60,538 nt of DNA from positions 1 to 60,538 of the IMG/VR virus record IMGVR_UViG_3300034374_004534. One strand, written 5' to 3'. Of this stretch, positions 1 to 60,538 are shown in pieces. Each line of letters begins with the position of its first letter. Position 1 is the first letter of the stretch. A program made the translations under genes and the position numbers. This DNA comes from a virus. A model generated the notes under the pieces. That model was not told the origin of the DNA, made no database searches, and worked only from the letters and a program-made list of their open reading frames with translations.

Positions 1-348
1 GCTGAGAAGGGCAAGGATGACGCGGCCACGTGGAAGGACATCATGATGAAGGGCGGATCAGTACAGCATCTGGACTTCCTGTCGAAGGAGGAGAAGGACG
101 TGTTCAAGACGTTTGCTGAGATCTCACAGATGGAGGTGATCCAGCAGGCAGCTGACCGTCAGAAGCTCATCGATCAGGGACAGTCGCTGAATGTAATGAT
201 CAGCGACGAAGTCCCTCTGAAGGACGTCAACCAGCTTGTCATCAAGGCTTGGGAGTTGGGCATCAAGACCCTTTACTATCAGCGCGGTGTCAACCAAGCA
301 CAGGCGGTTGGCCGAGATATCTTAAATTGCGCTGTGTGTGAGGCGTAG
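1..348 (+). CDS. nrdA: Ribonucleoside-diphosphate reductase alpha subunit, C-terminal fragment
   Basis: The reading frame is open from the first base, so the gene is cut by the window edge and only 115 C-terminal residues are present. The segment LIDQGQSLNVMI, followed by LVIKAWELGIKTLYY and QRGVNQAQ, is the conserved last part of the class I RNR large-subunit barrel. The protein ends NCAVCEA, a C-terminal Cys pair of the kind that re-reduces the active site. RNR makes dNTPs for phage DNA synthesis. The gene is plus-strand like the early genes, and a terminator follows at 402. No small subunit (nrdB) is visible in the window; it would be expected upstream, outside it. The identification is firm. 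Confidence 0.93.
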   Translation, partial: AEKGKDDAATWKDIMMKGGSVQHLDFLSKEEKDVFKTFAEISQMEVIQQAADRQKLIDQGQSLNVMISDEVPLKDVNQLVIKAWELGIKTLYYQRGVNQAQAVGRDILNCAVCEA

Positions 349-352
349 TGCT

Positions 353-438
353 TATATTTGCAGAGTTACACGGGAATTCGTTCGTGGAACTTTCGCTACG
401 GGGGTCGGCTGCCAATGAAGCAGTCGGCCCTTTTGCTT
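353..438 (+). ncRNA. Candidate short RNA: -7 box to terminator, left copy
   Basis: A consensus Bacteroidota -7 box (TATATTTG, 353-360) lies just after nrdA, and a strong terminator starts 42 bp later, with no ORF between. The interval carries GTTACACGGG (365-374) and GTGGAACTT (384-392). Both motifs recur in the same order at 60028-60056, although the upstream gene there is different. A transcript would be roughly 65-75 nt. No clear -33 TTTG sits at the right spacing. The sequence may simply be a conserved 3' UTR; the RNA itself is inference. Confidence 0.35.
402..434 (+). terminator. Rho-independent terminator after nrdA
   Basis: An 11-bp stem (402-412 with 420-430, including two G-T pairs) and a 7-nt loop are followed by TTTT. 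It ends plus-strand transcription just before the convergent minus-strand gene that stops at 437. Confidence 0.8.
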
Positions 439-733
439 ATCCCCTGAGCCTGTCGTTCTCTTTCTCCAAGAACTCCAAGCGGACCTTATACTCCGCCAGC
501 TCCTGAAGCACTTGAGAGAGTCTGTCAGCAACCGCGTTCTTCTCATCATAAGCCTGCTCTAGCTTCTCTTCGAGCACAGCTACCCGCTCACGAAGGTCAT
601 CCCTAAACAGAGTCTGTTCTCCCTTATCCTCTTTACGCTCTTGGTGCTTGAGCTTGAGTCTGCTCTGGTAGAACTGCCACGCCCCTGCTGATCCGAGGAC
701 GGTTACGATGGTGATGATTGTTTGCGGATCCAT
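437..733 (-). CDS. Membrane-anchored coiled-coil protein, probable lysis/spanin-like
   Basis: A 98-aa protein with a short N-terminal hydrophobic segment (about residues 5-22), then a long charged heptad-like helix rich in Glu, Lys and Arg to the C-terminus. That is the layout of a small inner-membrane protein with an extended coiled coil, as in i-spanins and some holin-associated proteins. It is the last gene of a membrane-protein cassette; its ATG shares one base with the stop of the upstream gene (TAATG). The copy at 60094 differs at 7 of 98 residues although the DNA differs by about 22%, so the protein is under purifying selection. The lysis role is inferred from topology and context. Confidence 0.6.
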   Translation of the reverse strand: MDPQTIITIVTVLGSAGAWQFYQSRLKLKHQERKEDKGEQTLFRDDLRERVAVLEEKLEQAYDEKNAVADRLSQVLQELAEYKVRLEFLEKENDRLRG

Positions 734-881
734 TATCTCCTGTAAAGCTCTTCGTTAGAAACACGATACAAATTCCAGATGCTCATCGCACAGATCAGGA
801 TCCATCCCAAGTGTGAGCCTTGCATCATCCCTGCCGTCGTGTAGTTGGCGACAGTGGCGATTGAAATAATAGATGCGATTT
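437..881. repeat. Left copy of divergent terminal repeat
   Basis: This interval matches 60094-60538 with no gaps at a constant offset of 59657. Hand alignment gives about 65 differences in the 297 bp of the 98-aa gene and only 2 in the next 148 bp. It marks contig circularity or terminal redundancy with strain variation. Confidence 0.85.
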
Positions 882-1116
882 GAACTGCGATCTTGCGCAT
901 AAAAAGCCTGCCGTCCCACAGGGCACAGTAGACTTGGAAACCACCAGCCAGATGCGCTGCGATCTGCAACAACACCCAAGGGTTACCTAGTTCGAACATA
1001 GCGAACGGGAGAATAGACATGTGCAGCACACCGATCATGAGTTCGTTGGACTCAGAGTCAGTGTATTTCATGATGGCTTTGGCTCTTGCAAGTCCTTTCT
1101 TGTCTCGTAGTGGCAT
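733..1116 (-). CDS. Polytopic membrane protein, possible holin
   Basis: A 127-aa protein with about four hydrophobic segments (roughly residues 25-45, 48-65, 75-92 and 98-115) and a basic N-terminus. It sits between two other small membrane proteins and shares its start/stop junctions with them, so the three are probably translated together. Position and topology suggest a holin or antiholin, but there is no family motif I recognise. The last 50 codons are duplicated almost exactly (2 mismatches in 148 bp) at the right end of the window. Confidence 0.55.
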   Translation of the reverse strand: MPLRDKKGLARAKAIMKYTDSESNELMIGVLHMSILPFAMFELGNPWVLLQIAAHLAGGFQVYCALWDGRLFMRKIAVQIASIISIATVANYTTAGMMQGSHLGWILICAMSIWNLYRVSNEELYRR

Positions 1117-1304
1117 TAGATCTCAGTTTTTTTGTATCCAGCTCTGTTGAACAACCAGAGCGATGGGCAGAACCGAATCCACACCGCAACCTGCAGCATG
1201 ACGACCACAAACAGAACACCTCCCCAAGACTGGTATGCAGCTGAGAGCAACAGTACCACGGACATGAGGAGGTAGACCATGCGAATAGAACTCCACTCTT
1301 TCAT
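1116..1304 (-). CDS. Two-helix small membrane protein
   Basis: A 62-aa protein with two hydrophobic segments (about residues 10-24 and 27-45) and a short polar tail that includes a CP motif. The general look is like small YgaP/DUF2892-type two-helix proteins, though the match is weak. It overlaps the neighbouring genes by one to three bases on each side, as expected inside a translationally coupled lysis/membrane cassette. Function is not known. Confidence 0.5.
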   Translation of the reverse strand: MKEWSSIRMVYLLMSVVLLLSAAYQSWGGVLFVVVMLQVAVWIRFCPSLWLFNRAGYKKTEI

Positions 1305-1375
1305 CAGATCATCTTGTTAAATTCCATGAAAGCCCACACGAGCTTCTTCCAGAATAGTTTGAGTCGGTTCTTCAT
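1304..1375 (-). CDS. 23-aa basic amphipathic peptide
   Basis: This tiny ORF fills the whole gap between two larger genes. Its ATG overlaps the stop of the 438-aa gene (ATGA at 1375-1372) and its TGA overlaps the ATG of the 62-aa gene (ATGA at 1304). Such double coupling is hard to get by chance. The peptide begins MKNRLKLFWKK, is rich in Lys/Arg and aromatic residues, and could form an amphipathic helix. A role in lysis or membrane association is possible given its neighbours, but unproven. Confidence 0.5.
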   Translation of the reverse strand: MKNRLKLFWKKLVWAFMEFNKMI

Positions 1376-2688
1376 CTCTTGCTTCTAAATCCTTTTAGTG
1401 CCTTCTTGACGGCCTTGAGGGAGCCACCGAACTTGTACTCACCCTTACCCACCTGCTTGATCATATCGAAGTGAGGCATGAGGATCTCGTTGAAATCACT
1501 GAGCTTGCTTTCAGGGAGTCCGATTGAAGTGAGCTTCGCGTCGATCTTAGACTTGACCTCGCTCAACATCTCTGGGGTTGGAGCAAAGCTTGCTGTTCCG
1601 TCAATCAGTCCAACCTCGTACTCCTCGATTCCAAACAGGTCTGCAAATGGCTTGGGTGTGCCACCGAAGTCATTCAGGGGGAGAAACTCCACCGATTCAG
1701 TAGACACCTTAGCCTTGCCGTTCTCAATGTATTTTATTGGGAACACGTAAGAGTCTGTGCTCAAGTCGTTTGCGCTACCGAACTTAACCTTAGCTCCCTT
1801 CGGCACTTCCTTGATGATCTGAACCATCGCTCTACCCCTAGATGCGGGAGAGGTGTTGTCCATCAATCCAACAATGGTATAGCCATCACCTTCCTTTGCG
1901 AGAGAGATGAAGTCGTTGGTGTCGTAGTCTCTGTAGCTGATATCAGAACCCTCCTTGTGTAGCTTGAAGTTACCAATTGAGTTAGGCGGTCCAGATACAG
2001 CTTTCTTAGATGGGTTCTTGATGAATTCTGCAGCGTCCTTGAGTCTTGAGTACTCAGATGGTTGCAGCTGTTTGGCGTTACCCTGAGCCAGATCCTCAAG
2101 GCTCTCTGATAGTCTTGCCCGTGCAGATGGAGACATCTTAACGATACCCTCTGCGTTGCTCAAGATTGCGTCACCAACATCGCCAGCCTCGTCGATTGCA
2201 CCAATGATTTTGGAGATCGGTTTGATGTCTGATACTCTGACGAAGTCGGGCAGCGCGTTCTTCAGCATGGAAGCGTTTCCGGGAAGGAACGCGAGGCCTG
2301 CAGCCATGGCAAACTCAAGAGCACTATCCGACTCACCCATAGCCTTGATGTCACCCACGGGAGATAAGAACTCTGCAATGGGGTAGGAGGTCTCAATGGC
2401 TCCGCTAGGAAGCTCTTGCGTCTCTCTCAAGTACTTGGCGTCTTCACTGCTAAGCGGTTCTCCAAAGATCTTAGAGAATCCAACGTAGTCTCCAGCCGCT
2501 TGATCAAGAAGGGCAGCCTCTGGTGACGTGTATACGGGTGGCTGAATGGCCACTCGTGTGGTTGAGGCAGGGGCAGCAGAAGTAGGATCGCCCAAAGCCC
2601 TAAGCTCCCGACGCTGCTTGAGCTGCTTCAGCAACTCTACAGTTTCGGGGGGCAACTGACCCCCATCCTGATACCTCTTTACTCTCAT
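1372..2688 (-). CDS. Probable virion-associated protein with N-terminal RYxxGG tag
   Basis: A 438-aa protein of no family I recognise. It starts MRVKRYQDGGQLP, a basic-aromatic-x-x-Gly-Gly pattern also seen on other late proteins here (26475, 26821, 43351, 43935), and has another copy near the C-terminus (YKFGGSLK). Residues about 20-120 are low complexity and proline/alanine-rich; about 220-380 look like a compact alpha/beta region. It lies between the ejection-type protein/holin pair and the membrane cassette, so it is probably a minor virion or internal protein. The junction with the upstream holin gene is an ATGA overlap. Confidence 0.5.
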   Translation of the reverse strand: MRVKRYQDGGQLPPETVELLKQLKQRRELRALGDPTSAAPASTTRVAIQPPVYTSPEAALLDQAAGDYVGFSKIFGEPLSSEDAKYLRETQELPSGAIETSYPIAEFLSPVGDIKAMGESDSALEFAMAAGLAFLPGNASMLKNALPDFVRVSDIKPISKIIGAIDEAGDVGDAILSNAEGIVKMSPSARARLSESLEDLAQGNAKQLQPSEYSRLKDAAEFIKNPSKKAVSGPPNSIGNFKLHKEGSDISYRDYDTNDFISLAKEGDGYTIVGLMDNTSPASRGRAMVQIIKEVPKGAKVKFGSANDLSTDSYVFPIKYIENGKAKVSTESVEFLPLNDFGGTPKPFADLFGIEEYEVGLIDGTASFAPTPEMLSEVKSKIDAKLTSIGLPESKLSDFNEILMPHFDMIKQVGKGEYKFGGSLKAVKKALKGFRSKR

Positions 2689-3122
2689 TTTCTTGCTTTC
2701 TCGATGGTTCTACCAGCGAAATATGCGCCAAATGCTGTTAGCATAAGGATCTCTAACAAAGATACGTAAGAATCCTTGACGTTAAATGGAAGCTGATCCA
2801 AGCTATCTAGCACCATGGTCACCATGAACATGGCCATCAAGCAGATAAGTGTCACAGGACGAATCATTTTCGCCAACTTGACATCGCTGCCCATGTCTGC
2901 CTTCCATCTCTCAGTCACGTTAGATTGGTAAGCCACCTCGGCATCAACGCGAGCTTGAATCTCTGCGGGATCAATGTCAGTAGTAGTATCCAAAAGACTC
3001 TTGACCACACCGAGGGCTCCTCGATCGGGCAACAAGTCTCCAGCTACATCAAGTACAGACGGTGCCTTATCCTTCAGCCACGCACCCAAGCCTGTGTCTT
3101 TAATTTTCTTTTCTTCTTTCAT
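2685..3122 (-). CDS. Holin, GTA/3-TM holin-like
   Basis: A 145-aa protein. The N-terminal half is soluble: GAWLKDKAPSVLD, then DLLPDRG, then a charged helix ending in RWKADM. A conserved-looking RP motif follows (about residue 88), then two or three hydrophobic helices (about 90-107 and 120-138). That order matches the 'holin of 3 TMs' family found in gene-transfer agents and many phages. A holin would permeabilise the inner membrane and time lysis with the M15 endolysin at 42356. It overlaps the 1629-aa gene by 4 nt and the downstream gene by 4 nt. Confidence 0.65.
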   Translation of the reverse strand: MKEEKKIKDTGLGAWLKDKAPSVLDVAGDLLPDRGALGVVKSLLDTTTDIDPAEIQARVDAEVAYQSNVTERWKADMGSDVKLAKMIRPVTLICLMAMFMVTMVLDSLDQLPFNVKDSYVSLLEILMLTAFGAYFAGRTIEKARK

Positions 3123-6100
3123 CGTGTAGGTCTTTCTGGTTTGGGAGGAGTAATCGGTTTGTATCGACCAATGAAGATCCCCTCTGCTTGCTTCTTGCTG
3201 ACGCGAGTGTACTTCTGGATGGTTTCGATGATGGCTTTCTTGCTCACACCCAGTCTGTTAGCTGACATTGCGAACTCGTGCATCTCCTCCTGAGCTGCTC
3301 TGTAAGCATCACGAGCTTGATCAAAGTTCTTGTACTTCAATGAGTTAGCGTCATACAACTTCTCCTTGAACTCCACCATCTTGAATCCAAGTTGCTGATT
3401 TACATCAACTTCGTATGGCTTGAAGCCTGTGAGCTGGCCTCCGACCTCTTCAGGGCTACCGCCTGAGTTGTAGATCTTCCGAACAGATGTGAATGTACCC
3501 GGCTCGATAACCTCATACATGTAGGCCATGACGTCCTGCATCTGCTGAGTCTGAGGAGACTCTGGGTTGTAGATGGGCTTTCCGTAGTCGTTCACGTTTC
3601 TGCTCAAATTGATGAACCGCCTAGTCAAGATCTCCTCACCGAGGAAGGGCTCAATAACTGTGAACAAACCCTTTCCAAATGACTCGATGCTGTCCTCTCC
3701 TCTCATGAATGAGTTGGCGATCTTATCGAAGTGGCCATATGGATCTGAGGCAGAGATGTCGATGTAAGAGAACTTGCCATCCTCCATTGCGTAAGGGATG
3801 ACACGTGAGTTCTGACTCCACGGGGCCATGAACTTCCTGAGATCCTCTTGTCTCTGGTCTTCACCCTCGTCATCCATAGCCCTTCCGACCACCCCCATGA
3901 CGCCTGCGCCGACCGCTTTACCAAACATGCCCGTGACCGCAGCTTTACTAGCAGCGTAGCTTGATGCACCAGCAAGTCTCTGAGCACCAATCTTTCTTAT
4001 CTCTGGGTTGTCTGACTTGATCTCTGAGATGCCCTGAGCCATGGTGTTCCATGCAACTCTGTATGACTCAGCTTGGAAGGACACGAAGTTCCCCATGAAT
4101 GGGAATCGACGAATCATCTGGATGGCCTCTGGCACCCTGCTGTATGTGGGGTAGGTGTTCTTCACCAGCTCTGCCACATAGTTGTCCAGCTCAGCTGATT
4201 GCTCGGGAGTCAGTTGATCTGCCTCTACTCCAAACTGAGCCTTGGCGTAGCGGTTTCTCTCATTCTCGAATGCCACGATCTTAAAGAAGTCATCCTCTGC
4301 CTGATACAGATTCTCAGCTTTCTTCATACCCACACGGGCCTTACGCAAGAGGTTCTGACTTCTGCTCAGGTTCTCGTTGTTCATTCTGTTGGCCAAGGCA
4401 TCATCCATGTTGGCATCCTTGAACATGTCTCTGATTTCACCGAGTGCAGCACTTTGCTTGACGATACCGAGCTCGATGTATCTGTTCATCCTGTCCTGCA
4501 GGGCTTGAGACCCACCCTTCATGTCCGCCTTGAGGGTTTGGTATGCGGTCTCCAGTTGCGTCAGGTCGTAGTGGCCGTTAGCCCACATGAATCCGAGGTT
4601 ACCGATTACGTTCTTGGAGTGAGTTCCAATAGACCCGATAGTCTTAGCCCACTTCACGGTGCCGATGGCAGCCATGTACTTCTTCATGAAGCTACCCATC
4701 TGCTCTGGAACCTTATTGAACTCGGCAGCGATCTCAGGGGTGGTATACATACCGTTGAGCGGAGCCATAGCCTCGCTACCCTCTGATGCAATCTGCACTG
4801 AGTTAGGTCCTGTGGGCTTGTCGAACAACCACACACCCTTGCCGCTCTCTTTAACGGTGTTTAAGAACCGCGCCCCCTCAGCTGTCTGAGCCATCTTCAA
4901 AATCGAAGAGGCATAGTTCTGTGCAGGGTCAGTATACTCACCCATCAAAGCGAGGATCTCTTTGGGGATATCCTTTCTCTGCTTGAGGATGTTTGTGTTC
5001 TTGGTATCGCTAGCCGCAGAGGCAAACGCAGCAGCCTCGTTGGGGTCGAGGTACTTATTCATCAGCCCCTCCACTCTCTTCTCCAAGAATGCCTCGGCAT
5101 CCAGACCCTCAGGGTTGAGCTCAGGGTTGAGGTAGTCGGTCATGGCCATAGCCCTGTTCTGCTCTCTCAAGAAGTTGCGAGCCTCGTTCTTGACCTCTTC
5201 ACTAACCTTGTTCTTCCAGTCCTTGTTGGTGAACACCTCAAAGGATCTGGTCAGGTACTGACCGAGGTTTCCGATAACCTTATCTACTTGAGAATCAGGC
5301 ACAACGCCTAAGTTGATTAAATCAATACTCAACCTGTCGATCTGGTTTCTCATCTCAAGAGCCAACCCAGCGAATTCGTCAGGCAACCGATTCAATCCCT
5401 CGCCACCACGCAGAGCGTCGTCGAAGTCAGCGAGCAACTGATTCTGATCTCCCTTATATCCCCTGAGGAGTCGGTTGAATTCACGGATGTTTTGCTGAGC
5501 AATGTTGGTTTGCTTAGAGATGTTGGCCTCTCTCTTCTCACGGGCAGCAAACATACTCTTGGGCATGAAGCTACGTGCTGAGAAGAAACGGCGACGAAGT
5601 CCGTCAAGCTTTGATCGGATGCCCTTACCCTTGACGTACACCCCTTCTTCCTCCAGCTTTCTTGCGTACTCCTCAGGGTTTACTTGGGGGCCCTGTGCTG
5701 GAGCTGGTTCACTTACAGGTTCTGCCGAAGGTGCTTCTTCAGATACTTCAGCTGCTGGCTCCTCGGCAACTGGCGCAGCTTCCGCAGGCTCCCCAGAGAG
5801 TTCGGCTTCTTTTCTTCTGACGTATTCGTCGTGTTCTCGTTGGAATTCTTCATCCTGTTCAAGTAAGTCGTTTATCTTTTGTTCTTGTTCTGGAGTCTGT
5901 GCTTCGTCAAGCAAGATCTGGTAGGCAGCATCCTGAGCGTCCTGACCTTCAAGCATGATGGTCTTGCCCTCGGCGTCTTTCAATGACACTCTTGTGACAT
6001 TTCCTTCCTCGTCGTACTCAATGCCACGTTCAGGCAGATCCCTTTGAATACCGAATTCGTTGCCCTCGTACAAAATGGTGCCGTCAGGGGTCACCTCAAT

Positions 6101-8008
6101 GTTGGACTTGTCTTCGCTGATATTTAGCTCTGAGATAGGCTTGTCCATCACCTCCTCTGCATTACCGAGATCAATGATTCGGTCCTCTGTCTCGACCACC
6201 ACTCTATCCCCGTACTCCGTGTCTCTTCTGAGCTCACCACGAGTACCGTCTTCCAACACAACAATCCTTCCGAGCTGGTCTGCAACAGCTGGAGCCTCCG
6301 TTTCAGCCACATCTACGTCACCGTCATATCGTGCGTTGATGTTCTCAATCTGCTCGTCGATCTTGGCCAGTCTTCTCTTTGCAGTCTGCGTTCCCTTACC
6401 CTCAAGTTCTTGACGCTCAAGCTCCAAGTCCACCAGCATAGCTCTGTCTTGCTCGCTATACTCGTCAGGTATATCCTTGGAAATCACAGACTTACGCTTC
6501 TTCTTTTCAATCTCTGCTTGAAGCTCTGGGTCGTTGTCAACTTCAATATTTACCTGACTGATTTCATCATCTGACAAGTCTTCTACAAGTTCAGACGCTT
6601 GCTTCTTGCTGACCGCCCCACCGTTAACCTTGTAGGAGCCACGATCCTGAATGGCCGCTGAGGCCAAGGTGACTGGCGTACCAACGACACCAACGGATCC
6701 CTCCATCAAGGCCTCACCAATATCCACTGTCTGACCTGATGCTGTCTGAGCCAACAGTTCACCAGTAACACCAGTGGTCGCCTCACCTGCTGCGGTCTGA
6801 GTCACAACACGAGTCTGTGCCTTACCTGCAGCCTTAGCTGCCTTGGCGCTCCTAGAGAGAACAGCTCCACCGAAGCTGTCGACAAAGCCAATGGTTCCTG
6901 CACGAAGAGCTGATCTCTTGCGGATCTGACGAAGCTTAGACTCATCCATAAGGATGGGGGCTACGTTCTCGTAGGTGAATTCCTTGTCCCCCAACTCCTC
7001 TTTAAGGAAGTCAACGAATGACATGCCCATCTCTACGGTGGCACCAGCCATACCAAGTGCAGGCGTCAAGCTCAAACCAAATCCAGCAACAGCCCCAGCC
7101 CCAGAGGTGACTGGCGCAAGCGGTCCACCAGCCAAGCCCGCCGTAGCACCAGCTGCTGTTCCTGCAGACACCATGGCGAGCGCATTCTCAGCAGACTCCC
7201 TGTTCATCATGCCAGATGTTGAGCTAACCAACGTCTCCAGAAGTCCTTGAGGGTGTTCTGCCGAAGCAACGAGGAATCCCCAGACCCCTCCGCCGTTCAA
7301 CTCTTGTGTAGCAGCAAAGGACTCGGCCTCGTCAGAGACACCGACTTCCCTCATACGGGCGTCATAGTCGTTTACTTGATTGACGAGAGACTGAATGGTC
7401 TCTTCTGTAGGGGTGATGTCCCCAATGGCCATAGAGAAAGAGAATGGGACGATATCCCCTGTAGCTTGCCCCTGACCCCACGCTCTAGCCGCGTCATCAA
7501 ATACGTCTCCCAGAATTGGGATAGAGTTAACCATGTCCCCAAACGCCCCGTCAAGATACTGAGTCTCAGCACCTTCGATGGTTACGTCAAAGGCTGGTGT
7601 GGGGGATGCCCCTGCGTAGGTTAAGTAACTAGGCTCTACTGTAGCTGAACCCGAATCTCCACTCGGTTCTTGTTGACCCTGACTCGTATCTGAGGTAGAC
7701 CCCGTAGAAGCCCCTTCCGAATCGGGTGCCAAGATAGGCTGTGCGGTTCTTGCCCCAAATTGAACGGGCGGAATGTCCGCTTTGTCTTTTTTTTTTACGT
7801 TGAAGAACTGAGAGTAGAACTCATCAGGTGACTTCGTGTACAACCCCTGACCAGAGACCGCATCAAACAATGCCTTCTGAGATTCAGGTGTGGAGAACTG
7901 CATAGAGAACTCCTCGTAAGACTTGGTGTACAGCCCCTGCTCATTCAGGCCCTCGTAAAGACCCTTATGAGCTTGGCTGAATCCTTCTTTTTTATTTGGA
8001 TCCGTCAT
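3119..8008 (-). CDS. Giant internal/ejection-type virion protein (1629 aa)
   Basis: The N-terminus carries two tandem units of about 30 residues, each with GLYTKSxxEFxxQF (about residues 26-38 and 55-68), a repeat I have seen at the start of large Bacteroidota phage proteins. A low-complexity Ser/Gln/Gly segment follows (about 85-125). Next comes a long Gly/Ala-rich amphipathic stretch (about 275-330) that could insert in a membrane, then an acidic Glu/Ala/Pro-rich region (about 720-780), then a mostly helical C-terminal half. The C-terminal part resembles large polyvalent or internal virion proteins. It is coupled (TAATG) to the 547-aa gene and followed by a holin. Ejection into the host at infection is an inference from size, composition and position. 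Confidence 0.55.
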   Translation of the reverse strand: MTDPNKKEGFSQAHKGLYEGLNEQGLYTKSYEEFSMQFSTPESQKALFDAVSGQGLYTKSPDEFYSQFFNVKKKDKADIPPVQFGARTAQPILAPDSEGASTGSTSDTSQGQQEPSGDSGSATVEPSYLTYAGASPTPAFDVTIEGAETQYLDGAFGDMVNSIPILGDVFDDAARAWGQGQATGDIVPFSFSMAIGDITPTEETIQSLVNQVNDYDARMREVGVSDEAESFAATQELNGGGVWGFLVASAEHPQGLLETLVSSTSGMMNRESAENALAMVSAGTAAGATAGLAGGPLAPVTSGAGAVAGFGLSLTPALGMAGATVEMGMSFVDFLKEELGDKEFTYENVAPILMDESKLRQIRKRSALRAGTIGFVDSFGGAVLSRSAKAAKAAGKAQTRVVTQTAAGEATTGVTGELLAQTASGQTVDIGEALMEGSVGVVGTPVTLASAAIQDRGSYKVNGGAVSKKQASELVEDLSDDEISQVNIEVDNDPELQAEIEKKKRKSVISKDIPDEYSEQDRAMLVDLELERQELEGKGTQTAKRRLAKIDEQIENINARYDGDVDVAETEAPAVADQLGRIVVLEDGTRGELRRDTEYGDRVVVETEDRIIDLGNAEEVMDKPISELNISEDKSNIEVTPDGTILYEGNEFGIQRDLPERGIEYDEEGNVTRVSLKDAEGKTIMLEGQDAQDAAYQILLDEAQTPEQEQKINDLLEQDEEFQREHDEYVRRKEAELSGEPAEAAPVAEEPAAEVSEEAPSAEPVSEPAPAQGPQVNPEEYARKLEEEGVYVKGKGIRSKLDGLRRRFFSARSFMPKSMFAAREKREANISKQTNIAQQNIREFNRLLRGYKGDQNQLLADFDDALRGGEGLNRLPDEFAGLALEMRNQIDRLSIDLINLGVVPDSQVDKVIGNLGQYLTRSFEVFTNKDWKNKVSEEVKNEARNFLREQNRAMAMTDYLNPELNPEGLDAEAFLEKRVEGLMNKYLDPNEAAAFASAASDTKNTNILKQRKDIPKEILALMGEYTDPAQNYASSILKMAQTAEGARFLNTVKESGKGVWLFDKPTGPNSVQIASEGSEAMAPLNGMYTTPEIAAEFNKVPEQMGSFMKKYMAAIGTVKWAKTIGSIGTHSKNVIGNLGFMWANGHYDLTQLETAYQTLKADMKGGSQALQDRMNRYIELGIVKQSAALGEIRDMFKDANMDDALANRMNNENLSRSQNLLRKARVGMKKAENLYQAEDDFFKIVAFENERNRYAKAQFGVEADQLTPEQSAELDNYVAELVKNTYPTYSRVPEAIQMIRRFPFMGNFVSFQAESYRVAWNTMAQGISEIKSDNPEIRKIGAQRLAGASSYAASKAAVTGMFGKAVGAGVMGVVGRAMDDEGEDQRQEDLRKFMAPWSQNSRVIPYAMEDGKFSYIDISASDPYGHFDKIANSFMRGEDSIESFGKGLFTVIEPFLGEEILTRRFINLSRNVNDYGKPIYNPESPQTQQMQDVMAYMYEVIEPGTFTSVRKIYNSGGSPEEVGGQLTGFKPYEVDVNQQLGFKMVEFKEKLYDANSLKYKNFDQARDAYRAAQEEMHEFAMSANRLGVSKKAIIETIQKYTRVSKKQAEGIFIGRYKPITPPKPERPTR

Positions 8009-9651
8009 TATTGTCCGATGTTATCAAACAGCCCTCCCTTAGGAGCGGGCGCTGCAGCAGCCTCTTGGATGATGTTCTGAGCCTCACCCTTGTCTCCGTA
8101 GACCAAGCCCTTCTGGAGCTTCTCGAAGGTGATTGTTTCGTCGTTGTACACCCGTCTGATGGCCTGAATGATCTGGTCAACCTTAGCCTTGTCGTTAGTT
8201 TGATCAAGCATGATGCTCTTGACCTTTGATCCATCGTAGTTGAGGTTCATCAGGGCGAGCTTTCCGTTGGGGAGGAAGACCAAGTCGCTGAGATTCAAGT
8301 CGAATTGCTCTGGCTCAAGCTTGGCGTCTCCAAGTTCGTACTCGATGTTGTCGATCTCGTAACGCAAGTCCTTAGCAGCCATGCTGTTCTTGTTGTCGAC
8401 CTCTTCATAACGGGCCTTGAGTTCGTTGAGGAGTCGGTGCTCTTGTCCGAAGTTCGGGTTGTTGAGCTTGATGGCTTCAGTCTCTTTTGTGTTCTTGGCA
8501 AGGCTGCCCAACGTGTATCTAGTGCCAACAAGTGATCCCTCCCTCATGTCGGCCACATTCATGACTCGTCCCATCTCGTCAAACGCGAGAAGCTGACCCT
8601 CTTTAAACAGTTCGCTTACGTTGAACTTGAAATCAGACTTGCTGTCGAACTCGTTTCGGAACACACGTGGACCCTTACCGCTTCCTCCGTTAGGTTCTTC
8701 TTTCTCGACAACAAACTTCGAGGCCTCAACCATTTCGCTGATGAGGTCTTTGTTCTTGTTTTTGATGTAGTCCTTGTGAAGCTGGTATTCTGAGTTGTTT
8801 ACATCTCCAGTGATGTAGGCAGAGATGAGAGATTCATTGTCTCTGTATCCGTCCCCCCACAAGTTTTGGACAGCCCAAGCTCTGGCTGCAGCCCCATCCT
8901 CGTTACTTGCGCCTGAGTTAACAATACCAGCAGCAGACTTAGTGGCTTCAGATCTATTCCAAGCATCCTTGTTGTAGGCCTTTGCTGATTCACGGATGGT
9001 GGTTTCACCAATCTGAATAGCACTCTTTCCGTACCGACTAGTAGTTGGCGCGGTGAAAGTCGATGGGTTGGCCCAGCGGTCCCATGATTGAATCGGTTCC
9101 CAGTCTCCAGTCTCTTGACCCGTTTCTGAGTCGAGTTGCTTGTAGAATACAGTTCCGTCAGAGCCCATCTGAGTGACAATGTCGTTACCCTCAAAGGCTT
9201 GCTGAGCCATGATGCTTCCCTCGGGGGTTGCAGCTGACTGCATGTAGACTGGGAGCTGTTCGTTAAACTTAGCAGCAGAGGCTGGGTCGTTAGCTACGTC
9301 GTTGAGCAGCTCTCTTGACGCCTTAACCTCATCACTATTGTGAGCCGCGTGGGTATTAAACCAGTTGGCAATGTTCTGAACAGCCTGACGAGCAGCCACA
9401 GGATCATCGATAGAGAAGTCGTAGATCTTCTGCATCTCCTCATTCATGTACTTCTTGAAGTGGGGCCTCAGTGGTGGGATGAGCTTAGAGATGTCATATC
9501 CCTCTACGTCAGAGAGGTACTTGTCTGCAGCATCCTTTCTCGCCTTCATCTGCTTGATGATGGCTTTCTGTTCTGCTGCTTTCTGCCAGCCAGTGAAGTC
9601 AGGTAGCGGAGCTGCCTCCGTTGCTACCTTTTGTGTATACGCTACCGCCAT
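8008..9651 (-). CDS. Internal virion protein candidate (547 aa)
   Basis: A mostly helical protein, charged and without membrane segments or a signal peptide. Near residues 300-330 there is a Gly/Lys-rich linker (NGGSGKGP). The C-terminus is Ala/Pro-rich and disordered. No family is recognisable. It is the middle gene of three (315, 547 and 1629 aa) joined by one-base stop/start overlaps directly downstream of the hub genes, the usual place for podovirus internal or ejection proteins. I therefore call it a probable virion protein; the specific role is unknown. Confidence 0.5.
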   Translation of the reverse strand: MAVAYTQKVATEAAPLPDFTGWQKAAEQKAIIKQMKARKDAADKYLSDVEGYDISKLIPPLRPHFKKYMNEEMQKIYDFSIDDPVAARQAVQNIANWFNTHAAHNSDEVKASRELLNDVANDPASAAKFNEQLPVYMQSAATPEGSIMAQQAFEGNDIVTQMGSDGTVFYKQLDSETGQETGDWEPIQSWDRWANPSTFTAPTTSRYGKSAIQIGETTIRESAKAYNKDAWNRSEATKSAAGIVNSGASNEDGAAARAWAVQNLWGDGYRDNESLISAYITGDVNNSEYQLHKDYIKNKNKDLISEMVEASKFVVEKEEPNGGSGKGPRVFRNEFDSKSDFKFNVSELFKEGQLLAFDEMGRVMNVADMREGSLVGTRYTLGSLAKNTKETEAIKLNNPNFGQEHRLLNELKARYEEVDNKNSMAAKDLRYEIDNIEYELGDAKLEPEQFDLNLSDLVFLPNGKLALMNLNYDGSKVKSIMLDQTNDKAKVDQIIQAIRRVYNDETITFEKLQKGLVYGDKGEAQNIIQEAAAAPAPKGGLFDNIGQ

Positions 9652-10598
9652 TACTGAATATCGATTTCCTGCTGACCCACCTGAAACTGTGGTTCGTTCA
9701 AGAATTCAAGAAGATTCGCAACCTTCTGAATCTCTTCGGGTGCTTCAGGATTGCTCTCCAAGAACTTGAACAGGAGTTCTGCGGCCTGCATGGTGTTGCC
9801 AGTCTGCTCGGGGTTGAGCACCACCTCGTCACCAGTCAGTTCTGCTTCCTTCTCTCCAGTCTCTTCGTCGATGAGAGCCTTTTTATTTGTGTCGTGATTA
9901 AACTCTCCTCCAGTCTTGTAGATCTGTGAATCTAGAGAGCCGCCTTCCTCTGCGCTCAAAACGCCATCCTTTCCTGCGTAGGGGGCTCCAGAGAGATATG
10001 CCTGAGTGTATGCTGCAGGGGCACTAGCCATTGTGCTCAGGCCTTCAACCTGACCTGCAAATCCAAGGCTCGCCGCTTGCTGACCCTCCGCTCTAAGCTG
10101 AGCCTCCAAACCTCTCTGTGCTTGGATGTTCATATCTGAGATCTGCTGAGCTCTTTGAACATTTGATTGTCCGTAACTCTCTGCGAGTCTTGCCAGTCCA
10201 GCATCGGCGGCAGTCATCTGCTGAGCGGCAGAAAGTTCCGCCTGACCAAGCTGCTGTGACAGCTGTGGAGCAATGGCAGAGATGGCTTGACCAGAACGTG
10301 TTGGGTCCTGAACGCCAGAGGCAATGGCCTGTTGAGCCAAGGCAAGATTCTGTTCTCTCAGTTGCTGTACAGCCTCCGCCGCCTGCTTCTTCTGAAGCTC
10401 TGCGAGATCTCTAGACTCCTGAGTAACAGCGTATTGAGGTCCAGCATCATACTCCAATCCTCTCAGCTTTCTAAGGGCATCTTCAGCAATCTGTTCTCCT
10501 CCTCTTCTTTGGATACCAGATGAAATACCCTTGATAGCCCCCTGAGCTAACTTGGTTCCACCGTAGAGCGCTGCAAGTGTTGCTAGTGTAATGGCCAT
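9651..10598 (-). CDS. Internal/tape-like virion protein with ELTGDEVVLNPEQ motif
   Basis: A 315-aa protein. The first 25 residues form a Gly/Ala-rich amphipathic helix, and residues 60-190 are an Ala/Gln-rich coiled coil. Around 225-265 there is GGEFNHDTN followed about 20 residues later by ELTGDEVVLNPEQ. I have seen this signature in minor virion proteins of Bacteroidota phages and in some tape-measure-like proteins. It starts a three-gene unit of internal proteins. A consensus -7 box lies only 4 nt before the ATG, so this unit probably has its own late promoter. Confidence 0.55.
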   Translation of the reverse strand: MAITLATLAALYGGTKLAQGAIKGISSGIQRRGGEQIAEDALRKLRGLEYDAGPQYAVTQESRDLAELQKKQAAEAVQQLREQNLALAQQAIASGVQDPTRSGQAISAIAPQLSQQLGQAELSAAQQMTAADAGLARLAESYGQSNVQRAQQISDMNIQAQRGLEAQLRAEGQQAASLGFAGQVEGLSTMASAPAAYTQAYLSGAPYAGKDGVLSAEEGGSLDSQIYKTGGEFNHDTNKKALIDEETGEKEAELTGDEVVLNPEQTGNTMQAAELLFKFLESNPEAPEEIQKVANLLEFLNEPQFQVGQQEIDIQ

Positions 10599-10602
10599 GT
10601 TG

Positions 10603-10610
10603 CAAATATA
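10603..10610 (-). promoter_or_regulatory. -7 promoter box TATATTTG, 4 nt before ATG
   Basis: A perfect Bacteroidota -7 box in the 19-bp gap between two late genes. Four bases separate it from the ATG at 10598, so the start site would fall on or next to the start codon (leaderless). No good -33 TTTG is visible. Confidence 0.6.
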
Positions 10611-10617
10611 GTTATTC

Positions 10618-11565
10618 TCACTTAGAGTGGTCTAAGTCAGTTTGTTCGTAGTTAAGGTTTAATGCATAGAGCTCAAAGTCCTGAGCGCCAAGAGTAAAGT
10701 GGGCTTCAGCGAACTGCCCTCTCATCATGTCACCCGCATGGCGAGGATCAATCAAAGCAAACACAGTCAATCCCGATTCTGCAGTCTGAGAGATAAGACC
10801 CGCCAAAGCTGGGATGGCACCGACAGCAGTAGCCTTGACCACAATGCCGTCGTTCTGATACGCAGACTTCAATCCGACCGACTCAAGATCTTCGGTGCTA
10901 GCAATGTTGATGCTGCATCTTACGTCGTTGTACATCATCCCCTGCTGGATGGCCTCTTGCTGGCCACCATAGATGGATACAATGTTGGCTGCACGAGGGC
11001 TCTTAAAGACAAGTTTTGTTCTGTTGACTGCCCCCTGACCAACGCCCACGGCAAGCCCAGAGATAGGGAGCTTGTACAAGTTGTTGCCCAAAGAGTTTTC
11101 CATCAAATCAAAGCCCTTTCTGAAGAACATGTGACCCATGTACTTGAGGTCTGCAGTGGGTCTAATCCTAGGGTCCTTACCGAGGTGAGCGTACTTGTTT
11201 CCTCCGTAGTTGCTAATCAGTCCTGCACTCACATACTCCCTGCGACCAGATGGGCTGATGAAGTCACTGGTAGTAAACAAGTTAACTCCATTCTTGTATT
11301 CGCCAGCTCCCTCGATAGACATCGACTTGTAGAGTTTATTCTGGGATGGGTTGGCAGAGAAAGCTACAGCTACTGTTGATGGGTATGTGTTTCCATAGAA
11401 GCTGTTGTTGGTCCCGACGTTGTGCCTCCAAGCGACACTCCCATCATTGATCAACTTATTTGATGAGAAGAACTTCTTGTCGATGTTGGAGTAGTTAGAA
11501 GCAATGTAATCGTACTTCGACGTCCACACATTGTTCTTGTTGCTAAAGCCTATGGTCTTCTTCAT
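10618..11565 (-). CDS. Hub/stabilization-associated structural protein (315 aa)
   Basis: The protein begins MKKTIGFSNKNNVWTSKYDY. The GFSNK..W.S.Y.Y pattern is like the start of the neck or stabilization-type proteins in crAss-like phages. The rest looks beta-rich, with many Asn, Ser and Gly, and no signal peptide or membrane segment. Its start overlaps the stop of the 2334-aa hub gene by 4 nt, which supports a shared structure. Probable role: part of the tail hub or neck. A short inverted repeat (CTTAGA/TCTAAG, 10620-10635) overlies its stop and may aid RNA processing. Confidence 0.55.
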   Translation of the reverse strand: MKKTIGFSNKNNVWTSKYDYIASNYSNIDKKFFSSNKLINDGSVAWRHNVGTNNSFYGNTYPSTVAVAFSANPSQNKLYKSMSIEGAGEYKNGVNLFTTSDFISPSGRREYVSAGLISNYGGNKYAHLGKDPRIRPTADLKYMGHMFFRKGFDLMENSLGNNLYKLPISGLAVGVGQGAVNRTKLVFKSPRAANIVSIYGGQQEAIQQGMMYNDVRCSINIASTEDLESVGLKSAYQNDGIVVKATAVGAIPALAGLISQTAESGLTVFALIDPRHAGDMMRGQFAEAHFTLGAQDFELYALNLNYEQTDLDHSK

Positions 11566-14500
11566 GATGATGGAGTTACTGTGAATGTTCCGCCGAGGGA
11601 GCTGTTAAGCGTTCCCGTCAAGTCGTTGGCTGCAGCAAAGGCCGCTTCAACATCTTCCACAGCGATAGAGTAGATGTCTGCTCCCACGTAGTCCTCAAGG
11701 GTGTTGGTTAGCTGAAAGTTTTCGAAGTTCCAGATAGTTCCGCTTGGATTTTCCTCGGGGCCAAATCCAGATCCAGAAAAGCTATCTAGGGGCTGCTGCA
11801 CGATCGCTCTCATGTCAGAGATAGCATTGTGCAATCCAACAAGAAGGGACATACCAGTTTGTCTAAAGCCTTGAGGGAAGTTTGGCTCACCTTGGTAATA
11901 GGTCGTGTTGTATGATGAGAAGAAGTCAGCTGGTGTTAGAGCGTCTGGACCAAGTCCCTCGAATTCAATTTCCCCTAAGTAGGTTCCAGTTGAAGATGTC
12001 TCACCACCTTCATATCTACCCAAGAATCTCTGAAACTGAACAACTCTAGCTACCGCGTTTTCTGAACTATCCACGATACTCAGTAGACCAGCAATGTTTG
12101 CTCCAAATGGATATTCATTAGACGCTTCAAATACTAACCCTTTTGCGAAGTCATTTGCCTCGTTAAAACCCTCAAAGTCGTCTGCATAGAGTCCACTGAA
12201 GTCCAAGAACTTCTGCTTGGCGTCTGAGAGAACTGACTGAAGGTTTCTAATGCCTTCTGCCACGCTAACCCCAGTACCGCTTTCATTCAAAACGTTTGAG
12301 AAAGCATTGATCACATCAATAACGTCCTGATCTGTTCCTGACTCAAGCTTAGTCATCCACCCTTGAAGAATGTCTGTATTGCTGCCCTCCGATGTGTCGA
12401 ATCCTTGGAACTCACCCACTGTATTGGCAGTGGCGTTGAGGAATGTAGTAATCGGTCCTCTGAGTGCATCGGCAACTGGCTCGACTGCTCCAAATACAGA
12501 CTCAAGATCTGCGGTAAACTCAGCTACAATTTCTGATGCAAATACGATTTCGCTAAGGTCAATCTGACCATCTTCGTTTTCGTCAAAAGCATTAAGGATA
12601 GTGGCAGCAGAAGGAACTGAATCCACTCCAATCTCATTCAGGAGCCCTGCAATAGGAGCTGGGATTTGATTCACGACATCAGGCTTCCCCGCCAAGTTGT
12701 AAGTAGCGTTGAGTCCGTTGAAGGCCTGAGTAAGAAGAGCGTCTCTAGTTACCTCAAGCGAAGCGATGTTCGCGCTCTGAGATGTGATGAGTGACTCAAA
12801 CTGAGTGTCTTTGTAGTTCTGGATTCCATCCTCCAAGTTCGCTGAAACCAGAGACTCAAGGTCAGTTGTGTAACTGTTCAGAGTATCTTCAAGCTGAGTG
12901 AGCCCTTCGTTTGAAGCGTTGTAGAGTGATTCAATAACGCTTTCAGACACGCCGTTGTAGTTGATTCCAAACAACCTTGTAACAGAACCCCCACCCTGAT
13001 TAGCAGCTTGAGTGTTGTAGATGGCGCTAACAACCTGAGAGATCTGAGTCAAGATGTCGTTTTTATCAGCACTAACTGCACTAATCGTGCTGGAAAGCGA
13101 TGTTGTCACTTGGGCACCAGAAGTACTAAGGATAAGATCCATGGCGTTAAGGAACGCCGACATATCTGAAATGAAGCTCGGGTTTTCGTAAATGGCAGAC
13201 CCAATCGGAATATCAGAAGACGGATCATCGTCATTCAGAGAGTTGGTCGTAGGAATACCAAACCCAATCTTATAGTCGGTAAATGCACCACCGCTTCTCA
13301 GGGAGTAGGATCCCTGATCTTCGTTAAAAAGGCCAGCGTTAGCCTGAGCTTGTCCATGGTAAGCAAGCATGAGCTCAAGGAAATCCTCTTTGCTCACGTT
13401 CGCTCCAGCTGGGGCAATGTTGGGGAAATGATTCGCCTGAAGTGGGACAGCTATAGAGGCGTCTTCTGAAATATTTGTCGTAGCCTGACCAATTGCGACG
13501 GTCATCTGCAGGGCACTGGTGTTAAGGCTGTCTCTGATCTGCTCATGAGACGCACTGGCTGAGCTAAGCTGCCCAGTAATTGTAGCCTCGTTGTCGTTTA
13601 GAGATCCTTCAAGCAAACCAACAAACTCATTAAGAGCATTTACGGTTACTTCACCTCCAGTAAGAGATGAGATGGCATCCTCAAAACCTGTGATTTCAGA
13701 ATCAAGGTTATCGACAAAAGTGGTCAGCTCTACAGTAAGCTCATCGACACTTGGTGCACCCTCTTCGTTGATCACATTGACGATTGCATCGTAGAGAGAT
13801 CCGACCTGCCCAAGCAAAATTTCATTTTGCTCTTCGAGCGCATCCAATACATCCTGATCAATAACAGGACCAACCACGCCATCTCCACCTTCCTCTTCTT
13901 CGCCTTCACCATTTGTCGGGTTGACTGGATCGTCTTGAACAGTAGATCCTGACTCCTGAAGAACCTCGACATCTCCAGAGAAACTCAAGGTCACGGCATT
14001 GTACACACTGAGTACGTACTCGTCGAGGATGGGGTCGTATCCACCAACAACTCTGACCTGACCAGAGTTAAGTGACGAGTCAATGGCCGACTGGAAGAGC
14101 TCCCTGAAGTACGACTTCATGCCCTTCTCAGAGATGATCTGAACACCGTTGGCTGGGTTGAACTTGTATACCTCTTGCTTCTCCTTGTTTGCGAAGTACA
14201 AGCTCTCCCCCACCTTGGCCACCGATTCAGGGTTGGTGCTACAACCATTGTCTCCCGCATAGAAAGACTGAGTTCCGATAACTTTCTCTGATGCTACGAT
14301 CAACTCCTGACCAGTGAGGTCCGAGATGACACTGCGAGCGATTGGGAGGGCGCTGACCTTCTCCTCGTTCAGAACGAAAATAGAGTCTCCAAAATCAACG
14401 ATCTTGGAAATCTGACCATGCTTATTGGGAAGATCCTTAAAGTTGCTTGTAGTGGCGTCAAACGTCGTGTATCGCAAGACAGGTGAAGACAGGCTGTTGA

Positions 14501-17500
14501 AGTCCGAGAAGGTCACAGAGGAATCTCTGCGAATCTCCTTTTGGAATCGGTTCATTACCTTGGGGCGCCCGTAATCATATTGGTCCGCACCAGAGATAAC
14601 GTCTGTAAACGTCTTGCTTTCAACATAGTAGTCCAAAAACTTGGGGCTGCTAGTGCCTACATCCCTAATAAGGTTTAGGAATCTCTCCTGCTGTACGTTG
14701 TACGAAGGCATGGCTAGTGCAGTTCGTCTAAACCACACGTCACCGTTCTGAAGAACAATCTGGTTGTTCTCCCAGCTGGGCACCCCACCATCTCTAATCA
14801 CGTTGTACTTGCGAGAGATCTCGTAGTAGACCCTGTTCTCAATATCCTGATTGTTGATAGGGCTGTAGATCTCAAAGACGCATCTGTTGTTCCACAGGTG
14901 AGCGTTAGAGGCAGAAGGGGAGGTGCCGTTACCGCTTTGAGCTGACTTCACATAGTCAAACGAGAATCCAGTTGCGCTGGGGTTGTCTCTCAAAACCAAG
15001 AACTGACCAACCTTCGAGGGGATGGCTGGAGGGTTGTCTTGGTTGATAAGCGGGTTGTCCTCGTCATCAGCAAGGTTGACCAGACCGACTACATCAAACT
15101 CATATGCAGTGGGGTACACCCTGTTAGACTGGTTCGAGTAATAAGAGATGATCCGCAGCTTGTCACCCTCCTTGTAGTTGTACAGGTCCTTGGTTCCAAT
15201 TGTAGATACAGCCCCGAAAGACTCAGCGTAAGACACGTCTCTGTTCTCCTGAAGGTAGTTGAGGGAAACGTAGATGTTTCCGTTCGTTCCTTCGTTGGCG
15301 TGCTCAATGAACGCCCCACCAGCAGTGTACTGAATGAAGTCATCAACAGTGCTGTTGCCTCCGTAAACGATTTGATAGTGCCATGCCCACGACGGGGGAG
15401 AGCTGTTCAAGTTGACTTGAATGCTTACTGGCCCCTGAGCAACTCCGTTATCGTACCCGTCAACATACGTACTCCCCAGAGGCACCACGTCGGTGGATCT
15501 ACCTCTCTGGTCGTAGAACACGATGCCGAAGTCGTGAGTGGCCTTTGTCTTAAAGGACCTGCTAGCAGTGCTGCCCGTGTTGGGAGGAACAGTTATAGCA
15601 TCAAATGAGGTTACCTCAACGATTGCAGACTCTCTTTCGAGGATGGGGTCGTCAGCATCAGCAGCAGCTGAGTCCGACCACATGTCAATCGACGTAACAG
15701 CATTCTGATCATTTGGGACGAAGAGCAACGGCATGTTCCAGCTAGACTGACCCATAGCGTCCTTGAAAACTGAAGACTCAAAAGACCCGATGAATGGTGC
15801 GTATCCCATAACGATACACTTGTGGGTAACACTTCCAAAGTCAAGGCCTTTGTAGTTAACTCCTGCAAGTTCGCCAGAGTCCTTCCCGCTTGCTCCAGCC
15901 TCTCCGTCAAGTGTAGAGAATGCAAACTGGAAGAAAGCGTCTTCACGTTGGATGATCTCAATATCATCAAACTCTTGAGCATCAGCAGCGAACCTGCTGA
16001 ATGTATGAATCAGTGCTTGTTCTCCACTGTATGCAAATGAGAACACCCCATCAAGTCTCTCAACTTGAGTCCGTGTTGTTCCTGCGGGGATGAGACCACC
16101 AAACCACCTTTTGATTTGAGTGACGTCAATCTCATCCTCAAGAGTCCCATAGATGCCGTTAAGTTCAACTGAATCAATCAATGGGTCCAATCCACTAACG
16201 ATGAATGCGGCTTGAGAGCCGAGGTGAGTGAACATACCCCCAGCACCTGTTGCACCTAGCTCTGGGGCGCTAAGATCCCCAAGCTCAAACTGAATGAAAT
16301 CAGGAGTCAAGCATACCCATCCGTCAAAGATGTTTCCAAACTGGAGATCAAGTTCACCGCCTTGGGCATTAGTCAAAAAGACGTCAGCCCAGTTGGAAAT
16401 TCTATCGCCCACCCCTTCGCTCATATCCACATCGGGGATGCAAGTGAAGATCTCTGGGTTCTGGATGTCGACCAAGTCAAGAGCAAAGAATGAATTGTCC
16501 TGATTGCCATACTCGGACAAGGCGTACTGATCAGAGATATCTCTAAGTGTAAAGCTTGGTGTGGCCTTGTTCACAATAAAGAAACCGCATGGCTGCACGC
16601 CCCTTGAATCAGCAGCCTCGATTGCACTGTAGTCACCGACAGCATTGATCAGCTTAGTCCTGTAGTCGGGAGACCCGAAGACATTCAGCTTATCCTTGTT
16701 GGAGATGTTCAAGTCGATGTCGTACTGAGCAACGTTGTTTACAGAGATGGTGTCGATCAGAGGGATAGAAACGGGGTTTCCGTTAACTACTTGAGAATCA
16801 AACAAAGACGAGTCTCCTCTGAGATAGTTGCCAGTGAGGAGGTCTCTGATAATCAGAGATAGTCTCTCACGTGAGATGTCGAGCAATGTGCTGAATGAAG
16901 CGCCGAACTCAAGTGGTCTCCCCTGAATGATGAATGGGTTGTGTGCCGAAGTACCGTAAGTAACATCGATCTCACCTTCATTCGTGAACGCAGGAGCCCA
17001 ACGAGGCATAGCTTCGTCGATAGAGTTTGCCGTTCTGTATGGAATCTCTGCAATAGACCGTCTTTTAAGACCAGACGTTTGCTCTGCTACAGAAGGAAGG
17101 TCGATACCACCTCCCTGAAGACTAGGGAAGAACGAAGCTCCTCCAGCAGCCATGCCAACAGTCTCATTTCCCATGTCAATGAAGAGACCCTGATGCTCAA
17201 CCGATTGAGCGATGTGGCCCTCGGTACCATCACCGAGCTTGGTGAGCTGAGCACTTCCGTGGTAGCTGTTGCGTGACTCGTAGAAGTGGAAGTTATTGTC
17301 TGGGCTTACGTTCAGGTTGAAGATAACCTGAGTGCCAGCGGCAATGCTGTCAGGCAGTCCAGATGTATCCAGCTTGTATGCAGAAACCCTGTTGTGGGGA
17401 GAGGTGTCATCCGTAGAGTCGTTGACCTGTCTGATCTCTGGAATAACTTCCAGCTGAAGGGAGATAAAGTCGGTAGGTCTCTCAGCAAATCCGTGATTGA

Positions 17501-18566
17501 TAGTAGCGTCAACATCGGGTACGTCGAACCCCTCAACGTAGTTTGCGTAGAAGAGTCGGTTATTGGTGATGTCTTGGGTGCGTGCCTTCTTGGGGACCGC
17601 ATCAAAGTGGCGACGAGTCTCCCCAACAGGAAGAGCCGTGTAGATCTCATCGTTGTAGAACTTAGAAGAGACACTGCCTCCGCTGTAGTCTACCTCGTCT
17701 GCAATCAGCCACGCACCTGTGTTGCCGCTTCTTACCAAGATTCTAACGCGAGACACCTCTGAGGTGAATGCGTTATCTGGGATGTTGAGCTGGATGTAGT
17801 TCTCAGAGAAGAAGTTAGGGTTGGGCTGAGCACCCTGATTCAAGTAGGCAGATGGAACCGCCAGAGTAGAGTAAGTGCTGAGCGCACTCACGTCTCCAGA
17901 CTTATATACGTTCTGGTATGCAAACTGAAATCCCCTCTCCCCCTTGAAGTTGCTGACCTTGTAGGTCGGATCGTTCTGGAAGCTCCACTGAGGTGGGTCA
18001 ACAGGAGTTCTAGGGCAGACAGAAACAAAGTCCAAGAACTGCAAACCAGATCCAGCTTCGGAAGCTCTCTGGACATCAATCTTCTTCGGCTCCGTATGGT
18101 TGTCAGTGAAGAACAGGATGGGCTTCAAGTCGGTCCCCCCAACCACTGAGTTAGGGATATACACCACGTTGCCGTCAACGTAAGAGTTGCCCCTAAAGTT
18201 GAACAGCTCAGATGAGAGCAACTTCTGCAGGTTGTTGCCCGAAGTGTCGTAGAAGTAAACACCTGACTGTGAGCCATTTGGGCTGTACACAAAGTAGTAG
18301 ATGCGGCCAGCACGCTCGTCGTTGCAGCTTCCGATAACCTTAGACCCAGTGGCAAGGCCGTGATCGGTAAGGTTTGTCACAGCCGAGTTGCCCTTGACTG
18401 GCTTCAAGACGCCGAAGTTTCCAGTGGCTGTTTCTACGCCTGAGGAGAACTCTCCATTGTTGTCGTCAATAGTTACGTTGACCGCATCCAGCATCTCATC
18501 CTGCTGGTGTAAACGTGTATCCTTGCTCGAATTGAGTCTTCTGGGAAATACTTTATCTATTGCCAT
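11562..18566 (-). CDS. Giant tail hub/stabilization protein with helical C-terminal extension
   Basis: A 2334-aa protein. Residues 1 to about 1530 look like a repetitive beta-rich hub: FFTDNHTEPKKID near 165 is like the 'TDN.NEPRKI' signature of crAss-like stabilization proteins, and later stretches resemble beta-propeller or fibre-hub folds. An acidic Glu/Gly linker follows at about 1545-1570 (GEGEEEEGGDG). The last 760 residues are a different, mainly helical module with many Ser/Leu/Ala heptads and one canonical EF-hand loop (DENEDGQIDLSE, about residue 1995). It is probably part of the podovirus tail machine, perhaps Ca2+-stabilised. The gene sits between the adaptor protein and the 315-aa hub protein and overlaps both. 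Confidence 0.65.
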   Translation of the reverse strand: MAIDKVFPRRLNSSKDTRLHQQDEMLDAVNVTIDDNNGEFSSGVETATGNFGVLKPVKGNSAVTNLTDHGLATGSKVIGSCNDERAGRIYYFVYSPNGSQSGVYFYDTSGNNLQKLLSSELFNFRGNSYVDGNVVYIPNSVVGGTDLKPILFFTDNHTEPKKIDVQRASEAGSGLQFLDFVSVCPRTPVDPPQWSFQNDPTYKVSNFKGERGFQFAYQNVYKSGDVSALSTYSTLAVPSAYLNQGAQPNPNFFSENYIQLNIPDNAFTSEVSRVRILVRSGNTGAWLIADEVDYSGGSVSSKFYNDEIYTALPVGETRRHFDAVPKKARTQDITNNRLFYANYVEGFDVPDVDATINHGFAERPTDFISLQLEVIPEIRQVNDSTDDTSPHNRVSAYKLDTSGLPDSIAAGTQVIFNLNVSPDNNFHFYESRNSYHGSAQLTKLGDGTEGHIAQSVEHQGLFIDMGNETVGMAAGGASFFPSLQGGGIDLPSVAEQTSGLKRRSIAEIPYRTANSIDEAMPRWAPAFTNEGEIDVTYGTSAHNPFIIQGRPLEFGASFSTLLDISRERLSLIIRDLLTGNYLRGDSSLFDSQVVNGNPVSIPLIDTISVNNVAQYDIDLNISNKDKLNVFGSPDYRTKLINAVGDYSAIEAADSRGVQPCGFFIVNKATPSFTLRDISDQYALSEYGNQDNSFFALDLVDIQNPEIFTCIPDVDMSEGVGDRISNWADVFLTNAQGGELDLQFGNIFDGWVCLTPDFIQFELGDLSAPELGATGAGGMFTHLGSQAAFIVSGLDPLIDSVELNGIYGTLEDEIDVTQIKRWFGGLIPAGTTRTQVERLDGVFSFAYSGEQALIHTFSRFAADAQEFDDIEIIQREDAFFQFAFSTLDGEAGASGKDSGELAGVNYKGLDFGSVTHKCIVMGYAPFIGSFESSVFKDAMGQSSWNMPLLFVPNDQNAVTSIDMWSDSAAADADDPILERESAIVEVTSFDAITVPPNTGSTASRSFKTKATHDFGIVFYDQRGRSTDVVPLGSTYVDGYDNGVAQGPVSIQVNLNSSPPSWAWHYQIVYGGNSTVDDFIQYTAGGAFIEHANEGTNGNIYVSLNYLQENRDVSYAESFGAVSTIGTKDLYNYKEGDKLRIISYYSNQSNRVYPTAYEFDVVGLVNLADDEDNPLINQDNPPAIPSKVGQFLVLRDNPSATGFSFDYVKSAQSGNGTSPSASNAHLWNNRCVFEIYSPINNQDIENRVYYEISRKYNVIRDGGVPSWENNQIVLQNGDVWFRRTALAMPSYNVQQERFLNLIRDVGTSSPKFLDYYVESKTFTDVISGADQYDYGRPKVMNRFQKEIRRDSSVTFSDFNSLSSPVLRYTTFDATTSNFKDLPNKHGQISKIVDFGDSIFVLNEEKVSALPIARSVISDLTGQELIVASEKVIGTQSFYAGDNGCSTNPESVAKVGESLYFANKEKQEVYKFNPANGVQIISEKGMKSYFRELFQSAIDSSLNSGQVRVVGGYDPILDEYVLSVYNAVTLSFSGDVEVLQESGSTVQDDPVNPTNGEGEEEEGGDGVVGPVIDQDVLDALEEQNEILLGQVGSLYDAIVNVINEEGAPSVDELTVELTTFVDNLDSEITGFEDAISSLTGGEVTVNALNEFVGLLEGSLNDNEATITGQLSSASASHEQIRDSLNTSALQMTVAIGQATTNISEDASIAVPLQANHFPNIAPAGANVSKEDFLELMLAYHGQAQANAGLFNEDQGSYSLRSGGAFTDYKIGFGIPTTNSLNDDDPSSDIPIGSAIYENPSFISDMSAFLNAMDLILSTSGAQVTTSLSSTISAVSADKNDILTQISQVVSAIYNTQAANQGGGSVTRLFGINYNGVSESVIESLYNASNEGLTQLEDTLNSYTTDLESLVSANLEDGIQNYKDTQFESLITSQSANIASLEVTRDALLTQAFNGLNATYNLAGKPDVVNQIPAPIAGLLNEIGVDSVPSAATILNAFDENEDGQIDLSEIVFASEIVAEFTADLESVFGAVEPVADALRGPITTFLNATANTVGEFQGFDTSEGSNTDILQGWMTKLESGTDQDVIDVINAFSNVLNESGTGVSVAEGIRNLQSVLSDAKQKFLDFSGLYADDFEGFNEANDFAKGLVFEASNEYPFGANIAGLLSIVDSSENAVARVVQFQRFLGRYEGGETSSTGTYLGEIEFEGLGPDALTPADFFSSYNTTYYQGEPNFPQGFRQTGMSLLVGLHNAISDMRAIVQQPLDSFSGSGFGPEENPSGTIWNFENFQLTNTLEDYVGADIYSIAVEDVEAAFAAANDLTGTLNSSLGGTFTVTPSS

Positions 18567-19417
18567 TAGTACTTAGGTGCCTGCTTGAAGTTCTTTCTAA
18601 TCGTTCTCAATGCCTCTTCTCTGGTGAAGTTGCTTAGACGTGCCTTAGCCTTGCGGCGCTCGTTGTAGTACTCTGAGCGGGCACGCATCTTCTCGTTTGC
18701 AGGTACCGTTGACTTTCTTTCGCACAACTTGTAGTAGATGTAAGCACGAAGAGCCTCCTCTGCGTACACGTGGATCAATGGGTTGGAGCTGCGAGCTTCG
18801 TCTGCAACGTACTCAATGACCACCTTGGTGATGTCGCTGCTTGTATCGATCTCCAGTCTGTTCTGGTCAAGGTTGATCCTGTACTCACCCATACCGTGAC
18901 CACCACCGATTCCATACAACCCACCGAGATTGTTCTCGTAGATGTAGTTTCTGAACACGTAAGACTCAAACGGATCTCCGTTGTCTACGTCGCCGTTGGT
19001 TGACGTCTTGTCGTCGAGTCGGTTCTCTACTTCATTCTGCTCAAGGTACATGGGGCCTTCCTTGTCATCAACAGGGGTGGTGGTTCCGCTAACCTTGCGA
19101 GAGTAGTTGATGTTCTTGTTTTGGTTCAGGACATACACAACACCATCAGCACCAACGATACCAACCTTCACGAGGTCAACGTAGTCTGACGGGAGCTGTA
19201 CCGTATTGTTCGAGTCAATGTCTCTCTTCAGGGACTTGATGCGAGCAGTCACATCAAACCCAAACTCTCGGATACCTCGGAGAGCTACGTTGCGAAGCAT
19301 TGCGTCATTGATGTTTGAGATGTGATCATCCACATCCATGGTCAAGACAAAGTCATCCATCACCTGTCGTAAGGTGACGTAGTTCATTCCCTCGGTAGAT
19401 ATATCCTTAAATGCCAT
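18566..19417 (-). CDS. Head-tail connector/ring protein (283 aa)
   Basis: The sequence VQLPSDYVDLVKVGIVG (about residues 73-90) is a pattern shared by ring or tail-tubular adaptor proteins of crAss-like and related podoviruses. A Gly-rich loop (about 165-178, GLYGIGGGHGMG) and a basic helical C-terminus follow. It lies between the 252-aa-class ring protein and the hub gene, as expected for a component of the neck stack that links portal to tail. There are 3 nt between it and the next gene, and a one-base overlap with the hub gene. Confidence 0.65.
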   Translation of the reverse strand: MAFKDISTEGMNYVTLRQVMDDFVLTMDVDDHISNINDAMLRNVALRGIREFGFDVTARIKSLKRDIDSNNTVQLPSDYVDLVKVGIVGADGVVYVLNQNKNINYSRKVSGTTTPVDDKEGPMYLEQNEVENRLDDKTSTNGDVDNGDPFESYVFRNYIYENNLGGLYGIGGGHGMGEYRINLDQNRLEIDTSSDITKVVIEYVADEARSSNPLIHVYAEEALRAYIYYKLCERKSTVPANEKMRARSEYYNERRKAKARLSNFTREEALRTIRKNFKQAPKY

Positions 19418-19420
19418 GTG

Positions 19421-20164
19421 TTATTGTTGTGAAGCGCCGTAGCTCATCAGAACGTTGTCCCTGAGGGATACTCCGATCATCATACAGATCTCTTTAACAA
19501 CCTCGTCTCTGAACTCAGCAGGCAGGTCAAAGGCCCTGCAGTCAAATGGGTTGGGGATCACAAGAGACCCTGAGGTCTGAGCTGAGTAAGAAGGCTGTCT
19601 CCTGTAGTCAATTTCGCCTGCCGCAAAGCGTGCACCTGCAGTCTCGTAGCGAGAGGTGGGGTTGCGGTAGTAGTTGATGTATACGTCTGAGCCGGGGCGT
19701 GGGAAGATCTCAATCTCAGACGAAACCAATCCAACGGGGAAGTCATCCGTAGGAGCAGACAGGTTGCTATTGAGGATACGGGAAATCTTTTCACTGTTAT
19801 AAATCAAGTCCACGTTCACGCTGTCGTCGTTGAACACAGAGATGATTCGGTTCAGGTTCTCGGGCTTTTTGTAGACGCCTGAGTCATCGTAGATGGACGG
19901 GATGTTTACCTGCTGAAGAATCCCAGAAGAGATGTACTCAGAGATAAAGTTCTTGGCCTTTAGGTACAGAGAGTCCTCCCCGCCTAGGTCCGCACCGCTT
20001 CTTCTCAAGGCCTTGCCCTGAAGTGCGGCATCGTAGATCTTGCCAAAAATCTTAGACTGGACAGCAGGCAGGAGAGAGTTAAACATCTCTGGGCTCACAA
20101 ATCCCTTCTGGTCCTTGTTGGCTAAATCGCGTACTGCATTGTATACTTCAATGACGCTAATCAT
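19421..20164 (-). CDS. Ring/neck protein (crAss-like type)
   Basis: The N-terminus MISVIEVYNAVRDLANKDQKGFVSPEMFN matches the helical start typical of ring proteins in crAss-like phages; a beta-rich middle with FPRPGSDVYINYYRNP follows. I chose the ATG at 20164, not the in-frame start 15 bases upstream, because the -7 box at 20169-20176 lies 4 nt before it and the longer form would be encoded inside the promoter. The protein is 247 aa. It is a likely neck component between portal and tail hub and starts a short neck-hub operon. Confidence 0.7.
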   Translation of the reverse strand: MISVIEVYNAVRDLANKDQKGFVSPEMFNSLLPAVQSKIFGKIYDAALQGKALRRSGADLGGEDSLYLKAKNFISEYISSGILQQVNIPSIYDDSGVYKKPENLNRIISVFNDDSVNVDLIYNSEKISRILNSNLSAPTDDFPVGLVSSEIEIFPRPGSDVYINYYRNPTSRYETAGARFAAGEIDYRRQPSYSAQTSGSLVIPNPFDCRAFDLPAEFRDEVVKEICMMIGVSLRDNVLMSYGASQQ

Positions 20165-20168
20165 GCAA

Positions 20169-20176
20169 CAAATATA
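20169..20176 (-). promoter_or_regulatory. -7 promoter box TATATTTG, 4 nt before ATG
   Basis: The box lies between the terminator of the upstream gene and the ring-protein ATG. Only 4 nt separate it from the start codon. At N19 upstream the sequence is TTCG, inside the terminator stem-loop, which is at best a weak -33 element. Confidence 0.65.
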
Positions 20177-20177
20177 C

Positions 20178-20207
20178 AAACAAAAAAAGAGGCCCCGAAG
20201 GGCCTCT
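20178..20207 (-). terminator. Rho-independent terminator after the 278-aa gene
   Basis: On the minus strand an 8-bp stem (AGAGGCCC/GGGCCTCT) with a TTCG tetraloop is followed by seven T and then GTTTG. It ends transcription from the gene stopping at 20211 and is fused to the next promoter. Confidence 0.88.
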
Positions 20208-20210
20208 CTG

Positions 20211-21047
20211 TTAACCGAGCTTCTCTAGCCTATCCTCTAGAGTAGCTAAAACAGCTGCCCCCTTTTCTGTAAGACAGAATCGAGTCATGACATCCGTCGC
20301 GTCCATACCCGCTGGAACAGACACGATCAGCTGGTTGCTGTCAAACCAGTATACTCCACTAGACTTCAGATTAATGATCTGATAGTCAGCAGCTTGAGAC
20401 ACAGTTGCGCGAACTGTTACTTCAGGTGAATCGAAGGCTTGAATGAAACCAGATGGATTCTTCTTCGCAGTCTGCAAAAGATCGTAACGAATCTCTGAAG
20501 TGGCTCTGTTGATGTTGATGCCGTAGTAGAGGGCCACAGGAAGCAGTTCCTGAATGTCCTTCTCGCGAACCATCATGATGGCTTCTGACTGAGAGAACTC
20601 ACGAGCAAGCTCCTTTTCGGCGTCTTGTTTGTCGTCCACGAGGCGGAAGAGGCTACCTCCGTTCTCCACGTTGTCGGGGTGAGCATCGAGGAAACGTGCA
20701 AGGTTTGGCTTCTCCTTGGGGACGAGGAGGCGTCCGTTGCGGAAGATCACGGGCTCACGCACTGCGTTGTCACTCTGGTCCTCAACGAAGATTGAGTTCT
20801 CGCGGGGGCAGTAACGAATGTTGCGGATTCGGTTCTCTGATTCGTCAAAGATCTGCACGGACTTCTGCTTGAGCATCAGCACGATACCGCCTCCCTTTTG
20901 AATCTCGTAGATTCGGTTGGTGGGTTTTACCTCCTTCTGACGAATGGTGGGTTTCTTGGCGGGTGCCGCCTTAACCTTTGGTTCTGCCACAGCAGTGGGC
21001 GCTGATTTTTTAGGACGTCCAGCACGTCGCGTAGCTTGTTCAGCCAT
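20211..21047 (-). CDS. Conserved phage structural-region protein with disordered Ala/Lys N-terminus
   Basis: A 278-aa protein. Residues 1-45 are disordered and basic (repeats of AAPAKK, KSAPT), like a nucleic-acid-binding tail. The body has VPKEKPNLARFLDAHPDN and NGGSLFRLVDD (about residues 108-138), motifs I associate with an uncharacterised protein next to ring or capsid genes in crAss-like phages. The C-terminal 40 residues look like a small winged or helical module. It ends at a strong terminator. A -7-like box (TACATTTG) is 2 nt from its ATG. Function unknown. Confidence 0.5.
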   Translation of the reverse strand: MAEQATRRAGRPKKSAPTAVAEPKVKAAPAKKPTIRQKEVKPTNRIYEIQKGGGIVLMLKQKSVQIFDESENRIRNIRYCPRENSIFVEDQSDNAVREPVIFRNGRLLVPKEKPNLARFLDAHPDNVENGGSLFRLVDDKQDAEKELAREFSQSEAIMMVREKDIQELLPVALYYGININRATSEIRYDLLQTAKKNPSGFIQAFDSPEVTVRATVSQAADYQIINLKSSGVYWFDSNQLIVSVPAGMDATDVMTRFCLTEKGAAVLATLEDRLEKLG

Positions 21048-21049
21048 AA

Positions 21050-21057
21050 CAAATGTA
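21050..21057 (-). promoter_or_regulatory. -7-like box TACATTTG, 2 nt before ATG
   Basis: The box fits TAnnTTTG and sits between two late genes. The distance to the ATG at 21047 is only 2 nt, so if active it would make a leaderless or slightly trimmed transcript. No -33 element is seen. Confidence 0.4.
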
Positions 21058-21062
21058 TTTAA

Positions 21063-22277
21063 TTAGAGTGAATAAAGGTCGTAAAGTTCTTTCGCAATTC
21101 GCTGAGCCTCAACAGATCCGATATCTCTACTGATAACTCCGAAGCGTCCAAGCCTTCCACTGAAGGAGTGAGTGGTGTTCTCGTTGGCAGACCCAATGTG
21201 AGTCAAGTCCAAGGTACCCGTAGTTGACCCGTTCTTGACGTTTTGAGTGCCCTCAGCGGGCTCATCGGTTACTGCAGGTATGATCGCCAACAGATTTCCG
21301 TCAGCGTTGTATACAGACACGTTAAAATCCTCATCTCTTCTGATGACGAGTACACATGGTGTGATCTCATCTAAGCTCACAAGAGTTTCGGTGATAGCCG
21401 CCTCCCCATATCTATCCTGATATGAGATGCCGATCTTGTTCTCGATATTAGACTTGATGTTGTCTACCCTACTGGCAATACCGACTCCTCCACTAGAGTC
21501 ACCAGCATCAACACCGTAGATAATCGGTGCTTCCTTGGTCGTTGCCGAATTGCCATTCGAGTACACCATGTACATTGTGTAATCACCATAAATGGTTAGG
21601 CTGTTAGCCAGAGAGATGTACGAGTCTACAGAAAAGAAGGCTGTATTGATTCCTGTAGAAAAACCTGATTTTACGGTTCCAGTGAGCTGAGTCACACTTC
21701 CCGTGACGCTGCTGAAGTTATAGTCAGACCCCCCAGTTCCTGCATTTACCCAAGCAGAGATGTTACCACCGCCTCCTCCAAATACCGCATCCCTTGAATC
21801 CAAATCAAGAATCGGTTTGTTTTCGGCAGCCCCAAAGTTGATGTCATTGATCGTATTCGAGGATGCCGCAGTAAAGCCATTGTCTGTAATCACACTGGTC
21901 TTACCAGTGACTCTGTTTACAGGGTGGGCATGCAACACCGCGTTTATAAGTCCTTGATCCTCAGCATCAAAGACTAATGCTTTGCTTCCTTCTCGCAGTC
22001 CAGCGAAGTTGGAGATGCTTTCGATGGTGGTGAACTCTTCACCTACTTCACAGCTAATGGTGACGTACGACTTCTGAATAGACTCACCTGTACTTAGGTT
22101 GCTTTCGTCGTATCTAGAAACATCGTTGTAGAAGATGCTAACCCTACCTGACGAGGCGGTCATATGAGAAATAGACTTCACTGGGAGTGAAATAATCTCA
22201 ATGCCAGTACCATCATCTGAGACGCTAGCTCCCGCAGCAGTAACGTCTTTCAATTTAAATATGATGAACTTATCCAT
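21063..22277 (-). CDS. Beta-rich head fibre/decoration protein, LamG-like
   Basis: A 404-aa protein with no membrane segment. The first 90 residues form a small beta domain. From about residue 130 on the pattern (LDLDSRDAVFGGGG, WVNAGTGGSDYN, TMYMVYSNG, HSFSGRLGRFGVIS) is that of a concanavalin/LamG-like lectin fold ending with the usual 'GRLGRF' strand. Similar folds display on phage heads or fibres and bind glycans. The gene lies between capsid decoration and neck genes and has its own promoter 5 nt from the ATG. Confidence 0.55.
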   Translation of the reverse strand: MDKFIIFKLKDVTAAGASVSDDGTGIEIISLPVKSISHMTASSGRVSIFYNDVSRYDESNLSTGESIQKSYVTISCEVGEEFTTIESISNFAGLREGSKALVFDAEDQGLINAVLHAHPVNRVTGKTSVITDNGFTAASSNTINDINFGAAENKPILDLDSRDAVFGGGGGNISAWVNAGTGGSDYNFSSVTGSVTQLTGTVKSGFSTGINTAFFSVDSYISLANSLTIYGDYTMYMVYSNGNSATTKEAPIIYGVDAGDSSGGVGIASRVDNIKSNIENKIGISYQDRYGEAAITETLVSLDEITPCVLVIRRDEDFNVSVYNADGNLLAIIPAVTDEPAEGTQNVKNGSTTGTLDLTHIGSANENTTHSFSGRLGRFGVISRDIGSVEAQRIAKELYDLYSL

Positions 22278-22282
22278 TGACG

Positions 22283-22312
22283 CAAATATACAAACAAAAA
22301 AGAGGCCACAAA
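22283..22312 (-). promoter_or_regulatory. Late promoter TTTG-N18-TATATTTG overlapping a terminator
   Basis: The -7 box is at 22283-22290, 5 nt before the ATG at 22277. Exactly 18 nt upstream is TTTG (22309-22312), which forms part of the loop of the terminator hairpin. This is one of the two best complete promoters in the window. Confidence 0.72.
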
Positions 22313-22320
22313 GGGCCTCT
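22291..22320 (-). terminator. Rho-independent terminator after the 104-aa decoration gene
   Basis: On the minus strand a 7-bp stem (AGAGGCC/GGCCTCT) with a 6-nt loop is followed by TTTTTT and GTTTG. Its loop supplies the -33 element of the next promoter. Confidence 0.85.
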
Positions 22321-22342
22321 TTCTTTCGTAATAGATCAAGTA

Positions 22343-22657
22343 TTAGGCAACAGTAACGTTCAAGCTACCAACCAATCTCCATCCAGAATCACCAACCCAC
22401 ATGAACTCAGCGTAGTTTCCAATAGCTGCAGCAATGGCAGCAGTGGATCCGTCCGCGAAAGTTGAAGGAGTGATGGTTGCGATACCAGCAGCATCATCCA
22501 AGATGACCTTTTTGAGCTGACCGACTTTAGAGCCATCAGCGAGAGTGATCGCAACAGCACCGCCAGCAGTCAACTCAGTGACGTAAGCGTCCACAGAAAC
22601 GGCACCAGCGCCAGACTTGGTCTCTCTGATTTTATCGGGAATCAAAGGAAAAATCAT
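22343..22657 (-). CDS. Small head decoration/cement-like protein (104 aa)
   Basis: The protein is short, Ala/Gly/Thr-rich and beta-patterned, with LADGSKVGQLKKVIL and GNYAEFMWVGDSGWRLV. That 'G...k.i.l....g.a.i......g........Gn.a.f.W.g..W' rhythm is common in small decoration proteins beside major capsid genes. It lies directly downstream of the capsid gene behind a weak hairpin, an arrangement that could set relative expression. The role is inferred from context and fold pattern. Confidence 0.55.
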   Translation of the reverse strand: MIFPLIPDKIRETKSGAGAVSVDAYVTELTAGGAVAITLADGSKVGQLKKVILDDAAGIATITPSTFADGSTAAIAAAIGNYAEFMWVGDSGWRLVGSLNVTVA

Positions 22658-22679
22658 GTTTCAAAAGTTTAGGACTAAG

Positions 22680-22702
22680 AGAAGGGGCCGAAGCCCCCTC
22701 TC
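22680..22702 (-). terminator. Weak hairpin terminator after the major capsid gene
   Basis: A GGGGC-TTCG-GCCCC core hairpin follows the capsid stop, but the downstream sequence (TTCTCTT) lacks a clean T-run. It may reduce read-through or protect the capsid mRNA 3' end rather than stop transcription fully. Confidence 0.5.
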
Positions 22703-22718
22703 CTTCGTCTAGTTAGAA

Positions 22719-24125
22719 TCAGTACTTGAGCAACACGTGTTGGTTAGCAGCGCGAGTCACCAACGCGATCTCAGAGCGGTAGTGGAACGTAGCCACGTCC
22801 TTACCGTCTCCGCCGTTGTTGTTGTGACCCAGCACACCGCCACCAGTCACCCAGTGCTCCATCTCACGAGAGTAACCGTTAGCCTCCTTGTAGCAGAGCT
22901 CCAAAGCAGGTGCCTTCACACCAGTACGAGCATCAGCAATGTTGGCCAATGGCACCATAGCACCAGTGTAACCGCCAGTAGTAACGCCACCCAACAAGGT
23001 AGGATCGTTCAACAGCTTCCAGTCGTGCTTGTGGAAAGTGTAACCACCGCGAGTGAAGCTCTTGAATCCGAGCTGGACAGCCATGTCAGCATCGTTGTTG
23101 AACGCACCGAACTGACCGGGCAAACCAGCAGTGAGTTGCGTTCCGATACCTGCAGCCAACATGTCATCGATAGCCAAAGACTGAGTTCTGTTCAAGTACA
23201 TAGCGTACTCGGCAGGAGCACCCTGCTTGTCGAGCTCAACCAAGATGGTGTCGAATTCAGTGAAGCTGTTCAAAGGATCAGCGCCAGTACCAGTCACCTG
23301 CATACCGCGAGCCTCCAAAGCAGAGAAGTAACCCTCAGAGCCAGCAACGTCAGACAAAGCACCGCCTCCGTCGTTGATCTCACCGAAGAGCAACATCATT
23401 TCACGACGATCCATGAAGCGCTTACGAGCTTCCTGCTCACCGTGCATGAACCAACGGTAGTCACCGTTTCCAATGTTCACGTAGCCGATGTTGGTAGCTT
23501 GTGATCCGTTCACTTCGTAACGGTCCTTCACGATCATGTATGGGTTCTTGCGACGCTCGGGCTCAGTCTCCAAGAAGGTCTCAGGCTGGTTGCTGCCCTG
23601 TGGGTGCATGTTGCCCAAGATGATGAACTCATCGTTAGCAGAGATAGTCACAGTGATGCTTTCACCGTCGAGGGTAGAGATGTTGAAGGTGCTTCTGTCA
23701 GAAGCAACGGTGTCAACGATGAACTTGTTGCCAGACTCTGCGTGCATCAACACGTCGTACTTGTTAGGGGTCTGCTCAACGGTGCTCACAGGATCCACAG
23801 ACAAGCTGTCAGCAGAAGAAGCAGAAGAGAAAGATGCACCAGTCTCGACCACCAACTTCACGTGGCGACGACCTTCTTCGAACCACTCGACTTGGTCGGC
23901 AGAACCACCGCTGTTCACAGCGCCAGTCAACTGAAGGAAGCCAGTGATACCCTGATCGCCGTAGGTCTTGACCAAGAGGTCACGGACGTCAGGCTTGTTG
24001 AAGTCACCGTTTTGAGTGAGGAAATCGCCCAGAGCTTGATATTTTCTGGGGTCTGTTGCGAAGGCGCTAGGAGAGCCGTCGATTACGGGAGCATCAGTCC
24101 CGCGAGTTGAACCAAGAGTAGCCAT
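22719..24125 (-). CDS. Major capsid protein
   Basis: A 468-aa protein with the length and features of an HK97-fold capsid protein of crAss-like or related podoviruses. A helical N-terminal arm has DFLTQNGDFNKPDVRDLL. The segment FMHGEQEARKRFMDRREMMLLFGE (about residues 225-250) is a spine-like helix. A beta-rich C-terminal half contains HKHDWKLLND and EMEHWVTGGG. It follows an acidic scaffold-like gene and precedes decoration and neck genes, the standard order for a head module. No separate protease is seen. Confidence 0.82.
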   Translation of the reverse strand: MATLGSTRGTDAPVIDGSPSAFATDPRKYQALGDFLTQNGDFNKPDVRDLLVKTYGDQGITGFLQLTGAVNSGGSADQVEWFEEGRRHVKLVVETGASFSSASSADSLSVDPVSTVEQTPNKYDVLMHAESGNKFIVDTVASDRSTFNISTLDGESITVTISANDEFIILGNMHPQGSNQPETFLETEPERRKNPYMIVKDRYEVNGSQATNIGYVNIGNGDYRWFMHGEQEARKRFMDRREMMLLFGEINDGGGALSDVAGSEGYFSALEARGMQVTGTGADPLNSFTEFDTILVELDKQGAPAEYAMYLNRTQSLAIDDMLAAGIGTQLTAGLPGQFGAFNNDADMAVQLGFKSFTRGGYTFHKHDWKLLNDPTLLGGVTTGGYTGAMVPLANIADARTGVKAPALELCYKEANGYSREMEHWVTGGGVLGHNNNGGDGKDVATFHYRSEIALVTRAANQHVLLKY

Positions 24126-24133
24126 GGTATAGC

Positions 24134-25258
24134 TTAGATTTTAAATCTCATCCCTGAGCCGCCGAGCATGATTTGTTTTAGTTGATCGACGACGGGATCA
24201 GAAGTGTTGTTAATGTTTTGCTGTTGTGGGGCGCTAGCCTGAACGTTGGCAGCTTTTTCTACCAAACCCCGCTGACCATCACTCAGGCCCTGTCTGTAGA
24301 TAGACTGAGCAATCTGATCAATGTTGTCAACCAAGGCTCTGTGAGAAGAGAGCGTGTCAATGTCCCAACTACCGTCATCCCGAATGTAAGGGTCGAAGTA
24401 CTCGTCGAGACGAGCGTTCTTATCCTTGAGTTGAGACTTGTAGTCGTCTTGCAAGCCAAACGTGAAAGTCTTGTCCTGACCCAGATCGAATTCCAATCCA
24501 GTCAGTGAGTCGACCTCACGAGACATGTTCGCGATCCACTCGTCATCAACGATGGACTGAGGCTGTTGATCTTGTTGCTGGGGCTCTGGGGCGCGGTAGG
24601 TCTCTCTCAGATCCGTAATGCGCTTACGAGACTCAGCAGCGTCAATCTTCAGCTGCAGTTGTGAAAGCTTGATCTCATCCTCCGTGTGAACGTCGGGATC
24701 GAGCTTGTATTTGCTGTTCAAGAGAATGTCGATCTCCTGTCCGCTAAGGTCCTTGTACTCCGTAGCCATGCTCACGCGAACCGCCATAACGTCATCCATC
24801 TCAGATGGGTTAAGGGATTGGTATGTGAACCAGTCTTGAGGAGAACGTCCAGTCTCTTGAACGAACTTAGAGATAGCTTCGACTCTCTCGTCGAGCGGGG
24901 TGGAGGGCTCAGTGACAGGCGTCAAGTCGTCGAAAGAAGTGATTTCGCGTCCAAGCCTCTCGCTCAGAAAGCTCATCACAGCACCCTCGATGTCTTGGTC
25001 GCTGTAGTCTTGAGTCTCCGTTGGTCGCTCCTGCGATTCAGGAGCGTTATCAACTATAGTTTCTTGAATCGGTTCGGCGGATGGCGCCTCAGTATCAACG
25101 ACCGACTCCTGAACTGGAGCCTCTGGTGTTTCTACTGGTGCTTCCTGTGCGGGAGCTTCTGCGACCTGAGGTTCAGACTGAGCCATGCTAGCCTGAAATT
25201 CCGACGCATCATTGAAGATCTCGAACGTACCGCCTTCTGTTGGATTGTTATCCTCCAT
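24134..25258 (-). CDS. Capsid scaffolding protein candidate
   Basis: A 374-aa, strongly acidic protein. Residues 1-80 are disordered and rich in Glu, Pro and Ala with repeated PVETPEAP-type segments. The middle is helical and charged, and a Gln-rich segment (about 220-230) is followed by a short C-terminal helix ending GGSGMRFKI. A disordered acidic N-terminus with a small basic C-terminal patch, placed just upstream of the capsid gene, is typical of scaffold proteins that direct head assembly and then leave. No enzymatic motif is seen. Confidence 0.65.
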   Translation of the reverse strand: MEDNNPTEGGTFEIFNDASEFQASMAQSEPQVAEAPAQEAPVETPEAPVQESVVDTEAPSAEPIQETIVDNAPESQERPTETQDYSDQDIEGAVMSFLSERLGREITSFDDLTPVTEPSTPLDERVEAISKFVQETGRSPQDWFTYQSLNPSEMDDVMAVRVSMATEYKDLSGQEIDILLNSKYKLDPDVHTEDEIKLSQLQLKIDAAESRKRITDLRETYRAPEPQQQDQQPQSIVDDEWIANMSREVDSLTGLEFDLGQDKTFTFGLQDDYKSQLKDKNARLDEYFDPYIRDDGSWDIDTLSSHRALVDNIDQIAQSIYRQGLSDGQRGLVEKAANVQASAPQQQNINNTSDPVVDQLKQIMLGGSGMRFKI

Positions 25259-25284
25259 TGTATTTAATTAAGGGTGTTTGTTCG

Positions 25285-25620
25285 TTACGCTGGGCCGTAG
25301 TAGGCGATGATAGAGCCTGAGGCAATATCAACGGTATCCCACTTGCCGTAGATGGTGATGCCTTTTGGGAAGACGTCAGCAGAAGTGACGAGGTCGCCAG
25401 TAGCGTCGAAGTCATTGTCTACTCCATCAGACCCAAAGATCTGCTTGTTGTTCACCGCCTGAAGGTCACGGAATGTAGTGTCCTCCAAGCAAGTGATAGC
25501 AACGAAAGCATATCCGCTAGGACACGTCAGGTCCTGCGCGGTGGTGGTGTTACAAAAGCAAGAACCAAGCTGCCCGAAAGCAGCCTGATTCGCTTCACCT
25601 GTGTTAGAAAGGTTTGCCAT
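25285..25620 (-). CDS. Conserved phage virion protein with FPKGITIYG motif
   Basis: The true start is taken as the ATG at 25620 (MANLSNTG), because the longer frame would run deep into the upstream gene. The 111-aa protein has CPSGYAFVAITCLEDTTF and FPKGITIYGKWD...SGSIIAYYG, a pattern that occurs in small structural proteins of marine phages. Four Cys lie in the first half. It stands between the scaffold and two small paralogous beta proteins and is probably a minor capsid or head-completion component. Function is inferred. Confidence 0.5.
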   Translation of the reverse strand: MANLSNTGEANQAAFGQLGSCFCNTTTAQDLTCPSGYAFVAITCLEDTTFRDLQAVNNKQIFGSDGVDNDFDATGDLVTSADVFPKGITIYGKWDTVDIASGSIIAYYGPA

Positions 25621-25621
25621 T

Positions 25622-26029
25622 TTATGTGAGTTTAACTGCTGAGCTATCCAAACCGAAGACCGCACACTCAACCATCTGGTCGACGTCAGTGGAGTAAGCC
25701 TTCATGGTCTGATCGTTCTGAGCAGGGATAAACGCGAATTCTCCGCCACCAATCTTCATGACTACTGGATCGTCAGTGGCTGTTTCGGCATACAAGTACA
25801 CATACTTCTCCTTGTCCTTGGACAGGTTCTTGATGTACAGGTAGGCGTTTTCGAGCTTATCGCTTGCCTTGTAGACAGTGATAGCATCTGAGCCAGCAGC
25901 AGTGCCAAGAATCTTGACGCGCTGGACATTGCCAGAGTCAGCATTGATGATCATGTTCACCCCGATGTTAATCGGTGATGTCATGACCGTGGTGGTAGAG
26001 AGACTAAGTGTAGCTCTTACCGTACCCAT
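25622..26029 (-). CDS. Small beta-rich head protein, paralogue A
   Basis: A 135-aa Thr/Ser-rich protein that starts with repeated T/S/L residues. It has AYLYIKNLSKDKEKYVYLY, then VMKIGGGEFAFIPA. The next gene upstream has the same plan (VYIKNISSTASEYITV, then LYAGDFLFMPW), so the two are diverged tandem duplicates. Both precede the scaffold/capsid genes, which suggests decoration or cement proteins. The start/stop junction with paralogue B is a one-base overlap. Confidence 0.5.
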   Translation of the reverse strand: MGTVRATLSLSTTTVMTSPINIGVNMIINADSGNVQRVKILGTAAGSDAITVYKASDKLENAYLYIKNLSKDKEKYVYLYAETATDDPVVMKIGGGEFAFIPAQNDQTMKAYSTDVDQMVECAVFGLDSSAVKLT

Positions 26030-26439
26030 TATGCTTCGTAGATAACGAGGTATTCAACAGTCATGTTGACTGCAGATGTGTCGATGTCGATGTCTGCGTT
26101 GTCGCCAGTGGTGTCTGCACTCCAAGGCATGAACAAGAAGTCACCTGCATACAAGCGTCCGACCTCAGTAGCACCGACCTTGACGGTGATGTACTCAGAA
26201 GCGGTTGATGAGATGTTCTTGATGTAGACCTTGTGAGCCTTGTCATCGGAGTAGTCCGCTGCGAGGATCAGAGCTGTGTCAGTCTGAGCAGACGCATAGA
26301 ACTTTCGTGCAACGCCCGTAGTCTGATCGAGACCAGTAGCGTTACCAGCCTTGGTGAGCTGAGTGGTGGTGCTCAGAGAGAGAGCATCGCCAGTCAAGTC
26401 TCCACTCGAAAGCGTGAGGGTTGCTGTTGTAGTAGCCAT
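26029..26439 (-). CDS. Small beta-rich head protein, paralogue B
   Basis: A 136-aa protein with a Thr-rich start, a strand pair around VYIKNISS, and GRLYAGDFLFMPW, matching paralogue A in order and spacing. A consensus -7 box lies 27 nt upstream of the ATG, so this gene heads the head-protein transcript (paralogues, scaffold, capsid). It is a likely decoration, cement or head-fibre attachment protein; the exact role is unknown. Confidence 0.5.
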   Translation of the reverse strand: MATTTATLTLSSGDLTGDALSLSTTTQLTKAGNATGLDQTTGVARKFYASAQTDTALILAADYSDDKAHKVYIKNISSTASEYITVKVGATEVGRLYAGDFLFMPWSADTTGDNADIDIDTSAVNMTVEYLVIYEA

Positions 26440-26466
26440 GTTAGTAGTAAGTGGTTTTTAGTATTG

Positions 26467-26474
26467 CAAATATA
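26467..26474 (-). promoter_or_regulatory. -7 promoter box TATATTTG for the head module
   Basis: A perfect -7 box in the 35-bp gap upstream of paralogue B. Here the leader would be about 20-25 nt, unlike most other late promoters in the window. Confidence 0.62.
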
Positions 26475-26681
26475 TCACTTTTTCTTTTTGTCTGCTCTGA
26501 TCTTCGCGGCCTCCTTTTTACCGAACGGGGAATTCACTCTAGCGGCAGCCCACTCGTGTTGAGTGACGTTAGGCCTGTTACCAGAACTCATGTATGCGGC
26601 AAGACCTCTCTTGTATACTTCCTTCTCGGCGGCATCAAGACCAGCCATGCCTCCCTTATTCAGTTTCTTAACTGCTCTCAT
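26475..26681 (-). CDS. Small very basic protein, DUF5872-like (68 aa)
   Basis: It begins MRAVKKLNKGGMAG, a basic-x-x-Gly-Gly tag, and continues EKEVYKRGLAAYMSSGNRP.VTQHEWAAARVNSPF, ending in a run of Lys. I have seen such short 'KRGLAAYYS.GSRPGVS.H.W...RVNSF' segments in phage and giant-virus small basic proteins. The high Lys content suggests DNA or RNA binding, possibly inside the virion. It overlaps the preceding 48-aa gene by 4 nt. Confidence 0.55.
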   Translation of the reverse strand: MRAVKKLNKGGMAGLDAAEKEVYKRGLAAYMSSGNRPNVTQHEWAAARVNSPFGKKEAAKIRADKKKK

Positions 26682-26824
26682 AATTTATCTCTTTCTTTCA
26701 TTAGAGCCTGCAAGTTCTTTGGGTATGGCTTACCCTTCTTGTAGATCTCTGCGATCTTGCGAATGAGCTCTGCTCTACGAGTAGGGTTCTTGCTGCCCCT
26801 AAGGTATTTCTTGTTGATATTCAT
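26678..26824 (-). CDS. Small basic protein (48 aa)
   Basis: An ATG at 26824 overlaps the stop of the gene before it (ATGA), and the TGA overlaps the ATG of the gene after it (ATGA). The peptide has RRAELIRKIAEIYKKGKPYPKNLQALM, a compact basic helix-turn-helix-like pattern that occurs with DUF5872-type proteins. It is one of four tiny basic genes translated in a chain. A nucleic-acid-binding virion role is a guess. Confidence 0.6.
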   Translation of the reverse strand: MNINKKYLRGSKNPTRRAELIRKIAEIYKKGKPYPKNLQALMKERDKL

Positions 26825-27006
26825 GAGTGGTTGACGAGCTTGAACTTAGCCTTGGCAATTGCCTTATCGTGAGGCTTGTAGTCTCCCTTCATCAAGAAGT
26901 ATCTACCACCCTCCTGCATCCAATGGTACCCAGATGGAGGCGGTACCTCGACCGACTTCTGAGAGATCTTGAGCTTGCCCCCCTTGTTGTACTTAACGGT
27001 GTTCAT
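26821..27006 (-). CDS. Small KYxxGG-tagged protein (61 aa)
   Basis: The start is taken at the ATG 27006 (MNTVKYNKGGKLK) because it overlaps the upstream TGA as ATGA; two GTG codons upstream are not needed. The N-terminal KYNKGG tag is shared with other late proteins. The middle has PPPSGYHWMQEGGRYFLMKGDYKPHDKA, followed by a basic tail. Function unknown. It is the second of the four coupled small basic genes. Confidence 0.55.
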   Translation of the reverse strand: MNTVKYNKGGKLKISQKSVEVPPPSGYHWMQEGGRYFLMKGDYKPHDKAIAKAKFKLVNHS

Positions 27007-27314
27007 CACCACTTAACCTTATTGGCCCAGTAGGCTGCGCTCATCTTACCCTTGGCAATGTTCTTTGCGTGACGGGCCTTGAATGAAGCGCGTTTCTTTT
27101 TCATCTTGGAGCCCTCACCAGCCTTAGGCTTGCCCGCTGTCTTAGCACCCTGCTCCCCAAAGCGAATCAGCTTGACCTTGTCACCAACCTTAGCCAACAC
27201 GATGTGTGACTTCTTCGGGTGCTTGGGTGTACGCTTTGCTTTGTTGACACCAGCCAATCCATACTTCTTGAGCATGTTCTTGACTCTCTTCCCTACTGCG
27301 CTTGGAGATCCCAT
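27006..27314 (-). CDS. DUF5872-like basic protein (102 aa)
   Basis: Residues about 35-55 (SHIVLAKVGDKVKLIRFGEQG) and 75-102 (RASFKARHAKNIAKGKMSAAYWANKVKW) are close to the DUF5872-type domain found in many phages and large viruses. The protein is rich in Lys and Arg. The strong match makes the family likely, but its function is not established. It is the first gene of the small-basic cluster, with a -7 box 4 nt upstream of its ATG. Confidence 0.75.
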   Translation of the reverse strand: MGSPSAVGKRVKNMLKKYGLAGVNKAKRTPKHPKKSHIVLAKVGDKVKLIRFGEQGAKTAGKPKAGEGSKMKKKRASFKARHAKNIAKGKMSAAYWANKVKW

Positions 27315-27318
27315 GATG

Positions 27319-27326
27319 CAAATATA
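27319..27326 (-). promoter_or_regulatory. -7 promoter box TATATTTG, 4 nt before ATG
   Basis: A perfect box in the 12-bp gap upstream of the DUF5872-like gene. The 4-nt spacing predicts a leaderless transcript. No -33 at N18-N19. Confidence 0.6.
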
Positions 27327-27551
27327 TCAAATATCAGAAGAGTACTCCATTAGGTTCCCGTGGCGTAAGTCATCAAGCTTATCAGCGTCTGAGATAGAGT
27401 CATCTGTGTAGAACGATACCGACGGAATGTTGCCTGCTTTGGCCCACGTCACCGCTCCTGACTCGGTCTCGAAGTATTCTTCAATACCAGACATCCTGAT
27501 CACATACCCAGCCGTGATCTTGTTGCCAGTATCTGTTGCAGTCTTTGCCAT
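27327..27551 (-). CDS. Hypothetical small acidic protein (74 aa)
   Basis: A 74-aa protein, acidic, with GYVIRMSGIEEYFE and SVSFYTDDSISDADKL. No motif or membrane segment. It follows the lectin-fold fibre gene with a one-base overlap, so it may be an accessory to it. It ends 13 bp before the next gene's start, in the interval that holds the promoter of the small-basic cluster. Function is unknown. Confidence 0.4.
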   Translation of the reverse strand: MAKTATDTGNKITAGYVIRMSGIEEYFETESGAVTWAKAGNIPSVSFYTDDSISDADKLDDLRHGNLMEYSSDI

Positions 27552-28498
27552 TAGAATACAGAGTAGTGATTGTTTATATCTGTCATTACGTTCGCTCTAG
27601 TTGGCATCGTGTCAGACCAAATAATTAACTCGGATACGTAGCCTTGAAGTTGTGCGTTTCCGTTATCTGACCTCCTGCCAATAGCAGCCTTTAAGCTACC
27701 GTTATTGATAGTACCAGAGCTAGGGTAGCCTGTGTCTGTATCTGCTTTGTCACCGTTGAAATCAATATCACCTTCATAAGGTGAGGCAGAGACATAGGCG
27801 TTTATGATGTATTCATCATTGACAGATATTGTCGTGTTGCTGTCGCTCCTTCCAAGCTCTCCACCACTATATCTTGCAGAGATTCTAAGCTTGGATGACG
27901 CACCCAATACGCTAAGCTGAGTGACCTGAGTCGATGTTGAAGAAGACCACTGGCTAAATACTTGTTGTGCAGTGGTCACAGACTTAAACTCAGTAACTGC
28001 TGAGATAAGCAACTCATCACCGTTGTTAGAGACAAACGTATTCTCCAACCATCTTGCAGTAGAGCCAAAGTAAAAATCAAGCGCTGGGATTGAGTTGTCT
28101 GTGGTGGTAATTAGGTTTCCAGAACCGTCAACAATGTAGGGCCTTGACCCTGCCGTAGACTGAGTCATGTTGTTCCCGTTTCCAGATTGATCCAGCCAAG
28201 TCGAAATCCTGCCGTAGTTGCTGCCGCAGTGGGATGCAAGGGCTGCTGTGTCTAGGTTCCCACTCGAATCAAACCCAATAGTAGCGAAACCTCCTGATGA
28301 GTTTTCTACAACGATAGCCCCAGTAGCCGAAGAAGACAGCTTTCGAAGGCTGTAAGCAGCTACAGCCCCACTGTAAGTGTCCAAGAAGTAATCAACTGGA
28401 ACACTAGAACCAGACACCTTCGATATGCTGTCTTTAAGCACACCATCTACTTTGCTAAGACTAGTCCAAGAAACTCCAGAAAGCTTGTCTATGCTCAT
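27551..28498 (-). CDS. Lectin/arabinofuranosidase-fold fibre protein
   Basis: A 315-aa protein. The middle has FLDTYSGAVAAYSLRKL, then a nearby GFDSSGNLDTAAL and WLDQSGNGNNMTQS. This is the same order as the N-terminal part of the ArabFuran-catal/concanavalin-like domains that are common in Bacteroidota phage fibres. The C-terminus ends with GYVSELIIWSD, typical of LamG folds. A glycan-binding surface or receptor-binding role is likely. Whether it has catalytic activity cannot be told here. It overlaps the collagen-like gene by 4 nt. Confidence 0.65.
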   Translation of the reverse strand: MSIDKLSGVSWTSLSKVDGVLKDSISKVSGSSVPVDYFLDTYSGAVAAYSLRKLSSSATGAIVVENSSGGFATIGFDSSGNLDTAALASHCGSNYGRISTWLDQSGNGNNMTQSTAGSRPYIVDGSGNLITTTDNSIPALDFYFGSTARWLENTFVSNNGDELLISAVTEFKSVTTAQQVFSQWSSSTSTQVTQLSVLGASSKLRISARYSGGELGRSDSNTTISVNDEYIINAYVSASPYEGDIDFNGDKADTDTGYPSSGTINNGSLKAAIGRRSDNGNAQLQGYVSELIIWSDTMPTRANVMTDINNHYSVF

Positions 28499-29886
28499 GA
28501 CAACTCAACCCAGTCTTTAGACGGATCAAAGTAAATCTCTCTGGTGCCTGCGTTTGTGCAGTACCCTACAATCCTGACGACATCACCACTGCCTGAAGGT
28601 GCTGTGTTGGTAATCTCACCAGAAGTGCCTGAGACATACAGCACGTCTCCAGTTGTGAATCCAGCCCAGTCTCCATGACGAGCAAGACCCTTGATGAGGT
28701 ACTTGGGTGAGTCGTCTACAATCGCAATACCTAGCATACCTGTAGATGACGAAACAGCATCTGCATCAGTCTCCTCCCATTGCTGGGATGAGTCAAGATA
28801 GTAGAGCTTTCCCTGCTCTATGTCTCCGTCAACCCCAGCAGGTCCGCTACCGAAAGACACAATGTCTCCGTAGTACTGATCACTACTTGTGGGGGATGGT
28901 ATTTCTCTCTGACCTTTGATAGTCAAGGTACTGCCATCAAACACAAGGGAGTTTTCAGCAGTCAAGGCAGAGGTGCCGTTGCCAGTAATGACGCTGTTTG
29001 ATGTGAAGGAGGTTGCACCCGTACCCCCTCTAGTGACGGGAAGCGTTCCTGCAGAGAGATCTGAAGCGCTGCCGCTAGTAGCTACATCTGCTAGAGTAGT
29101 AGGCGTGGCTACGCCAGATGCATTGCCGATCCAAGCTTGACCGTCGGGAATGTTGGGTACATCGTTAGCCCTTCCAGCACCCATAATGATGCCAGAGATC
29201 TTGTTGCCACTCGTGTTTACCTTGATGATAATCCCAAGGTTTTGAATAGCATTTGTGCCAGTCGGCTTGGTTGTGGTCCAGCCACCAGAAGCACCTAAGT
29301 AAACAGTCTGACCCTCTGAGTAGATAGAGGCGTCAGGAACGTCTACGTTGTTGATAAAACCAATAGCAATACCCAACCCCTCACCATCGTCAGCGAGGTC
29401 TTGATCTAAGACAAAATGAGCTGGATAGTTCGTGGCTGCATCTGCAGCAATAACCTCGGCTTGATTCCCGACAGAGCCCGTAACGTGGACAGGAGTTCCC
29501 TTTGCAAGCGGGCCTCCGCTTACGTTCTTTACGTTTTCAGAAATAGTCTTCGGGTAACCAAAAGAAACTGTACCTGCACCGTCTGTGGTGAGGACCTGTC
29601 CATCATCACCGTCATCAGAAGGCAAAGTGTACGCACTCCACTTTAAGTTGTAGTCAGTGGCCCCGTCTTTTTGAAGGAACTCATTGTTGGATCCGCCAGA
29701 GATAACGCCTACGCCAGCAACACCCTGAGAGCCCTGAGGTCCAGCAGCACCAGTATCACCCTTCGCACCCTTGGAGGTTACAGCAACAGGGCTAGAAGCA
29801 ACACTGTTTACAGTAACCGCCGTCGAAGCAGATACATTGACGTCTACAGAAGTAGAGTCTTGAACCGTTACTGTAATGTCACTCAT
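28495..29886 (-). CDS. Collagen-like fibre protein (463 aa)
   Basis: After a short beta N-terminus there is a Gly-X-Y stretch (about residues 39-60, KGAKGDTGAAGPQGSQ) that should form a trimeric collagen-like segment. The rest is repetitive beta with DGDDGQVLTTDGAG and GDVLYVSGTSG strands, as in phage fibre shafts and knobs. Such proteins form trimers on heads or tails. The one-base coupling to the 145-aa adaptor gene upstream suggests an adaptor-fibre pair. Confidence 0.65.
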   Translation of the reverse strand: MSDITVTVQDSTSVDVNVSASTAVTVNSVASSPVAVTSKGAKGDTGAAGPQGSQGVAGVGVISGGSNNEFLQKDGATDYNLKWSAYTLPSDDGDDGQVLTTDGAGTVSFGYPKTISENVKNVSGGPLAKGTPVHVTGSVGNQAEVIAADAATNYPAHFVLDQDLADDGEGLGIAIGFINNVDVPDASIYSEGQTVYLGASGGWTTTKPTGTNAIQNLGIIIKVNTSGNKISGIIMGAGRANDVPNIPDGQAWIGNASGVATPTTLADVATSGSASDLSAGTLPVTRGGTGATSFTSNSVITGNGTSALTAENSLVFDGSTLTIKGQREIPSPTSSDQYYGDIVSFGSGPAGVDGDIEQGKLYYLDSSQQWEETDADAVSSSTGMLGIAIVDDSPKYLIKGLARHGDWAGFTTGDVLYVSGTSGEITNTAPSGSGDVVRIVGYCTNAGTREIYFDPSKDWVELS

Positions 29887-30323
29887 TACGCATCGATGGC
29901 TTCAGAGATGTCCTCGTTCACCACAAACGAACCAAACAGGATTGTCTTGTGGATATCCAATCCGCCAGTAGTGCTTGGCTTGATGTACTGGATGTCGTAA
30001 GAGTACTTACCCGAAGCAATGGACCGCATCGTCAAAGCCGAAGCCTGAATGGTTGCGTTACCGCTGTCATCCACAGAAACTGGTTCAAAGTTGTTGGCAG
30101 CCTTGACACCCACGTCCGATGTGCCGAGGATGAGTCCACCCTTACCAGTTTCGTTAGGCAAGAGGTTCTCTCTCACCTGAACAATGAATCGGTAGTTGTC
30201 GGTAGCCAAAGGGAGTGCCGTACCCGCAGAGTCCTTGAGAGTGACTGTGAGCGTGAAGGTGTCACCACGCTTGCACGTGATGTCCAGTCTAGTAGATTCG
30301 TCGAGGTTTACTTTACTCGCCAT
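29886..30323 (-). CDS. Ig-like fibre adaptor (BppU-like N-terminal fold)
   Basis: A 145-aa protein. The pattern RGDTFTLTVTLKDSAGTALPL near residue 20 is that of small Ig-like domains seen in baseplate-upper or head-fibre adaptors: a beta strand with 'RGDTF', then 'l.d..G..l.l', then paired strands. It is placed between the portal and the collagen-like fibre and has TAATG coupling on both sides. A likely role is attaching the fibre to the virion. Confidence 0.55.
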   Translation of the reverse strand: MASKVNLDESTRLDITCKRGDTFTLTVTLKDSAGTALPLATDNYRFIVQVRENLLPNETGKGGLILGTSDVGVKAANNFEPVSVDDSGNATIQASALTMRSIASGKYSYDIQYIKPSTTGGLDIHKTILFGSFVVNEDISEAIDA

Positions 30324-32758
30324 TATTCAAACATATTTGTAAATGGTTGGGGCTCTCCTTGGATTTCTCCACGGTTGCCCTTGCGCTGTGAGATAAGCTG
30401 AGACTGCTTAACTGCTTGCTTATCAACACGTTCGTCCTTGCGATCCTCCTTGAGGACCTCCAGCTTTTCTTTAAACTCCTGCTCCTCTGTGCGGAATCCG
30501 AGAGTAGCCTGTGCTCTGATCATTTCGATCTGCTTGCGCATCTCGTGCTCCATCTGCATGCGCTGCAACTCCAACTGACTCTTCATCTGCTCCATCTGCA
30601 TATCGATCTCTGCTTTCATCTGCATCTCCTGCTGCTTGGCCTGAGATGCTGCTTGAGCTGACTGCTGAGCCACCTGAGCCTGCATAGCTGAGTTCTGCTG
30701 AGAGATCTCTTGCATGCGCTTCATGCGCTTGTTGCGACGAACCACGAGGAGTCTTTCCGCTTGATTGATGTCACGCATGTTTCGGATAGCAATGGCATCC
30801 TCGATATCCAACTCCTTCTGACCCAAGGCCATCTGGATGTTCTGCTCAAGGTACATGCGGTCCTTATCCTCCATGTCCTTAACTACCTGAACACCAAAGT
30901 TGTACATAGGTAGATCACCGAAGCTGCTGAGGACCTTCATGTTGGTCTCACCGATAGCGTTGGTGTAGGCTTTGTAGATAGGAGTTTCTTGAGGAAGGAT
31001 CTGCAGACACTTGACGATGTCTTCGCAAACCTTCTTGTAGATGACCATGGCTGCATTGGTGATGTCGTAGATGGCGTTGTTGCCAGCCGCGATGGCGTTC
31101 TGCTGAACACCCACCAACGTATCTCCCTTAGGAGTAGATGCATCCATCATCTCATTGATTCCCGTCACGTCGCGGATCATGCGGAGGTAGTGGTTGTACA
31201 AACTCACCAACTCGTTGATGTTGCGAATGTGGTTGTCAATGGTTCTGACAGGTGGGTTCTGAAATCCTCCCTCTGGGTTCTTGCTTCTGTAGTAGAAGAC
31301 ACCAGTCTGCTCGTAGATGTCGTGCAGCTCCAATGGCTGAAGCTCACCACCCTTACCGAGCTGGACATTCTCCAGTCCCTCGATGTCAATAATCAGTCCA
31401 TCAGGCTTCGCCTTGGCAAGTGCCTGCTGAAGCTTGAGGTGGGTGATCTGCAACATGTCCGCAAAGCCAACGCATCCGTCAATCAATGACTTAGGAATCA
31501 TACGTCTGATGTTCGTGGCGATGCACGAGTAAGACATACGAGCCTTAGAGATGTCGTGGATGTTCTTTGGGACGTTGCTCTTCATTCCGTAGTCGAAGAG
31601 CTTGTCGCAACCCATGATGTAGGAACCACCGTAGATGGTTTGAATCTCAAGCTTGTGAGGCTTGCGTGAGAACACGGAGTTCTTCTTCTCCTTGTAGTTA
31701 AATCCTTCGTAGAAGAAACCGCTGTTACCGTACTGATTCTCTTTCTCTTCGAAGTAGATGCAGTCAGTGGACACAAACTCAAAGTCCAAGATGTCAACCA
31801 TGAACTCATCGTAACCATACATGGTTCTGTTCAGGCTACGGTCGTACTGGGTGTCGTTGAGCTTTGACTTGTCGTACCCGTTCTGGTTTGCCACGGTGGT
31901 GGCGATTTTCTTGAAGTCCTCTTCTGTGAGCTGACCCCCAGCCAATCGCTTCAACTCGCTGATGCTCACGCGCTTAACGTGGCCAGCGTAGTTCAAGTCA
32001 TTCATACCGGGATCTTCGGTGTAGCTGTGGACGAAGTTGATTGGATCCACATACTCCTCCTTGATCCCGTAGCTTGGGTCGTTGCTTCTCTTGACGACGC
32101 CCATCCCCAGAGCGACGAGGTCATTAACGACCCTCCTGAAGATGCCGTCGTTGAAGTTGCTCCAAGACAAAGTCAGGTTCGTTCCAATCTGTGCAGCAAT
32201 CTCTGCATCAGTCTTCACGTTGGTTTCCAAGAAGATTTCAGCCTCCTCAAGAGTCTCTGGCAAAGTCTCTGGGTCATCACCCAGCACGAGCCCTCCAGTC
32301 ATCTCCTTAAGCTTCAAAAGCTCTTCACGGAGCATGACCTGATTCTTTACCCTGTTCTTCTCCTTTTGCTTCTCTGATGAAGAGATAGGATCAATCGCCT
32401 CAAGGTTAGGATACGGATCTCTTGACAGAATCTTGTTTGAGACAATCTTGGCGAACTTAGGGAGGATTGGGACAGGGGTGTAATCGAGGTTGACCAAACT
32501 GCCATCAGCATTGTTTGGATCGAGGTTGGTCAGGATCTGCTTGTAGATAGTTGTATCCTGAGTACCGTTGGCGTACTCCCTGTTACGCTCAAATGTTTTG
32601 TTTCGCTGTCTGATCAGAGAGTTCTGATTGGTCAGGCTTCCCCACTGGCTCTCGATAGCCTTGGCGTAGTTCGCGCCGTAAGCCTCTGAAGATTTTTCTT
32701 GTTGAGAAGCTAGCGGATCGGGGAAGTTGCTAGACTTCTTGTTACCATATGACTGCAT
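30323..32758 (-). CDS. Portal protein
   Basis: An 811-aa protein directly after TerL. The body has an alpha/beta portal layout: PILPKFAKIVSNKIL, MGVVKRSNDPSYG, and VDPINFVHSYT near residues 220-240. Residues about 680-800 are a Gln/Met-rich coiled coil with a basic end, longer than in many portals and like crAss-like ones. It forms the dodecameric DNA gate. It starts with TAATG directly after a 4-codon mini-ORF (see findings), behind a TATATTTG box. Confidence 0.85.
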   Translation of the reverse strand: MQSYGNKKSSNFPDPLASQQEKSSEAYGANYAKAIESQWGSLTNQNSLIRQRNKTFERNREYANGTQDTTIYKQILTNLDPNNADGSLVNLDYTPVPILPKFAKIVSNKILSRDPYPNLEAIDPISSSEKQKEKNRVKNQVMLREELLKLKEMTGGLVLGDDPETLPETLEEAEIFLETNVKTDAEIAAQIGTNLTLSWSNFNDGIFRRVVNDLVALGMGVVKRSNDPSYGIKEEYVDPINFVHSYTEDPGMNDLNYAGHVKRVSISELKRLAGGQLTEEDFKKIATTVANQNGYDKSKLNDTQYDRSLNRTMYGYDEFMVDILDFEFVSTDCIYFEEKENQYGNSGFFYEGFNYKEKKNSVFSRKPHKLEIQTIYGGSYIMGCDKLFDYGMKSNVPKNIHDISKARMSYSCIATNIRRMIPKSLIDGCVGFADMLQITHLKLQQALAKAKPDGLIIDIEGLENVQLGKGGELQPLELHDIYEQTGVFYYRSKNPEGGFQNPPVRTIDNHIRNINELVSLYNHYLRMIRDVTGINEMMDASTPKGDTLVGVQQNAIAAGNNAIYDITNAAMVIYKKVCEDIVKCLQILPQETPIYKAYTNAIGETNMKVLSSFGDLPMYNFGVQVVKDMEDKDRMYLEQNIQMALGQKELDIEDAIAIRNMRDINQAERLLVVRRNKRMKRMQEISQQNSAMQAQVAQQSAQAASQAKQQEMQMKAEIDMQMEQMKSQLELQRMQMEHEMRKQIEMIRAQATLGFRTEEQEFKEKLEVLKEDRKDERVDKQAVKQSQLISQRKGNRGEIQGEPQPFTNMFE

Positions 32759-32778
32759 TACTGTGGGCGCATTTTGTG

Positions 32779-32786
32779 CAAATATA
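32779..32786 (-). promoter_or_regulatory. -7 promoter box TATATTTG upstream of portal
   Basis: A perfect box between TerL and the portal gene, 20 nt from the portal ATG. A 4-codon ORF (ATG at 32772) starts 6 nt after the box and ends with a TAATG overlapping the portal start. Confidence 0.6.
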
Positions 32787-32791
32787 AGAAA

Positions 32792-34915
32792 TTACCCGAT
32801 GGGCTTATATCGCCTAAAGAACTTGGCCTCAGTCAGGTTAGACTCCTTCTTTTTTTGTTTAATTTTCTGGGCAGCAAGGAGGCATAGACCAGAACTAATA
32901 GAAAGGTCAAACTTGGTTCTGTTGTCGATCTTAAAACCAATCCAGTCCTCCAGCGTTGCATTGAAGTACATCTTCCCGTAATCTCCAGTATCCCTGTTGA
33001 TGCCTACGTAGTCGTGGATGTAGGCTTCGATTGCATGAGCATGAGCCTGAATAACCTCCTGAGAGTTAGAAGGTATACCCTTGGTCTTCACGTTCACTTT
33101 AGCGTTGGGGGCGGAAAGATGTCTTGGGCGATTCATTAAGTAACCGTCGTAACCTCTTGACTCAAAGTATCTTGCGATACCGTACTTGTTGTTCTCGATC
33201 AAGAGAGGGTACCCATAGAAGACCGCTGCCATGAGGCAGTCCTCGTAGAAGATCTTAGCTAAAGGTGGACGGGACGCATACTCCACTACAAACATGTTCG
33301 ATGGATGCTCCATGTGAAACTTGTTGTAGAGATGTAGCGCACCCTTAGACCCCCGTCCGTCGACGGTGGCATCGAGGTCATAAGAGTCAACCCCGCCTAC
33401 CCCCAGCTCTGCATTGGGTGGAATACGTTTGTTTCTTTCGAACTTCTTCTGGTTCCTCAGCTCTTCGGGTGGCATCCATGCAACTCGAAACCTGCCTTGG
33501 GGGTCAGGCTTGAAGACCACTTGGGTGTCCTGAACGCCGTTCTTCCATACGAAGTTACCCCTGACTACAGGGTTGGGGAACAGGTCGTCGTTGTACTGAA
33601 CCTGCTCATAGATCTTGCCGATGTTGAAGAGACTACCTTCGATACTGTCACGGAAAGCCTCGTCAGTGGTGAAGGGGAACTGCCTCGTTATCTCATTGAG
33701 TTCCGAAGGATCATCCTTAAGACTCTCTCTTTCATTCTTGAGAAAGGTCTTCGCACCCATAAAAACAGAATCGCCGTCAAGCCCATCCACCACAACAGGA
33801 GGGTCGTCAACAATGGGTCTACCGTAAACATCGAAAAATCCTTCTAATGATTCGTACGAAGGTATAAAAAGTCGGTACAGTCCAGATCGGGTTCTACCAT
33901 TTGCGTTTCTCTGGGTAGGGTCGGAGTCAGCCCACAAGTCCTTGTACTCCTTGCCACCCTTATCCATAGGATTCACGGTGCTACCAACCAGAGCCTTGCC
34001 TACAATCTTGCGTCCAACGATGAGACACGTACGCTGGATCCTCCAAGCGTCACGGATGTCTGTTGGCTTCTCCCACTTGCCCGCCTCATCGAGATACAAG
34101 ATGTGAAGCTTCTCACCGTCGTATGCGTTGTTAGTGGTATTCTTCCAGTTGATGACCGTGTTCAGGGCTTCTCCCGAGAGAGAAGTTTTATTGTTCTTCG
34201 TAATACGTTTTGAAGGCTCTCTAAAAGCGAGCTCCATCCTTGGGTTGGTTGTACCATCTTGAATTGGTTTAAAGAAGAACGGGTAGTGACGGAACATTTG
34301 AACCACCTTCTTCATGAAGATGTTCTCCTGAGCATCCTTACCCGTCTTGGATTGAATACCTAACAGCTTGTCCTTGACCTGTGTGGCCTCATCTAGAAGC
34401 ACAGACGAGCAGATATTCGTATACCCGCTACGCCTGCACTTCGTGTAGAGCTGCCCGATACATCGGGAGTCCGCCTCACACGCTGCCATATGTATGAAAA
34501 TATCTCTCTGAAAGGACAGGAAGCTAGGATAACCAATATCCAGCTTCGTCCATTGAAGCATCATGTAGTGACGCCCCGTAATGTATGTAGGCTCACCGTC
34601 ATTAAAAAACCAAAAGCCCTCACGCCGACGGCGAAACTCCTCCTCGATATACGGAGAAAACCTTTGTCTGAACTCCCTAGGCATCTCGCTCCACTCATCC
34701 ATAGAACGAACCCTAGACAACTCCTCGGGCATAGACCGCCTCTTCCACATTTGCATGTCGACTGACTCTCCATATCCCGCAATCTCCTCTTCGGGAGGCT
34801 GAGCGGGAAGAACAATGACCAGCCCACCGAGCTCGATAACGTCACCCTGTGTGCCCTTGGGACAAATTGAGATAGCAAGGTCCTCATACTCTTCTATGTT
34901 GACGAGAGACCCCAT
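32792..34915 (-). CDS. terL: Terminase large subunit
   Basis: A 707-aa protein. The N-terminal ATPase has a deviant Walker A around residues 159-167 (KCRRSGYTN) and a Walker B at 271-277 (HILYLDE). The C-terminal RNase-H-like nuclease begins near 507 with GGVDSYDLD (Asp510 and Asp513 are likely metal ligands). The sequence ends basic. The R-rich Walker A and the overall length match TerL of crAss-like and related Bacteroidota podoviruses. It cuts and packages DNA into the head. The Zn-ribbon gene lies just upstream with a one-base overlap. Confidence 0.9.
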   Translation of the reverse strand: MGSLVNIEEYEDLAISICPKGTQGDVIELGGLVIVLPAQPPEEEIAGYGESVDMQMWKRRSMPEELSRVRSMDEWSEMPREFRQRFSPYIEEEFRRRREGFWFFNDGEPTYITGRHYMMLQWTKLDIGYPSFLSFQRDIFIHMAACEADSRCIGQLYTKCRRSGYTNICSSVLLDEATQVKDKLLGIQSKTGKDAQENIFMKKVVQMFRHYPFFFKPIQDGTTNPRMELAFREPSKRITKNNKTSLSGEALNTVINWKNTTNNAYDGEKLHILYLDEAGKWEKPTDIRDAWRIQRTCLIVGRKIVGKALVGSTVNPMDKGGKEYKDLWADSDPTQRNANGRTRSGLYRLFIPSYESLEGFFDVYGRPIVDDPPVVVDGLDGDSVFMGAKTFLKNERESLKDDPSELNEITRQFPFTTDEAFRDSIEGSLFNIGKIYEQVQYNDDLFPNPVVRGNFVWKNGVQDTQVVFKPDPQGRFRVAWMPPEELRNQKKFERNKRIPPNAELGVGGVDSYDLDATVDGRGSKGALHLYNKFHMEHPSNMFVVEYASRPPLAKIFYEDCLMAAVFYGYPLLIENNKYGIARYFESRGYDGYLMNRPRHLSAPNAKVNVKTKGIPSNSQEVIQAHAHAIEAYIHDYVGINRDTGDYGKMYFNATLEDWIGFKIDNRTKFDLSISSGLCLLAAQKIKQKKKESNLTEAKFFRRYKPIG

Positions 34916-35097
34916 CAGAATACCTGACCGTACCGATTGCTTCGGAAACTTGGTGCACCAGACTTAGGGTCTTTGAGGTCCATGTATTTGCCGCATAGGC
35001 ATTGGATGTCATGCTTAGCAGATCCGTCGATGATCTTGATGGATACGCCGCTCCTACTCTCTTCGTGGTCGCAGCATTTGCAGATGTAATCAGCCAT
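34915..35097 (-). CDS. Small zinc-ribbon-like protein (60 aa)
   Basis: The protein has CKCC near residue 6 and CLCG near residue 33, two CxxC pairs that can bind one zinc ion. A short disordered C-terminus (SGAPSFRSNR) follows. It is coupled to TerL by a stop/start overlap and follows the tRNA gene. Small ribbon proteins near TerL may assist packaging or DNA binding; the role here is not known. Confidence 0.55.
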   Translation of the reverse strand: MADYICKCCDHEESRSGVSIKIIDGSAKHDIQCLCGKYMDLKDPKSGAPSFRSNRYGQVF

Positions 35098-35115
35098 GAT
35101 TGTTTATTTAATTTG

Positions 35116-35189
35116 TACGCGAGGAGGGAATCGAACCCCCAGCCTACACTTTAGAAGAGTGTTGCTCTATCCAGTTGAGCTACTCGCGC
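35116..35189 (-). tRNA. tRNA-Arg (anticodon TCT)
   Basis: Seven-bp acceptor (one G-T pair), D-arm with GCTC/GAGC, 5-bp anticodon stem ACACT/AGTGT with loop CTTCTAA, and T-arm GGGGG-TTCGATT-CCCTC all fit a class I tRNA of 74 nt. The anticodon TCT (35155-35153) reads AGA and AGG. The 3' CCA is not encoded (CAA follows). It lies just downstream of an HNH endonuclease gene. Confidence 0.93.
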
Positions 35190-35195
35190 GTTCTG

Positions 35196-35552
35196 TTATT
35201 TGTTTCTTCTCTCGTGTGTCTTTAATCTGTGGCAGTTGGCGCACCTAACTTCGCATTTTCTGATCTCTTCTTTTATTGTAGTCAGTCCATAAGACTGATT
35301 CACCATGTCAGCTATGTTGTTGATCTTGTCTCCCCTTACGTGATCAAACTCAAGGATAATTGGATTGTTTACTCCGCAGTCAACACAACCGTACATTCTC
35401 TTTACTCTGCTGACAAACTCCCTAGACCATTTGCGCTGGTTCCTATTGAATGCCTTAGCCTTATCCTTGTAAGCTTTCTTATGCTTTTGATAATGCTTCT
35501 TTTGGTACTCTCTGTTGTAGCGCCTACGAGCTTCGGGGTCTTTCAGTGGCAT
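35196..35552 (-). CDS. HNH endonuclease
   Basis: A 118-aa protein with a Lys/Arg-rich N-terminus (about residues 1-50). The HNH core has CVDCG (about 61-65), LEFDHVRGDK (about 72-81) and CANCHRLKTHE (about 104-114): two CxxC pairs and the catalytic-type D-H followed by N and H. Such small HNH enzymes are homing or host-attack nucleases and sometimes act in packaging beside terminases. Six bp separate it from the tRNA. The packaging role here is only an option. Confidence 0.82.
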   Translation of the reverse strand: MPLKDPEARRRYNREYQKKHYQKHKKAYKDKAKAFNRNQRKWSREFVSRVKRMYGCVDCGVNNPIILEFDHVRGDKINNIADMVNQSYGLTTIKEEIRKCEVRCANCHRLKTHERRNK

Positions 35553-35695
35553 CAGTCCTCGAATTCATCGTTCCAAGACTCTTCCCAGAATTTGAAATCG
35601 GTCTTGTTTTTTTGAAAGACGATTGCCCTCCAATCATTTAGAGAATCTCTCAGCGAAACCTCCGCTGTAGTCTTTTGCTTCTCCGATCTCTCCAT
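35552..35695 (-). CDS. Overlapping small ORF (47 aa)
   Basis: This ORF starts inside the 3' end of the 96-aa gene (another frame) and ends TGATG on the HNH start. It thus fills the 81-bp gap otherwise lacking a gene. The C-terminal half (NDWRAIVFQKNKTDFKFWEESW) has a protein-like mix with Trp and Phe and an acidic end. No family is known. Support: coupling, composition, position. Against: overlap of about 60 nt with the previous gene. Confidence 0.45.
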   Translation of the reverse strand: MERSEKQKTTAEVSLRDSLNDWRAIVFQKNKTDFKFWEESWNDEFED

Positions 35696-35924
35696 TGCTC
35701 TGTAGGTCTTTAATCATTTGCTCCAACCGCTGACGCTCAACGATTAGCTCCTTACAATCAGTAGCGGTCTGCTTGATAGACTGAAGCTCAGCCTTGCGTG
35801 CGCTTCCGTTGACCTCTGGGTCTACTGGCTTCTTGATCTCATCAATCATGTTGTTAATGGCGACCTCCATGCTCTCCATAAGCCTGCCAGCAGCCTCAAT
35901 CGTTGTGAACTTCTTGCGTGGCAA
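35634..35924 (-). CDS. Small coiled-coil protein, possible terminase small subunit
   Basis: A 96-aa protein with a basic first helix (MPRKKFTTIEAAGRL), then two long charged helices (about residues 15-35 and 42-72). No enzymatic motif. Terminase small subunits are short helical DNA-binding proteins that lie upstream of TerL, so this is the best TerS candidate in the window, although two genes and a tRNA lie between them. Alternatives include an uncharacterised accessory protein. Confidence 0.35.
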   Translation of the reverse strand: MPRKKFTTIEAAGRLMESMEVAINNMIDEIKKPVDPEVNGSARKAELQSIKQTATDCKELIVERQRLEQMIKDLQSNGEIGEAKDYSGGFAERFSK

Positions 35925-36165
35925 AGCGTACGTATTGTGGTGTTTTCTCTCCCATGTATGCTCCTACGACGTTGTAGTTTAAGTACTCCACCGCATCCTC
36001 ATACTCCAGCCCCTCGCAAATAAGAATCTCAATCATCTTGTCGATGTCGTAGATGGCCACGACGTTAGCACCGTAGGTGCAACCAACAAGCGCATCGTCA
36101 AAGCCGTCAGCTGTGAGGCATTCTTCCTCAGCAAGGATCTCCATAAGTTCCTCCCTGTCCATCAC
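35896..36165 (-). CDS. Conserved phage protein (89 aa)
   Basis: The order DDALVGCTYGANVVAIYDIDKMIEIL, then DAVEYLNYNVVGAYMGEKTPQ, is a pattern I have seen in many phage and some bacterial hypothetical proteins, with 'Y D . D K' and 'F N V . G A Y V G E . T P'. It is 89 aa and acidic at the N-terminus. It overlaps the genes on both sides by 4-29 nt in a run of small genes upstream of the terminase. Function is not known. Confidence 0.55.
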   Translation of the reverse strand: MMDREELMEILAEEECLTADGFDDALVGCTYGANVVAIYDIDKMIEILICEGLEYEDAVEYLNYNVVGAYMGEKTPQYVRFATQEVHND

Positions 36166-36752
36166 TTCTCTACGTATAAGAGGTCCTCAGTACGGGTACG
36201 GTAGTGCTCCTTTCCGTCGATCTTGATTCGGTAGTCTGCGTTCTTCACAAACCCAACGATATCCCCCTTTTTGACTCCGAGCTCTTCAAGCCATGGAGCA
36301 TCGAAAGAGACGCGGCCCTTACGAGGGAGCTTATCGTTCAGCTCAATAACCTCGATGACGTCAGACACAAACTCATCTTCCTGATCCACCGACTCTAGAA
36401 GAGCCCAGCCTCCGATAGGCTTTACCTCCCCAGTGTCCTTGCACTTGAACGCAATGGCTTGATTACCAATGGTGTGCTTCGGATCAAACCGTACAATGTA
36501 GTTGTTGTCGTTGCCAGTAAGTGGCTGACCGTCGTTGATTACAACGTGGTGGTGGAAGTAGAGGGTATCTCCTTCCTTGACGCCTGTGTTGTGCTTGACG
36601 GGGGCGCATACCACGGGCCCCTCTGTGATTCGGTTATTGAACTCACCCATTTCAAATCGGGTATCGATGTAGAGTTCCAACCCACTGTCCGTAGTGATGG
36701 TGTCATTGACCCTTTTTTCTAGCTCAACGACGAATAGATCGAGTGTTTTCAT
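36162..36752 (-). CDS. Phage GroES-like co-chaperonin
   Basis: A 196-aa protein. The C-terminal part has GVKKGDIVGFVKNADYRIKIDGKEHYRTRTEDLLYV, the standard ending of GroES-fold proteins ('Y.i...g.e...vre.dil'). The N-terminal half has KEGDTLYFHHHVV and TGNDNNYIVRFDP, which gives an elongated, phage-type version. Such proteins cap the host GroEL ring to help fold capsid or other large proteins, as T4 gp31 does. The giant structural proteins here would be plausible clients. The host supplies GroEL. Confidence 0.72.
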   Translation of the reverse strand: MKTLDLFVVELEKRVNDTITTDSGLELYIDTRFEMGEFNNRITEGPVVCAPVKHNTGVKEGDTLYFHHHVVINDGQPLTGNDNNYIVRFDPKHTIGNQAIAFKCKDTGEVKPIGGWALLESVDQEDEFVSDVIEVIELNDKLPRKGRVSFDAPWLEELGVKKGDIVGFVKNADYRIKIDGKEHYRTRTEDLLYVEK

Positions 36753-36989
36753 TTAGAAGTTGCAATCGAATTCAATTAAACATGGCATGTCGTCTACGGC
36801 TTTCCATAGAACCTGCCCTTCATCGTTCTCCAAATATACAAGATATCTAGTCTTTCCGTGAAGGTGCAGATGCCTGTCATCTAATACGATTGCACAAACT
36901 TCTCCGCTGCCAGCTCTCATGCCTACATAATAGGCCATGGCGTTCTTCGGATCTCTCCCGATAATAATCTTCCTAATAAGTCCTTCCAT
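36753..36989 (-). CDS. Conserved phage protein (78 aa)
   Basis: The sequence IRKIIIGRDPKNAMAYYVGM, then VLDDRHL, RYLVYLENDEGQVLWKAVDDMPCLIEFDCNF, is a compact beta-rich pattern repeated in hypothetical proteins of aquatic Bacteroidota phages. Its C-terminus DCNF is unusual and probably conserved. It is adjacent to the co-chaperonin and a 104-aa acidic gene with no gap, so they are co-transcribed. Function unknown. Confidence 0.5.
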   Translation of the reverse strand: MEGLIRKIIIGRDPKNAMAYYVGMRAGSGEVCAIVLDDRHLHLHGKTRYLVYLENDEGQVLWKAVDDMPCLIEFDCNF

Positions 36990-37304
36990 TCAATTAAGGG
37001 AAATCCCAAGACCGCTGATCAGATCGTCTAGATCTGGTCCTTCGTCCTCAGGAGGTGAGTATGAGTCGGTCATGAAGTCCTTGACAATCTCAAGCTCTCC
37101 CTCAGTTTGAATGTTGTAGTGGAAGAAAGCCTTCATATTGCTGGTCTCTTCATCAAAAGGCTCCAGCAAACCTACGACAAAAGCTGAAATAACTTTATCT
37201 TCTAATCCGTATTTATGGACTAACTCGGAGAGGGCACCAGACAACTCCTGCATTTCGAACCAAAAACCCTCTTCCTCCATGTCGTTGTACCGATCCATAT
37301 CCAT
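36990..37304 (-). CDS. Small acidic hypothetical protein (104 aa)
   Basis: The protein is acidic (EDEGPDLDDL near the end) with helical segments. Three Met codons occur early (residues 1, 3 and 9). With the first, its ATG (37304-37302) abuts the ATG of the plus-strand gene (37305) in a CATATG, leaving no intergenic DNA. A start at residue 9 would open 24 bp. No known domain. It is the first gene of the minus-strand run that continues to TerL. Confidence 0.4.
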   Translation of the reverse strand: MDMDRYNDMEEEGFWFEMQELSGALSELVHKYGLEDKVISAFVVGLLEPFDEETSNMKAFFHYNIQTEGELEIVKDFMTDSYSPPEDEGPDLDDLISGLGISLN

Positions 37305-37727
37305 ATGCCAAAAAGTTTAGTTTCGAAAAAGAAGCTCTTCAGGGACTTCTCCTACCTTAATCAAAGGTACGTAAAAAAAAATCACCTTAAGTATCTGAGA
37401 ACTAGGACACTAGGGTTCTGCAAGAGATACGACATCTTCGAGAAAGAGCTGAACTTCATGCTGTGGGCGTATGACCTAGAGTTCTGGACACTCGACTTTG
37501 CAGCAGAAGACTACGAGTACAACAAGACTAAGCTTGCGGATCGAATTGTATATCAGTTAGTTAACGAGGGTTACGTGTACAAACACTTTGATAAACTCAC
37601 CCCCTCAGACTCCAGAGAAGATCACCTGTTCCGTGAGGAGACGAAGATGAACTACCGAGTTAGATATGCCCTAACGCAGAAAGCCCGCTTGTTAGTGCAG
37701 GCTTTCTACAGAGAACTAGAAGGCTGA
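37305..37727 (+). CDS. Winged-helix/MarR-like plus-strand protein in the late region
   Basis: A 140-aa protein that is basic at the N-terminus (MPKSLVSKKKLF), with an aromatic-rich middle (FMLWAYDLEFWTLDF) and a C-terminal pattern (MNYRVRYALTQKARLLVQAFYREL) like the last strand and helix of MarR-type winged helices (Y.LT.kG..l...). It is the only clear plus-strand gene in 44 kb of minus-strand genes, head-to-head with 36990-37304 and tail-to-tail with 37728-37880. A transcription-control role is plausible but unproven. Confidence 0.5.
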   Translation: MPKSLVSKKKLFRDFSYLNQRYVKKNHLKYLRTRTLGFCKRYDIFEKELNFMLWAYDLEFWTLDFAAEDYEYNKTKLADRIVYQLVNEGYVYKHFDKLTPSDSREDHLFREETKMNYRVRYALTQKARLLVQAFYRELEG

Positions 37728-37880
37728 TTAGATCAGCTCTTTGAGCGCAGAGAGCAAGCAGGCGTCGTTCTCCAACGTACCGCCGTCTTCGGTCACCCTC
37801 TTGTCGAAAGCAGATCTGAGTAGCTCCTCCAGAGGAGATACGGGAGCCCCATGGATCAGAGATGTTCCAAGTCCTAACAT
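37728..37880 (-). CDS. Small protein with RVTEDGGTLEND motif (50 aa)
   Basis: The ATG at 37880 shares a base with the TGA of the gene before it. The C-terminal half (FDKRVTEDGGTLENDACLLSAL) has the 'RV..DGG..E...CL' pattern that I associate with short accessory proteins encoded beside fibre genes in Bacteroidota phages. It ends base-to-base with the stop of the plus-strand gene (37727). Role unknown. Confidence 0.55.
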   Translation of the reverse strand: MLGLGTSLIHGAPVSPLEELLRSAFDKRVTEDGGTLENDACLLSALKELI

Positions 37881-38248
37881 CAGTCTTCGTCTTCAGGTTC
37901 GGGGAACAAATCAGGACGCTGCACTTTGCACTCTTCGATCCACTCAGCGATGGCACTAGAGGACCCGAACATGTGAACACCCATAGGAGCGCACCACACC
38001 ATCTGGTTGTCCCAGTCGGTATCAGGGTCTCCGTTCCACAACACGTCTACGTGGTAGTTGTCTGACAGTACAGCTGCTGTAAGCTCGTTACCGTCGTCAT
38101 CGTAAGTGGCTGGGGTAGTCACGATGTTGCCTAGGCGCACGATGGAGTGTGAGTGCGTAGGGTTGCCTTCGGAGTCAAGGCCGAGGGCGTTGATCTTCGT
38201 AGTTGCAGCTGACTTGCTGCCAAACTCGTATTTTCTAAATGTTCTCAT
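37880..38248 (-). CDS. Hypothetical protein near fibre genes (122 aa)
   Basis: The protein has a basic start (MRTFRKYEFGSKSAA), then NALGLDSEGNPTHSHSIVRLG, DVLWNGDPDTDW, and MVWCAPMGVHMFGSS. The end is acidic (PEPEDED). It has no signal peptide or membrane segment. It follows the two large fibre genes in the same transcript, so it may be a fibre accessory or chaperone. Function is not known. Confidence 0.45.
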   Translation of the reverse strand: MRTFRKYEFGSKSAATTKINALGLDSEGNPTHSHSIVRLGNIVTTPATYDDDGNELTAAVLSDNYHVDVLWNGDPDTDWDNQMVWCAPMGVHMFGSSSAIAEWIEECKVQRPDLFPEPEDED

Positions 38249-38261
38249 GGTTTCTTACAGA

Positions 38262-40061
38262 TTATTCTACTAGAGCGTTGCACTCAGAGTCGCTTAGTGC
38301 TGAATCAAAGATTTTGATGTTATTGATTCTAGGACCGTTGCTTTTAATCTTAAACGTCTTTAGGTCTACAGCTGAACTCAGGGCAGTGCCGCTTCTTTTG
38401 GTTGGTGTTCCTGAGTCGTTGTGGAACAAGTCAAAGGATGTTGTACCATCAATCCTAGCCACCCACTTTTTTGTTGAGCTGCTGTAGATAGTGCTTATAG
38501 GATAAGCATTATTTAGCTGATCGTAAATTCTAAATCCATCGACATCTCCATACCATCTACCTTCAATCCCATCTACGTCTGAAGAGTTCTCAGTTTGAAA
38601 GGTGACGGTGTTGACTACTGGGTTGTGAGTTTGATCGAAGTCAAACAAGATGGTGTATGAATTCCCTATATCGAGATCATCAATCGTTTCGCAAACTTCA
38701 GCAGCCCGCGTGTCTGATGCCCCGTAAGTAGGGATGTACGAGGTGGGGTAAGCGTCAACGTTGTTTTCCCCCTTTTCAATCTGCATCCCCCAGATGTAAA
38801 TGCTGTCAGCTGTGTCAGAGTCGTTGGTGAAGTGAAACCCAACTTTTTCAGTGTCCGACAATGTTGTAAAGGTCTGGTCGAGTCGCTCCCACTCTCCGCT
38901 GAAGGTGTGACGAACCTTAGACGCACCTACGTAGTCACCTGTAATTCTCTTGAACTGGTAACTCATTGTCTCTCCAGACGTTCCCTTGACATACGCAGAG
39001 GCACAAAAAGATTGACCCCTGTTACCTGAAGCAATGTCAGCAAAAAACTGCTGCCTGTCGTTAGGAGCTCCCAGCAGGTTTGTAATCTCCACCACCCCTC
39101 CTTTGTATCCTGTTGGACTAACCACGTCTTGATCTAGAGTAGCCGTTGCAGCACCCTGCAATGAGTCAACGCCTTCTGAGTTCAAGCAGATGTTTGTTCT
39201 GCTGGGCTCTACCAAAAGCTGAGCACTACCGCTGGTGTAATCAATGCGTGGGAGGTTATCAAGGACACCTGTTTTTGCTGTGGTCGCTCCAGAATCCAAG
39301 TATTCATTCGCTACAAATCCCCTATCCCACTGAGCATCCTGAACATAGATACCGCCTCTGTTTGTACCGCCCTCATCTCTACTCGCGGCAAAGTTATAGC
39401 TGTTGTCACCATTAGAAATTCCGAATGCGACAGAGGTAACTGTAGCGCTGTTGTTTACAGCAACGGAGCATCTGTACCAGCCGTTGCCTGCAGGAACCAT
39501 CTTTGCCTCAATGACAGCTGTACCCACCGTGCCTACTTCTCCATTTTCAAGGTCGAAGTATGCATCCATAGTCCCAGTGTTGGTTCTAATTACAAGCCAC
39601 TTATATCCAAGAGCCTTGGCGTAAATGCTAAAGGTTTGAACTGCTGCAATGTTTGGTGCGGACGTGTTGAATTGATGGACAGAAGTAGTTGGTGGCGTGT
39701 TTGTGGTGCTCAAGATGAAGCTTGCACCTCCGCTCCCGTCATAGCCCTGCTCTCCGTCAGGCACATTTTGAGGATTGTTGTTTGGGCCGTAATACGCCGC
39801 CAAGCCCTGATGACCCCAGTCAAAAATGTTGTTCCTAAAGTCATTGCTGTGAGTGAACTGATTCTCTCTGAACTTCTCGACCAAACCGTCTTTGTTCACT
39901 CTCGTAGCAGCGATGTCTGCTGTGCGAGTAAACTTTAAATCACGTGGTATGTACTTACCAGAAGTATCTCCCACGGCAAAGCCAAGCAAGTTCCTGTTGT
40001 CAGTGCCGTCGTTCTTTGCCGCCCAGTTACCTCCACCGAGCTCTAGTCGTGCTTTACTCAT
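38262..40061 (-). CDS. Large carbohydrate-binding fibre protein, paralogue 1 (599 aa)
   Basis: The layout is a short start, then FTRTADIAATRVNKDGLVEKFREN near residue 45, a jelly-roll CBM-like module with AGNGWYRCSV (about 190-200), VEPSRTN, and a second such module with AYPTSYIPTYGASDTRAAE (about 438-455). A LamG-like lectin fold with WVARIDGTT ends it. Paralogue 2 has the same signposts in the same order. These signs suggest a receptor-binding or glycan-binding fibre. It overlaps paralogue 2 by 8 nt, which argues for a tandem duplication. Confidence 0.7.
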   Translation of the reverse strand: MSKARLELGGGNWAAKNDGTDNRNLLGFAVGDTSGKYIPRDLKFTRTADIAATRVNKDGLVEKFRENQFTHSNDFRNNIFDWGHQGLAAYYGPNNNPQNVPDGEQGYDGSGGASFILSTTNTPPTTSVHQFNTSAPNIAAVQTFSIYAKALGYKWLVIRTNTGTMDAYFDLENGEVGTVGTAVIEAKMVPAGNGWYRCSVAVNNSATVTSVAFGISNGDNSYNFAASRDEGGTNRGGIYVQDAQWDRGFVANEYLDSGATTAKTGVLDNLPRIDYTSGSAQLLVEPSRTNICLNSEGVDSLQGAATATLDQDVVSPTGYKGGVVEITNLLGAPNDRQQFFADIASGNRGQSFCASAYVKGTSGETMSYQFKRITGDYVGASKVRHTFSGEWERLDQTFTTLSDTEKVGFHFTNDSDTADSIYIWGMQIEKGENNVDAYPTSYIPTYGASDTRAAEVCETIDDLDIGNSYTILFDFDQTHNPVVNTVTFQTENSSDVDGIEGRWYGDVDGFRIYDQLNNAYPISTIYSSSTKKWVARIDGTTSFDLFHNDSGTPTKRSGTALSSAVDLKTFKIKSNGPRINNIKIFDSALSDSECNALVE

Positions 40062-42225
40062 ATTCCGTGTAGCTTAATTCTGATGCCATCTGTCCAAAGG
40101 TACTGTAGCTTGTTCCAGTGATAATCTCTGAGTCGTTGGTAGACAGGGCAGAGTCGAACAAGATGGCTTGCTTTACTGCGTGCCCGCTTTGGTCGGTCGC
40201 TGGAGTTCTGTACAGAGATATCTTATCGTAGATATCTGTGGCGGTGATGGGCTTGGTGTCTGTAAGGCTTCCATTAACAAACACATCCATGGTCGTGCCA
40301 TCTATCCTAGCCAAAACCTTAAAGGACTCGTTGATGTTGATTGTACCGCCCGTAGCGTTCACTGATGTTCCACCTTCTTTATGCTGAACAACCAAGGGGA
40401 ATGTAGTGGCGCCAGCTGCACTTCCGTGAATGAGAAGCCTGTTGTTCGTGTCAGTACCGATTCTCAGCCTAAACATGCTGATTTGCCCAGCATCTGGTGC
40501 TACGTGCTTTCCTTCAAAGAACACAGAGCAAGAGGTACCCATCGTAATTCCGTGAGTAAGCTCGTTAGGGTCGTCGTAAGTCCTTGTGGCACTGGCACCA
40601 TAAGTTGGGATGTAAGAAGTAGCGTAGCTGCCTTCTTCAACCTGAGCGCCCCAGAGCAAAATCTCGCCGCCTAAGTTCCCACTTGCAAAGTAAACAGAGT
40701 AGTTGGTGTCGGTGGAGTCAGTTGTGAAGCTTACTTCGATTCGCTTCCACTCCGTTGTACTTAGCTGAGAAACATAAGATGTAGAGGCAACGACATCAAC
40801 ACTAGAGTCAGTGTTGTACACCCTGTAATGAGCATTTGTTGCATCTACATTCTTGGCGTAAAAGCTAAACACATATTCTGTAGAGGTGTCAAGGGTTAAG
40901 GGTGCTGATCTCAAGATGTTATACTCAGACCCCACGCTTTCAAAACTGGTTGCGTTCAGAACACCTTCAGGGCTCGTGGCTGAATTGTTAGTTCTTGTGC
41001 CAGAAGAGTTTAGTTGCCAGTAGGTCTGGTTTGTGAAATACTCGCTATGGGGCAATTTGTTAACTCTCGTAGGCTCTATCAACAAGGCTGGGCATTCACC
41101 GCCTGTGTAGTCGAATCGAGGCTCGTCTTCGAGCAAACCAGCTTTGCCTGTGGTGGAGCCTGAGTCGATGTAGTCAGTAGCGACCAGCCCCACTTCTGCC
41201 TGAGCATCTTGGATAAGCAAAGTACCATCAGTAGAGTTCGATGCCCCACCAGTGGTGACATAGAAGTAAAACTTCGTCAGGGTCTTGTCAAACGTCATTG
41301 AACATCTGTACCATCCATCGTTACCAACCTTAGTGATGGTTTGTGTAATAGAATTGTCTGGTGTTCCAAGGACAGAGCCTTCTCCTGTAAGTGCAAAGAA
41401 TACACTAACGTGATTACTTCCTCCGCTTTCATTGCCGTAAAGCCTAATGCCGCTACCAGAAACACTTTTCGCGTATACACTGACAGTCTTAACCCCCGTC
41501 GTCGTAAGGGATTGATTAACGTTCCCGCTCTCTCCAGAGACAGTCAGTTGCCAAGCGTCAGATGTTCCGTCATATCCAGCTAATCCGCTTGTAAGCGTCG
41601 TACCGCTACCTTGAGTCCCCCAGACAGCATTGTTGAAGGTGTTTGAGTGAAGAGCTAAGTTTTCTCTCCCCTTCTCAATGTACCCGTCCTTACCAACGCG
41701 AGTGGCAGTGAGGTTGGTGCCTCTCTCAAAGGTGAAATCGGCAGCCACTCCCTCTACTTCCTTTACAGAGACGTTGTCAACCGAAGCGTCTACAGCACTA
41801 TCAGTGGAGTAGCGAGCGATGGTAAGTGTGGTTCCTTCAGCCGTGTAAAAGAACTCATAAGAACCAGATGTTGTGACCAGCCCTATGTTTGAATCAGTAC
41901 CCCCGTCTTGAATCTTAATCGCGAAGGCTGCAGCATTGCTATTTACAGTAACGTCGAGCGCCACCCTATAGTGCTTACCCACGGTAAACACATTGGTTTG
42001 ATTGAGGTTAGACCAAACGCCAGCCGTGCTGATGATATTACCCTTGCCACCAGATATAGTGGACTCACCCACTTTGGTCCAGTCGCTGTCAGTGTCGAAG
42101 GTGCCGTTGGTTATTAGTTCTTCACCGATGATCTTTTGTCTCGGCTTGATATTGTAAGCCTTCCCATCCTTGCCAGCAGCACCGCCAGCAAGAAACATGA
42201 ATTTTGCGTCGTCGTAAAAGCTCAT
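40054..42225 (-). CDS. Large carbohydrate-binding fibre protein, paralogue 2 (723 aa)
   Basis: This protein has the paralogue 1 signposts (FTFERGTNLTATRVGKDGYIEKGREN, GNDGWYRCSM, IEPTRVN, YATSYIPTYGASATRTYDD, VLARIDGTT). It also has an extra N-terminal CBM-like domain: ELITNGTFDTDSDWTKVG (about residues 35-52), a usual CBM4/9-type beginning. It is probably a trimeric or modular host-glycan-binding fibre. Two such fibres could widen host range. The gene is coupled by ATGA to the 44-aa gene before it. Confidence 0.7.
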   Translation of the reverse strand: MSFYDDAKFMFLAGGAAGKDGKAYNIKPRQKIIGEELITNGTFDTDSDWTKVGESTISGGKGNIISTAGVWSNLNQTNVFTVGKHYRVALDVTVNSNAAAFAIKIQDGGTDSNIGLVTTSGSYEFFYTAEGTTLTIARYSTDSAVDASVDNVSVKEVEGVAADFTFERGTNLTATRVGKDGYIEKGRENLALHSNTFNNAVWGTQGSGTTLTSGLAGYDGTSDAWQLTVSGESGNVNQSLTTTGVKTVSVYAKSVSGSGIRLYGNESGGSNHVSVFFALTGEGSVLGTPDNSITQTITKVGNDGWYRCSMTFDKTLTKFYFYVTTGGASNSTDGTLLIQDAQAEVGLVATDYIDSGSTTGKAGLLEDEPRFDYTGGECPALLIEPTRVNKLPHSEYFTNQTYWQLNSSGTRTNNSATSPEGVLNATSFESVGSEYNILRSAPLTLDTSTEYVFSFYAKNVDATNAHYRVYNTDSSVDVVASTSYVSQLSTTEWKRIEVSFTTDSTDTNYSVYFASGNLGGEILLWGAQVEEGSYATSYIPTYGASATRTYDDPNELTHGITMGTSCSVFFEGKHVAPDAGQISMFRLRIGTDTNNRLLIHGSAAGATTFPLVVQHKEGGTSVNATGGTININESFKVLARIDGTTMDVFVNGSLTDTKPITATDIYDKISLYRTPATDQSGHAVKQAILFDSALSTNDSEIITGTSYSTFGQMASELSYTEYE

Positions 42226-42356
42226 CCGCTGCAGCTTTCGCAGTCCTCAGGGTTGTCGAGGTTGCAGGTGATCTCTCCAGATTCAATCTTCTGTTCTTGC
42301 TTCTTCAGCTTGTCTTGATCCAAGAAGCTGATGTCGTCAAAGTCTTCTTCTTTCAT
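42222..42356 (-). CDS. Small Cys-containing acidic protein (44 aa)
   Basis: A complete ORF between the endolysin and the fibre, with TAATG and ATGA junctions at its ends. The C-terminus CNLDNPEDCESCSG carries three Cys residues and could bind a metal; I have seen similar 'CNLDNPE.CE.C' tails in Bacteroidota phages near lysis genes. The rest is an acidic helix. Role unknown. Confidence 0.6.
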   Translation of the reverse strand: MKEEDFDDISFLDQDKLKKQEQKIESGEITCNLDNPEDCESCSG

Positions 42357-42835
42357 TAGAGTCCTTTTCCAAAGATGGGTTCATAATAGACCTTACCCTT
42401 TTCGTCTCGGCAAGCCTTGAGGCACCTTCCACGATTAATACCATCGCGGACATAGCTAACGTGCACCCAATCAGGATTATCTGAATCACCAAACTCCCAA
42501 ATGAGTTGATCAAACGTAAGGTTGTTGAGTATATAGCGGAAGATCTCACCGTTTGTACAGCGTCCAAATACGTCTGCGTCGAGATCGAGAGCTCTTCCCT
42601 GAATGTGCTGACTGCGAACTGAGCCACCGATCGCACGATTGAGCTCCTCTGAGCGATAGCCGCTCGACACGTATATAGGGCACCCGAAAGCGCTCCTAAC
42701 AGGCTGAAATACTTCTCCTGCAACAGCTCGTAGGTTTTCGATCGTCCAGTCATCAGGTGTGTTATCAATGCCGAGGCGTTTCGCCGTGTTGCTTTTGGTC
42801 ACTTCTGCGAGTGACAGATTTTTTGACAGATTCAT
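42356..42835 (-). CDS. Endolysin, peptidase M15 family
   Basis: A 159-aa zinc carboxypeptidase/endopeptidase-like protein. YVSSGYRSEELN (about residues 55-66), SQHIQGRALDLD (75-86) and PDWVHVSY (121-128) supply the expected zinc ligands His77, Asp84 and His125. No signal peptide or transmembrane part is present, so it needs a holin. It cuts peptide cross-links in the cell wall at lysis. It lies far from the holin-like genes at 733-3122 but in the same late strand. Confidence 0.88.
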   Translation of the reverse strand: MNLSKNLSLAEVTKSNTAKRLGIDNTPDDWTIENLRAVAGEVFQPVRSAFGCPIYVSSGYRSEELNRAIGGSVRSQHIQGRALDLDADVFGRCTNGEIFRYILNNLTFDQLIWEFGDSDNPDWVHVSYVRDGINRGRCLKACRDEKGKVYYEPIFGKGL

Positions 42836-42911
42836 TGTTCAGTCGTCTTCTTTCGTTCTCCACATTGGAGTCCTTGCGTTTCTTCTTAGCGTTGAAGTAG
42901 AACTTCTTCAC
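42765..42911 (-). CDS. Possible small basic ORF overlapping endolysin start (48 aa)
   Basis: A GTG follows directly after the TAA of the upstream gene and opens a 48-codon frame in the 76-bp gap that otherwise has no gene. The peptide is very basic (KKFYFNAKKKRKD, ERRRLNN). About 70 nt overlap the endolysin in another frame. The start codon is weak and no homology is evident, so this is only a candidate. Confidence 0.28.
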   Translation of the reverse strand: MKKFYFNAKKKRKDSNVENERRRLNNESVKKSVTRRSDQKQHGETPRH

Positions 42912-43337
42912 TTAGGAAGCTACGAAGATCTCGGCGACGATAGTACCAGTTGATGCTACCGCTTTGATTTCGGAGATGTCAGCCAGACCGATGGCCTGTG
43001 AACCAGTGGCGTTGGCATCCATCTGAGCGTTGTTCAAGACGAAGCTGTCGCCACCACTGAGCTGAACGAAGTATTCCTCACCGCTTCCGAGGACACGGAG
43101 GTTGAGGTTGCCAGATGTTCCTGTATGTGTAATACGCAAGTACTTGACGGTAGACGCGACGAACGTTCCGCTTGCCACGGCGCTACCGAATTTCACCACA
43201 TCTGATTCTGTTGTAGTAACGCTTACGATGCGGTTGTCTACTTGCGTTACGGAAGTAATGTCGTGAACACGAGAACTGCCTCTTTCGACGCCTTCGATCG
43301 TGAGCTCTTCACTGATTGTAACTTTGAGTGTAGCCAT
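42912..43337 (-). CDS. Small beta-rich virion protein (141 aa)
   Basis: The protein is Thr/Ser/Val-rich with ADVKYLRITHTG-type strands (VKYLRITHTGTSGNLNLRV), then EEYFVQLSGGDSFVL. The Y-L-x-I-x-strand followed by a 'L..GD.F.L' turn echoes the plan of the two paralogous head proteins at 25622-26439. It may be a third, more distant member. A -7 box (TATCTTTG) lies 4 nt before its ATG. The next gene upstream is the virion transglycosylase. Confidence 0.45.
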   Translation of the reverse strand: MATLKVTISEELTIEGVERGSSRVHDITSVTQVDNRIVSVTTTESDVVKFGSAVASGTFVASTVKYLRITHTGTSGNLNLRVLGSGEEYFVQLSGGDSFVLNNAQMDANATGSQAIGLADISEIKAVASTGTIVAEIFVAS

Positions 43338-43341
43338 GGGT

Positions 43342-43349
43342 CAAAGATA
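43342..43349 (-). promoter_or_regulatory. -7 promoter box TATCTTTG, 4 nt before ATG
   Basis: A TAnnTTTG box in the 13-bp gap; a 4-nt spacing to the ATG at 43337. No good -33. Confidence 0.55.
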
Positions 43350-43350
43350 A

Positions 43351-43938
43351 TCAATTAAAGAGTATGCGGTTGAGGTACCCCCGAGTCTCTTTAGGGATGT
43401 ACTCAAACCACTCCCTAGGATCACCGTAGATGTCTACACCGTCCTCCTTAGCTTTCTCAAGGGCTGCTTTCACCCTACCCTCACCAGCATTGTACGATGC
43501 GTAGATACGTGCGAGGCGGTTCACCTCGGGTATTTCTTGTGGTGGGTTCTTGATCCAGCTGAGCTTAGACAGGGCGTCGATCTTAGCATCGCGCATCTGC
43601 TTGCTGTGCTCAGGGTTGAAAGGATCCAGTCCTTTTGGAATCAGTCCTCTTTGCTCTAGGTCGGCCTGTGTGGCGGGCATGATCTGAAGCAGTCCTCTTG
43701 CACCTGCAGGGGATACAGCCTCTGGGTTACCCGAACTCTCAGCCATGATTTGCTTCTGAAGCCTCTCAGCTTGAGATGATGTATAGTTGGTGGTGTCCGA
43801 CTGCTCTTGTTCAGCCATACGTGCCAACCGAGCATCTAGCCTTGCGTATCCAGTGCTCTCTTTCTTTGGGTCACCCTTCTTGGGATCACCCAACTCACCA
43901 CCGAACTGATAGTACCGCTTCTTCTTTAACGACCTCAT
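43351..43938 (-). CDS. Virion-associated lytic transglycosylase (SLT fold)
   Basis: A 195-aa protein with the tag MRSLKKKRYYQFGGELG, a Lys/Asp-rich linker, and an SLT domain with AESSGNPEAVSPAGARGLLQIMPAT (catalytic Glu67) and YASYNAGEGRV (about residues 148-158). It makes a local hole in peptidoglycan, most often during DNA entry from the virion. The absence of a signal peptide fits a virion-borne enzyme. The tag is shared with other probable virion proteins. The junction with the upstream gene is ATGA. Confidence 0.82.
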   Translation of the reverse strand: MRSLKKKRYYQFGGELGDPKKGDPKKESTGYARLDARLARMAEQEQSDTTNYTSSQAERLQKQIMAESSGNPEAVSPAGARGLLQIMPATQADLEQRGLIPKGLDPFNPEHSKQMRDAKIDALSKLSWIKNPPQEIPEVNRLARIYASYNAGEGRVKAALEKAKEDGVDIYGDPREWFEYIPKETRGYLNRILFN

Positions 43939-44396
43939 AGACGACCTCTAAGCCCCTGATCTCTTTGTGACTTCTTGGCGATCAGCTCACCGATGGCAGC
44001 CAGACCAGCCATAGAGGCAACACCTCTTTTGATCTGACCCCTCTCCTTCAATCCCTCATATTCCTCCAACCGCTTCTTGAGTTCCTCGACATCATCGGAT
44101 CTACCAGCCACCATGGCGTTGTCCTTCTCGGCTTTTCTTTGGAATCGGTAGTTTCTCCGTGCTCTCTGGTTTTCGCTGAGTGTACCACCGTCTTCTTTCA
44201 AGAAGCTAGGCATGGCCTCCATGTGAGCTTTGTACTCGCGAATCAAGGCCCCAACCTCAGGTGTGCCCTTGGCAGTTTCAATGGCTTTCTCCAACTCGTC
44301 TTTCTTGGTGTTGAAGTCCGCTCTCACTCGATTTCTCTGGGCAAGGCTTGAGTCTGGTACTGACCCTCCACCTGAGTATTTTCTAACTGGTTTCAT
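43935..44396 (-). CDS. KYxxGG-tagged coiled-coil protein (153 aa)
   Basis: It starts MKPVRKYSGGGSVPD, close to the transglycosylase tag, and then has long charged helices (about residues 20-120) with many Arg, Lys and Glu. There is no membrane segment or enzymatic motif. It is coupled by ATGA to the transglycosylase. A virion or internal-core role is a guess based on the tag and its neighbours. Confidence 0.5.
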   Translation of the reverse strand: MKPVRKYSGGGSVPDSSLAQRNRVRADFNTKKDELEKAIETAKGTPEVGALIREYKAHMEAMPSFLKEDGGTLSENQRARRNYRFQRKAEKDNAMVAGRSDDVEELKKRLEEYEGLKERGQIKRGVASMAGLAAIGELIAKKSQRDQGLRGRL

Positions 44397-44403
44397 ATGG
44401 TTG

Positions 44404-45012
44404 TTATTTGACGTTGACCTTTACAGGCATTGGGTTTCTTGATTCATTGATGATGGGGGCATAAGCATCCCTGAGCATCTTGTATGCAGATTGATCTACA
44501 GGAACTCCTCGCCTCTTCAGATCGAAGTTGAGCTTCACAGGATTGTACTTGTACTTCTCGATGTACTCCTCTCTGTCGAGACCTAAGATCTTTGCGTTGC
44601 GATCAATGCTCTGATCACTTCTGTTGAAGTCGTAGTTGTCACTCACGGTGTACCCAGACTCATCATCACCCTCAAAGCTGAATCTACCCAAGGCGGTCAT
44701 TATTCTCCCCTCGGGGGACATCTTGTCTATCTCACTCGGATCCGATCCAGAAGGGTAGTCGTGATAGGTGACGTAGTTCCTCCCATCCTCAGAAGCCCTC
44801 TCAATCAAAGACTTCATCATCTCCTTATCCTCCTCTGTGAAGTCCCGATCACTCAAAGACTCCTGACCCAAAGCAAACTTCAAGAAAGCATTCGCATTGG
44901 AAGGTAAGATCGGACCCATAGCATCAAGATCCTCCTGACTAGAAAAAGGCCCGCTAAGCAGAGCAGCAAGAATCTTCTTGTAGTTGATTGGGGGCTCCTT
45001 GCTTACTCTCAT
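44404..45012 (-). CDS. Conserved late protein (202 aa), first gene of the minus-strand block
   Basis: A 202-aa protein with ALGRFSFEGDDESGYTVSDNYDFN (about residues 120-145), a pattern I have seen in structural-region proteins of Bacteroidota phages ('GRF.......G.v.i.D.YDFN'). The rest is helical and charged. A good promoter (TTTG-N18-TATCTTTG) ends 4 nt before the ATG, so its mRNA may be leaderless. The role is unknown. Confidence 0.5.
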   Translation of the reverse strand: MRVSKEPPINYKKILAALLSGPFSSQEDLDAMGPILPSNANAFLKFALGQESLSDRDFTEEDKEMMKSLIERASEDGRNYVTYHDYPSGSDPSEIDKMSPEGRIMTALGRFSFEGDDESGYTVSDNYDFNRSDQSIDRNAKILGLDREEYIEKYKYNPVKLNFDLKRRGVPVDQSAYKMLRDAYAPIINESRNPMPVKVNVK

Positions 45013-45016
45013 GAAA

Positions 45017-45046
45017 CAAAGATAATAAGAGACCGATTACCCCAAA
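45017..45046 (-). promoter_or_regulatory. Late promoter TTTG-N18-TATCTTTG
   Basis: Both Bacteroidota elements are present: -33 TTTG (45043-45046) and -7 TATCTTTG (45017-45024) with an 18-nt spacer. The -7 box is 4 nt from the ATG of the first late gene. This is the clearest promoter in the window and drives the whole minus-strand block outward from the control region. Confidence 0.75.
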
Positions 45047-45463
45047 CCGTACACATACATGGTGAGAGGCTTCCCTTAGTCAGGCACCTACCTAAAGGAT
45101 ATAGGTACCCTCGCGCCATAAACATTAACCGATTCTATCGTGCATACACAAAAAACAGTCTGGAAGCTTAAGCACTTTCTCAATCAGCTTGATAGTGTAA
45201 AGGTATAAACAAAAATCTGAAAAGTCAACCATAAACAATCAGTTTAAGTAAAGCCTCTAAGTTGCTGTATACGAACCGCTTAAATGCTTTTAGGTGAATA
45301 TGCTCGATCATGTCAAGGTCCCAGATCACCGAAAAAAAGGATCAGAAATGCTTAGAGTGGGGATTATATGTATCTATACACGCTACGCATTTGAATCAGA
45401 AACGCACTGAGTGATGGCCCCCCTATAGTCCCCCCACAGAATCCGCCATACATTTCAGCTTTC

Positions 45464-45481
45464 TTAGTATCTAGATACTAA
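45464..45481. repeat. Perfect 18-bp palindrome
   Basis: TTAGTATCTAGATACTAA reads the same on both strands. It fits a dimeric protein's operator or a cruciform-forming site in the control region. Confidence 0.7.
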
Positions 45482-45639
45482 CAGCATTAACTCCAACAGC
45501 ATCCTTCATCTCTCCCCCGTTGAGACCAATGCATTATGCAACGAGTCTTAGCAGGAGGGAGAACAATCAACCCCCTAGATTCCAAGCCATTACGAATTCA
45601 CCCTAAGAGGGTGGACACATCCAACCCCAAACAGAACCA

Positions 45640-45674
45640 CTAATACAAATAGAATCTTATTCTATTAGTATTAG
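45640..45674. repeat. 16-bp-arm hairpin with 3-nt loop
   Basis: The arms CTAATAC-A-AATAGAAT and ATTCTATT-A-GTATTAG pair with one A-A mismatch around the loop CTT. No T-run follows on either strand, so it is not a usual terminator; an operator or origin element is likely. Confidence 0.65.
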
Positions 45675-45738
45675 AATACTCAACAGAAACTTGCAAATCG
45701 GTCTTGGCGGAGCGGCGTACCTAGGCCGTACTGATGCG

Positions 45739-45754
45739 AGTCAACTGGTTGACT
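45739..45754. repeat. Inverted repeat AGTCAAC-tg-GTTGACT
   Basis: Seven-bp perfect arms separated by two bases: the form of a small dimer-binding operator. Confidence 0.5.
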
Positions 45755-45784
45755 TTCACGTTGGTACCGAGGCCAGTTCAACCT

Positions 45785-45801
45785 CTACTACAAGGTAGTA
45801 G
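45785..45801. repeat. Inverted repeat CTACTAC-aag-GTAGTAG
   Basis: Seven-bp perfect arms with a 3-nt spacer, followed by G-rich sequence. It is the third inverted repeat within 160 bp. Confidence 0.5.
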
Positions 45802-45817
45802 GCTGGGGGCCGAAAAC

Positions 45818-45878
45818 TTATATAGCGTTATAAGAAAGAACGAAGTCAGAATGACTTCTTTCTTATAACTCTATATAA
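45818..45878 (+). promoter_or_regulatory. Long imperfect hairpin upstream of the first early gene
   Basis: Arms TTATATAG-c-GTTATAAGAA..GAAGTCA and TGACTTC..TTCTTATAAC-t-CTATATAA pair over about 26 bp with one mismatch and a 4-nt bulge; the loop is GAA. It ends 10 bp before the ATG at 45889. In RNA it would form a stable 5' stem-loop; in DNA a dimer site. TATAAT-like sequence is in the right arm. Confidence 0.65.
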
Positions 45879-45888
45879 TATCCAAATC

Positions 45889-46356
45889 ATGGACAACTTC
45901 AATTTCAACCCCTGTCTCAAGGCCGTCAACAAGGTTCAGTTCCGTCCCACGGAGTACAGAAAAGCCCAAGCCCTTGAATTGCTTTGGGAAGCAATCGAGT
46001 ATGTGGAGAGCCTCGAATCTCCAACCCCGAAGTCCAAGGAAGACACGCCTAAGCCTCAAAGAAAGGCTTCACCTAAGCGTTCCAAGGTGAAGGTGAAGAA
46101 AGCCACCCCATCCCAGAGGGTTGCTGACCGACAGGAACGTCAATTCCACGGCAAGGCTGACTCACCTGTGAAGCCTCAAAAGAAGGCTCGCAAGGCTTCG
46201 GTGGCTAAGGCTCGGAAGTCGGCTCTTCAGGTAAGCGAAGCAACGGGGGCTGCGGCCCGAGCAAAGGCGAAGCAATTGGCCTCTGCAAAGGCTGAAGCCA
46301 AGGAATTGCAGAAGCAGTTGGAGGCAACCATGGAGAAGCTTGCTTCTCTCCTCTGA
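45889..46356 (+). CDS. Histone-H1-like Lys/Ala-rich DNA-binding protein
   Basis: A 155-aa protein. The first 45 residues are helical and not basic. From about 48 to 115 there is a Lys/Pro/Ser/Ala-rich disordered part (TPKSKEDTPKPQRKA, SPKRSKVKVKKATP, VKPQKKARKASVAKARKS) very like histone H1 or bacterial HC2/Hc1 tails. The end (about 118-155) is an Ala/Lys/Glu helix. It is the first early gene, behind a large hairpin. A likely role is binding or compacting phage or host DNA soon after entry; a transcription-control role is also possible. Confidence 0.6.
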   Translation: MDNFNFNPCLKAVNKVQFRPTEYRKAQALELLWEAIEYVESLESPTPKSKEDTPKPQRKASPKRSKVKVKKATPSQRVADRQERQFHGKADSPVKPQKKARKASVAKARKSALQVSEATGAAARAKAKQLASAKAEAKELQKQLEATMEKLASLL

Positions 46357-46383
46357 ACTCAAACGACCTTATTACTCACTCTT

Positions 46384-46419
46384 AGTACACACTCTCTTCA
46401 GTTATGAAGAGTGTGTACT
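46384..46419 (+). promoter_or_regulatory. Early-region hairpin, copy 1
   Basis: The left arm AGTACACACTCTCTTCA pairs with the right arm TGAAGAGTGTGTACT with a 2-nt bulge; the loop is GTTA. Flanks TCTT...TTAGAGA extend the similarity to copy 2 at 47404. No T-run follows. It lies before a 51-aa gene. Confidence 0.75.
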
Positions 46420-46450
46420 TAGAGAGAGTTAAACCTTAAATCCCAAATCA

Positions 46451-46606
46451 ATGAATTTCAAGCATTCCCTCATCATGCGGTTAATCGATGAAATCGAAGG
46501 CATACTCGAAGCCAATGGATTCAACTCAGGCCTACCTGAAAATGAAGACCTATACGAGATTCAAATGGACTTGATTGCTCAGTCCGTCCTAATGGAAATC
46601 CGCTAA
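46451..46606 (+). CDS. Small acidic early protein (51 aa)
   Basis: This ORF is preceded by hairpin copy 1 and the CAAATCA motif. The protein has an amphipathic acidic helix (LIDEIEGILEANGF), then an acidic loop and a second helix ending LMEIR. No known domain. Many phage early proteins of this size inhibit host enzymes, but nothing specific can be said here. Confidence 0.55.
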   Translation: MNFKHSLIMRLIDEIEGILEANGFNSGLPENEDLYEIQMDLIAQSVLMEIR

Positions 46607-46615
46607 CCCCAAATC

Positions 46616-46786
46616 ATGAATCGGTACAAGTACTCCGACGTGCTCGGAATCCAAACTCACCTATACGCTCCAGAATTGAACGTGTTGGTGTTCAAGAACT
46701 TCGATGAGTTCCCATGTCCTCAAATCGTGGAGCCAAGAAAGGCATACGATTACTACGTAAAGAAATCTCAAACCCGTCACAAATGA
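46616..46786 (+). CDS. Small early protein (56 aa)
   Basis: It starts 9 bp after the 51-aa gene behind CCCCAAATC and ends with TGA inside the ATGA junction of the next gene, so it is translationally coupled to it. The protein is rich in Tyr, Phe and Asn (MNRYKYSDVLG, LVFKNFDEFP) with a basic end. No family is recognised. Confidence 0.55.
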   Translation: MNRYKYSDVLGIQTHLYAPELNVLVFKNFDEFPCPQIVEPRKAYDYYVKKSQTRHK

Positions 46787-47388
46787 AGAATCTTTCAGAC
46801 ATCAAAGTTCGCAAGGCTATGCGTTCCAACCTCCGTACGTGGTGGAATGAGGCAACCGAATTGGAACGTGAAGCGGGAGTCATTTGGTACTCCGAGGCTC
46901 AGGCCTTCGCCAAAGAGTTGTCAGTGCGTTTCAACGTGTCCCGTGAAGTGGCGGCAGGAGTCATCTCAGCCCTTTCTCCGAACAACAAGTGGGAACGCAA
47001 CAAAATCGATGCCGTTGCAGTGTTCGAGGCAGTTCAGGCAGGCGTTCCAATGGATCGTGTGAAGGTGTGTACCTACAATTCCAACAAGGAAAAAGCCTTC
47101 GAGATTGCCAAGGGCAACCAATCCATCCTGAAGCAGTCCCCCAAGACGTATGCCTTTGCAAGGAATGTGGGAGAGATGGACGAGGCCTTCGTCACCATCG
47201 ACAAGTGGCACCTTCGGGCTTGCCAAACCATCTCCAAGAAGCCCAAGGCATGCAAGGAATCGTGCACCGCGAAGCAGTACCGCCTACTGCAGGACGACTG
47301 CCTGAAGGTAGCCGCAGAGTACGGGGTCAGTGGCCACGTCTTCCAAGCCACCATTTGGACCACCATCCGAAACCGCTGGATGGCCTGA
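46783..47388 (+). CDS. Conserved phage protein with ALSPNNKW motif (DUF7178-like)
   Basis: The ATG at 46783 overlaps the previous stop (ATGA); an in-frame ATG at 46714 is less likely because it lies inside the coupled upstream gene. The 201-aa protein has GVISALSPNNKWERN (about residues 60-75), TYNSNKEKAFEIAKGN, KTYAFARNV and VTIDKWHLRA (about 135-145). I have seen these in phage proteins that may adopt a helix-hairpin-helix DNA-glycosylase-like fold. DNA repair or modification is a possibility, not established. Confidence 0.55.
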   Translation: MKNLSDIKVRKAMRSNLRTWWNEATELEREAGVIWYSEAQAFAKELSVRFNVSREVAAGVISALSPNNKWERNKIDAVAVFEAVQAGVPMDRVKVCTYNSNKEKAFEIAKGNQSILKQSPKTYAFARNVGEMDEAFVTIDKWHLRACQTISKKPKACKESCTAKQYRLLQDDCLKVAAEYGVSGHVFQATIWTTIRNRWMA

Positions 47389-47403
47389 CCATTAGTATCT
47401 CTT

Positions 47404-47439
47404 AGTACACACTCTCTTCATTTGTGAAGAGTGTGTACT
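47404..47439 (+). promoter_or_regulatory. Early-region hairpin, copy 2
   Basis: Same arms as copy 1 (AGTACACACTCTCTTCA and TGAAGAGTGTGTACT) with loop TTTG instead of GTTA; the bulge is also kept. Copies are 1020 bp apart and both sit just before a small gene. Confidence 0.75.
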
Positions 47440-47485
47440 TAGAGAAACTTAAAGACGAAATTCACCACCACAAAATTCAATCATC

Positions 47486-47773
47486 ATGCAGAACAGCACA
47501 CCACAATTCCGAGTGTTCAAGGTCAAGTTCCTTGGGCCTACCAATCACAAAGGTGCACGAATCGGTATCTCAGAACCGCGTGCCAAGAACCTCGAGGGAA
47601 TCAAGTCCCGCAAGGTCGTCTCCTACGACTACGCCATTGGAAACATCGTGTCTCAGGGAGTGAAGGAACTTGAGGATATGGGCTTCAACGTCACGGGGTA
47701 CGGAGCAATCGACGAAGATTCATACATCATCATGTGTGACAATTGGGGCGAAGATTTTGTTGAAATCAAATGA
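47486..47773 (+). CDS. Small early protein (95 aa)
   Basis: The protein has a beta-alpha-beta pattern: FRVFKVKFLGPTNHKGARIGIS, then KVVSYDYAIGNIVSQGVKELEDMGF, then a C-terminal strand with an acidic DNWGEDF. It follows hairpin copy 2 and a 46-nt leader. It may be a small DNA- or protein-binding regulator; no family is known. The next gene is coupled by ATGA. Confidence 0.5.
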   Translation: MQNSTPQFRVFKVKFLGPTNHKGARIGISEPRAKNLEGIKSRKVVSYDYAIGNIVSQGVKELEDMGFNVTGYGAIDEDSYIIMCDNWGEDFVEIK

Positions 47774-47919
47774 AACGCACCCTTAAATTCGTGACATGGG
47801 AAGGGAAGCTATGGTACGTAACCCGTGAGTTCTCCGACCAACGACACCTAGACAATTACGCCGCATACATGAAGCGGAACAAGCGAATGACACTTGACGA
47901 AGTGTACGAAACTCACTGA
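47770..47919 (+). CDS. Small basic early protein (49 aa)
   Basis: ATGA overlap with the preceding gene. The sequence (KFVTWEGKLWYVTREF, then NYAAYMKRNKRMTLDEVYE) has an N-terminal strand pair and a C-terminal helix. It is basic, 49 aa. No family is known. Confidence 0.5.
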   Translation: MKRTLKFVTWEGKLWYVTREFSDQRHLDNYAAYMKRNKRMTLDEVYETH

Positions 47920-47944
47920 AAATCAACGAATTAAATCAAATCAA

Positions 47945-48280
47945 ATGGCAACACGAGCAACCATCATTGTGGAGGGACAGCCCTCCGTGAAAGCATACAA
48001 GCACTGGGACGGGTACGAAGAAGCGACCCTGCCTTGGCTTGAGGAGTTCAACAAGACCTTCACAGATGCACGGGGCGACGACCCTGACTACAAACTTGCC
48101 CAACTCCTGCGGTCAAGCGCATTCGAAGCAGAGAAGTACAATCTCGACGCATCGAGAGCCACAGGTTGGGGTGTCGTCCCCATCGACGCAGATATGTGGG
48201 AGGAGTACGAGTATCACCTCCATGCAGACGGAAGCGTGTCCGTCAAGACAGGCAAAGACATCGAACGCAAAGCAAACTGA
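47945..48280 (+). CDS. Conserved phage protein with TRATIIVEG motif (111 aa)
   Basis: The start is the ATG after AATCAAATCAA at 47945; an upstream in-frame start would overlap the previous gene. The start ATRATIIVEGQPSVKAYKHWDGYEEATLPWL, then a region ending with EYHLHADGSVSV, is a pattern found in many phage hypothetical proteins (a 'YKHWDGYPE' motif followed by an acidic helix). Its biochemical function is unknown to me. Confidence 0.55.
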   Translation: MATRATIIVEGQPSVKAYKHWDGYEEATLPWLEEFNKTFTDARGDDPDYKLAQLLRSSAFEAEKYNLDASRATGWGVVPIDADMWEEYEYHLHADGSVSVKTGKDIERKAN

Positions 48281-48281
48281 C

Positions 48282-48614
48282 ATGAAGTACGCAAGACAAT
48301 GCTCCGTCACAGGAGAAGGCATGAACAATGGATGGGTCTTTGGAGATGGTGTGTTCTACGCCAAGTACGAGAAAGACGCCTTGGCTGAATGCCGCAAAGA
48401 CAGGGACGCTATCCTACGAGACATTGACACACTGACGTCAGAGGACATACAAGACCCCACATCGTGGTGGGAGTTTGCGTATGCGAGAGGCAGGGCCATG
48501 CAGGGCGCGGAAGATGACCATGACCTGATGACCATCGCGTTCCAGACGGACTACGCATACTACACGTCGTGGGAGGACCAAGACGACTACCAATTTGAAA
48601 CTCAAGAATTATGA
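48282..48614 (+). CDS. Early protein with CSVTGEGMNNGW motif (110 aa)
   Basis: The protein starts MKYARQCSVTGEGMNNGWVFGDG, a conserved-looking turn found in phage proteins ('C..TG.GM..G.v'). A helical acidic part follows, with Trp/Tyr-rich YAYYTSWED near the end. It overlaps the next gene by 4 nt (ATGA). It is one of five tightly coupled small genes. Function unknown. Confidence 0.5.
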   Translation: MKYARQCSVTGEGMNNGWVFGDGVFYAKYEKDALAECRKDRDAILRDIDTLTSEDIQDPTSWWEFAYARGRAMQGAEDDHDLMTIAFQTDYAYYTSWEDQDDYQFETQEL

Positions 48615-48835
48615 CTATCGAATCACATACAGACCTCGAAATCCGCGCTGACATCAGCGATTGCTTCAACAAGGGTAGCCTCGACGACTACCGACCAAGT
48701 GCGTACCAACTGCTCGTAAAGTATCTACGTCGGACTCACGGGTTCACAGACGATCATATTGACGAGGTAGTGGACCGACTCGAAGAGCAGGTAGCAGAAC
48801 ACATCATTGAAATCATCGAATCCAAGCAAGCATGA
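48611..48835 (+). CDS. Small acidic early protein (74 aa)
   Basis: ATGA-coupled on both sides. The protein is acidic and helical (LEIRADISDCFN, then LVKYLRRTHGFTDDHIDEVVDRLEEQ). It could be a small dimeric helical protein. No family recognised. Confidence 0.45.
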   Translation: MTIESHTDLEIRADISDCFNKGSLDDYRPSAYQLLVKYLRRTHGFTDDHIDEVVDRLEEQVAEHIIEIIESKQA

Positions 48836-49059
48836 CTAAATCAAACTTCCCCACCCTCGGCTCAGCCGTCCTGCACCTTAGCGGATATCACCACGGCGAG
48901 TTCCTCGACCGCTTGAACGTAGTCGCACGTCACGACCCAGAGTGGGTGCGCAACATCGCTGACATCATGATGGCGTTCGATTGGCAGAGCGAAGAGGAGA
49001 AAAAAATGATGCTCAAGTGGTCACTCAGGGAAAAATTCACACAAGCAGTAAACGCATGA
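48832..49059 (+). CDS. Small early protein (75 aa)
   Basis: ATGA-coupled with the genes before and after. It has LHLSGYHHGEFLDRLN, then EWVRNIADIMMAFDWQSEEEKKMM, giving a helical protein with an acidic middle and a basic end. No family recognised. Role unknown. Confidence 0.45.
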   Translation: MTKSNFPTLGSAVLHLSGYHHGEFLDRLNVVARHDPEWVRNIADIMMAFDWQSEEEKKMMLKWSLREKFTQAVNA

Positions 49060-49238
49060 ACAAGTCCACACTACAAGATTGCCTCGCCATGTTCGAGCGG
49101 CTCGACATCCACGCTGAAATCGAAGACGGGGCCATCCTCGTCCAGACCATCAACCCAGACGTGTACGTGCAAATCTCCAAGCAGGAAGTCATTTGGCGAG
49201 CAGACCAGTACCTCGAACATCAAAAACAAGAATCATGA
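49056..49238 (+). CDS. Small acidic early protein (60 aa)
   Basis: The start at 49056 overlaps the previous stop (ATGA). The protein alternates helix and strands (LAMFERLDIHAEIEDGAILVQTINPDVYVQIS), similar in rhythm to the next gene's product, so the two may be diverged duplicates. No known family. Confidence 0.45.
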   Translation: MNKSTLQDCLAMFERLDIHAEIEDGAILVQTINPDVYVQISKQEVIWRADQYLEHQKQES

Positions 49239-49447
49239 CACAAGAACAATGCGAACGCGCCGTCAAGGCACTACATGACGAAGGCTTCACTGCATCTTAC
49301 ATCCAAGGAGCACCTGACGACCACGGAGTGTGGATTGACATGGTGTGGAACGACGACATGAAGGATGCCTTCAACTTCCGAATCCACCCTGAAGAAATCA
49401 TCTTTTGGGAGTCCCATATCACCATCACACAACAGCAAAATGATTGA
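49235..49447 (+). CDS. Small acidic early protein (70 aa)
   Basis: The sequence CERAVKALHDEGFTASYIQ, then GVWIDMVWNDDM...FNFRIHPEEIIFW, has the helix-strand-strand order of the preceding gene's product ('L....i.a.i..g..l.v.......I...E.I.W'). It is ATGA-coupled to the gene before it and overlaps the next by 8 nt. Function unknown. Confidence 0.45.
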   Translation: MTQEQCERAVKALHDEGFTASYIQGAPDDHGVWIDMVWNDDMKDAFNFRIHPEEIIFWESHITITQQQND

Positions 49448-49598
49448 ACAACACACATTGGACCGCCTCCGTGAACGTCAGAAGTTTTCGGGTGGCTTCG
49501 AGACAAGCCTCATCGAAACCTACCTCAAGGCAGACGGAAACAACAAGCGTATACTCGAAGAGGCCTTCAGGGGCACAATGTTTGACCTGACGGACTAA
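49440..49598 (+). CDS. Small early protein (52 aa)
   Basis: The protein has RLRERQKFSGGFETSLIETYLKADGNNKRILEEAF, a helical pattern with a central GG turn. It is the last of the small coupled early genes before the structured RNA region. It overlaps the previous gene by 8 nt. No family recognised. Confidence 0.45.
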   Translation: MIEQHTLDRLRERQKFSGGFETSLIETYLKADGNNKRILEEAFRGTMFDLTD

Positions 49599-49607
49599 CG
49601 TATGAAA

Positions 49608-49671
49608 AAGGGAGCGCAGTCGGTGCGTACATCTACGGATGGCAGTTGTGTTCGAATCCCAACCTCCCTTC
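49608..49671 (+). tRNA. tRNA-like element 1 (degenerate or split)
   Basis: AAGGGAG pairs with CTCCCTT (7 bp); there is a D-loop-like AGTCGGT between CGCA/TGCG and a T-arm with the loop TTCGAAT and one mismatch. However, only about 18 nt lie between D- and T-arms, too few for an anticodon arm plus variable loop. It is therefore a truncated or split tRNA, or a tRNA mimic. Confidence 0.35.
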
Positions 49672-49826
49672 CTTACCGCCCCGAATGATTTGAGTCTCTA
49701 CCCTGTCTGGTGAGGTGGGGCAACCTGTCATGTAAGTGATTAAACTGGGTTTCGGCGGCGGCATGTTTGCATGAAAGTCCCCATTAAGGTTGTCAACGAC
49801 TGACGGCTCGGAAAGACGAGCACTAT

Positions 49827-49909
49827 GAGCGGGGAATCACTCTGGGAGTGCGGCGATGAAGGTTCGTCGTTAGAAATCCCCAACTGAGGTTCGAATCCTC
49901 CCCCGCTCA
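49827..49909 (+). tRNA. tRNA-like element 2, long-variable-arm type
   Basis: GAGCGGG pairs with CCCGCTC (7 bp), with A as discriminator base. The T-arm has GAGG-TTCGAAT-CCTC. The central hairpin GGCGA-TGAAGGT-TCGTC has a 7-nt loop, but position 33 is G instead of the universal T, and the D-arm is irregular. Thus it is a doubtful class II tRNA, a pseudogene or part of a larger RNA. CCA is not encoded. Confidence 0.35.
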
Positions 49910-49923
49910 CTTAATTCAATCAC

Positions 49924-50925
49924 ATGACATACGAAGAAATACTTGAAACCCCACCGCAACCCGTGGTGTACTCAATTGAATTCCCCAACGGAATGTTCTA
50001 CGTGGGGAGGAGTGTGGACGTGTCAAGGCGTGCGAAGAAGCACTTCCAAACATCCATGCTTTACAAGCACGACAACCTCGCAATGAACAGATGCTTCGTG
50101 AAGTACAAGGATGGGGTCGTGTGGGACATTGTACGATCGTTTGATAGCGCAGAAGATGCCATTGACTTTGAGTCAGCTTACATTGAGGAATTCTGGGATG
50201 ACCCCATGTTCCTGAACCAGAAACGTGGAGACAAGATTGACGCCTTGTACAATGAGCGTAGACACACCAAGCCTGTGTGGTACATGAACCCGTACACTGG
50301 TGGTATGTGGCGCGACGAAACAGCGTCGACCATGAGAAAGGTCATGGGTCATGCGGGTTACGGCAAGCCAAAGGGCTGGGGTCACATTGCAAAGGGCAAT
50401 ACTCCAGAAGAGTGCAGAACAGATGCAGAGCGCATCCTTAAACGTGACTTCAAAAAGCTGTGCATTCAGGTACACAGGAACTCCACTCCTACATGCAAGG
50501 CCATGTCTGAATCATACCTGAAGAAGCACAGGGAGAAGCTACGCATCAAGGCCATCAAACGCAAGATGATTGTGAAAGACCTAAAGACAGGCAGGGTGTG
50601 GCTATCCAAGAAGTCAGATCTAACTGGAGCTCAATCACGTGTGAGGACAGAAGGTGTCCGCCCATGGAGTGAGTACAGCGTGAGAGGATATGGTCAAGCA
50701 TGGCCTGAATTCAAGCCCGCCAAGCGGGGGTGGTGTGCCGCCCGTGCCGTTGTAGCCATAGTTCCTGACGGAACAGCGATCACATACGAAAGTGTGGGCA
50801 AGGCGGTGCGTGACCTATTCGAGGTGGAGGACAAAGCAAAGAAAAAGCATTTGTCCAAAGCCATTCGCCTTGCGATTAAACGCAACGGCAGTGCATACGG
50901 ATACAAATGGAAATACGAAAAATGA
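49924..50925 (+). CDS. GIY-YIG homing endonuclease
   Basis: A 333-aa protein. The N-terminal GIY-YIG domain (about residues 12-100) has VVYSIEF and FYVGRS (the GIY and YIG strands), SRRAKKH with the expected catalytic Arg, and EEF around the Glu position. The rest is basic with repeated DNA-binding-type segments (RVWLSKKSDLTGAQSR near 220-237, and ITYESVGKAVRDLF near 285-300) similar to NUMOD modules. Such enzymes cut intron-less or variant alleles and spread their own gene. It follows the structured RNA, a common arrangement for intron-linked or free-standing homing genes. Confidence 0.85.
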   Translation: MTYEEILETPPQPVVYSIEFPNGMFYVGRSVDVSRRAKKHFQTSMLYKHDNLAMNRCFVKYKDGVVWDIVRSFDSAEDAIDFESAYIEEFWDDPMFLNQKRGDKIDALYNERRHTKPVWYMNPYTGGMWRDETASTMRKVMGHAGYGKPKGWGHIAKGNTPEECRTDAERILKRDFKKLCIQVHRNSTPTCKAMSESYLKKHREKLRIKAIKRKMIVKDLKTGRVWLSKKSDLTGAQSRVRTEGVRPWSEYSVRGYGQAWPEFKPAKRGWCAARAVVAIVPDGTAITYESVGKAVRDLFEVEDKAKKKHLSKAIRLAIKRNGSAYGYKWKYEK

Positions 50926-51110
50926 GATACGATTCAATCATGAGTGCCAACCCACTCGATCACGAGTACCGTGTCAAGGTTGAGCACATCTTCAGGGAAG
51001 CTCCAGAAGCCTCGAAGCAGTTGGAGAAGCACCTGAAGCACTCACCGCAACTCAAAAGCGTAGTAGTCGACTGCGTGAACTCAATCTTTAATGCATCCAT
51101 CAATGGATAA
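50922..51110 (+). CDS. Small early protein (62 aa)
   Basis: The start at 50922 overlaps the endonuclease stop (ATGA). The protein has a helical, basic middle (RVKVEHIFREAPEASKQLEKHLKHSPQLK) and ends in a hydrophobic helix. No family is recognised. It overlaps the next small gene by 8 nt. Confidence 0.45.
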   Translation: MRYDSIMSANPLDHEYRVKVEHIFREAPEASKQLEKHLKHSPQLKSVVVDCVNSIFNASING

Positions 51111-51252
51111 AAACTACACACCCCAAACACAGGCGGAGCTATGCCTCGAATGGCTCTGCAATCAAATCAAGGGCTACGAATTCAAGGTAGAAGAACTTGG
51201 AGAGGACGTGGTCACAGTCATCAATCAAATCGTAAATCGTTACTCATCATGA
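51103..51252 (+). CDS. Small early protein (49 aa)
   Basis: The ATG at 51103 lies inside the end of the previous gene, and the stop forms ATGA with the next gene. The protein has CLEWLCNQIKGYEFKVEELGEDVVTVIN, a short helix then a strand pair; two Cys. No family is known. Confidence 0.5.
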   Translation: MDKNYTPQTQAELCLEWLCNQIKGYEFKVEELGEDVVTVINQIVNRYSS

Positions 51253-52097
51253 ACCCACTACAAAGCGCAAAGCAAGAGCTTGAAGCAAGCATCCGTTACT
51301 GCGAGAATGCTATGTCATCAGCGAAACAAACCATCGAATCAATGAAGAAGTATCAGCAACAGACAGGTCGTGAGGAGGCTCTCGAACGTGAGCTTGCAGA
51401 CATGACGGGGGAACGCAACGCTAGAGCCAAGCGAATTGTCGAGCTGAAGCAAGAGGTCAAGGACCTCAAGGTCGAGAACACGAAGCTCAATGACCGACTC
51501 ATGATTTCAATGAAAGAAGTTGGGCAACTTCAAAGTGAAGTCGATGAGCTTGAACACGCATACAACAACATGAAGCAATACGCTGACAGGCTTCTCGACG
51601 AGAACGTAGGGGTTGGCGAGGGCAACGAGGAACTCAAGACCAACATGGCCCTGATGACAGACGAGCTTGAAGAGTTGCGAGGCATTATTGACAGGATGGG
51701 CGACGACTCCACAGGAGATTCAGTCACCATCAAGCAGCTTCGTAGAGAACTCGACGAGTTGTCCAAGGCATACAAGGACTCCACCCACGAGGAGGTCACC
51801 ATGAAGAAAGCATGGCGTGAGCAACGTGAGATTGTAGCCCTGCGTGACGACCAGATTGCCATGCTTGAGCGACGACTCGCCAAGCAGACAGGAGAGAAGG
51901 CCTACCCGTTCAAGGAGGGCGACATCTACTACGTCTTCAACGGCCTCGACGGCACATGGATTGAGTCGGTGTGGGATGACGAGTCAGAACGCATCCACGA
52001 CAGCCCGAACATCCCAAGCCGCCCACACAGGGTGTACTTTACGGTCGATCAGAAGCACGTACTCGACCAATTCAAACCCGAAGATGTCAATGAATGA
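51249..52097 (+). CDS. Coiled-coil early protein (282 aa)
   Basis: Chosen start at 51249 (ATGA with the previous gene). Residues about 5-215 are almost entirely heptad-type coiled coil (KELEDL-like runs of Glu, Lys, Leu). The last 65 residues form a small domain with GDIYYVFNGLDGTWIESVWDD and HRVYFTVDQKHVLDQF. The fold suggests a rod with a beta-rich tip; it may be structural or regulate DNA transactions. No known family. Confidence 0.5.
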   Translation: MNPLQSAKQELEASIRYCENAMSSAKQTIESMKKYQQQTGREEALERELADMTGERNARAKRIVELKQEVKDLKVENTKLNDRLMISMKEVGQLQSEVDELEHAYNNMKQYADRLLDENVGVGEGNEELKTNMALMTDELEELRGIIDRMGDDSTGDSVTIKQLRRELDELSKAYKDSTHEEVTMKKAWREQREIVALRDDQIAMLERRLAKQTGEKAYPFKEGDIYYVFNGLDGTWIESVWDDESERIHDSPNIPSRPHRVYFTVDQKHVLDQFKPEDVNE

Positions 52098-52169
52098 CCT
52101 GACATTTCAAACAAACTCGTAAGGCAATAACCTTACACAACACAACGTAAACTACTTAAAATCAATACA

Positions 52170-52619
52170 ATGGAACTTAATTCAGCACAAAGAGAGCTCG
52201 CACGCCTCAAGGACAGCCTCATCAAAAGCCACGAACGCGGAATGCGCATTCTCGAAAAGACGATGGGCCGCGTAGGACACCACAACATGGTTCACACAAA
52301 GCACCTTGATAGAGCCATCATCAATCTTGAGAAAGAGAACGAACAACTTCGCGAAACCATTGACAAGCTCACTGATGAAATGCAACTCATCAAGAATCTC
52401 AACACGCCCAAAATCAAAAGTCGGTACAGGTACACTAGGGAAGAAATCGTAGAGGCACTTATTCAGGCAGAGGGTGTACGAGAGAGAGCTGCAGAAAACC
52501 TTGGGATCAACAAGTTCTCCCTGTATCGCTACATCCGAGTGATGGATATCAACGTCCCCACAAAGCGCCGCAAGAAAATCATCAACGGAGTGACCACATA
52601 CGTCAAGGTAAAATCATGA
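52170..52619 (+). CDS. Coiled-coil protein with Fis-type HTH (149 aa)
   Basis: The N-terminal 75 residues are helical with heptads (ELARLKDSLIKS, INLEKENEQLRETI). The C-terminal part has EEIVEALIQAEGVRERAAENLGINKFSLYRYI (about residues 92-125), a Fis/HTH_8-like helix-turn-helix. It likely binds DNA as a dimer and may control early or middle transcription. The hairpin GTAAGG-CAATAA-CCTTAC (52120-52137) lies in the preceding 72-bp gap. Confidence 0.6.
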   Translation: MELNSAQRELARLKDSLIKSHERGMRILEKTMGRVGHHNMVHTKHLDRAIINLEKENEQLRETIDKLTDEMQLIKNLNTPKIKSRYRYTREEIVEALIQAEGVRERAAENLGINKFSLYRYIRVMDINVPTKRRKKIINGVTTYVKVKS

Positions 52620-53044
52620 GACGCAGAACAAAAAGAATCAAGAAGCGGTTCCGAGTGCGCTTTCACTTGGGCAAGGGTGCAAACTACATGCACTGGCAGG
52701 TAACCGACCGAGGCATCATGTCAGACTCTGGCGATGCTCGTGAGTACTACAGCCCCGACAAGGTTGAGATTGTGATGCATGGTGCCAAGCTCGGTAACCA
52801 AGTGTCCACCGCTCTCAAAATCTTCGAGGGCGAGAACAAGACTGTGTGTGCTTGGGTTGAGTGCGACGCTGTTGACATCAACTACAAGGCCTCCAAGGTG
52901 TTCGAAGAGGCTGACGTCACGAACCTTGAGCGCATCATGTACAACCCACGTAAGAACCCGCATTGGTTCACCGAAGATGACCACAACATCGACGACAAAG
53001 AATTCAGAAAACTCACAACGAAACAAAACAAAATCTATGGCTAA
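52616..53044 (+). CDS. Conserved early protein with basic N-terminus (142 aa)
   Basis: It starts MRRRTKRIKKRFRVRFHLGKG, strongly basic, then a beta-rich core (NYMHWQVTDRG, VEIVMHGAKLGNQVST, TVCAWVECDAV). The pattern looks like an uncharacterised phage protein with a small beta-barrel-like fold. It is coupled by ATGA to the HTH protein. Nucleic-acid binding is possible given the basic start. Confidence 0.45.
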   Translation: MRRRTKRIKKRFRVRFHLGKGANYMHWQVTDRGIMSDSGDAREYYSPDKVEIVMHGAKLGNQVSTALKIFEGENKTVCAWVECDAVDINYKASKVFEEADVTNLERIMYNPRKNPHWFTEDDHNIDDKEFRKLTTKQNKIYG

Positions 53045-53402
53045 TTCACTCTTCTCCCTCCACGCTTACCTCAAGGAAGGCATCTGGATGTTCGACGACG
53101 AATCACGCAACATCAAGGAAGAGCCATTCGTGGCAGGTGCAGACATCATGTTCGACATCATGAGCGGACGTGAGGCCGATCCCACGATCGAGTCCTGCAG
53201 CATTGTGTTCGGTGCCACACCAATCCCAGATCATGACATTCACGTGACACTCTTCGACGAGGATGGTCACGATGGACACTTCTACTTGGTCGAGAAATTT
53301 AAGCAGTTCCCCGACATGAAGGGGTTCACCTTCTGGCTGTGCCCCGCACTGCTTCAGTTCTTTGAGATTGCACCTACAGACATCTTCGTATCCCTCAAGT
53401 AA
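53037..53402 (+). CDS. DUF6717-like protein (121 aa)
   Basis: The sequence GIWMFDDESRNIKEEPFVAGADIMFDIM (about residues 14-42), then SIVFGATPIPDHDIHVTLFDE and FWLCPALLQFFEIAPTDIFV, matches the arrangement of the DUF6717 family ('g.WvFDD...gL..EPFV.G.d.m', then 'f.a.p.p', then 'WLCPaL..yF...P..iyv'). Its molecular role is not known. It starts inside the previous gene's last codons. Confidence 0.65.
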   Translation: MANSLFSLHAYLKEGIWMFDDESRNIKEEPFVAGADIMFDIMSGREADPTIESCSIVFGATPIPDHDIHVTLFDEDGHDGHFYLVEKFKQFPDMKGFTFWLCPALLQFFEIAPTDIFVSLK

Positions 53403-53554
53403 TGCCCAAGCCTCCCAAGAAGCTCGGACTACCTCAGGGTAGGGCCGACCTCAACCACCCCAAGAACCAGCACTCTCCACGAGCCCGTCGCCGCAAGATG
53501 CAACGGTTCCTTGACAAGAACTTCCCAATCAAAGATTCAGAAAACAATGAGTGA
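53402..53554 (+). CDS. Small basic protein (50 aa)
   Basis: TAATG overlap with the preceding gene and an 8-nt overlap with the next. The sequence is Lys/Arg/Pro-rich (MPKPPKKLGLPQGRADLNHPKNQH, ARRRKMQRFLDKN). It may bind nucleic acid. No family is known. Confidence 0.5.
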   Translation: MPKPPKKLGLPQGRADLNHPKNQHSPRARRRKMQRFLDKNFPIKDSENNE

Positions 53555-53927
53555 TTACACAGGCCTCCTCCTGTCTGCCATGGAGTTCCCGCTAGACGAG
53601 GACCACCACGCAGACGTAGCCAAGAAGATGGTCATCAGCGACATAGAAAATATGGGCGACGAGGACTTTCTAACTCAGAAGTCTTCGGATATTTGCGCCT
53701 CTTTTATGAAGGTGTGCGTGGACTCATCCTACGAACAGCTCAACGAGATCAAGTCCATCATGGAGGCTGAGACAGAGCTAGACGATATGGGAGTCGGTGA
53801 TGATCAGACACGTGTGGATCTCTGGGCTGTTACCCGAGCCGTGCACAACAACTACTCTATGGGCATGTCCGTCCTTTCCCACTACATGCAAATCTTCGAA
53901 CATCTAAAATCCAAGTACTATGAATGA
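53547..53927 (+). CDS. Acidic helical early protein (126 aa)
   Basis: Start taken at ATG 53547 (MSDYTG). The protein is acidic with alternating helices (DVAKKMVISDIENMGDEDFL, EIKSIMEAETELDDM). No known family. It overlaps the DnaA-like gene by 8 nt. Role unknown. Confidence 0.45.
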   Translation: MSDYTGLLLSAMEFPLDEDHHADVAKKMVISDIENMGDEDFLTQKSSDICASFMKVCVDSSYEQLNEIKSIMEAETELDDMGVGDDQTRVDLWAVTRAVHNNYSMGMSVLSHYMQIFEHLKSKYYE

Positions 53928-54393
53928 ATTTCTTGAAGAGGTACGAGCCGAGTACGAAAAGCGGCAGGAGTACAAGATCAACCCATCCCGCCTTCGGGAG
54001 AACGTAGAGCACAAGGCTGCCATCTCCAATGCGGTGCGACCCTTCTCCACGTTCAAGGAGATTGGCAAGCTGTTCGACATGAACCACTCATCGATCGTGC
54101 ACTACAGCCGTGAGCACCTTGGCCTCATGCAGTGGTCACCAGCATACCGATTCAACTACGGTATTGCAATGGCCTGTGTGAAGAAAGTGTCAACGGACAT
54201 GGACGTCATCCCCCTCGACAACAGGTACATGGATGGCCACAAGCAGCTGAAACAGCTGGACAGTATTCTGGAATGGGTGACAGACATGCGGGAACAAGTG
54301 ATCGAAAAACTTGACGGAAAGTACAATGATCACTACATTTGCAATGTCGAAGACGAATCACCTCAAAACGTTGAGGGCAAACAAGACAACTAA
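53920..54393 (+). CDS. DnaA domain IV-like DNA-binding protein (157 aa)
   Basis: Residues about 30-70 contain KAAISNAVRPFSTFKEIGKLFDMNHSSIVHYSREH. The end of this has the order 'IG..F...HS.V.H..' of the DnaA C-terminal HTH signature, which binds DnaA boxes. There is no AAA+ ATPase domain, so the protein may mark an origin or compete with host DnaA. The rest is helical. It lies before the recombination and replication genes. Confidence 0.6.
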   Translation: MNEFLEEVRAEYEKRQEYKINPSRLRENVEHKAAISNAVRPFSTFKEIGKLFDMNHSSIVHYSREHLGLMQWSPAYRFNYGIAMACVKKVSTDMDVIPLDNRYMDGHKQLKQLDSILEWVTDMREQVIEKLDGKYNDHYICNVEDESPQNVEGKQDN

Positions 54394-54404
54394 TTCAATT
54401 CAAT

Positions 54405-54959
54405 ATGAACAACTACAAGTTCAAGACCACGAACATCCGTGGCAAGCAGTACGTTGAAGTCAACGAACGCATCAAGTTCTTCCGTCAGGAGGAGCAGTAC
54501 AAGAACTGGGGCATCCTCACAGACTTCCCCCTCATCGACTCTGATCAGTGCATGTGTGTGTGCTCTATCGTAACCCCCGAGGGTAACGTCGTATCCCAAG
54601 GCACAGCACACGAGGTGCGTAGTGCATCCAACATCAACAAGACCAGCTATGTCGAAAACTGTGAGACCTCCGCAATCGGACGAGCTCTTGCCATGCTCGG
54701 AATCGGTATCGACACTTCAATTGCGTCAGCTAATGAGGTTGAAGATGCAATCGCGCAGCAGCAGGCCATGGTCGACAACCCTCACGTCCAGAAGCTTAGC
54801 AAAGCTCTCGATGCGCCAGTCGAGAACATCATGGACAAAGCGGTGAACTACATCAAGGGTCAGGCTGACAAGCAGAAGGCCTTCGATTCTATCATGAAGA
54901 AGTACAGCTCTCAGCTTACTGAGAAGCAGGTTACGGGACTCAAGAAGTTCGTGCGATGA
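54405..54959 (+). CDS. ERF/Sak-type single-strand annealing protein
   Basis: A 184-aa protein with YVEVNERIKFFR (about residues 16-27) and INKTSYVENCETSAIGRALAMLGIGIDTSIASANEV (about 76-111), typical of ERF-like phage recombinases (the 'yvEn.ETsAiGRALa.lGiG' motif). The C-terminal 60 residues are helical and disordered. It would coat and anneal single strands, working with the PD-(D/E)XK exonuclease at 55377 and the SSB-like protein at 56209. It overlaps the next gene by 4 nt. Confidence 0.78.
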   Translation: MNNYKFKTTNIRGKQYVEVNERIKFFRQEEQYKNWGILTDFPLIDSDQCMCVCSIVTPEGNVVSQGTAHEVRSASNINKTSYVENCETSAIGRALAMLGIGIDTSIASANEVEDAIAQQQAMVDNPHVQKLSKALDAPVENIMDKAVNYIKGQADKQKAFDSIMKKYSSQLTEKQVTGLKKFVR

Positions 54960-55243
54960 GCAGCTGTTCTGTGAACAAGAACGGCATCTTCATAAGTATG
55001 GAAAATCGTGGTAAGGACAAGAAGCTTGTCCCTTGGGCTCTCATAAAGCGCGACGTGATCTATCCATCTGTGAGGCACTGCGTGTGCGAGGAGCACGGAA
55101 TTGACACCTACCTCGTAGATAAGTCGATAGCAGGCAACCGAATCCGTCGGTTGTTTGCTAGCGAACGTGAAGCACTCAAGGCTCTGGACATGTTCCTCAT
55201 CTCAAATGGGAAGGAACCCCGACACGTACTTAAGAGAGCATAA
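54956..55243 (+). CDS. Hypothetical small basic protein in recombination cassette (95 aa)
   Basis: ATGA-coupled to the annealing protein. The sequence (RDVIYPSVRHCVCEEHGIDTYLVDKSIAGNRIRRLFASEREALKALDMFL) has two close Cys and a final helical part. No known family. Its position suggests a role in recombination or replication. Confidence 0.45.
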   Translation: MSSCSVNKNGIFISMENRGKDKKLVPWALIKRDVIYPSVRHCVCEEHGIDTYLVDKSIAGNRIRRLFASEREALKALDMFLISNGKEPRHVLKRA

Positions 55244-55249
55244 TTAGAC

Positions 55250-55375
55250 ATGACTGAGTTAGTTCAGTGCAGCAGATGTTTAGCCATGCAGCAGGCAGAC
55301 ATCAGCGAAACGATAGCGATCACTTGTCATTTCTGCGGAGAAACTGACGCTGCATTTACAGAAGATTTTATTTAA
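55250..55375 (+). CDS. Tiny zinc-ribbon protein (41 aa)
   Basis: The product has CSRC near residue 7 and CHFCG near residue 28, enough for one zinc site, then an acidic end. It lies between the annealing protein cassette and the exonuclease with 1-6 nt gaps. A DNA-binding or protein-binding accessory role is likely, not proven. Confidence 0.6.
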   Translation: MTELVQCSRCLAMQQADISETIAITCHFCGETDAAFTEDFI

Positions 55376-55376
55376 C

Positions 55377-56138
55377 ATGAGAGAACAACTAAAAGCAGCC
55401 GTAGGCAAGCCACACCTGTCTTACTCGTCCCTGAAGTACGCACTCGGAGACATGAAGCTTTGGGAGATGTACATGCGGGGTCAGCTCAAGAAAGAGTCTG
55501 AAGCCCTGTTCTTCGGCAGCGTCTACGACATGTTGTTATTCGAACCAGAAAAAGCATATGAACAGTTCTACACCCTCGATGATACTAGCATTTGTGACAC
55601 TATTGGCGGCCGTAGTCCTCGGAGTACGAAGCGGTACAAAGAGTGGAAGGCAGAGGAAGCTGAGAAGGCAGGAGGTAAAGACTTGGTATCTCAAGAGGAA
55701 TGGAAAAAGGCGCATGAGATGATCCAACGCCTGAAGGATTGCGGTCTGTACGACAAGCGTTTTGCAGGTGGCAAGTATCAGGTAGAGTTCAACGTGGATC
55801 TCGATGGTGTTCCACTCAAGGGGTTCCTCGACTGCCTTCAAGAAGGTGACTTCATCGTGGACTCCAAGTCATCTCGTTCAGTAAGCAAGTTCCGCTACGA
55901 CGTGCGTGGCTTCAGCTACGACATTCAAGCGTACATCTACACCAAGGTCTTTGGCATCAAGGATTTCTGGTGGGTCGTGCAAGAGAAGAACTATCCGTTC
56001 TATCCTGCCGACGTCAAGTGTTCAGAAGAAACCCTCTTCAATGGAGAGATGAAGTTTCATCAAGCGGTCGAGAACATCAACAACTGGCTCAATGGAAACA
56101 AAGAAACAGTGGCCCACTACGCCGAGTTCGTTGTCTGA
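55377..56138 (+). CDS. PD-(D/E)XK exonuclease (recombination exonuclease)
   Basis: A 253-aa protein of the phage exonuclease type. LSYSSLKYALG (about residues 14-24) and FFGSVYDMLLFEPE (about 45-58) are the common N-terminal motifs. The catalytic core is GFLDCLQEGDFIVDSKSS (about 149-166; Asp152 and Asp162-Ser-Lys164) followed by YDIQAYIY (about 181-188), the Q-x-Y helix of RecB-type nucleases. It would resect dsDNA ends to single strands for the annealing protein. Confidence 0.82.
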   Translation: MREQLKAAVGKPHLSYSSLKYALGDMKLWEMYMRGQLKKESEALFFGSVYDMLLFEPEKAYEQFYTLDDTSICDTIGGRSPRSTKRYKEWKAEEAEKAGGKDLVSQEEWKKAHEMIQRLKDCGLYDKRFAGGKYQVEFNVDLDGVPLKGFLDCLQEGDFIVDSKSSRSVSKFRYDVRGFSYDIQAYIYTKVFGIKDFWWVVQEKNYPFYPADVKCSEETLFNGEMKFHQAVENINNWLNGNKETVAHYAEFVV

Positions 56139-56208
56139 CCGAGACAAGATCATAGCCACGGTCTTGTATCTACTATGGCTCTTTTTTTAACCCTATAATT
56201 TTTTAAGT

Positions 56209-56517
56209 ATGAGCGACAAGCAATACGACAGCGTACTCGTTGGGTACGCAGAGGAACCACGCTTCAACGAAGACGGTTCATTGAGAGACTGGTCAGTCCG
56301 TTTCAAGGACGCAGAACTCAAGGAGATGGTGGAGAAGTACGCCACCACACGCAACGAACAAGGCCAAGGGGGTAACCTCTACGTGACCATGTTCATGTCT
56401 AAGGGCGGTAAGGCATGCTGCCGAGTGTTCGACCCTAACAGCGCTGCTGCCAAGGAACGTCGTGCACAGAAGGAGGCCAAGGCCCCTGCCCAAGAATCAG
56501 ATGCCCTGCCATTCTGA
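56209..56517 (+). CDS. SSB-like protein with DALPF tail
   Basis: A 102-aa protein. The body is beta-rich (DSVLVGYAEEPRFNEDGSL, GNLYVTMFMSKGGKACCRVFD), compatible with an OB-type fold. A Lys/Ala/Glu linker ends in SDALPF. A short acidic tail ending in -PF is the hallmark through which SSB proteins recruit partners. It lies between the exonuclease and primase-helicase genes. I infer ssDNA binding; the OB fold is not certain from sequence. A 70-bp gap with a CAAGAT/GTCTTG hairpin lies upstream. Confidence 0.6.
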   Translation: MSDKQYDSVLVGYAEEPRFNEDGSLRDWSVRFKDAELKEMVEKYATTRNEQGQGGNLYVTMFMSKGGKACCRVFDPNSAAAKERRAQKEAKAPAQESDALPF

Positions 56518-56536
56518 TAAGGCACCCATCTATCAC

Positions 56537-56794
56537 ATGACCGCTCGTGTCGCCTTCAAGAAACGGAAGGTTGTACACGAGCGTGTTGTGTGGGTGGTAT
56601 CCGTCTTTGAATCACCTCATGACATCCGCAAGTACGACTACAAGACGATGTCCCGACTGGAACAGGAGCTCTACGGGAAGAACGCCAAGTCGGAGAAGCA
56701 CATCATGATCAGGGAGATTCTCACGAAGAAGTTTATCTCAAACTCAACACTTACTCTAGATGAACACAAGCAGCAAAATCAAGCAAAAGTGTAA
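56537..56794 (+). CDS. Small basic protein (85 aa)
   Basis: I chose the ATG at 56537 (MTARVAFKK), 19 bp after the SSB-like stop; an in-frame ATG at 56501 would overlap it. The protein is basic and has RVVWVVSVFESPHDIRKYDY, then a helical charged end. Its 3' end overlaps the next gene by 35 nt. Unknown role. Confidence 0.4.
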   Translation: MTARVAFKKRKVVHERVVWVVSVFESPHDIRKYDYKTMSRLEQELYGKNAKSEKHIMIREILTKKFISNSTLTLDEHKQQNQAKV

Positions 56795-57125
56795 GGAACT
56801 TGAGGACCTACTCCTCATGAAGAACTCAAAGTATGGAAACTCAGCGCTCGAACCGCTGAACGTTTTCTCAGAGGCGGGGGCGGTCGCAGGCATCAAGATG
56901 CGCATCGACGACAAGCTCAAGCGAATCAAGAATGCAGGTCTCGTTGACGCGACGGAGGATACGTTGCAAGACCTCGCTGGTTATCTCATCCTCCTCATGA
57001 TTGCGAAGGACAATGAAAGTAACGATTTTCAAAAACGTATTCGACAAAACCAACCCCCACGTGATCCATCTAAGCAAGGCGCTGGAGAGGATCAAGAGTG
57101 GGCGGTCGAGTACACTAGTATCTGA
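56760..57125 (+). CDS. DUF1599-like (MazG-type?) protein
   Basis: A 121-aa protein with LLMKNSKYGNSALEPLNVFSEAGAVAGIKMRIDDKLKRI (about residues 18-56) and TEDTLQDLAGYLILLMIA (about 64-82), close to DUF1599 or MazG-like nucleotide-processing domains, in which acidic residues bind Mg-nucleotides. Its last 113 nt overlap the start of the primase-helicase gene in another frame, unusually much. A nucleotide-pool or dNTP-related role is likely. Confidence 0.6.
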   Translation: MNTSSKIKQKCKELEDLLLMKNSKYGNSALEPLNVFSEAGAVAGIKMRIDDKLKRIKNAGLVDATEDTLQDLAGYLILLMIAKDNESNDFQKRIRQNQPPRDPSKQGAGEDQEWAVEYTSI

Positions 57126-58809
57126 GGTACGCGGCGGTAATAAAGACAAGAAGAAGGAGCTCCCTGTTGTATGTTTCAGCGGGGAGTTTTCGTCTCGTTC
57201 CGACGACGCTCTATTCGAGCACTCGGGTTTCATCGTATTGGACTTTGACCACGTAGATGTAGAAGCAACAAAGCAGTCTCTTGCTCACGACGACTTCATC
57301 CAATCGTGCTGGACCTCACCAAGCGGCGGGGGGGTCAAGGCTCTGGTGCGCATCACCAACCCAGAAAGACACAGGGATCACTTCCGATCTCTGGTCAAAT
57401 ACTTCGAACGCACCCACGGTCTAGAGCTGGATGAGTCTGGCATCAACGAGTCACGTGCCTGCTTCGAATCGTACGACCCCGACATCATCATCAAGGATGA
57501 TTACAAAAGATTCGGTCACTTCACCACTGAGTTTGCTGAAGCACAGACACCGACTAACGAGGCGTACGACTTTACTGACTACATGAAGCTAAACTTGGCT
57601 TGCCGTATGATTCGGCAGGCTGAGGATGGAGAGAAACACCGCATGCTTGTGCGAGCCTCCCGTCTGTGTGGTGGATTCATCGCTGCAGGAAGGATGGAGG
57701 AGGAGGAAGTAGTCAGGGTTCTTCACCGAGAAATATGCAAGAGGGATGTAGAGTCTGAGTCTCACGCCCTCAACACGATCCTTGACGGGATCAACTTGGG
57801 TAAGAACATGCCCATCAGGGAACTCGTTGACGAAGAGAAGTCAGCCAAGCGCGAGCTTCTCATCAACGACGGGGACATGTCCTTCATCTCCTCAGACGAC
57901 TCCGACTTCCGATGGATTGACGACTACTCACAGGGTAAGATTCAGTTGGGGCTCGGCACAGGTGATCCTAAGTTCGATGAGTTCTTCCGCTACAAGAAGG
58001 AGTTCCTCATTATCAACGGACACTCCAACGTAGGTAAGACCACTACAGCCCTGTACCTTATCGCAAACTCTGCCGTCCAGCATGGTTGGAAGTGGGTGAT
58101 TTACTCCTCGGAGAACAGGACCGCATCCGTAAAGATGTCTCTGATGCAGTTCGCCATGGACAAGAAGGTGGCAGACATGACCTACTCCGAGAGGAAGGAG
58201 GCATACAGCTGGGTGCAGGAACACTTCACCGTGATCAACAACGAGCAGGTGTACAGCTACGCAGACATCATCCTGTTCATGGAGAAGGTGATGCGGCAGC
58301 AGGATATCGACGCAATCTTCATTGATCCGTACAACAGCCTCAAGCTGGACATGAAGGGAACCAACATCGGCGTCCACGACTACCACTACGAGGCAGCCTC
58401 AGAATTCCTGACGTTCAGCAAGGCCAACGACATTGCCGTGTGGCTCAACTGCCACTCAGGTACAGAGGCTCAGCGCCGCAAGGGACCCGACGGTTTGCCC
58501 GTTGCTCCATATGCGGAGGACACAGAGGGCGGTGGAAAGTTCGTAAACAGAGCAGATTGCTTCGTTACTATTCACCGAAAGGTTCAATCAGCCGACCCTA
58601 ACATACGGAAAATGAGTGAGATACACGTCAGAAAGGTTCGTGAGGTAGAAACAGGCGGTGCGCCCACTCCATTGGAGGATCCGTACTGCTTAATCATGAA
58701 TCTTTCCCACACTGGTTTCACAACGAGAATCGGTCAAAGGGCTCTCTTCCAACCGATTAACTTTTTGGAGCAGGCCCAAATGCCCATGAACATCAACTTC
58801 CTAGGTTGA
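57013..58809 (+). CDS. Primase-helicase (VirE-N/primase-like plus DnaB-like ATPase)
   Basis: A 598-aa protein. The N-terminal domain (about residues 1-165) has VTIFKNVF, IVLDFDH (Asp77 and Asp79) and SPSGGGVKALV, as in VirE-N/BT4734-type primase-like proteins. The C-terminal domain (about 310-560) is a RecA/DnaB-type ATPase: Walker A NGHSNVGKTT (335-344), Walker B IDAIFIDPYNS (432-442), and CHSGTEAQRRKGPDG, a loop of the kind seen in replicative helicases. It would unwind DNA and may prime synthesis. The start at 57013 was chosen because the motif begins there. Confidence 0.8.
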   Translation: MKVTIFKNVFDKTNPHVIHLSKALERIKSGRSSTLVSEVRGGNKDKKKELPVVCFSGEFSSRSDDALFEHSGFIVLDFDHVDVEATKQSLAHDDFIQSCWTSPSGGGVKALVRITNPERHRDHFRSLVKYFERTHGLELDESGINESRACFESYDPDIIIKDDYKRFGHFTTEFAEAQTPTNEAYDFTDYMKLNLACRMIRQAEDGEKHRMLVRASRLCGGFIAAGRMEEEEVVRVLHREICKRDVESESHALNTILDGINLGKNMPIRELVDEEKSAKRELLINDGDMSFISSDDSDFRWIDDYSQGKIQLGLGTGDPKFDEFFRYKKEFLIINGHSNVGKTTTALYLIANSAVQHGWKWVIYSSENRTASVKMSLMQFAMDKKVADMTYSERKEAYSWVQEHFTVINNEQVYSYADIILFMEKVMRQQDIDAIFIDPYNSLKLDMKGTNIGVHDYHYEAASEFLTFSKANDIAVWLNCHSGTEAQRRKGPDGLPVAPYAEDTEGGGKFVNRADCFVTIHRKVQSADPNIRKMSEIHVRKVREVETGGAPTPLEDPYCLIMNLSHTGFTTRIGQRALFQPINFLEQAQMPMNINFLG

Positions 58810-58841
58810 TTTTCAAAATTTCTCTTGGTAACTTCGTTCAT

Positions 58842-59300
58842 ATGAAGAAGAGGACGAAGACTCCTAAGAGGCGTACATCCAAAAAAAAACATTTAGGAAG
58901 GTACGCTAGCTCCTTAGAGAAGTATTGTGCTGATCAGCTGAAAGAATACGGGTTAGCTTTCGATTACGAGGAGCATACCTTCGAGCTGATGGAGAAGTTC
59001 CGCTTCCCCAACAAGTACTTTAAGATGACTGCAAAAGGTAAGGAGATGGCAGACCGATCTGGGTCTGTCGTTCTCCCTATCACATACAAGCCCGACTTTG
59101 TTGGAAGGGATCATGACTGGATCATCGAGACCAAGGGGTATCTACCGTCTCACCATGACTTCCCCATGAGGTGGAAGCTTTTTATGAGACACCTAGTGGG
59201 CAATAACGCGAAAACCATTATATTCCTCGCCAAGAATAGTTCTCAGGTGGATCGAGCCATTCAAGAGATACTAGAATCGATCAAGAATGGAGACATCTAG
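58842..59300 (+). CDS. T7 endonuclease I-like Holliday junction resolvase
   Basis: Chosen start 58842 (MKKRTKTPKR), with a Lys/Arg-rich tail like other resolvases. The core has SSLEKYCADQL (Glu26), ITYKPDFVGRDHDWIIETKGYL (Asp85, Glu96 and Lys98) and a final helix. This is the PD-(D/E)XK order of T7 gp3-type resolvases, which resolve branched DNA before packaging and help degrade host DNA. 152 aa is typical. It overlaps the next gene by 14 nt. Confidence 0.75.
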   Translation: MKKRTKTPKRRTSKKKHLGRYASSLEKYCADQLKEYGLAFDYEEHTFELMEKFRFPNKYFKMTAKGKEMADRSGSVVLPITYKPDFVGRDHDWIIETKGYLPSHHDFPMRWKLFMRHLVGNNAKTIIFLAKNSSQVDRAIQEILESIKNGDI

Positions 59301-59535
59301 ACTCAGCGCCTACTACCTGATTGCTTGCGACAGAGTCCACCAAGTGGTGGATGAATTGTACGAGACCCTTCATAACGAGAAAGGAGAACCGATTCAGATT
59401 TCTGAGGCGGTCATCGATATCGTGGCCAAAAGTCGGAAGGAGATTTATGAAGAATTGGATATGATCAAATCAATCGTCGCAGAATATGAAGCTTTACAAA
59501 GTAGAGGTAACAACGGAGATGATCCGAAAGGCTGA
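59287..59535 (+). CDS. Small helical protein (82 aa)
   Basis: It overlaps the resolvase by 14 nt and the next nuclease gene by 50 nt. The protein is acidic and helical (ACDRVHQVVDELYETLHNEKGEP, KSRKEIYEELDMIKSIVAEYE). No motif. It may be an accessory to the nucleases on either side. Confidence 0.45.
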   Translation: METSRLSAYYLIACDRVHQVVDELYETLHNEKGEPIQISEAVIDIVAKSRKEIYEELDMIKSIVAEYEALQSRGNNGDDPKG

Positions 59536-60004
59536 GGAGAAGTCCAAGCTGCACGGAGACATCAAGAACAGCATACGCCGAGGCGATGGAAACATGGCCG
59601 CTTACATAGGCGAAGAGATGGCACTGAAGTTTCTCAGTGACGTCAAGGAGAAGAACACCTACGATTACGACATGATTCGGTTCCCCAATACACCATGGGA
59701 GCACACGATCGATGTCAAGACCAAAGAGAGAGGGGTGAGTAAAGCAGGCAAGGCCTACGTCCCTAGGGGTCACTACTCCGTCCACGTAACAGAGGCATCA
59801 CTGCACCAGAGGGTAGACACATACGTGTTCGCACAAGTGAACCGAGTCAAAGAAGGATATGAGGGGTGGATCCTAGGCTGGATGGATCGAGACGAATACC
59901 TCAAGAAAGCAGAGGTTGTGAAGGAGGGTCAGCCAGATGAGTATGGTAAGCCAGAAACAGCCGATGCTAGAAAAATGAAGATCTCAGAGATCATTCACTA
60001 TTGA
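59486..60004 (+). CDS. PD-(D/E)XK restriction-fold nuclease
   Basis: A 172-aa protein. AAYIGEEMALKFL (Glu43/Glu44) is followed by YDYDMIRFPN (Asp62) and TIDVKTKERG (Asp76, Lys78), then an H-V-T-E-A-S segment and GWILGWMDRDEYLKKA. That order fits PD-(D/E)XK enzymes of the restriction type. It may cut host or non-self DNA or act in DNA repair. It takes the place next to the 98-aa gene that nrdA takes at the left end of the window. Confidence 0.65.
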   Translation: MKLYKVEVTTEMIRKAEEKSKLHGDIKNSIRRGDGNMAAYIGEEMALKFLSDVKEKNTYDYDMIRFPNTPWEHTIDVKTKERGVSKAGKAYVPRGHYSVHVTEASLHQRVDTYVFAQVNRVKEGYEGWILGWMDRDEYLKKAEVVKEGQPDEYGKPETADARKMKISEIIHY

Positions 60005-60015
60005 TCTAGTTTTAT

Positions 60016-60095
60016 TATCTTTATATCGTTACACGGGTTAGTTGTCTGTGGAACTTCGCAATCGTCGAGAGGGGACTTCGGTCCCCTTTCTTTTT
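60016..60095 (+). ncRNA. Candidate short RNA, right copy
   Basis: TATCTTTA (60016-60023), a one-base variant of the -7 consensus, is followed by GTTACACGGG (60028-60037), GTGGAACTT (60048-60056) and a terminator. The order and spacing match the left copy (353-438), although flanking genes differ. The unit may give a 60-70 nt RNA or be a conserved 3' UTR. Confidence 0.33.
60070..60095 (+). terminator. Rho-independent terminator at the end of the early region
   Basis: Stem AGGGGAC/GTCCCCT (7 bp, extendable by two) with a TTCG tetraloop, followed by TTCTTTTT. It ends the plus-strand transcript before the convergent 98-aa gene copy. Confidence 0.9.
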
Positions 60096-60390
60096 ATCCT
60101 CGAAGGCGATCGTTCTCCTTCTCAAGGAACTCCAGACGCACCTTGTATTCAGCGAGCTCTGTCATCACAGCTGCGAGCCTATCAGACACTTCGTTCTTCT
60201 CTTTATATGCTTGCTCAAGCTTTTCCTCAAGCACGGCAACACGCTCTCTCAAATCGTCTCTAAATAGCGTTTGCTCGCCCTTATCCTCTTTGCGCTCTTG
60301 GTGTTTGAGCTTGAGTCTGCTCTGGTAAAACTGCCAAGCCCCAGCAGAGCCGAGGACAGTTACGATTGTGATGATTGTTTGAGGATCCAT
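60094..60390 (-). CDS. Membrane-anchored coiled-coil protein, second allele
   Basis: A 98-aa protein identical to the left copy except for 7 residues, all in the coiled coil between about 62 and 76. The N-terminal membrane segment is unchanged. Most of the roughly 65 DNA differences are silent, so both alleles are functional. It is probably the same locus from another strain. Confidence 0.6.
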   Translation of the reverse strand: MDPQTIITIVTVLGSAGAWQFYQSRLKLKHQERKEDKGEQTLFRDDLRERVAVLEEKLEQAYKEKNEVSDRLAAVMTELAEYKVRLEFLEKENDRLRG

Positions 60391-60538
60391 TATCTCCTGT
60401 AAAACTCTTCGTTAGAAACACGATACAAATTCCAGATGCTCATCCCACAGATCAGGATCCATCCCAAGTGTGAGCCTTGCATCATCCCTGCCGTCGTGTA
60501 GTTGGCGACAGTGGCGATTGAAATAATAGATGCGATTT
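60390..60538 (-). CDS. Membrane protein/possible holin, C-terminal part of second allele
   Basis: The last 48 codons and stop of the 127-aa membrane protein, cut by the window end (its 5' part lies beyond). Two base differences from 733-881 are visible. It is coupled by TAATG to the 98-aa gene, as in the left copy. Confidence 0.7.
   Translation of the reverse strand, partial: IASIISIATVANYTTAGMMQGSHLGWILICGMSIWNLYRVSNEEFYRR

Follow-up and report, generated by a model that had tools for sequence, protein, structure and literature searches.

Organization of the locus

The window analysed here, an entire virus record of 60,538 bases, began inside a gene. Positions 1-348 (+ strand) held the C-terminal 115 codons of nrdA (large subunit of class I ribonucleotide reductase), cut by the contig end. 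Profile searches matched the barrel domain PF02867 (E 1.6e-21, C-terminal part only) and TIGR02510 (E 1.4e-44), the latter below its cut-off as the gene is cut. Next came a small-RNA-like element (353-437, + strand) consisting of a box, TATATTTG (353-360), a core starting at 365 and a terminator-like hairpin reaching to about 434. It was followed on the minus strand by a 98-aa gene (437-733) and a 127-aa gene (733-1116). Hereafter, strain A denotes the native genome, with the allele found at the window end, and strain B the source of window positions 1 to about 788; the window followed strain A from about 789.

At the opposite end, the last plus-strand gene of strain A (172 aa, 59486-60004), which had no match in Pfam, NCBIfam or PHROG, formed the left border of a variable site. 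Beyond it were the A version of the element (60016-60095, + strand; box TATCTTTA at 60016-60023, core from 60028, terminator stem at 60067-60090), the native allele of the 98-aa gene (60094-60390, - strand) and the 3' part of the 127-aa gene (60391-60538, - strand), which in the true map continues at window position 882.

The 98-aa protein displayed a membrane segment, a coiled coil and a weak Rz/LysB-like match. Its TIGR03495 score (22.2 bits) fell short of the cut-off (92.75), and the protein was not assigned to the Rz-like spanins or LysB; matches were also recorded to PHROG 89 (E 9e-4) and PHROG 2658 (E 2.4e-7). The gene may work like Rz/LysB, and the label is used in this sense only.

The large terminase of the window was 40-48% identical to those of the Flavobacterium elemo phages and MW202828, which makes a Bacteroidota host likely. 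A tRNA-Arg gene (tct, 35115-35189, - strand), the sole tRNA gene found in the window, had the terminase region on one side and a small HNH-like gene on the other.

Divergent repeat at the two ends

When the window was compared with itself by BLAST, positions 428-881 matched 60084-60538 with 84.6% identity over 455 columns (E 1.8e-142). This end-to-start repeat was by far the strongest in the window, and the observation of an earlier note on this DNA, that the last 445 bp repeat 437-881, was thereby borne out. To the left of the repeat, weaker similarity extended out to about 351 and 60014, across the small conserved element, which the note does not mention. An ungapped recount agreed with the numbers given earlier: 65 mismatches separated the 98-aa gene at 437-733 from its end copy and 2 (at 747 and 788) were found in the next 148 bp (734-881), of which the last 93 bp were exact (789-881 and 60446-60538). 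Changes in the gene were indeed mostly silent, since 45 differing codons were synonymous and 7 were not (7 amino acid changes); mismatches per codon position were 12/3/50. From their sequences, both copies look like selected, working alleles. Among phage records, the repeat DNA found chance matches of 23-35 bases only.

Closure of the genome

Relatives of the 127-aa gene were taken from IMG/VR, and two of these contigs spanned the join between 60538 and 882 in ungapped alignments: L001 (3300025671_000107) over 16,381 bp with 11 mismatches (99.93% identity) and L003 (3300022187_006643) over 9,256 bp with 15 mismatches (99.84%). Each contained one copy of the repeat with the end allele, the gene at 60094-60390 being identical in both. 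Compared with the start copy, they displayed 80 and 83 mismatches, respectively, and the match stopped at 428. G001, the full record of L001 (47.5 kb), ran through 43939-60538 and then 882-31784, again with a single copy. All three joined both ends with no extra sequence, and the A arrangement was also found in L021 and L140. A full-length nrdA query had no match in G001 and matched only the tail at 1-345 in the window.

One-copy contigs across this join indicate that the native genome bears the end allele and has a map of 59,657 bp that is either circular or permuted. This supports the earlier proposal of a circular or permuted genome that closed on another strain. Closure data fit a circle as well as a linear genome that is permuted or derived from concatemers. 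Window bases 1 to about 788 are the tail of the second strain, B, which carries nrdA and whose left end in the contig lies inside that gene.

Probable origin of the join

The exact 93-bp overlap at 789-881 is the probable assembly join. Strains A and B would have an exact stretch of 93 bp or more in common, through which the assembly graph, or else a later merging of contigs, may have linked the B tail to the A genome; assembly would have halted once the other end of A reached this stretch. According to the authors of CheckV, the k-mer length of the assembler is common for contig end repeats (PMC8116208). In one JGI pipeline, assembly was run at k = 81, 85, 89, 93, 97 and 101, and contigs sharing 98% identity over 80 bp were merged afterwards (PMC5369317). 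In a comparable assembly, either step could link the B tail to A. A complete genome can look open when its end overlaps the copy of another strain, and a screen that also accepts end overlaps which are imperfect or lie inside the contig would bring complete genomes to light and reveal sites of strain difference.

Among the relatives, G005 (61,237 bp, with L112 and L113 as its two ends) displayed an exact 141-bp end overlap, and its cut lay about 150 bp away from the 98-aa gene; here, too, a circular-mapping contig was broken at this site. No end overlap was found in G002, G003 and G008.

Identity switch and probable recombination

Identity had been described as switching exactly at the start of the 98-aa gene, by recombination at a gene boundary. 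Since the join itself makes positions 789-881 exact, information on the switch can come from 437-787 only. In a one-break model of this interval, the best change-point lay at 620/621, inside the 98-aa gene, with 6.6% mismatch (93% identity) above and 29.9% (70% identity) below. The LLR was 16.9 at this position (permutation p 0.0005) and 8.6 at the gene start (733/734), so that the latter was set aside as the weaker breakpoint.

The relationships of B changed along the same interval. L013 was the sole relative among the records checked with both a full nrdA and the 98-aa gene. In 621-787, B shared 93.4% identity with A and 63.1% with L013, whereas in 437-620 the values were 70.1% and 79.3%. 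On the 5' part, A and B were sisters with support of 98/100, and grouping B with L013 was rejected (p-AU 8.7e-5), the alignment there being partly shared by construction; on the 3' part, holding A together with B was rejected (p-AU 0.018). A four-taxon site count including L013 and L014 placed the change of pattern at window 521-546 (permutation p 0.0002). These tests were based on about 350 bp and one B sequence.

Uniform divergence of B, with no recombination, would give a similar picture if the rise in identity came from conservation of the 127-aa gene plus the exact join. The 3' end of this gene was conserved in many relatives, the join by itself accounts for the exact 93 bp, and identity fell stepwise (90, 76 and 68%). 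Yet A and B differed at 7% of sites in 621-787, where other pairs averaged about 24-34%, and were on a level with other pairs in 437-620. Given the flatter profile of these other pairs, conservation alone explains the switch poorly, and the conflict between the clade tests of the two parts also argues against it. Uniform divergence is thus rather unlikely.

These data are best read as the trace of a crossover within the 98-aa gene that would have accompanied the nrdA cassette, the difference between A and B stemming from homologous exchange of a cargo cassette. The recombination proposed earlier therefore gained evidence, but its breakpoint moved away from the gene boundary to the interior of the 98-aa gene, at about 620 or, in the four-taxon count, at 521-546. 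A 31-mer of the B junction had no match in IMG/VR; the exact B junction was seen in this window alone, and the B tail could thus itself be a composite of several strains.

Away from this site, ten SNPs were concentrated in about 160 bp of a holin-like 145-aa gene (2727-2889), where L001 and L003 agreed with each other and differed from the window, the remainder being nearly identical. This looks like another small exchange tract.

Alternative explanations for the two copies

A linear genome with a true divergent terminal repeat, i.e. two differing end copies, was also considered in the earlier note. It would account for copies that lie near both contig ends and are both intact and selected, as well as for the clustering of contig ends near the site (10 of 21 within 1 kb versus 4.3 expected, p 0.001). 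Such clustering is expected where strains branch, and a physical genome end here would also produce it. Terminal repeat copies maintained via concatemers are expected to be identical, and these were 84.6% identical. Moreover, the start copy was not terminal, being preceded by 436 bp of other DNA including a gene cut in half. Above all, L001, L003 and G001 passed through the join with one copy, and G001 did so without nrdA. This proposal was not supported and is very improbable. Hardly any more credible is a single strain with a real internal duplication of the 98-aa region plus nrdA, the contig being a fragment of a longer genome: intact proteins from both copies and the adjacency of nrdA and the 98-aa gene in L013 would suit it, but the near-identical contigs, with their single copy, contradict it just as they do the terminal repeat, and the two copies end in exact register for circular closure with the same sequence following.

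The contig is thus best described as one turn of a circular-mapping, podovirus-like phage of Bacteroidota (strain A, 59,657 bp) with about 790 bp of strain B at its left, a reading to which we give a probability of roughly 0.9 and in which an assembly join and a cassette swap would account for the two copies. The unequal ends themselves are ordinary, reflecting assembly and strain variation; the interest lies in the swap locus and in the RNA-like element next to it.

A conserved small-RNA-like element

The element was found just after the last plus-strand gene in A, B and many relatives, next to the variable site. A TAnnTT box came first, followed by the invariant GTTACACGGG and a stem-loop formed by CACGG and CTGTG; TGTGGAAC-TTCGC and a terminator-like hairpin rich in GC completed the unit. 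The TAnnTT box occurred at a single spacing from GTTACACGGG in 14 of the 15 distinct copies, and one base further in L139. The full TAnnTTTG was not universal: A has TATCTTTA, and 5 of the 15 deviated further. In Flavobacterium, the sigma-A box TAnnTTTG is located at -12 to -5 (PMC9723704), a spacing that puts the predicted transcription start at the first G of GTTACACGGG. The stem could pair in all 15 sequences; its changes were one-sided only and offer no proof of it by covariation.

A pattern scan of IMG/VR retrieved 27 stretches, 25 of which were convincing by context; the other matches, in L137 and L142, were set aside as chance since they came without box, terminator or neighbouring genes. 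With a covariance model, whose matches include some of the sequences used to build it, the A version (60028-60095) scored 82.7 bits and the B version (365-437) 55.4 bits. The model also located the element beside nrdA in further loci, always one per record apart from the two of the window, and did not find it in G003, G005, G006, G017, G018, MW202828 or elemoA_7-9A. Rfam offered nothing convincing, its best match (E 0.56) being put down to chance, and none of the matches in phage records, all short and weak, spanned more than 42% of the element. Literature on phage small RNAs held nothing relevant among the matches listed.

With a promoter box at the right spacing, a terminator-like hairpin and conservation, the element is a candidate small noncoding RNA gene. 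It looks like a small-RNA-like unit of about 70 nt, probably transcribed separately, and is the least explained part of the locus; what stands beside the swap site resembles an unstudied small RNA.

Variable cargo at the site

The content of the site, between the 172-aa gene (the last gene of the plus-strand arm) and the convergent 98-aa gene, differed among relatives. Cargo was absent in A, L001, L003 and L014. It consisted of nrdA and nrdB in L013, B showing the nrdA tail, and of a 709-aa M43 protease in L002 (1618-3747). In L005 (5094-8005), L006 (8677-11594) and L008 (819-3730), a 635-aa M43 protease preceded a protein of 335-348 aa that bears a type-B sorting domain of type IX secretion. 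The 335-aa protein of L005 exceeded the cut-offs of this domain in both TIGR04131 (37.1 bits, cut-off 35) and PF13585 (55.1 bits, cut-off 27). Tails of the M43 proteins matched no profile and were type A-like by eye only. Going by contig names, samples 3300022187 and 3300030433 each contained one empty and one filled form. In most loci with M43 or type-B-tail cargo, a further TAnnTTTG box lay directly after the terminator, as expected of a separately transcribed cargo gene. In the INPHARED copy, M43 cargo had one partial match and the type-B-tail protein two; a search for a bacterial source of the M43 cargo gave only a 31% match, in Pleomorphovibrio.

The 6151 region of L146 (reverse strand) carried nrdAB and then M43 cargo akin to that of L002, with the GTTACACGGG core as their meeting point. 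It looks like a recombinant of an nrdA-type upstream half and an M43-type downstream half, and the position of its junction suggests that the invariant core also serves as a place of exchange.

Cargo (none, nrdAB, or M43 protease plus a type-IX-secretion-type protein) would travel with the swapped cassette, for which the core of the element may be the other homology arm. A wider proposal, possible though on balance doubtful, is that the junction is a dedicated locus at which Bacteroidota phages exchange cargo (ribonucleotide reductase, secreted M43 proteases), with a ~70-nt small RNA of an undescribed family providing one arm through its 5' core and the 98-aa lysis-type gene the other. To judge from the predicted proteins, these phages would here exchange ribonucleotide reductase for secreted proteases that would use the secretion system of the host.

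Comparison with known systems

The phage resembled the elemo phages (Elemovirus) and MW202828 in its terminase and in its genome size of about 60 kb. It differed from them in the 98-aa gene, for which the phage collection gave no match from these phages, and the RNA element distinguished it from MW202828 and elemoA_7-9A.

The join was comparable to the exact end overlaps considered by CheckV, in that an exact 93-bp end overlap exists since the template maps as a circle. Here, however, about 788 bp from another strain preceded the exact stretch and made it internal, so that a repeat test on the contig ends would miss the closure.

The closest parallel for the site itself was found in Cryophage and other cryoconite phages, in which a near-identical core is combined with genes that replace one another at fixed sites, a pattern ascribed to recombination (Bellas 2020, PMC7468147). 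Their modules include ribonucleotide reductase and type-IX-secretion cargo (PMC7468147). Like those flexible modules, or metagenomic islands, the present locus exchanges alternative cargo (empty, nrdAB and M43 types) at a fixed site between conserved flanks. Unlike them, it is a single site at a convergent gene junction in a different phage group of about 60 kb, it holds M43 proteases (type A-like) together with type B tails, and it is accompanied by a conserved RNA-like element. The cargo-swap locus is thus a fresh example of an already described phenomenon, that of flexible modules.
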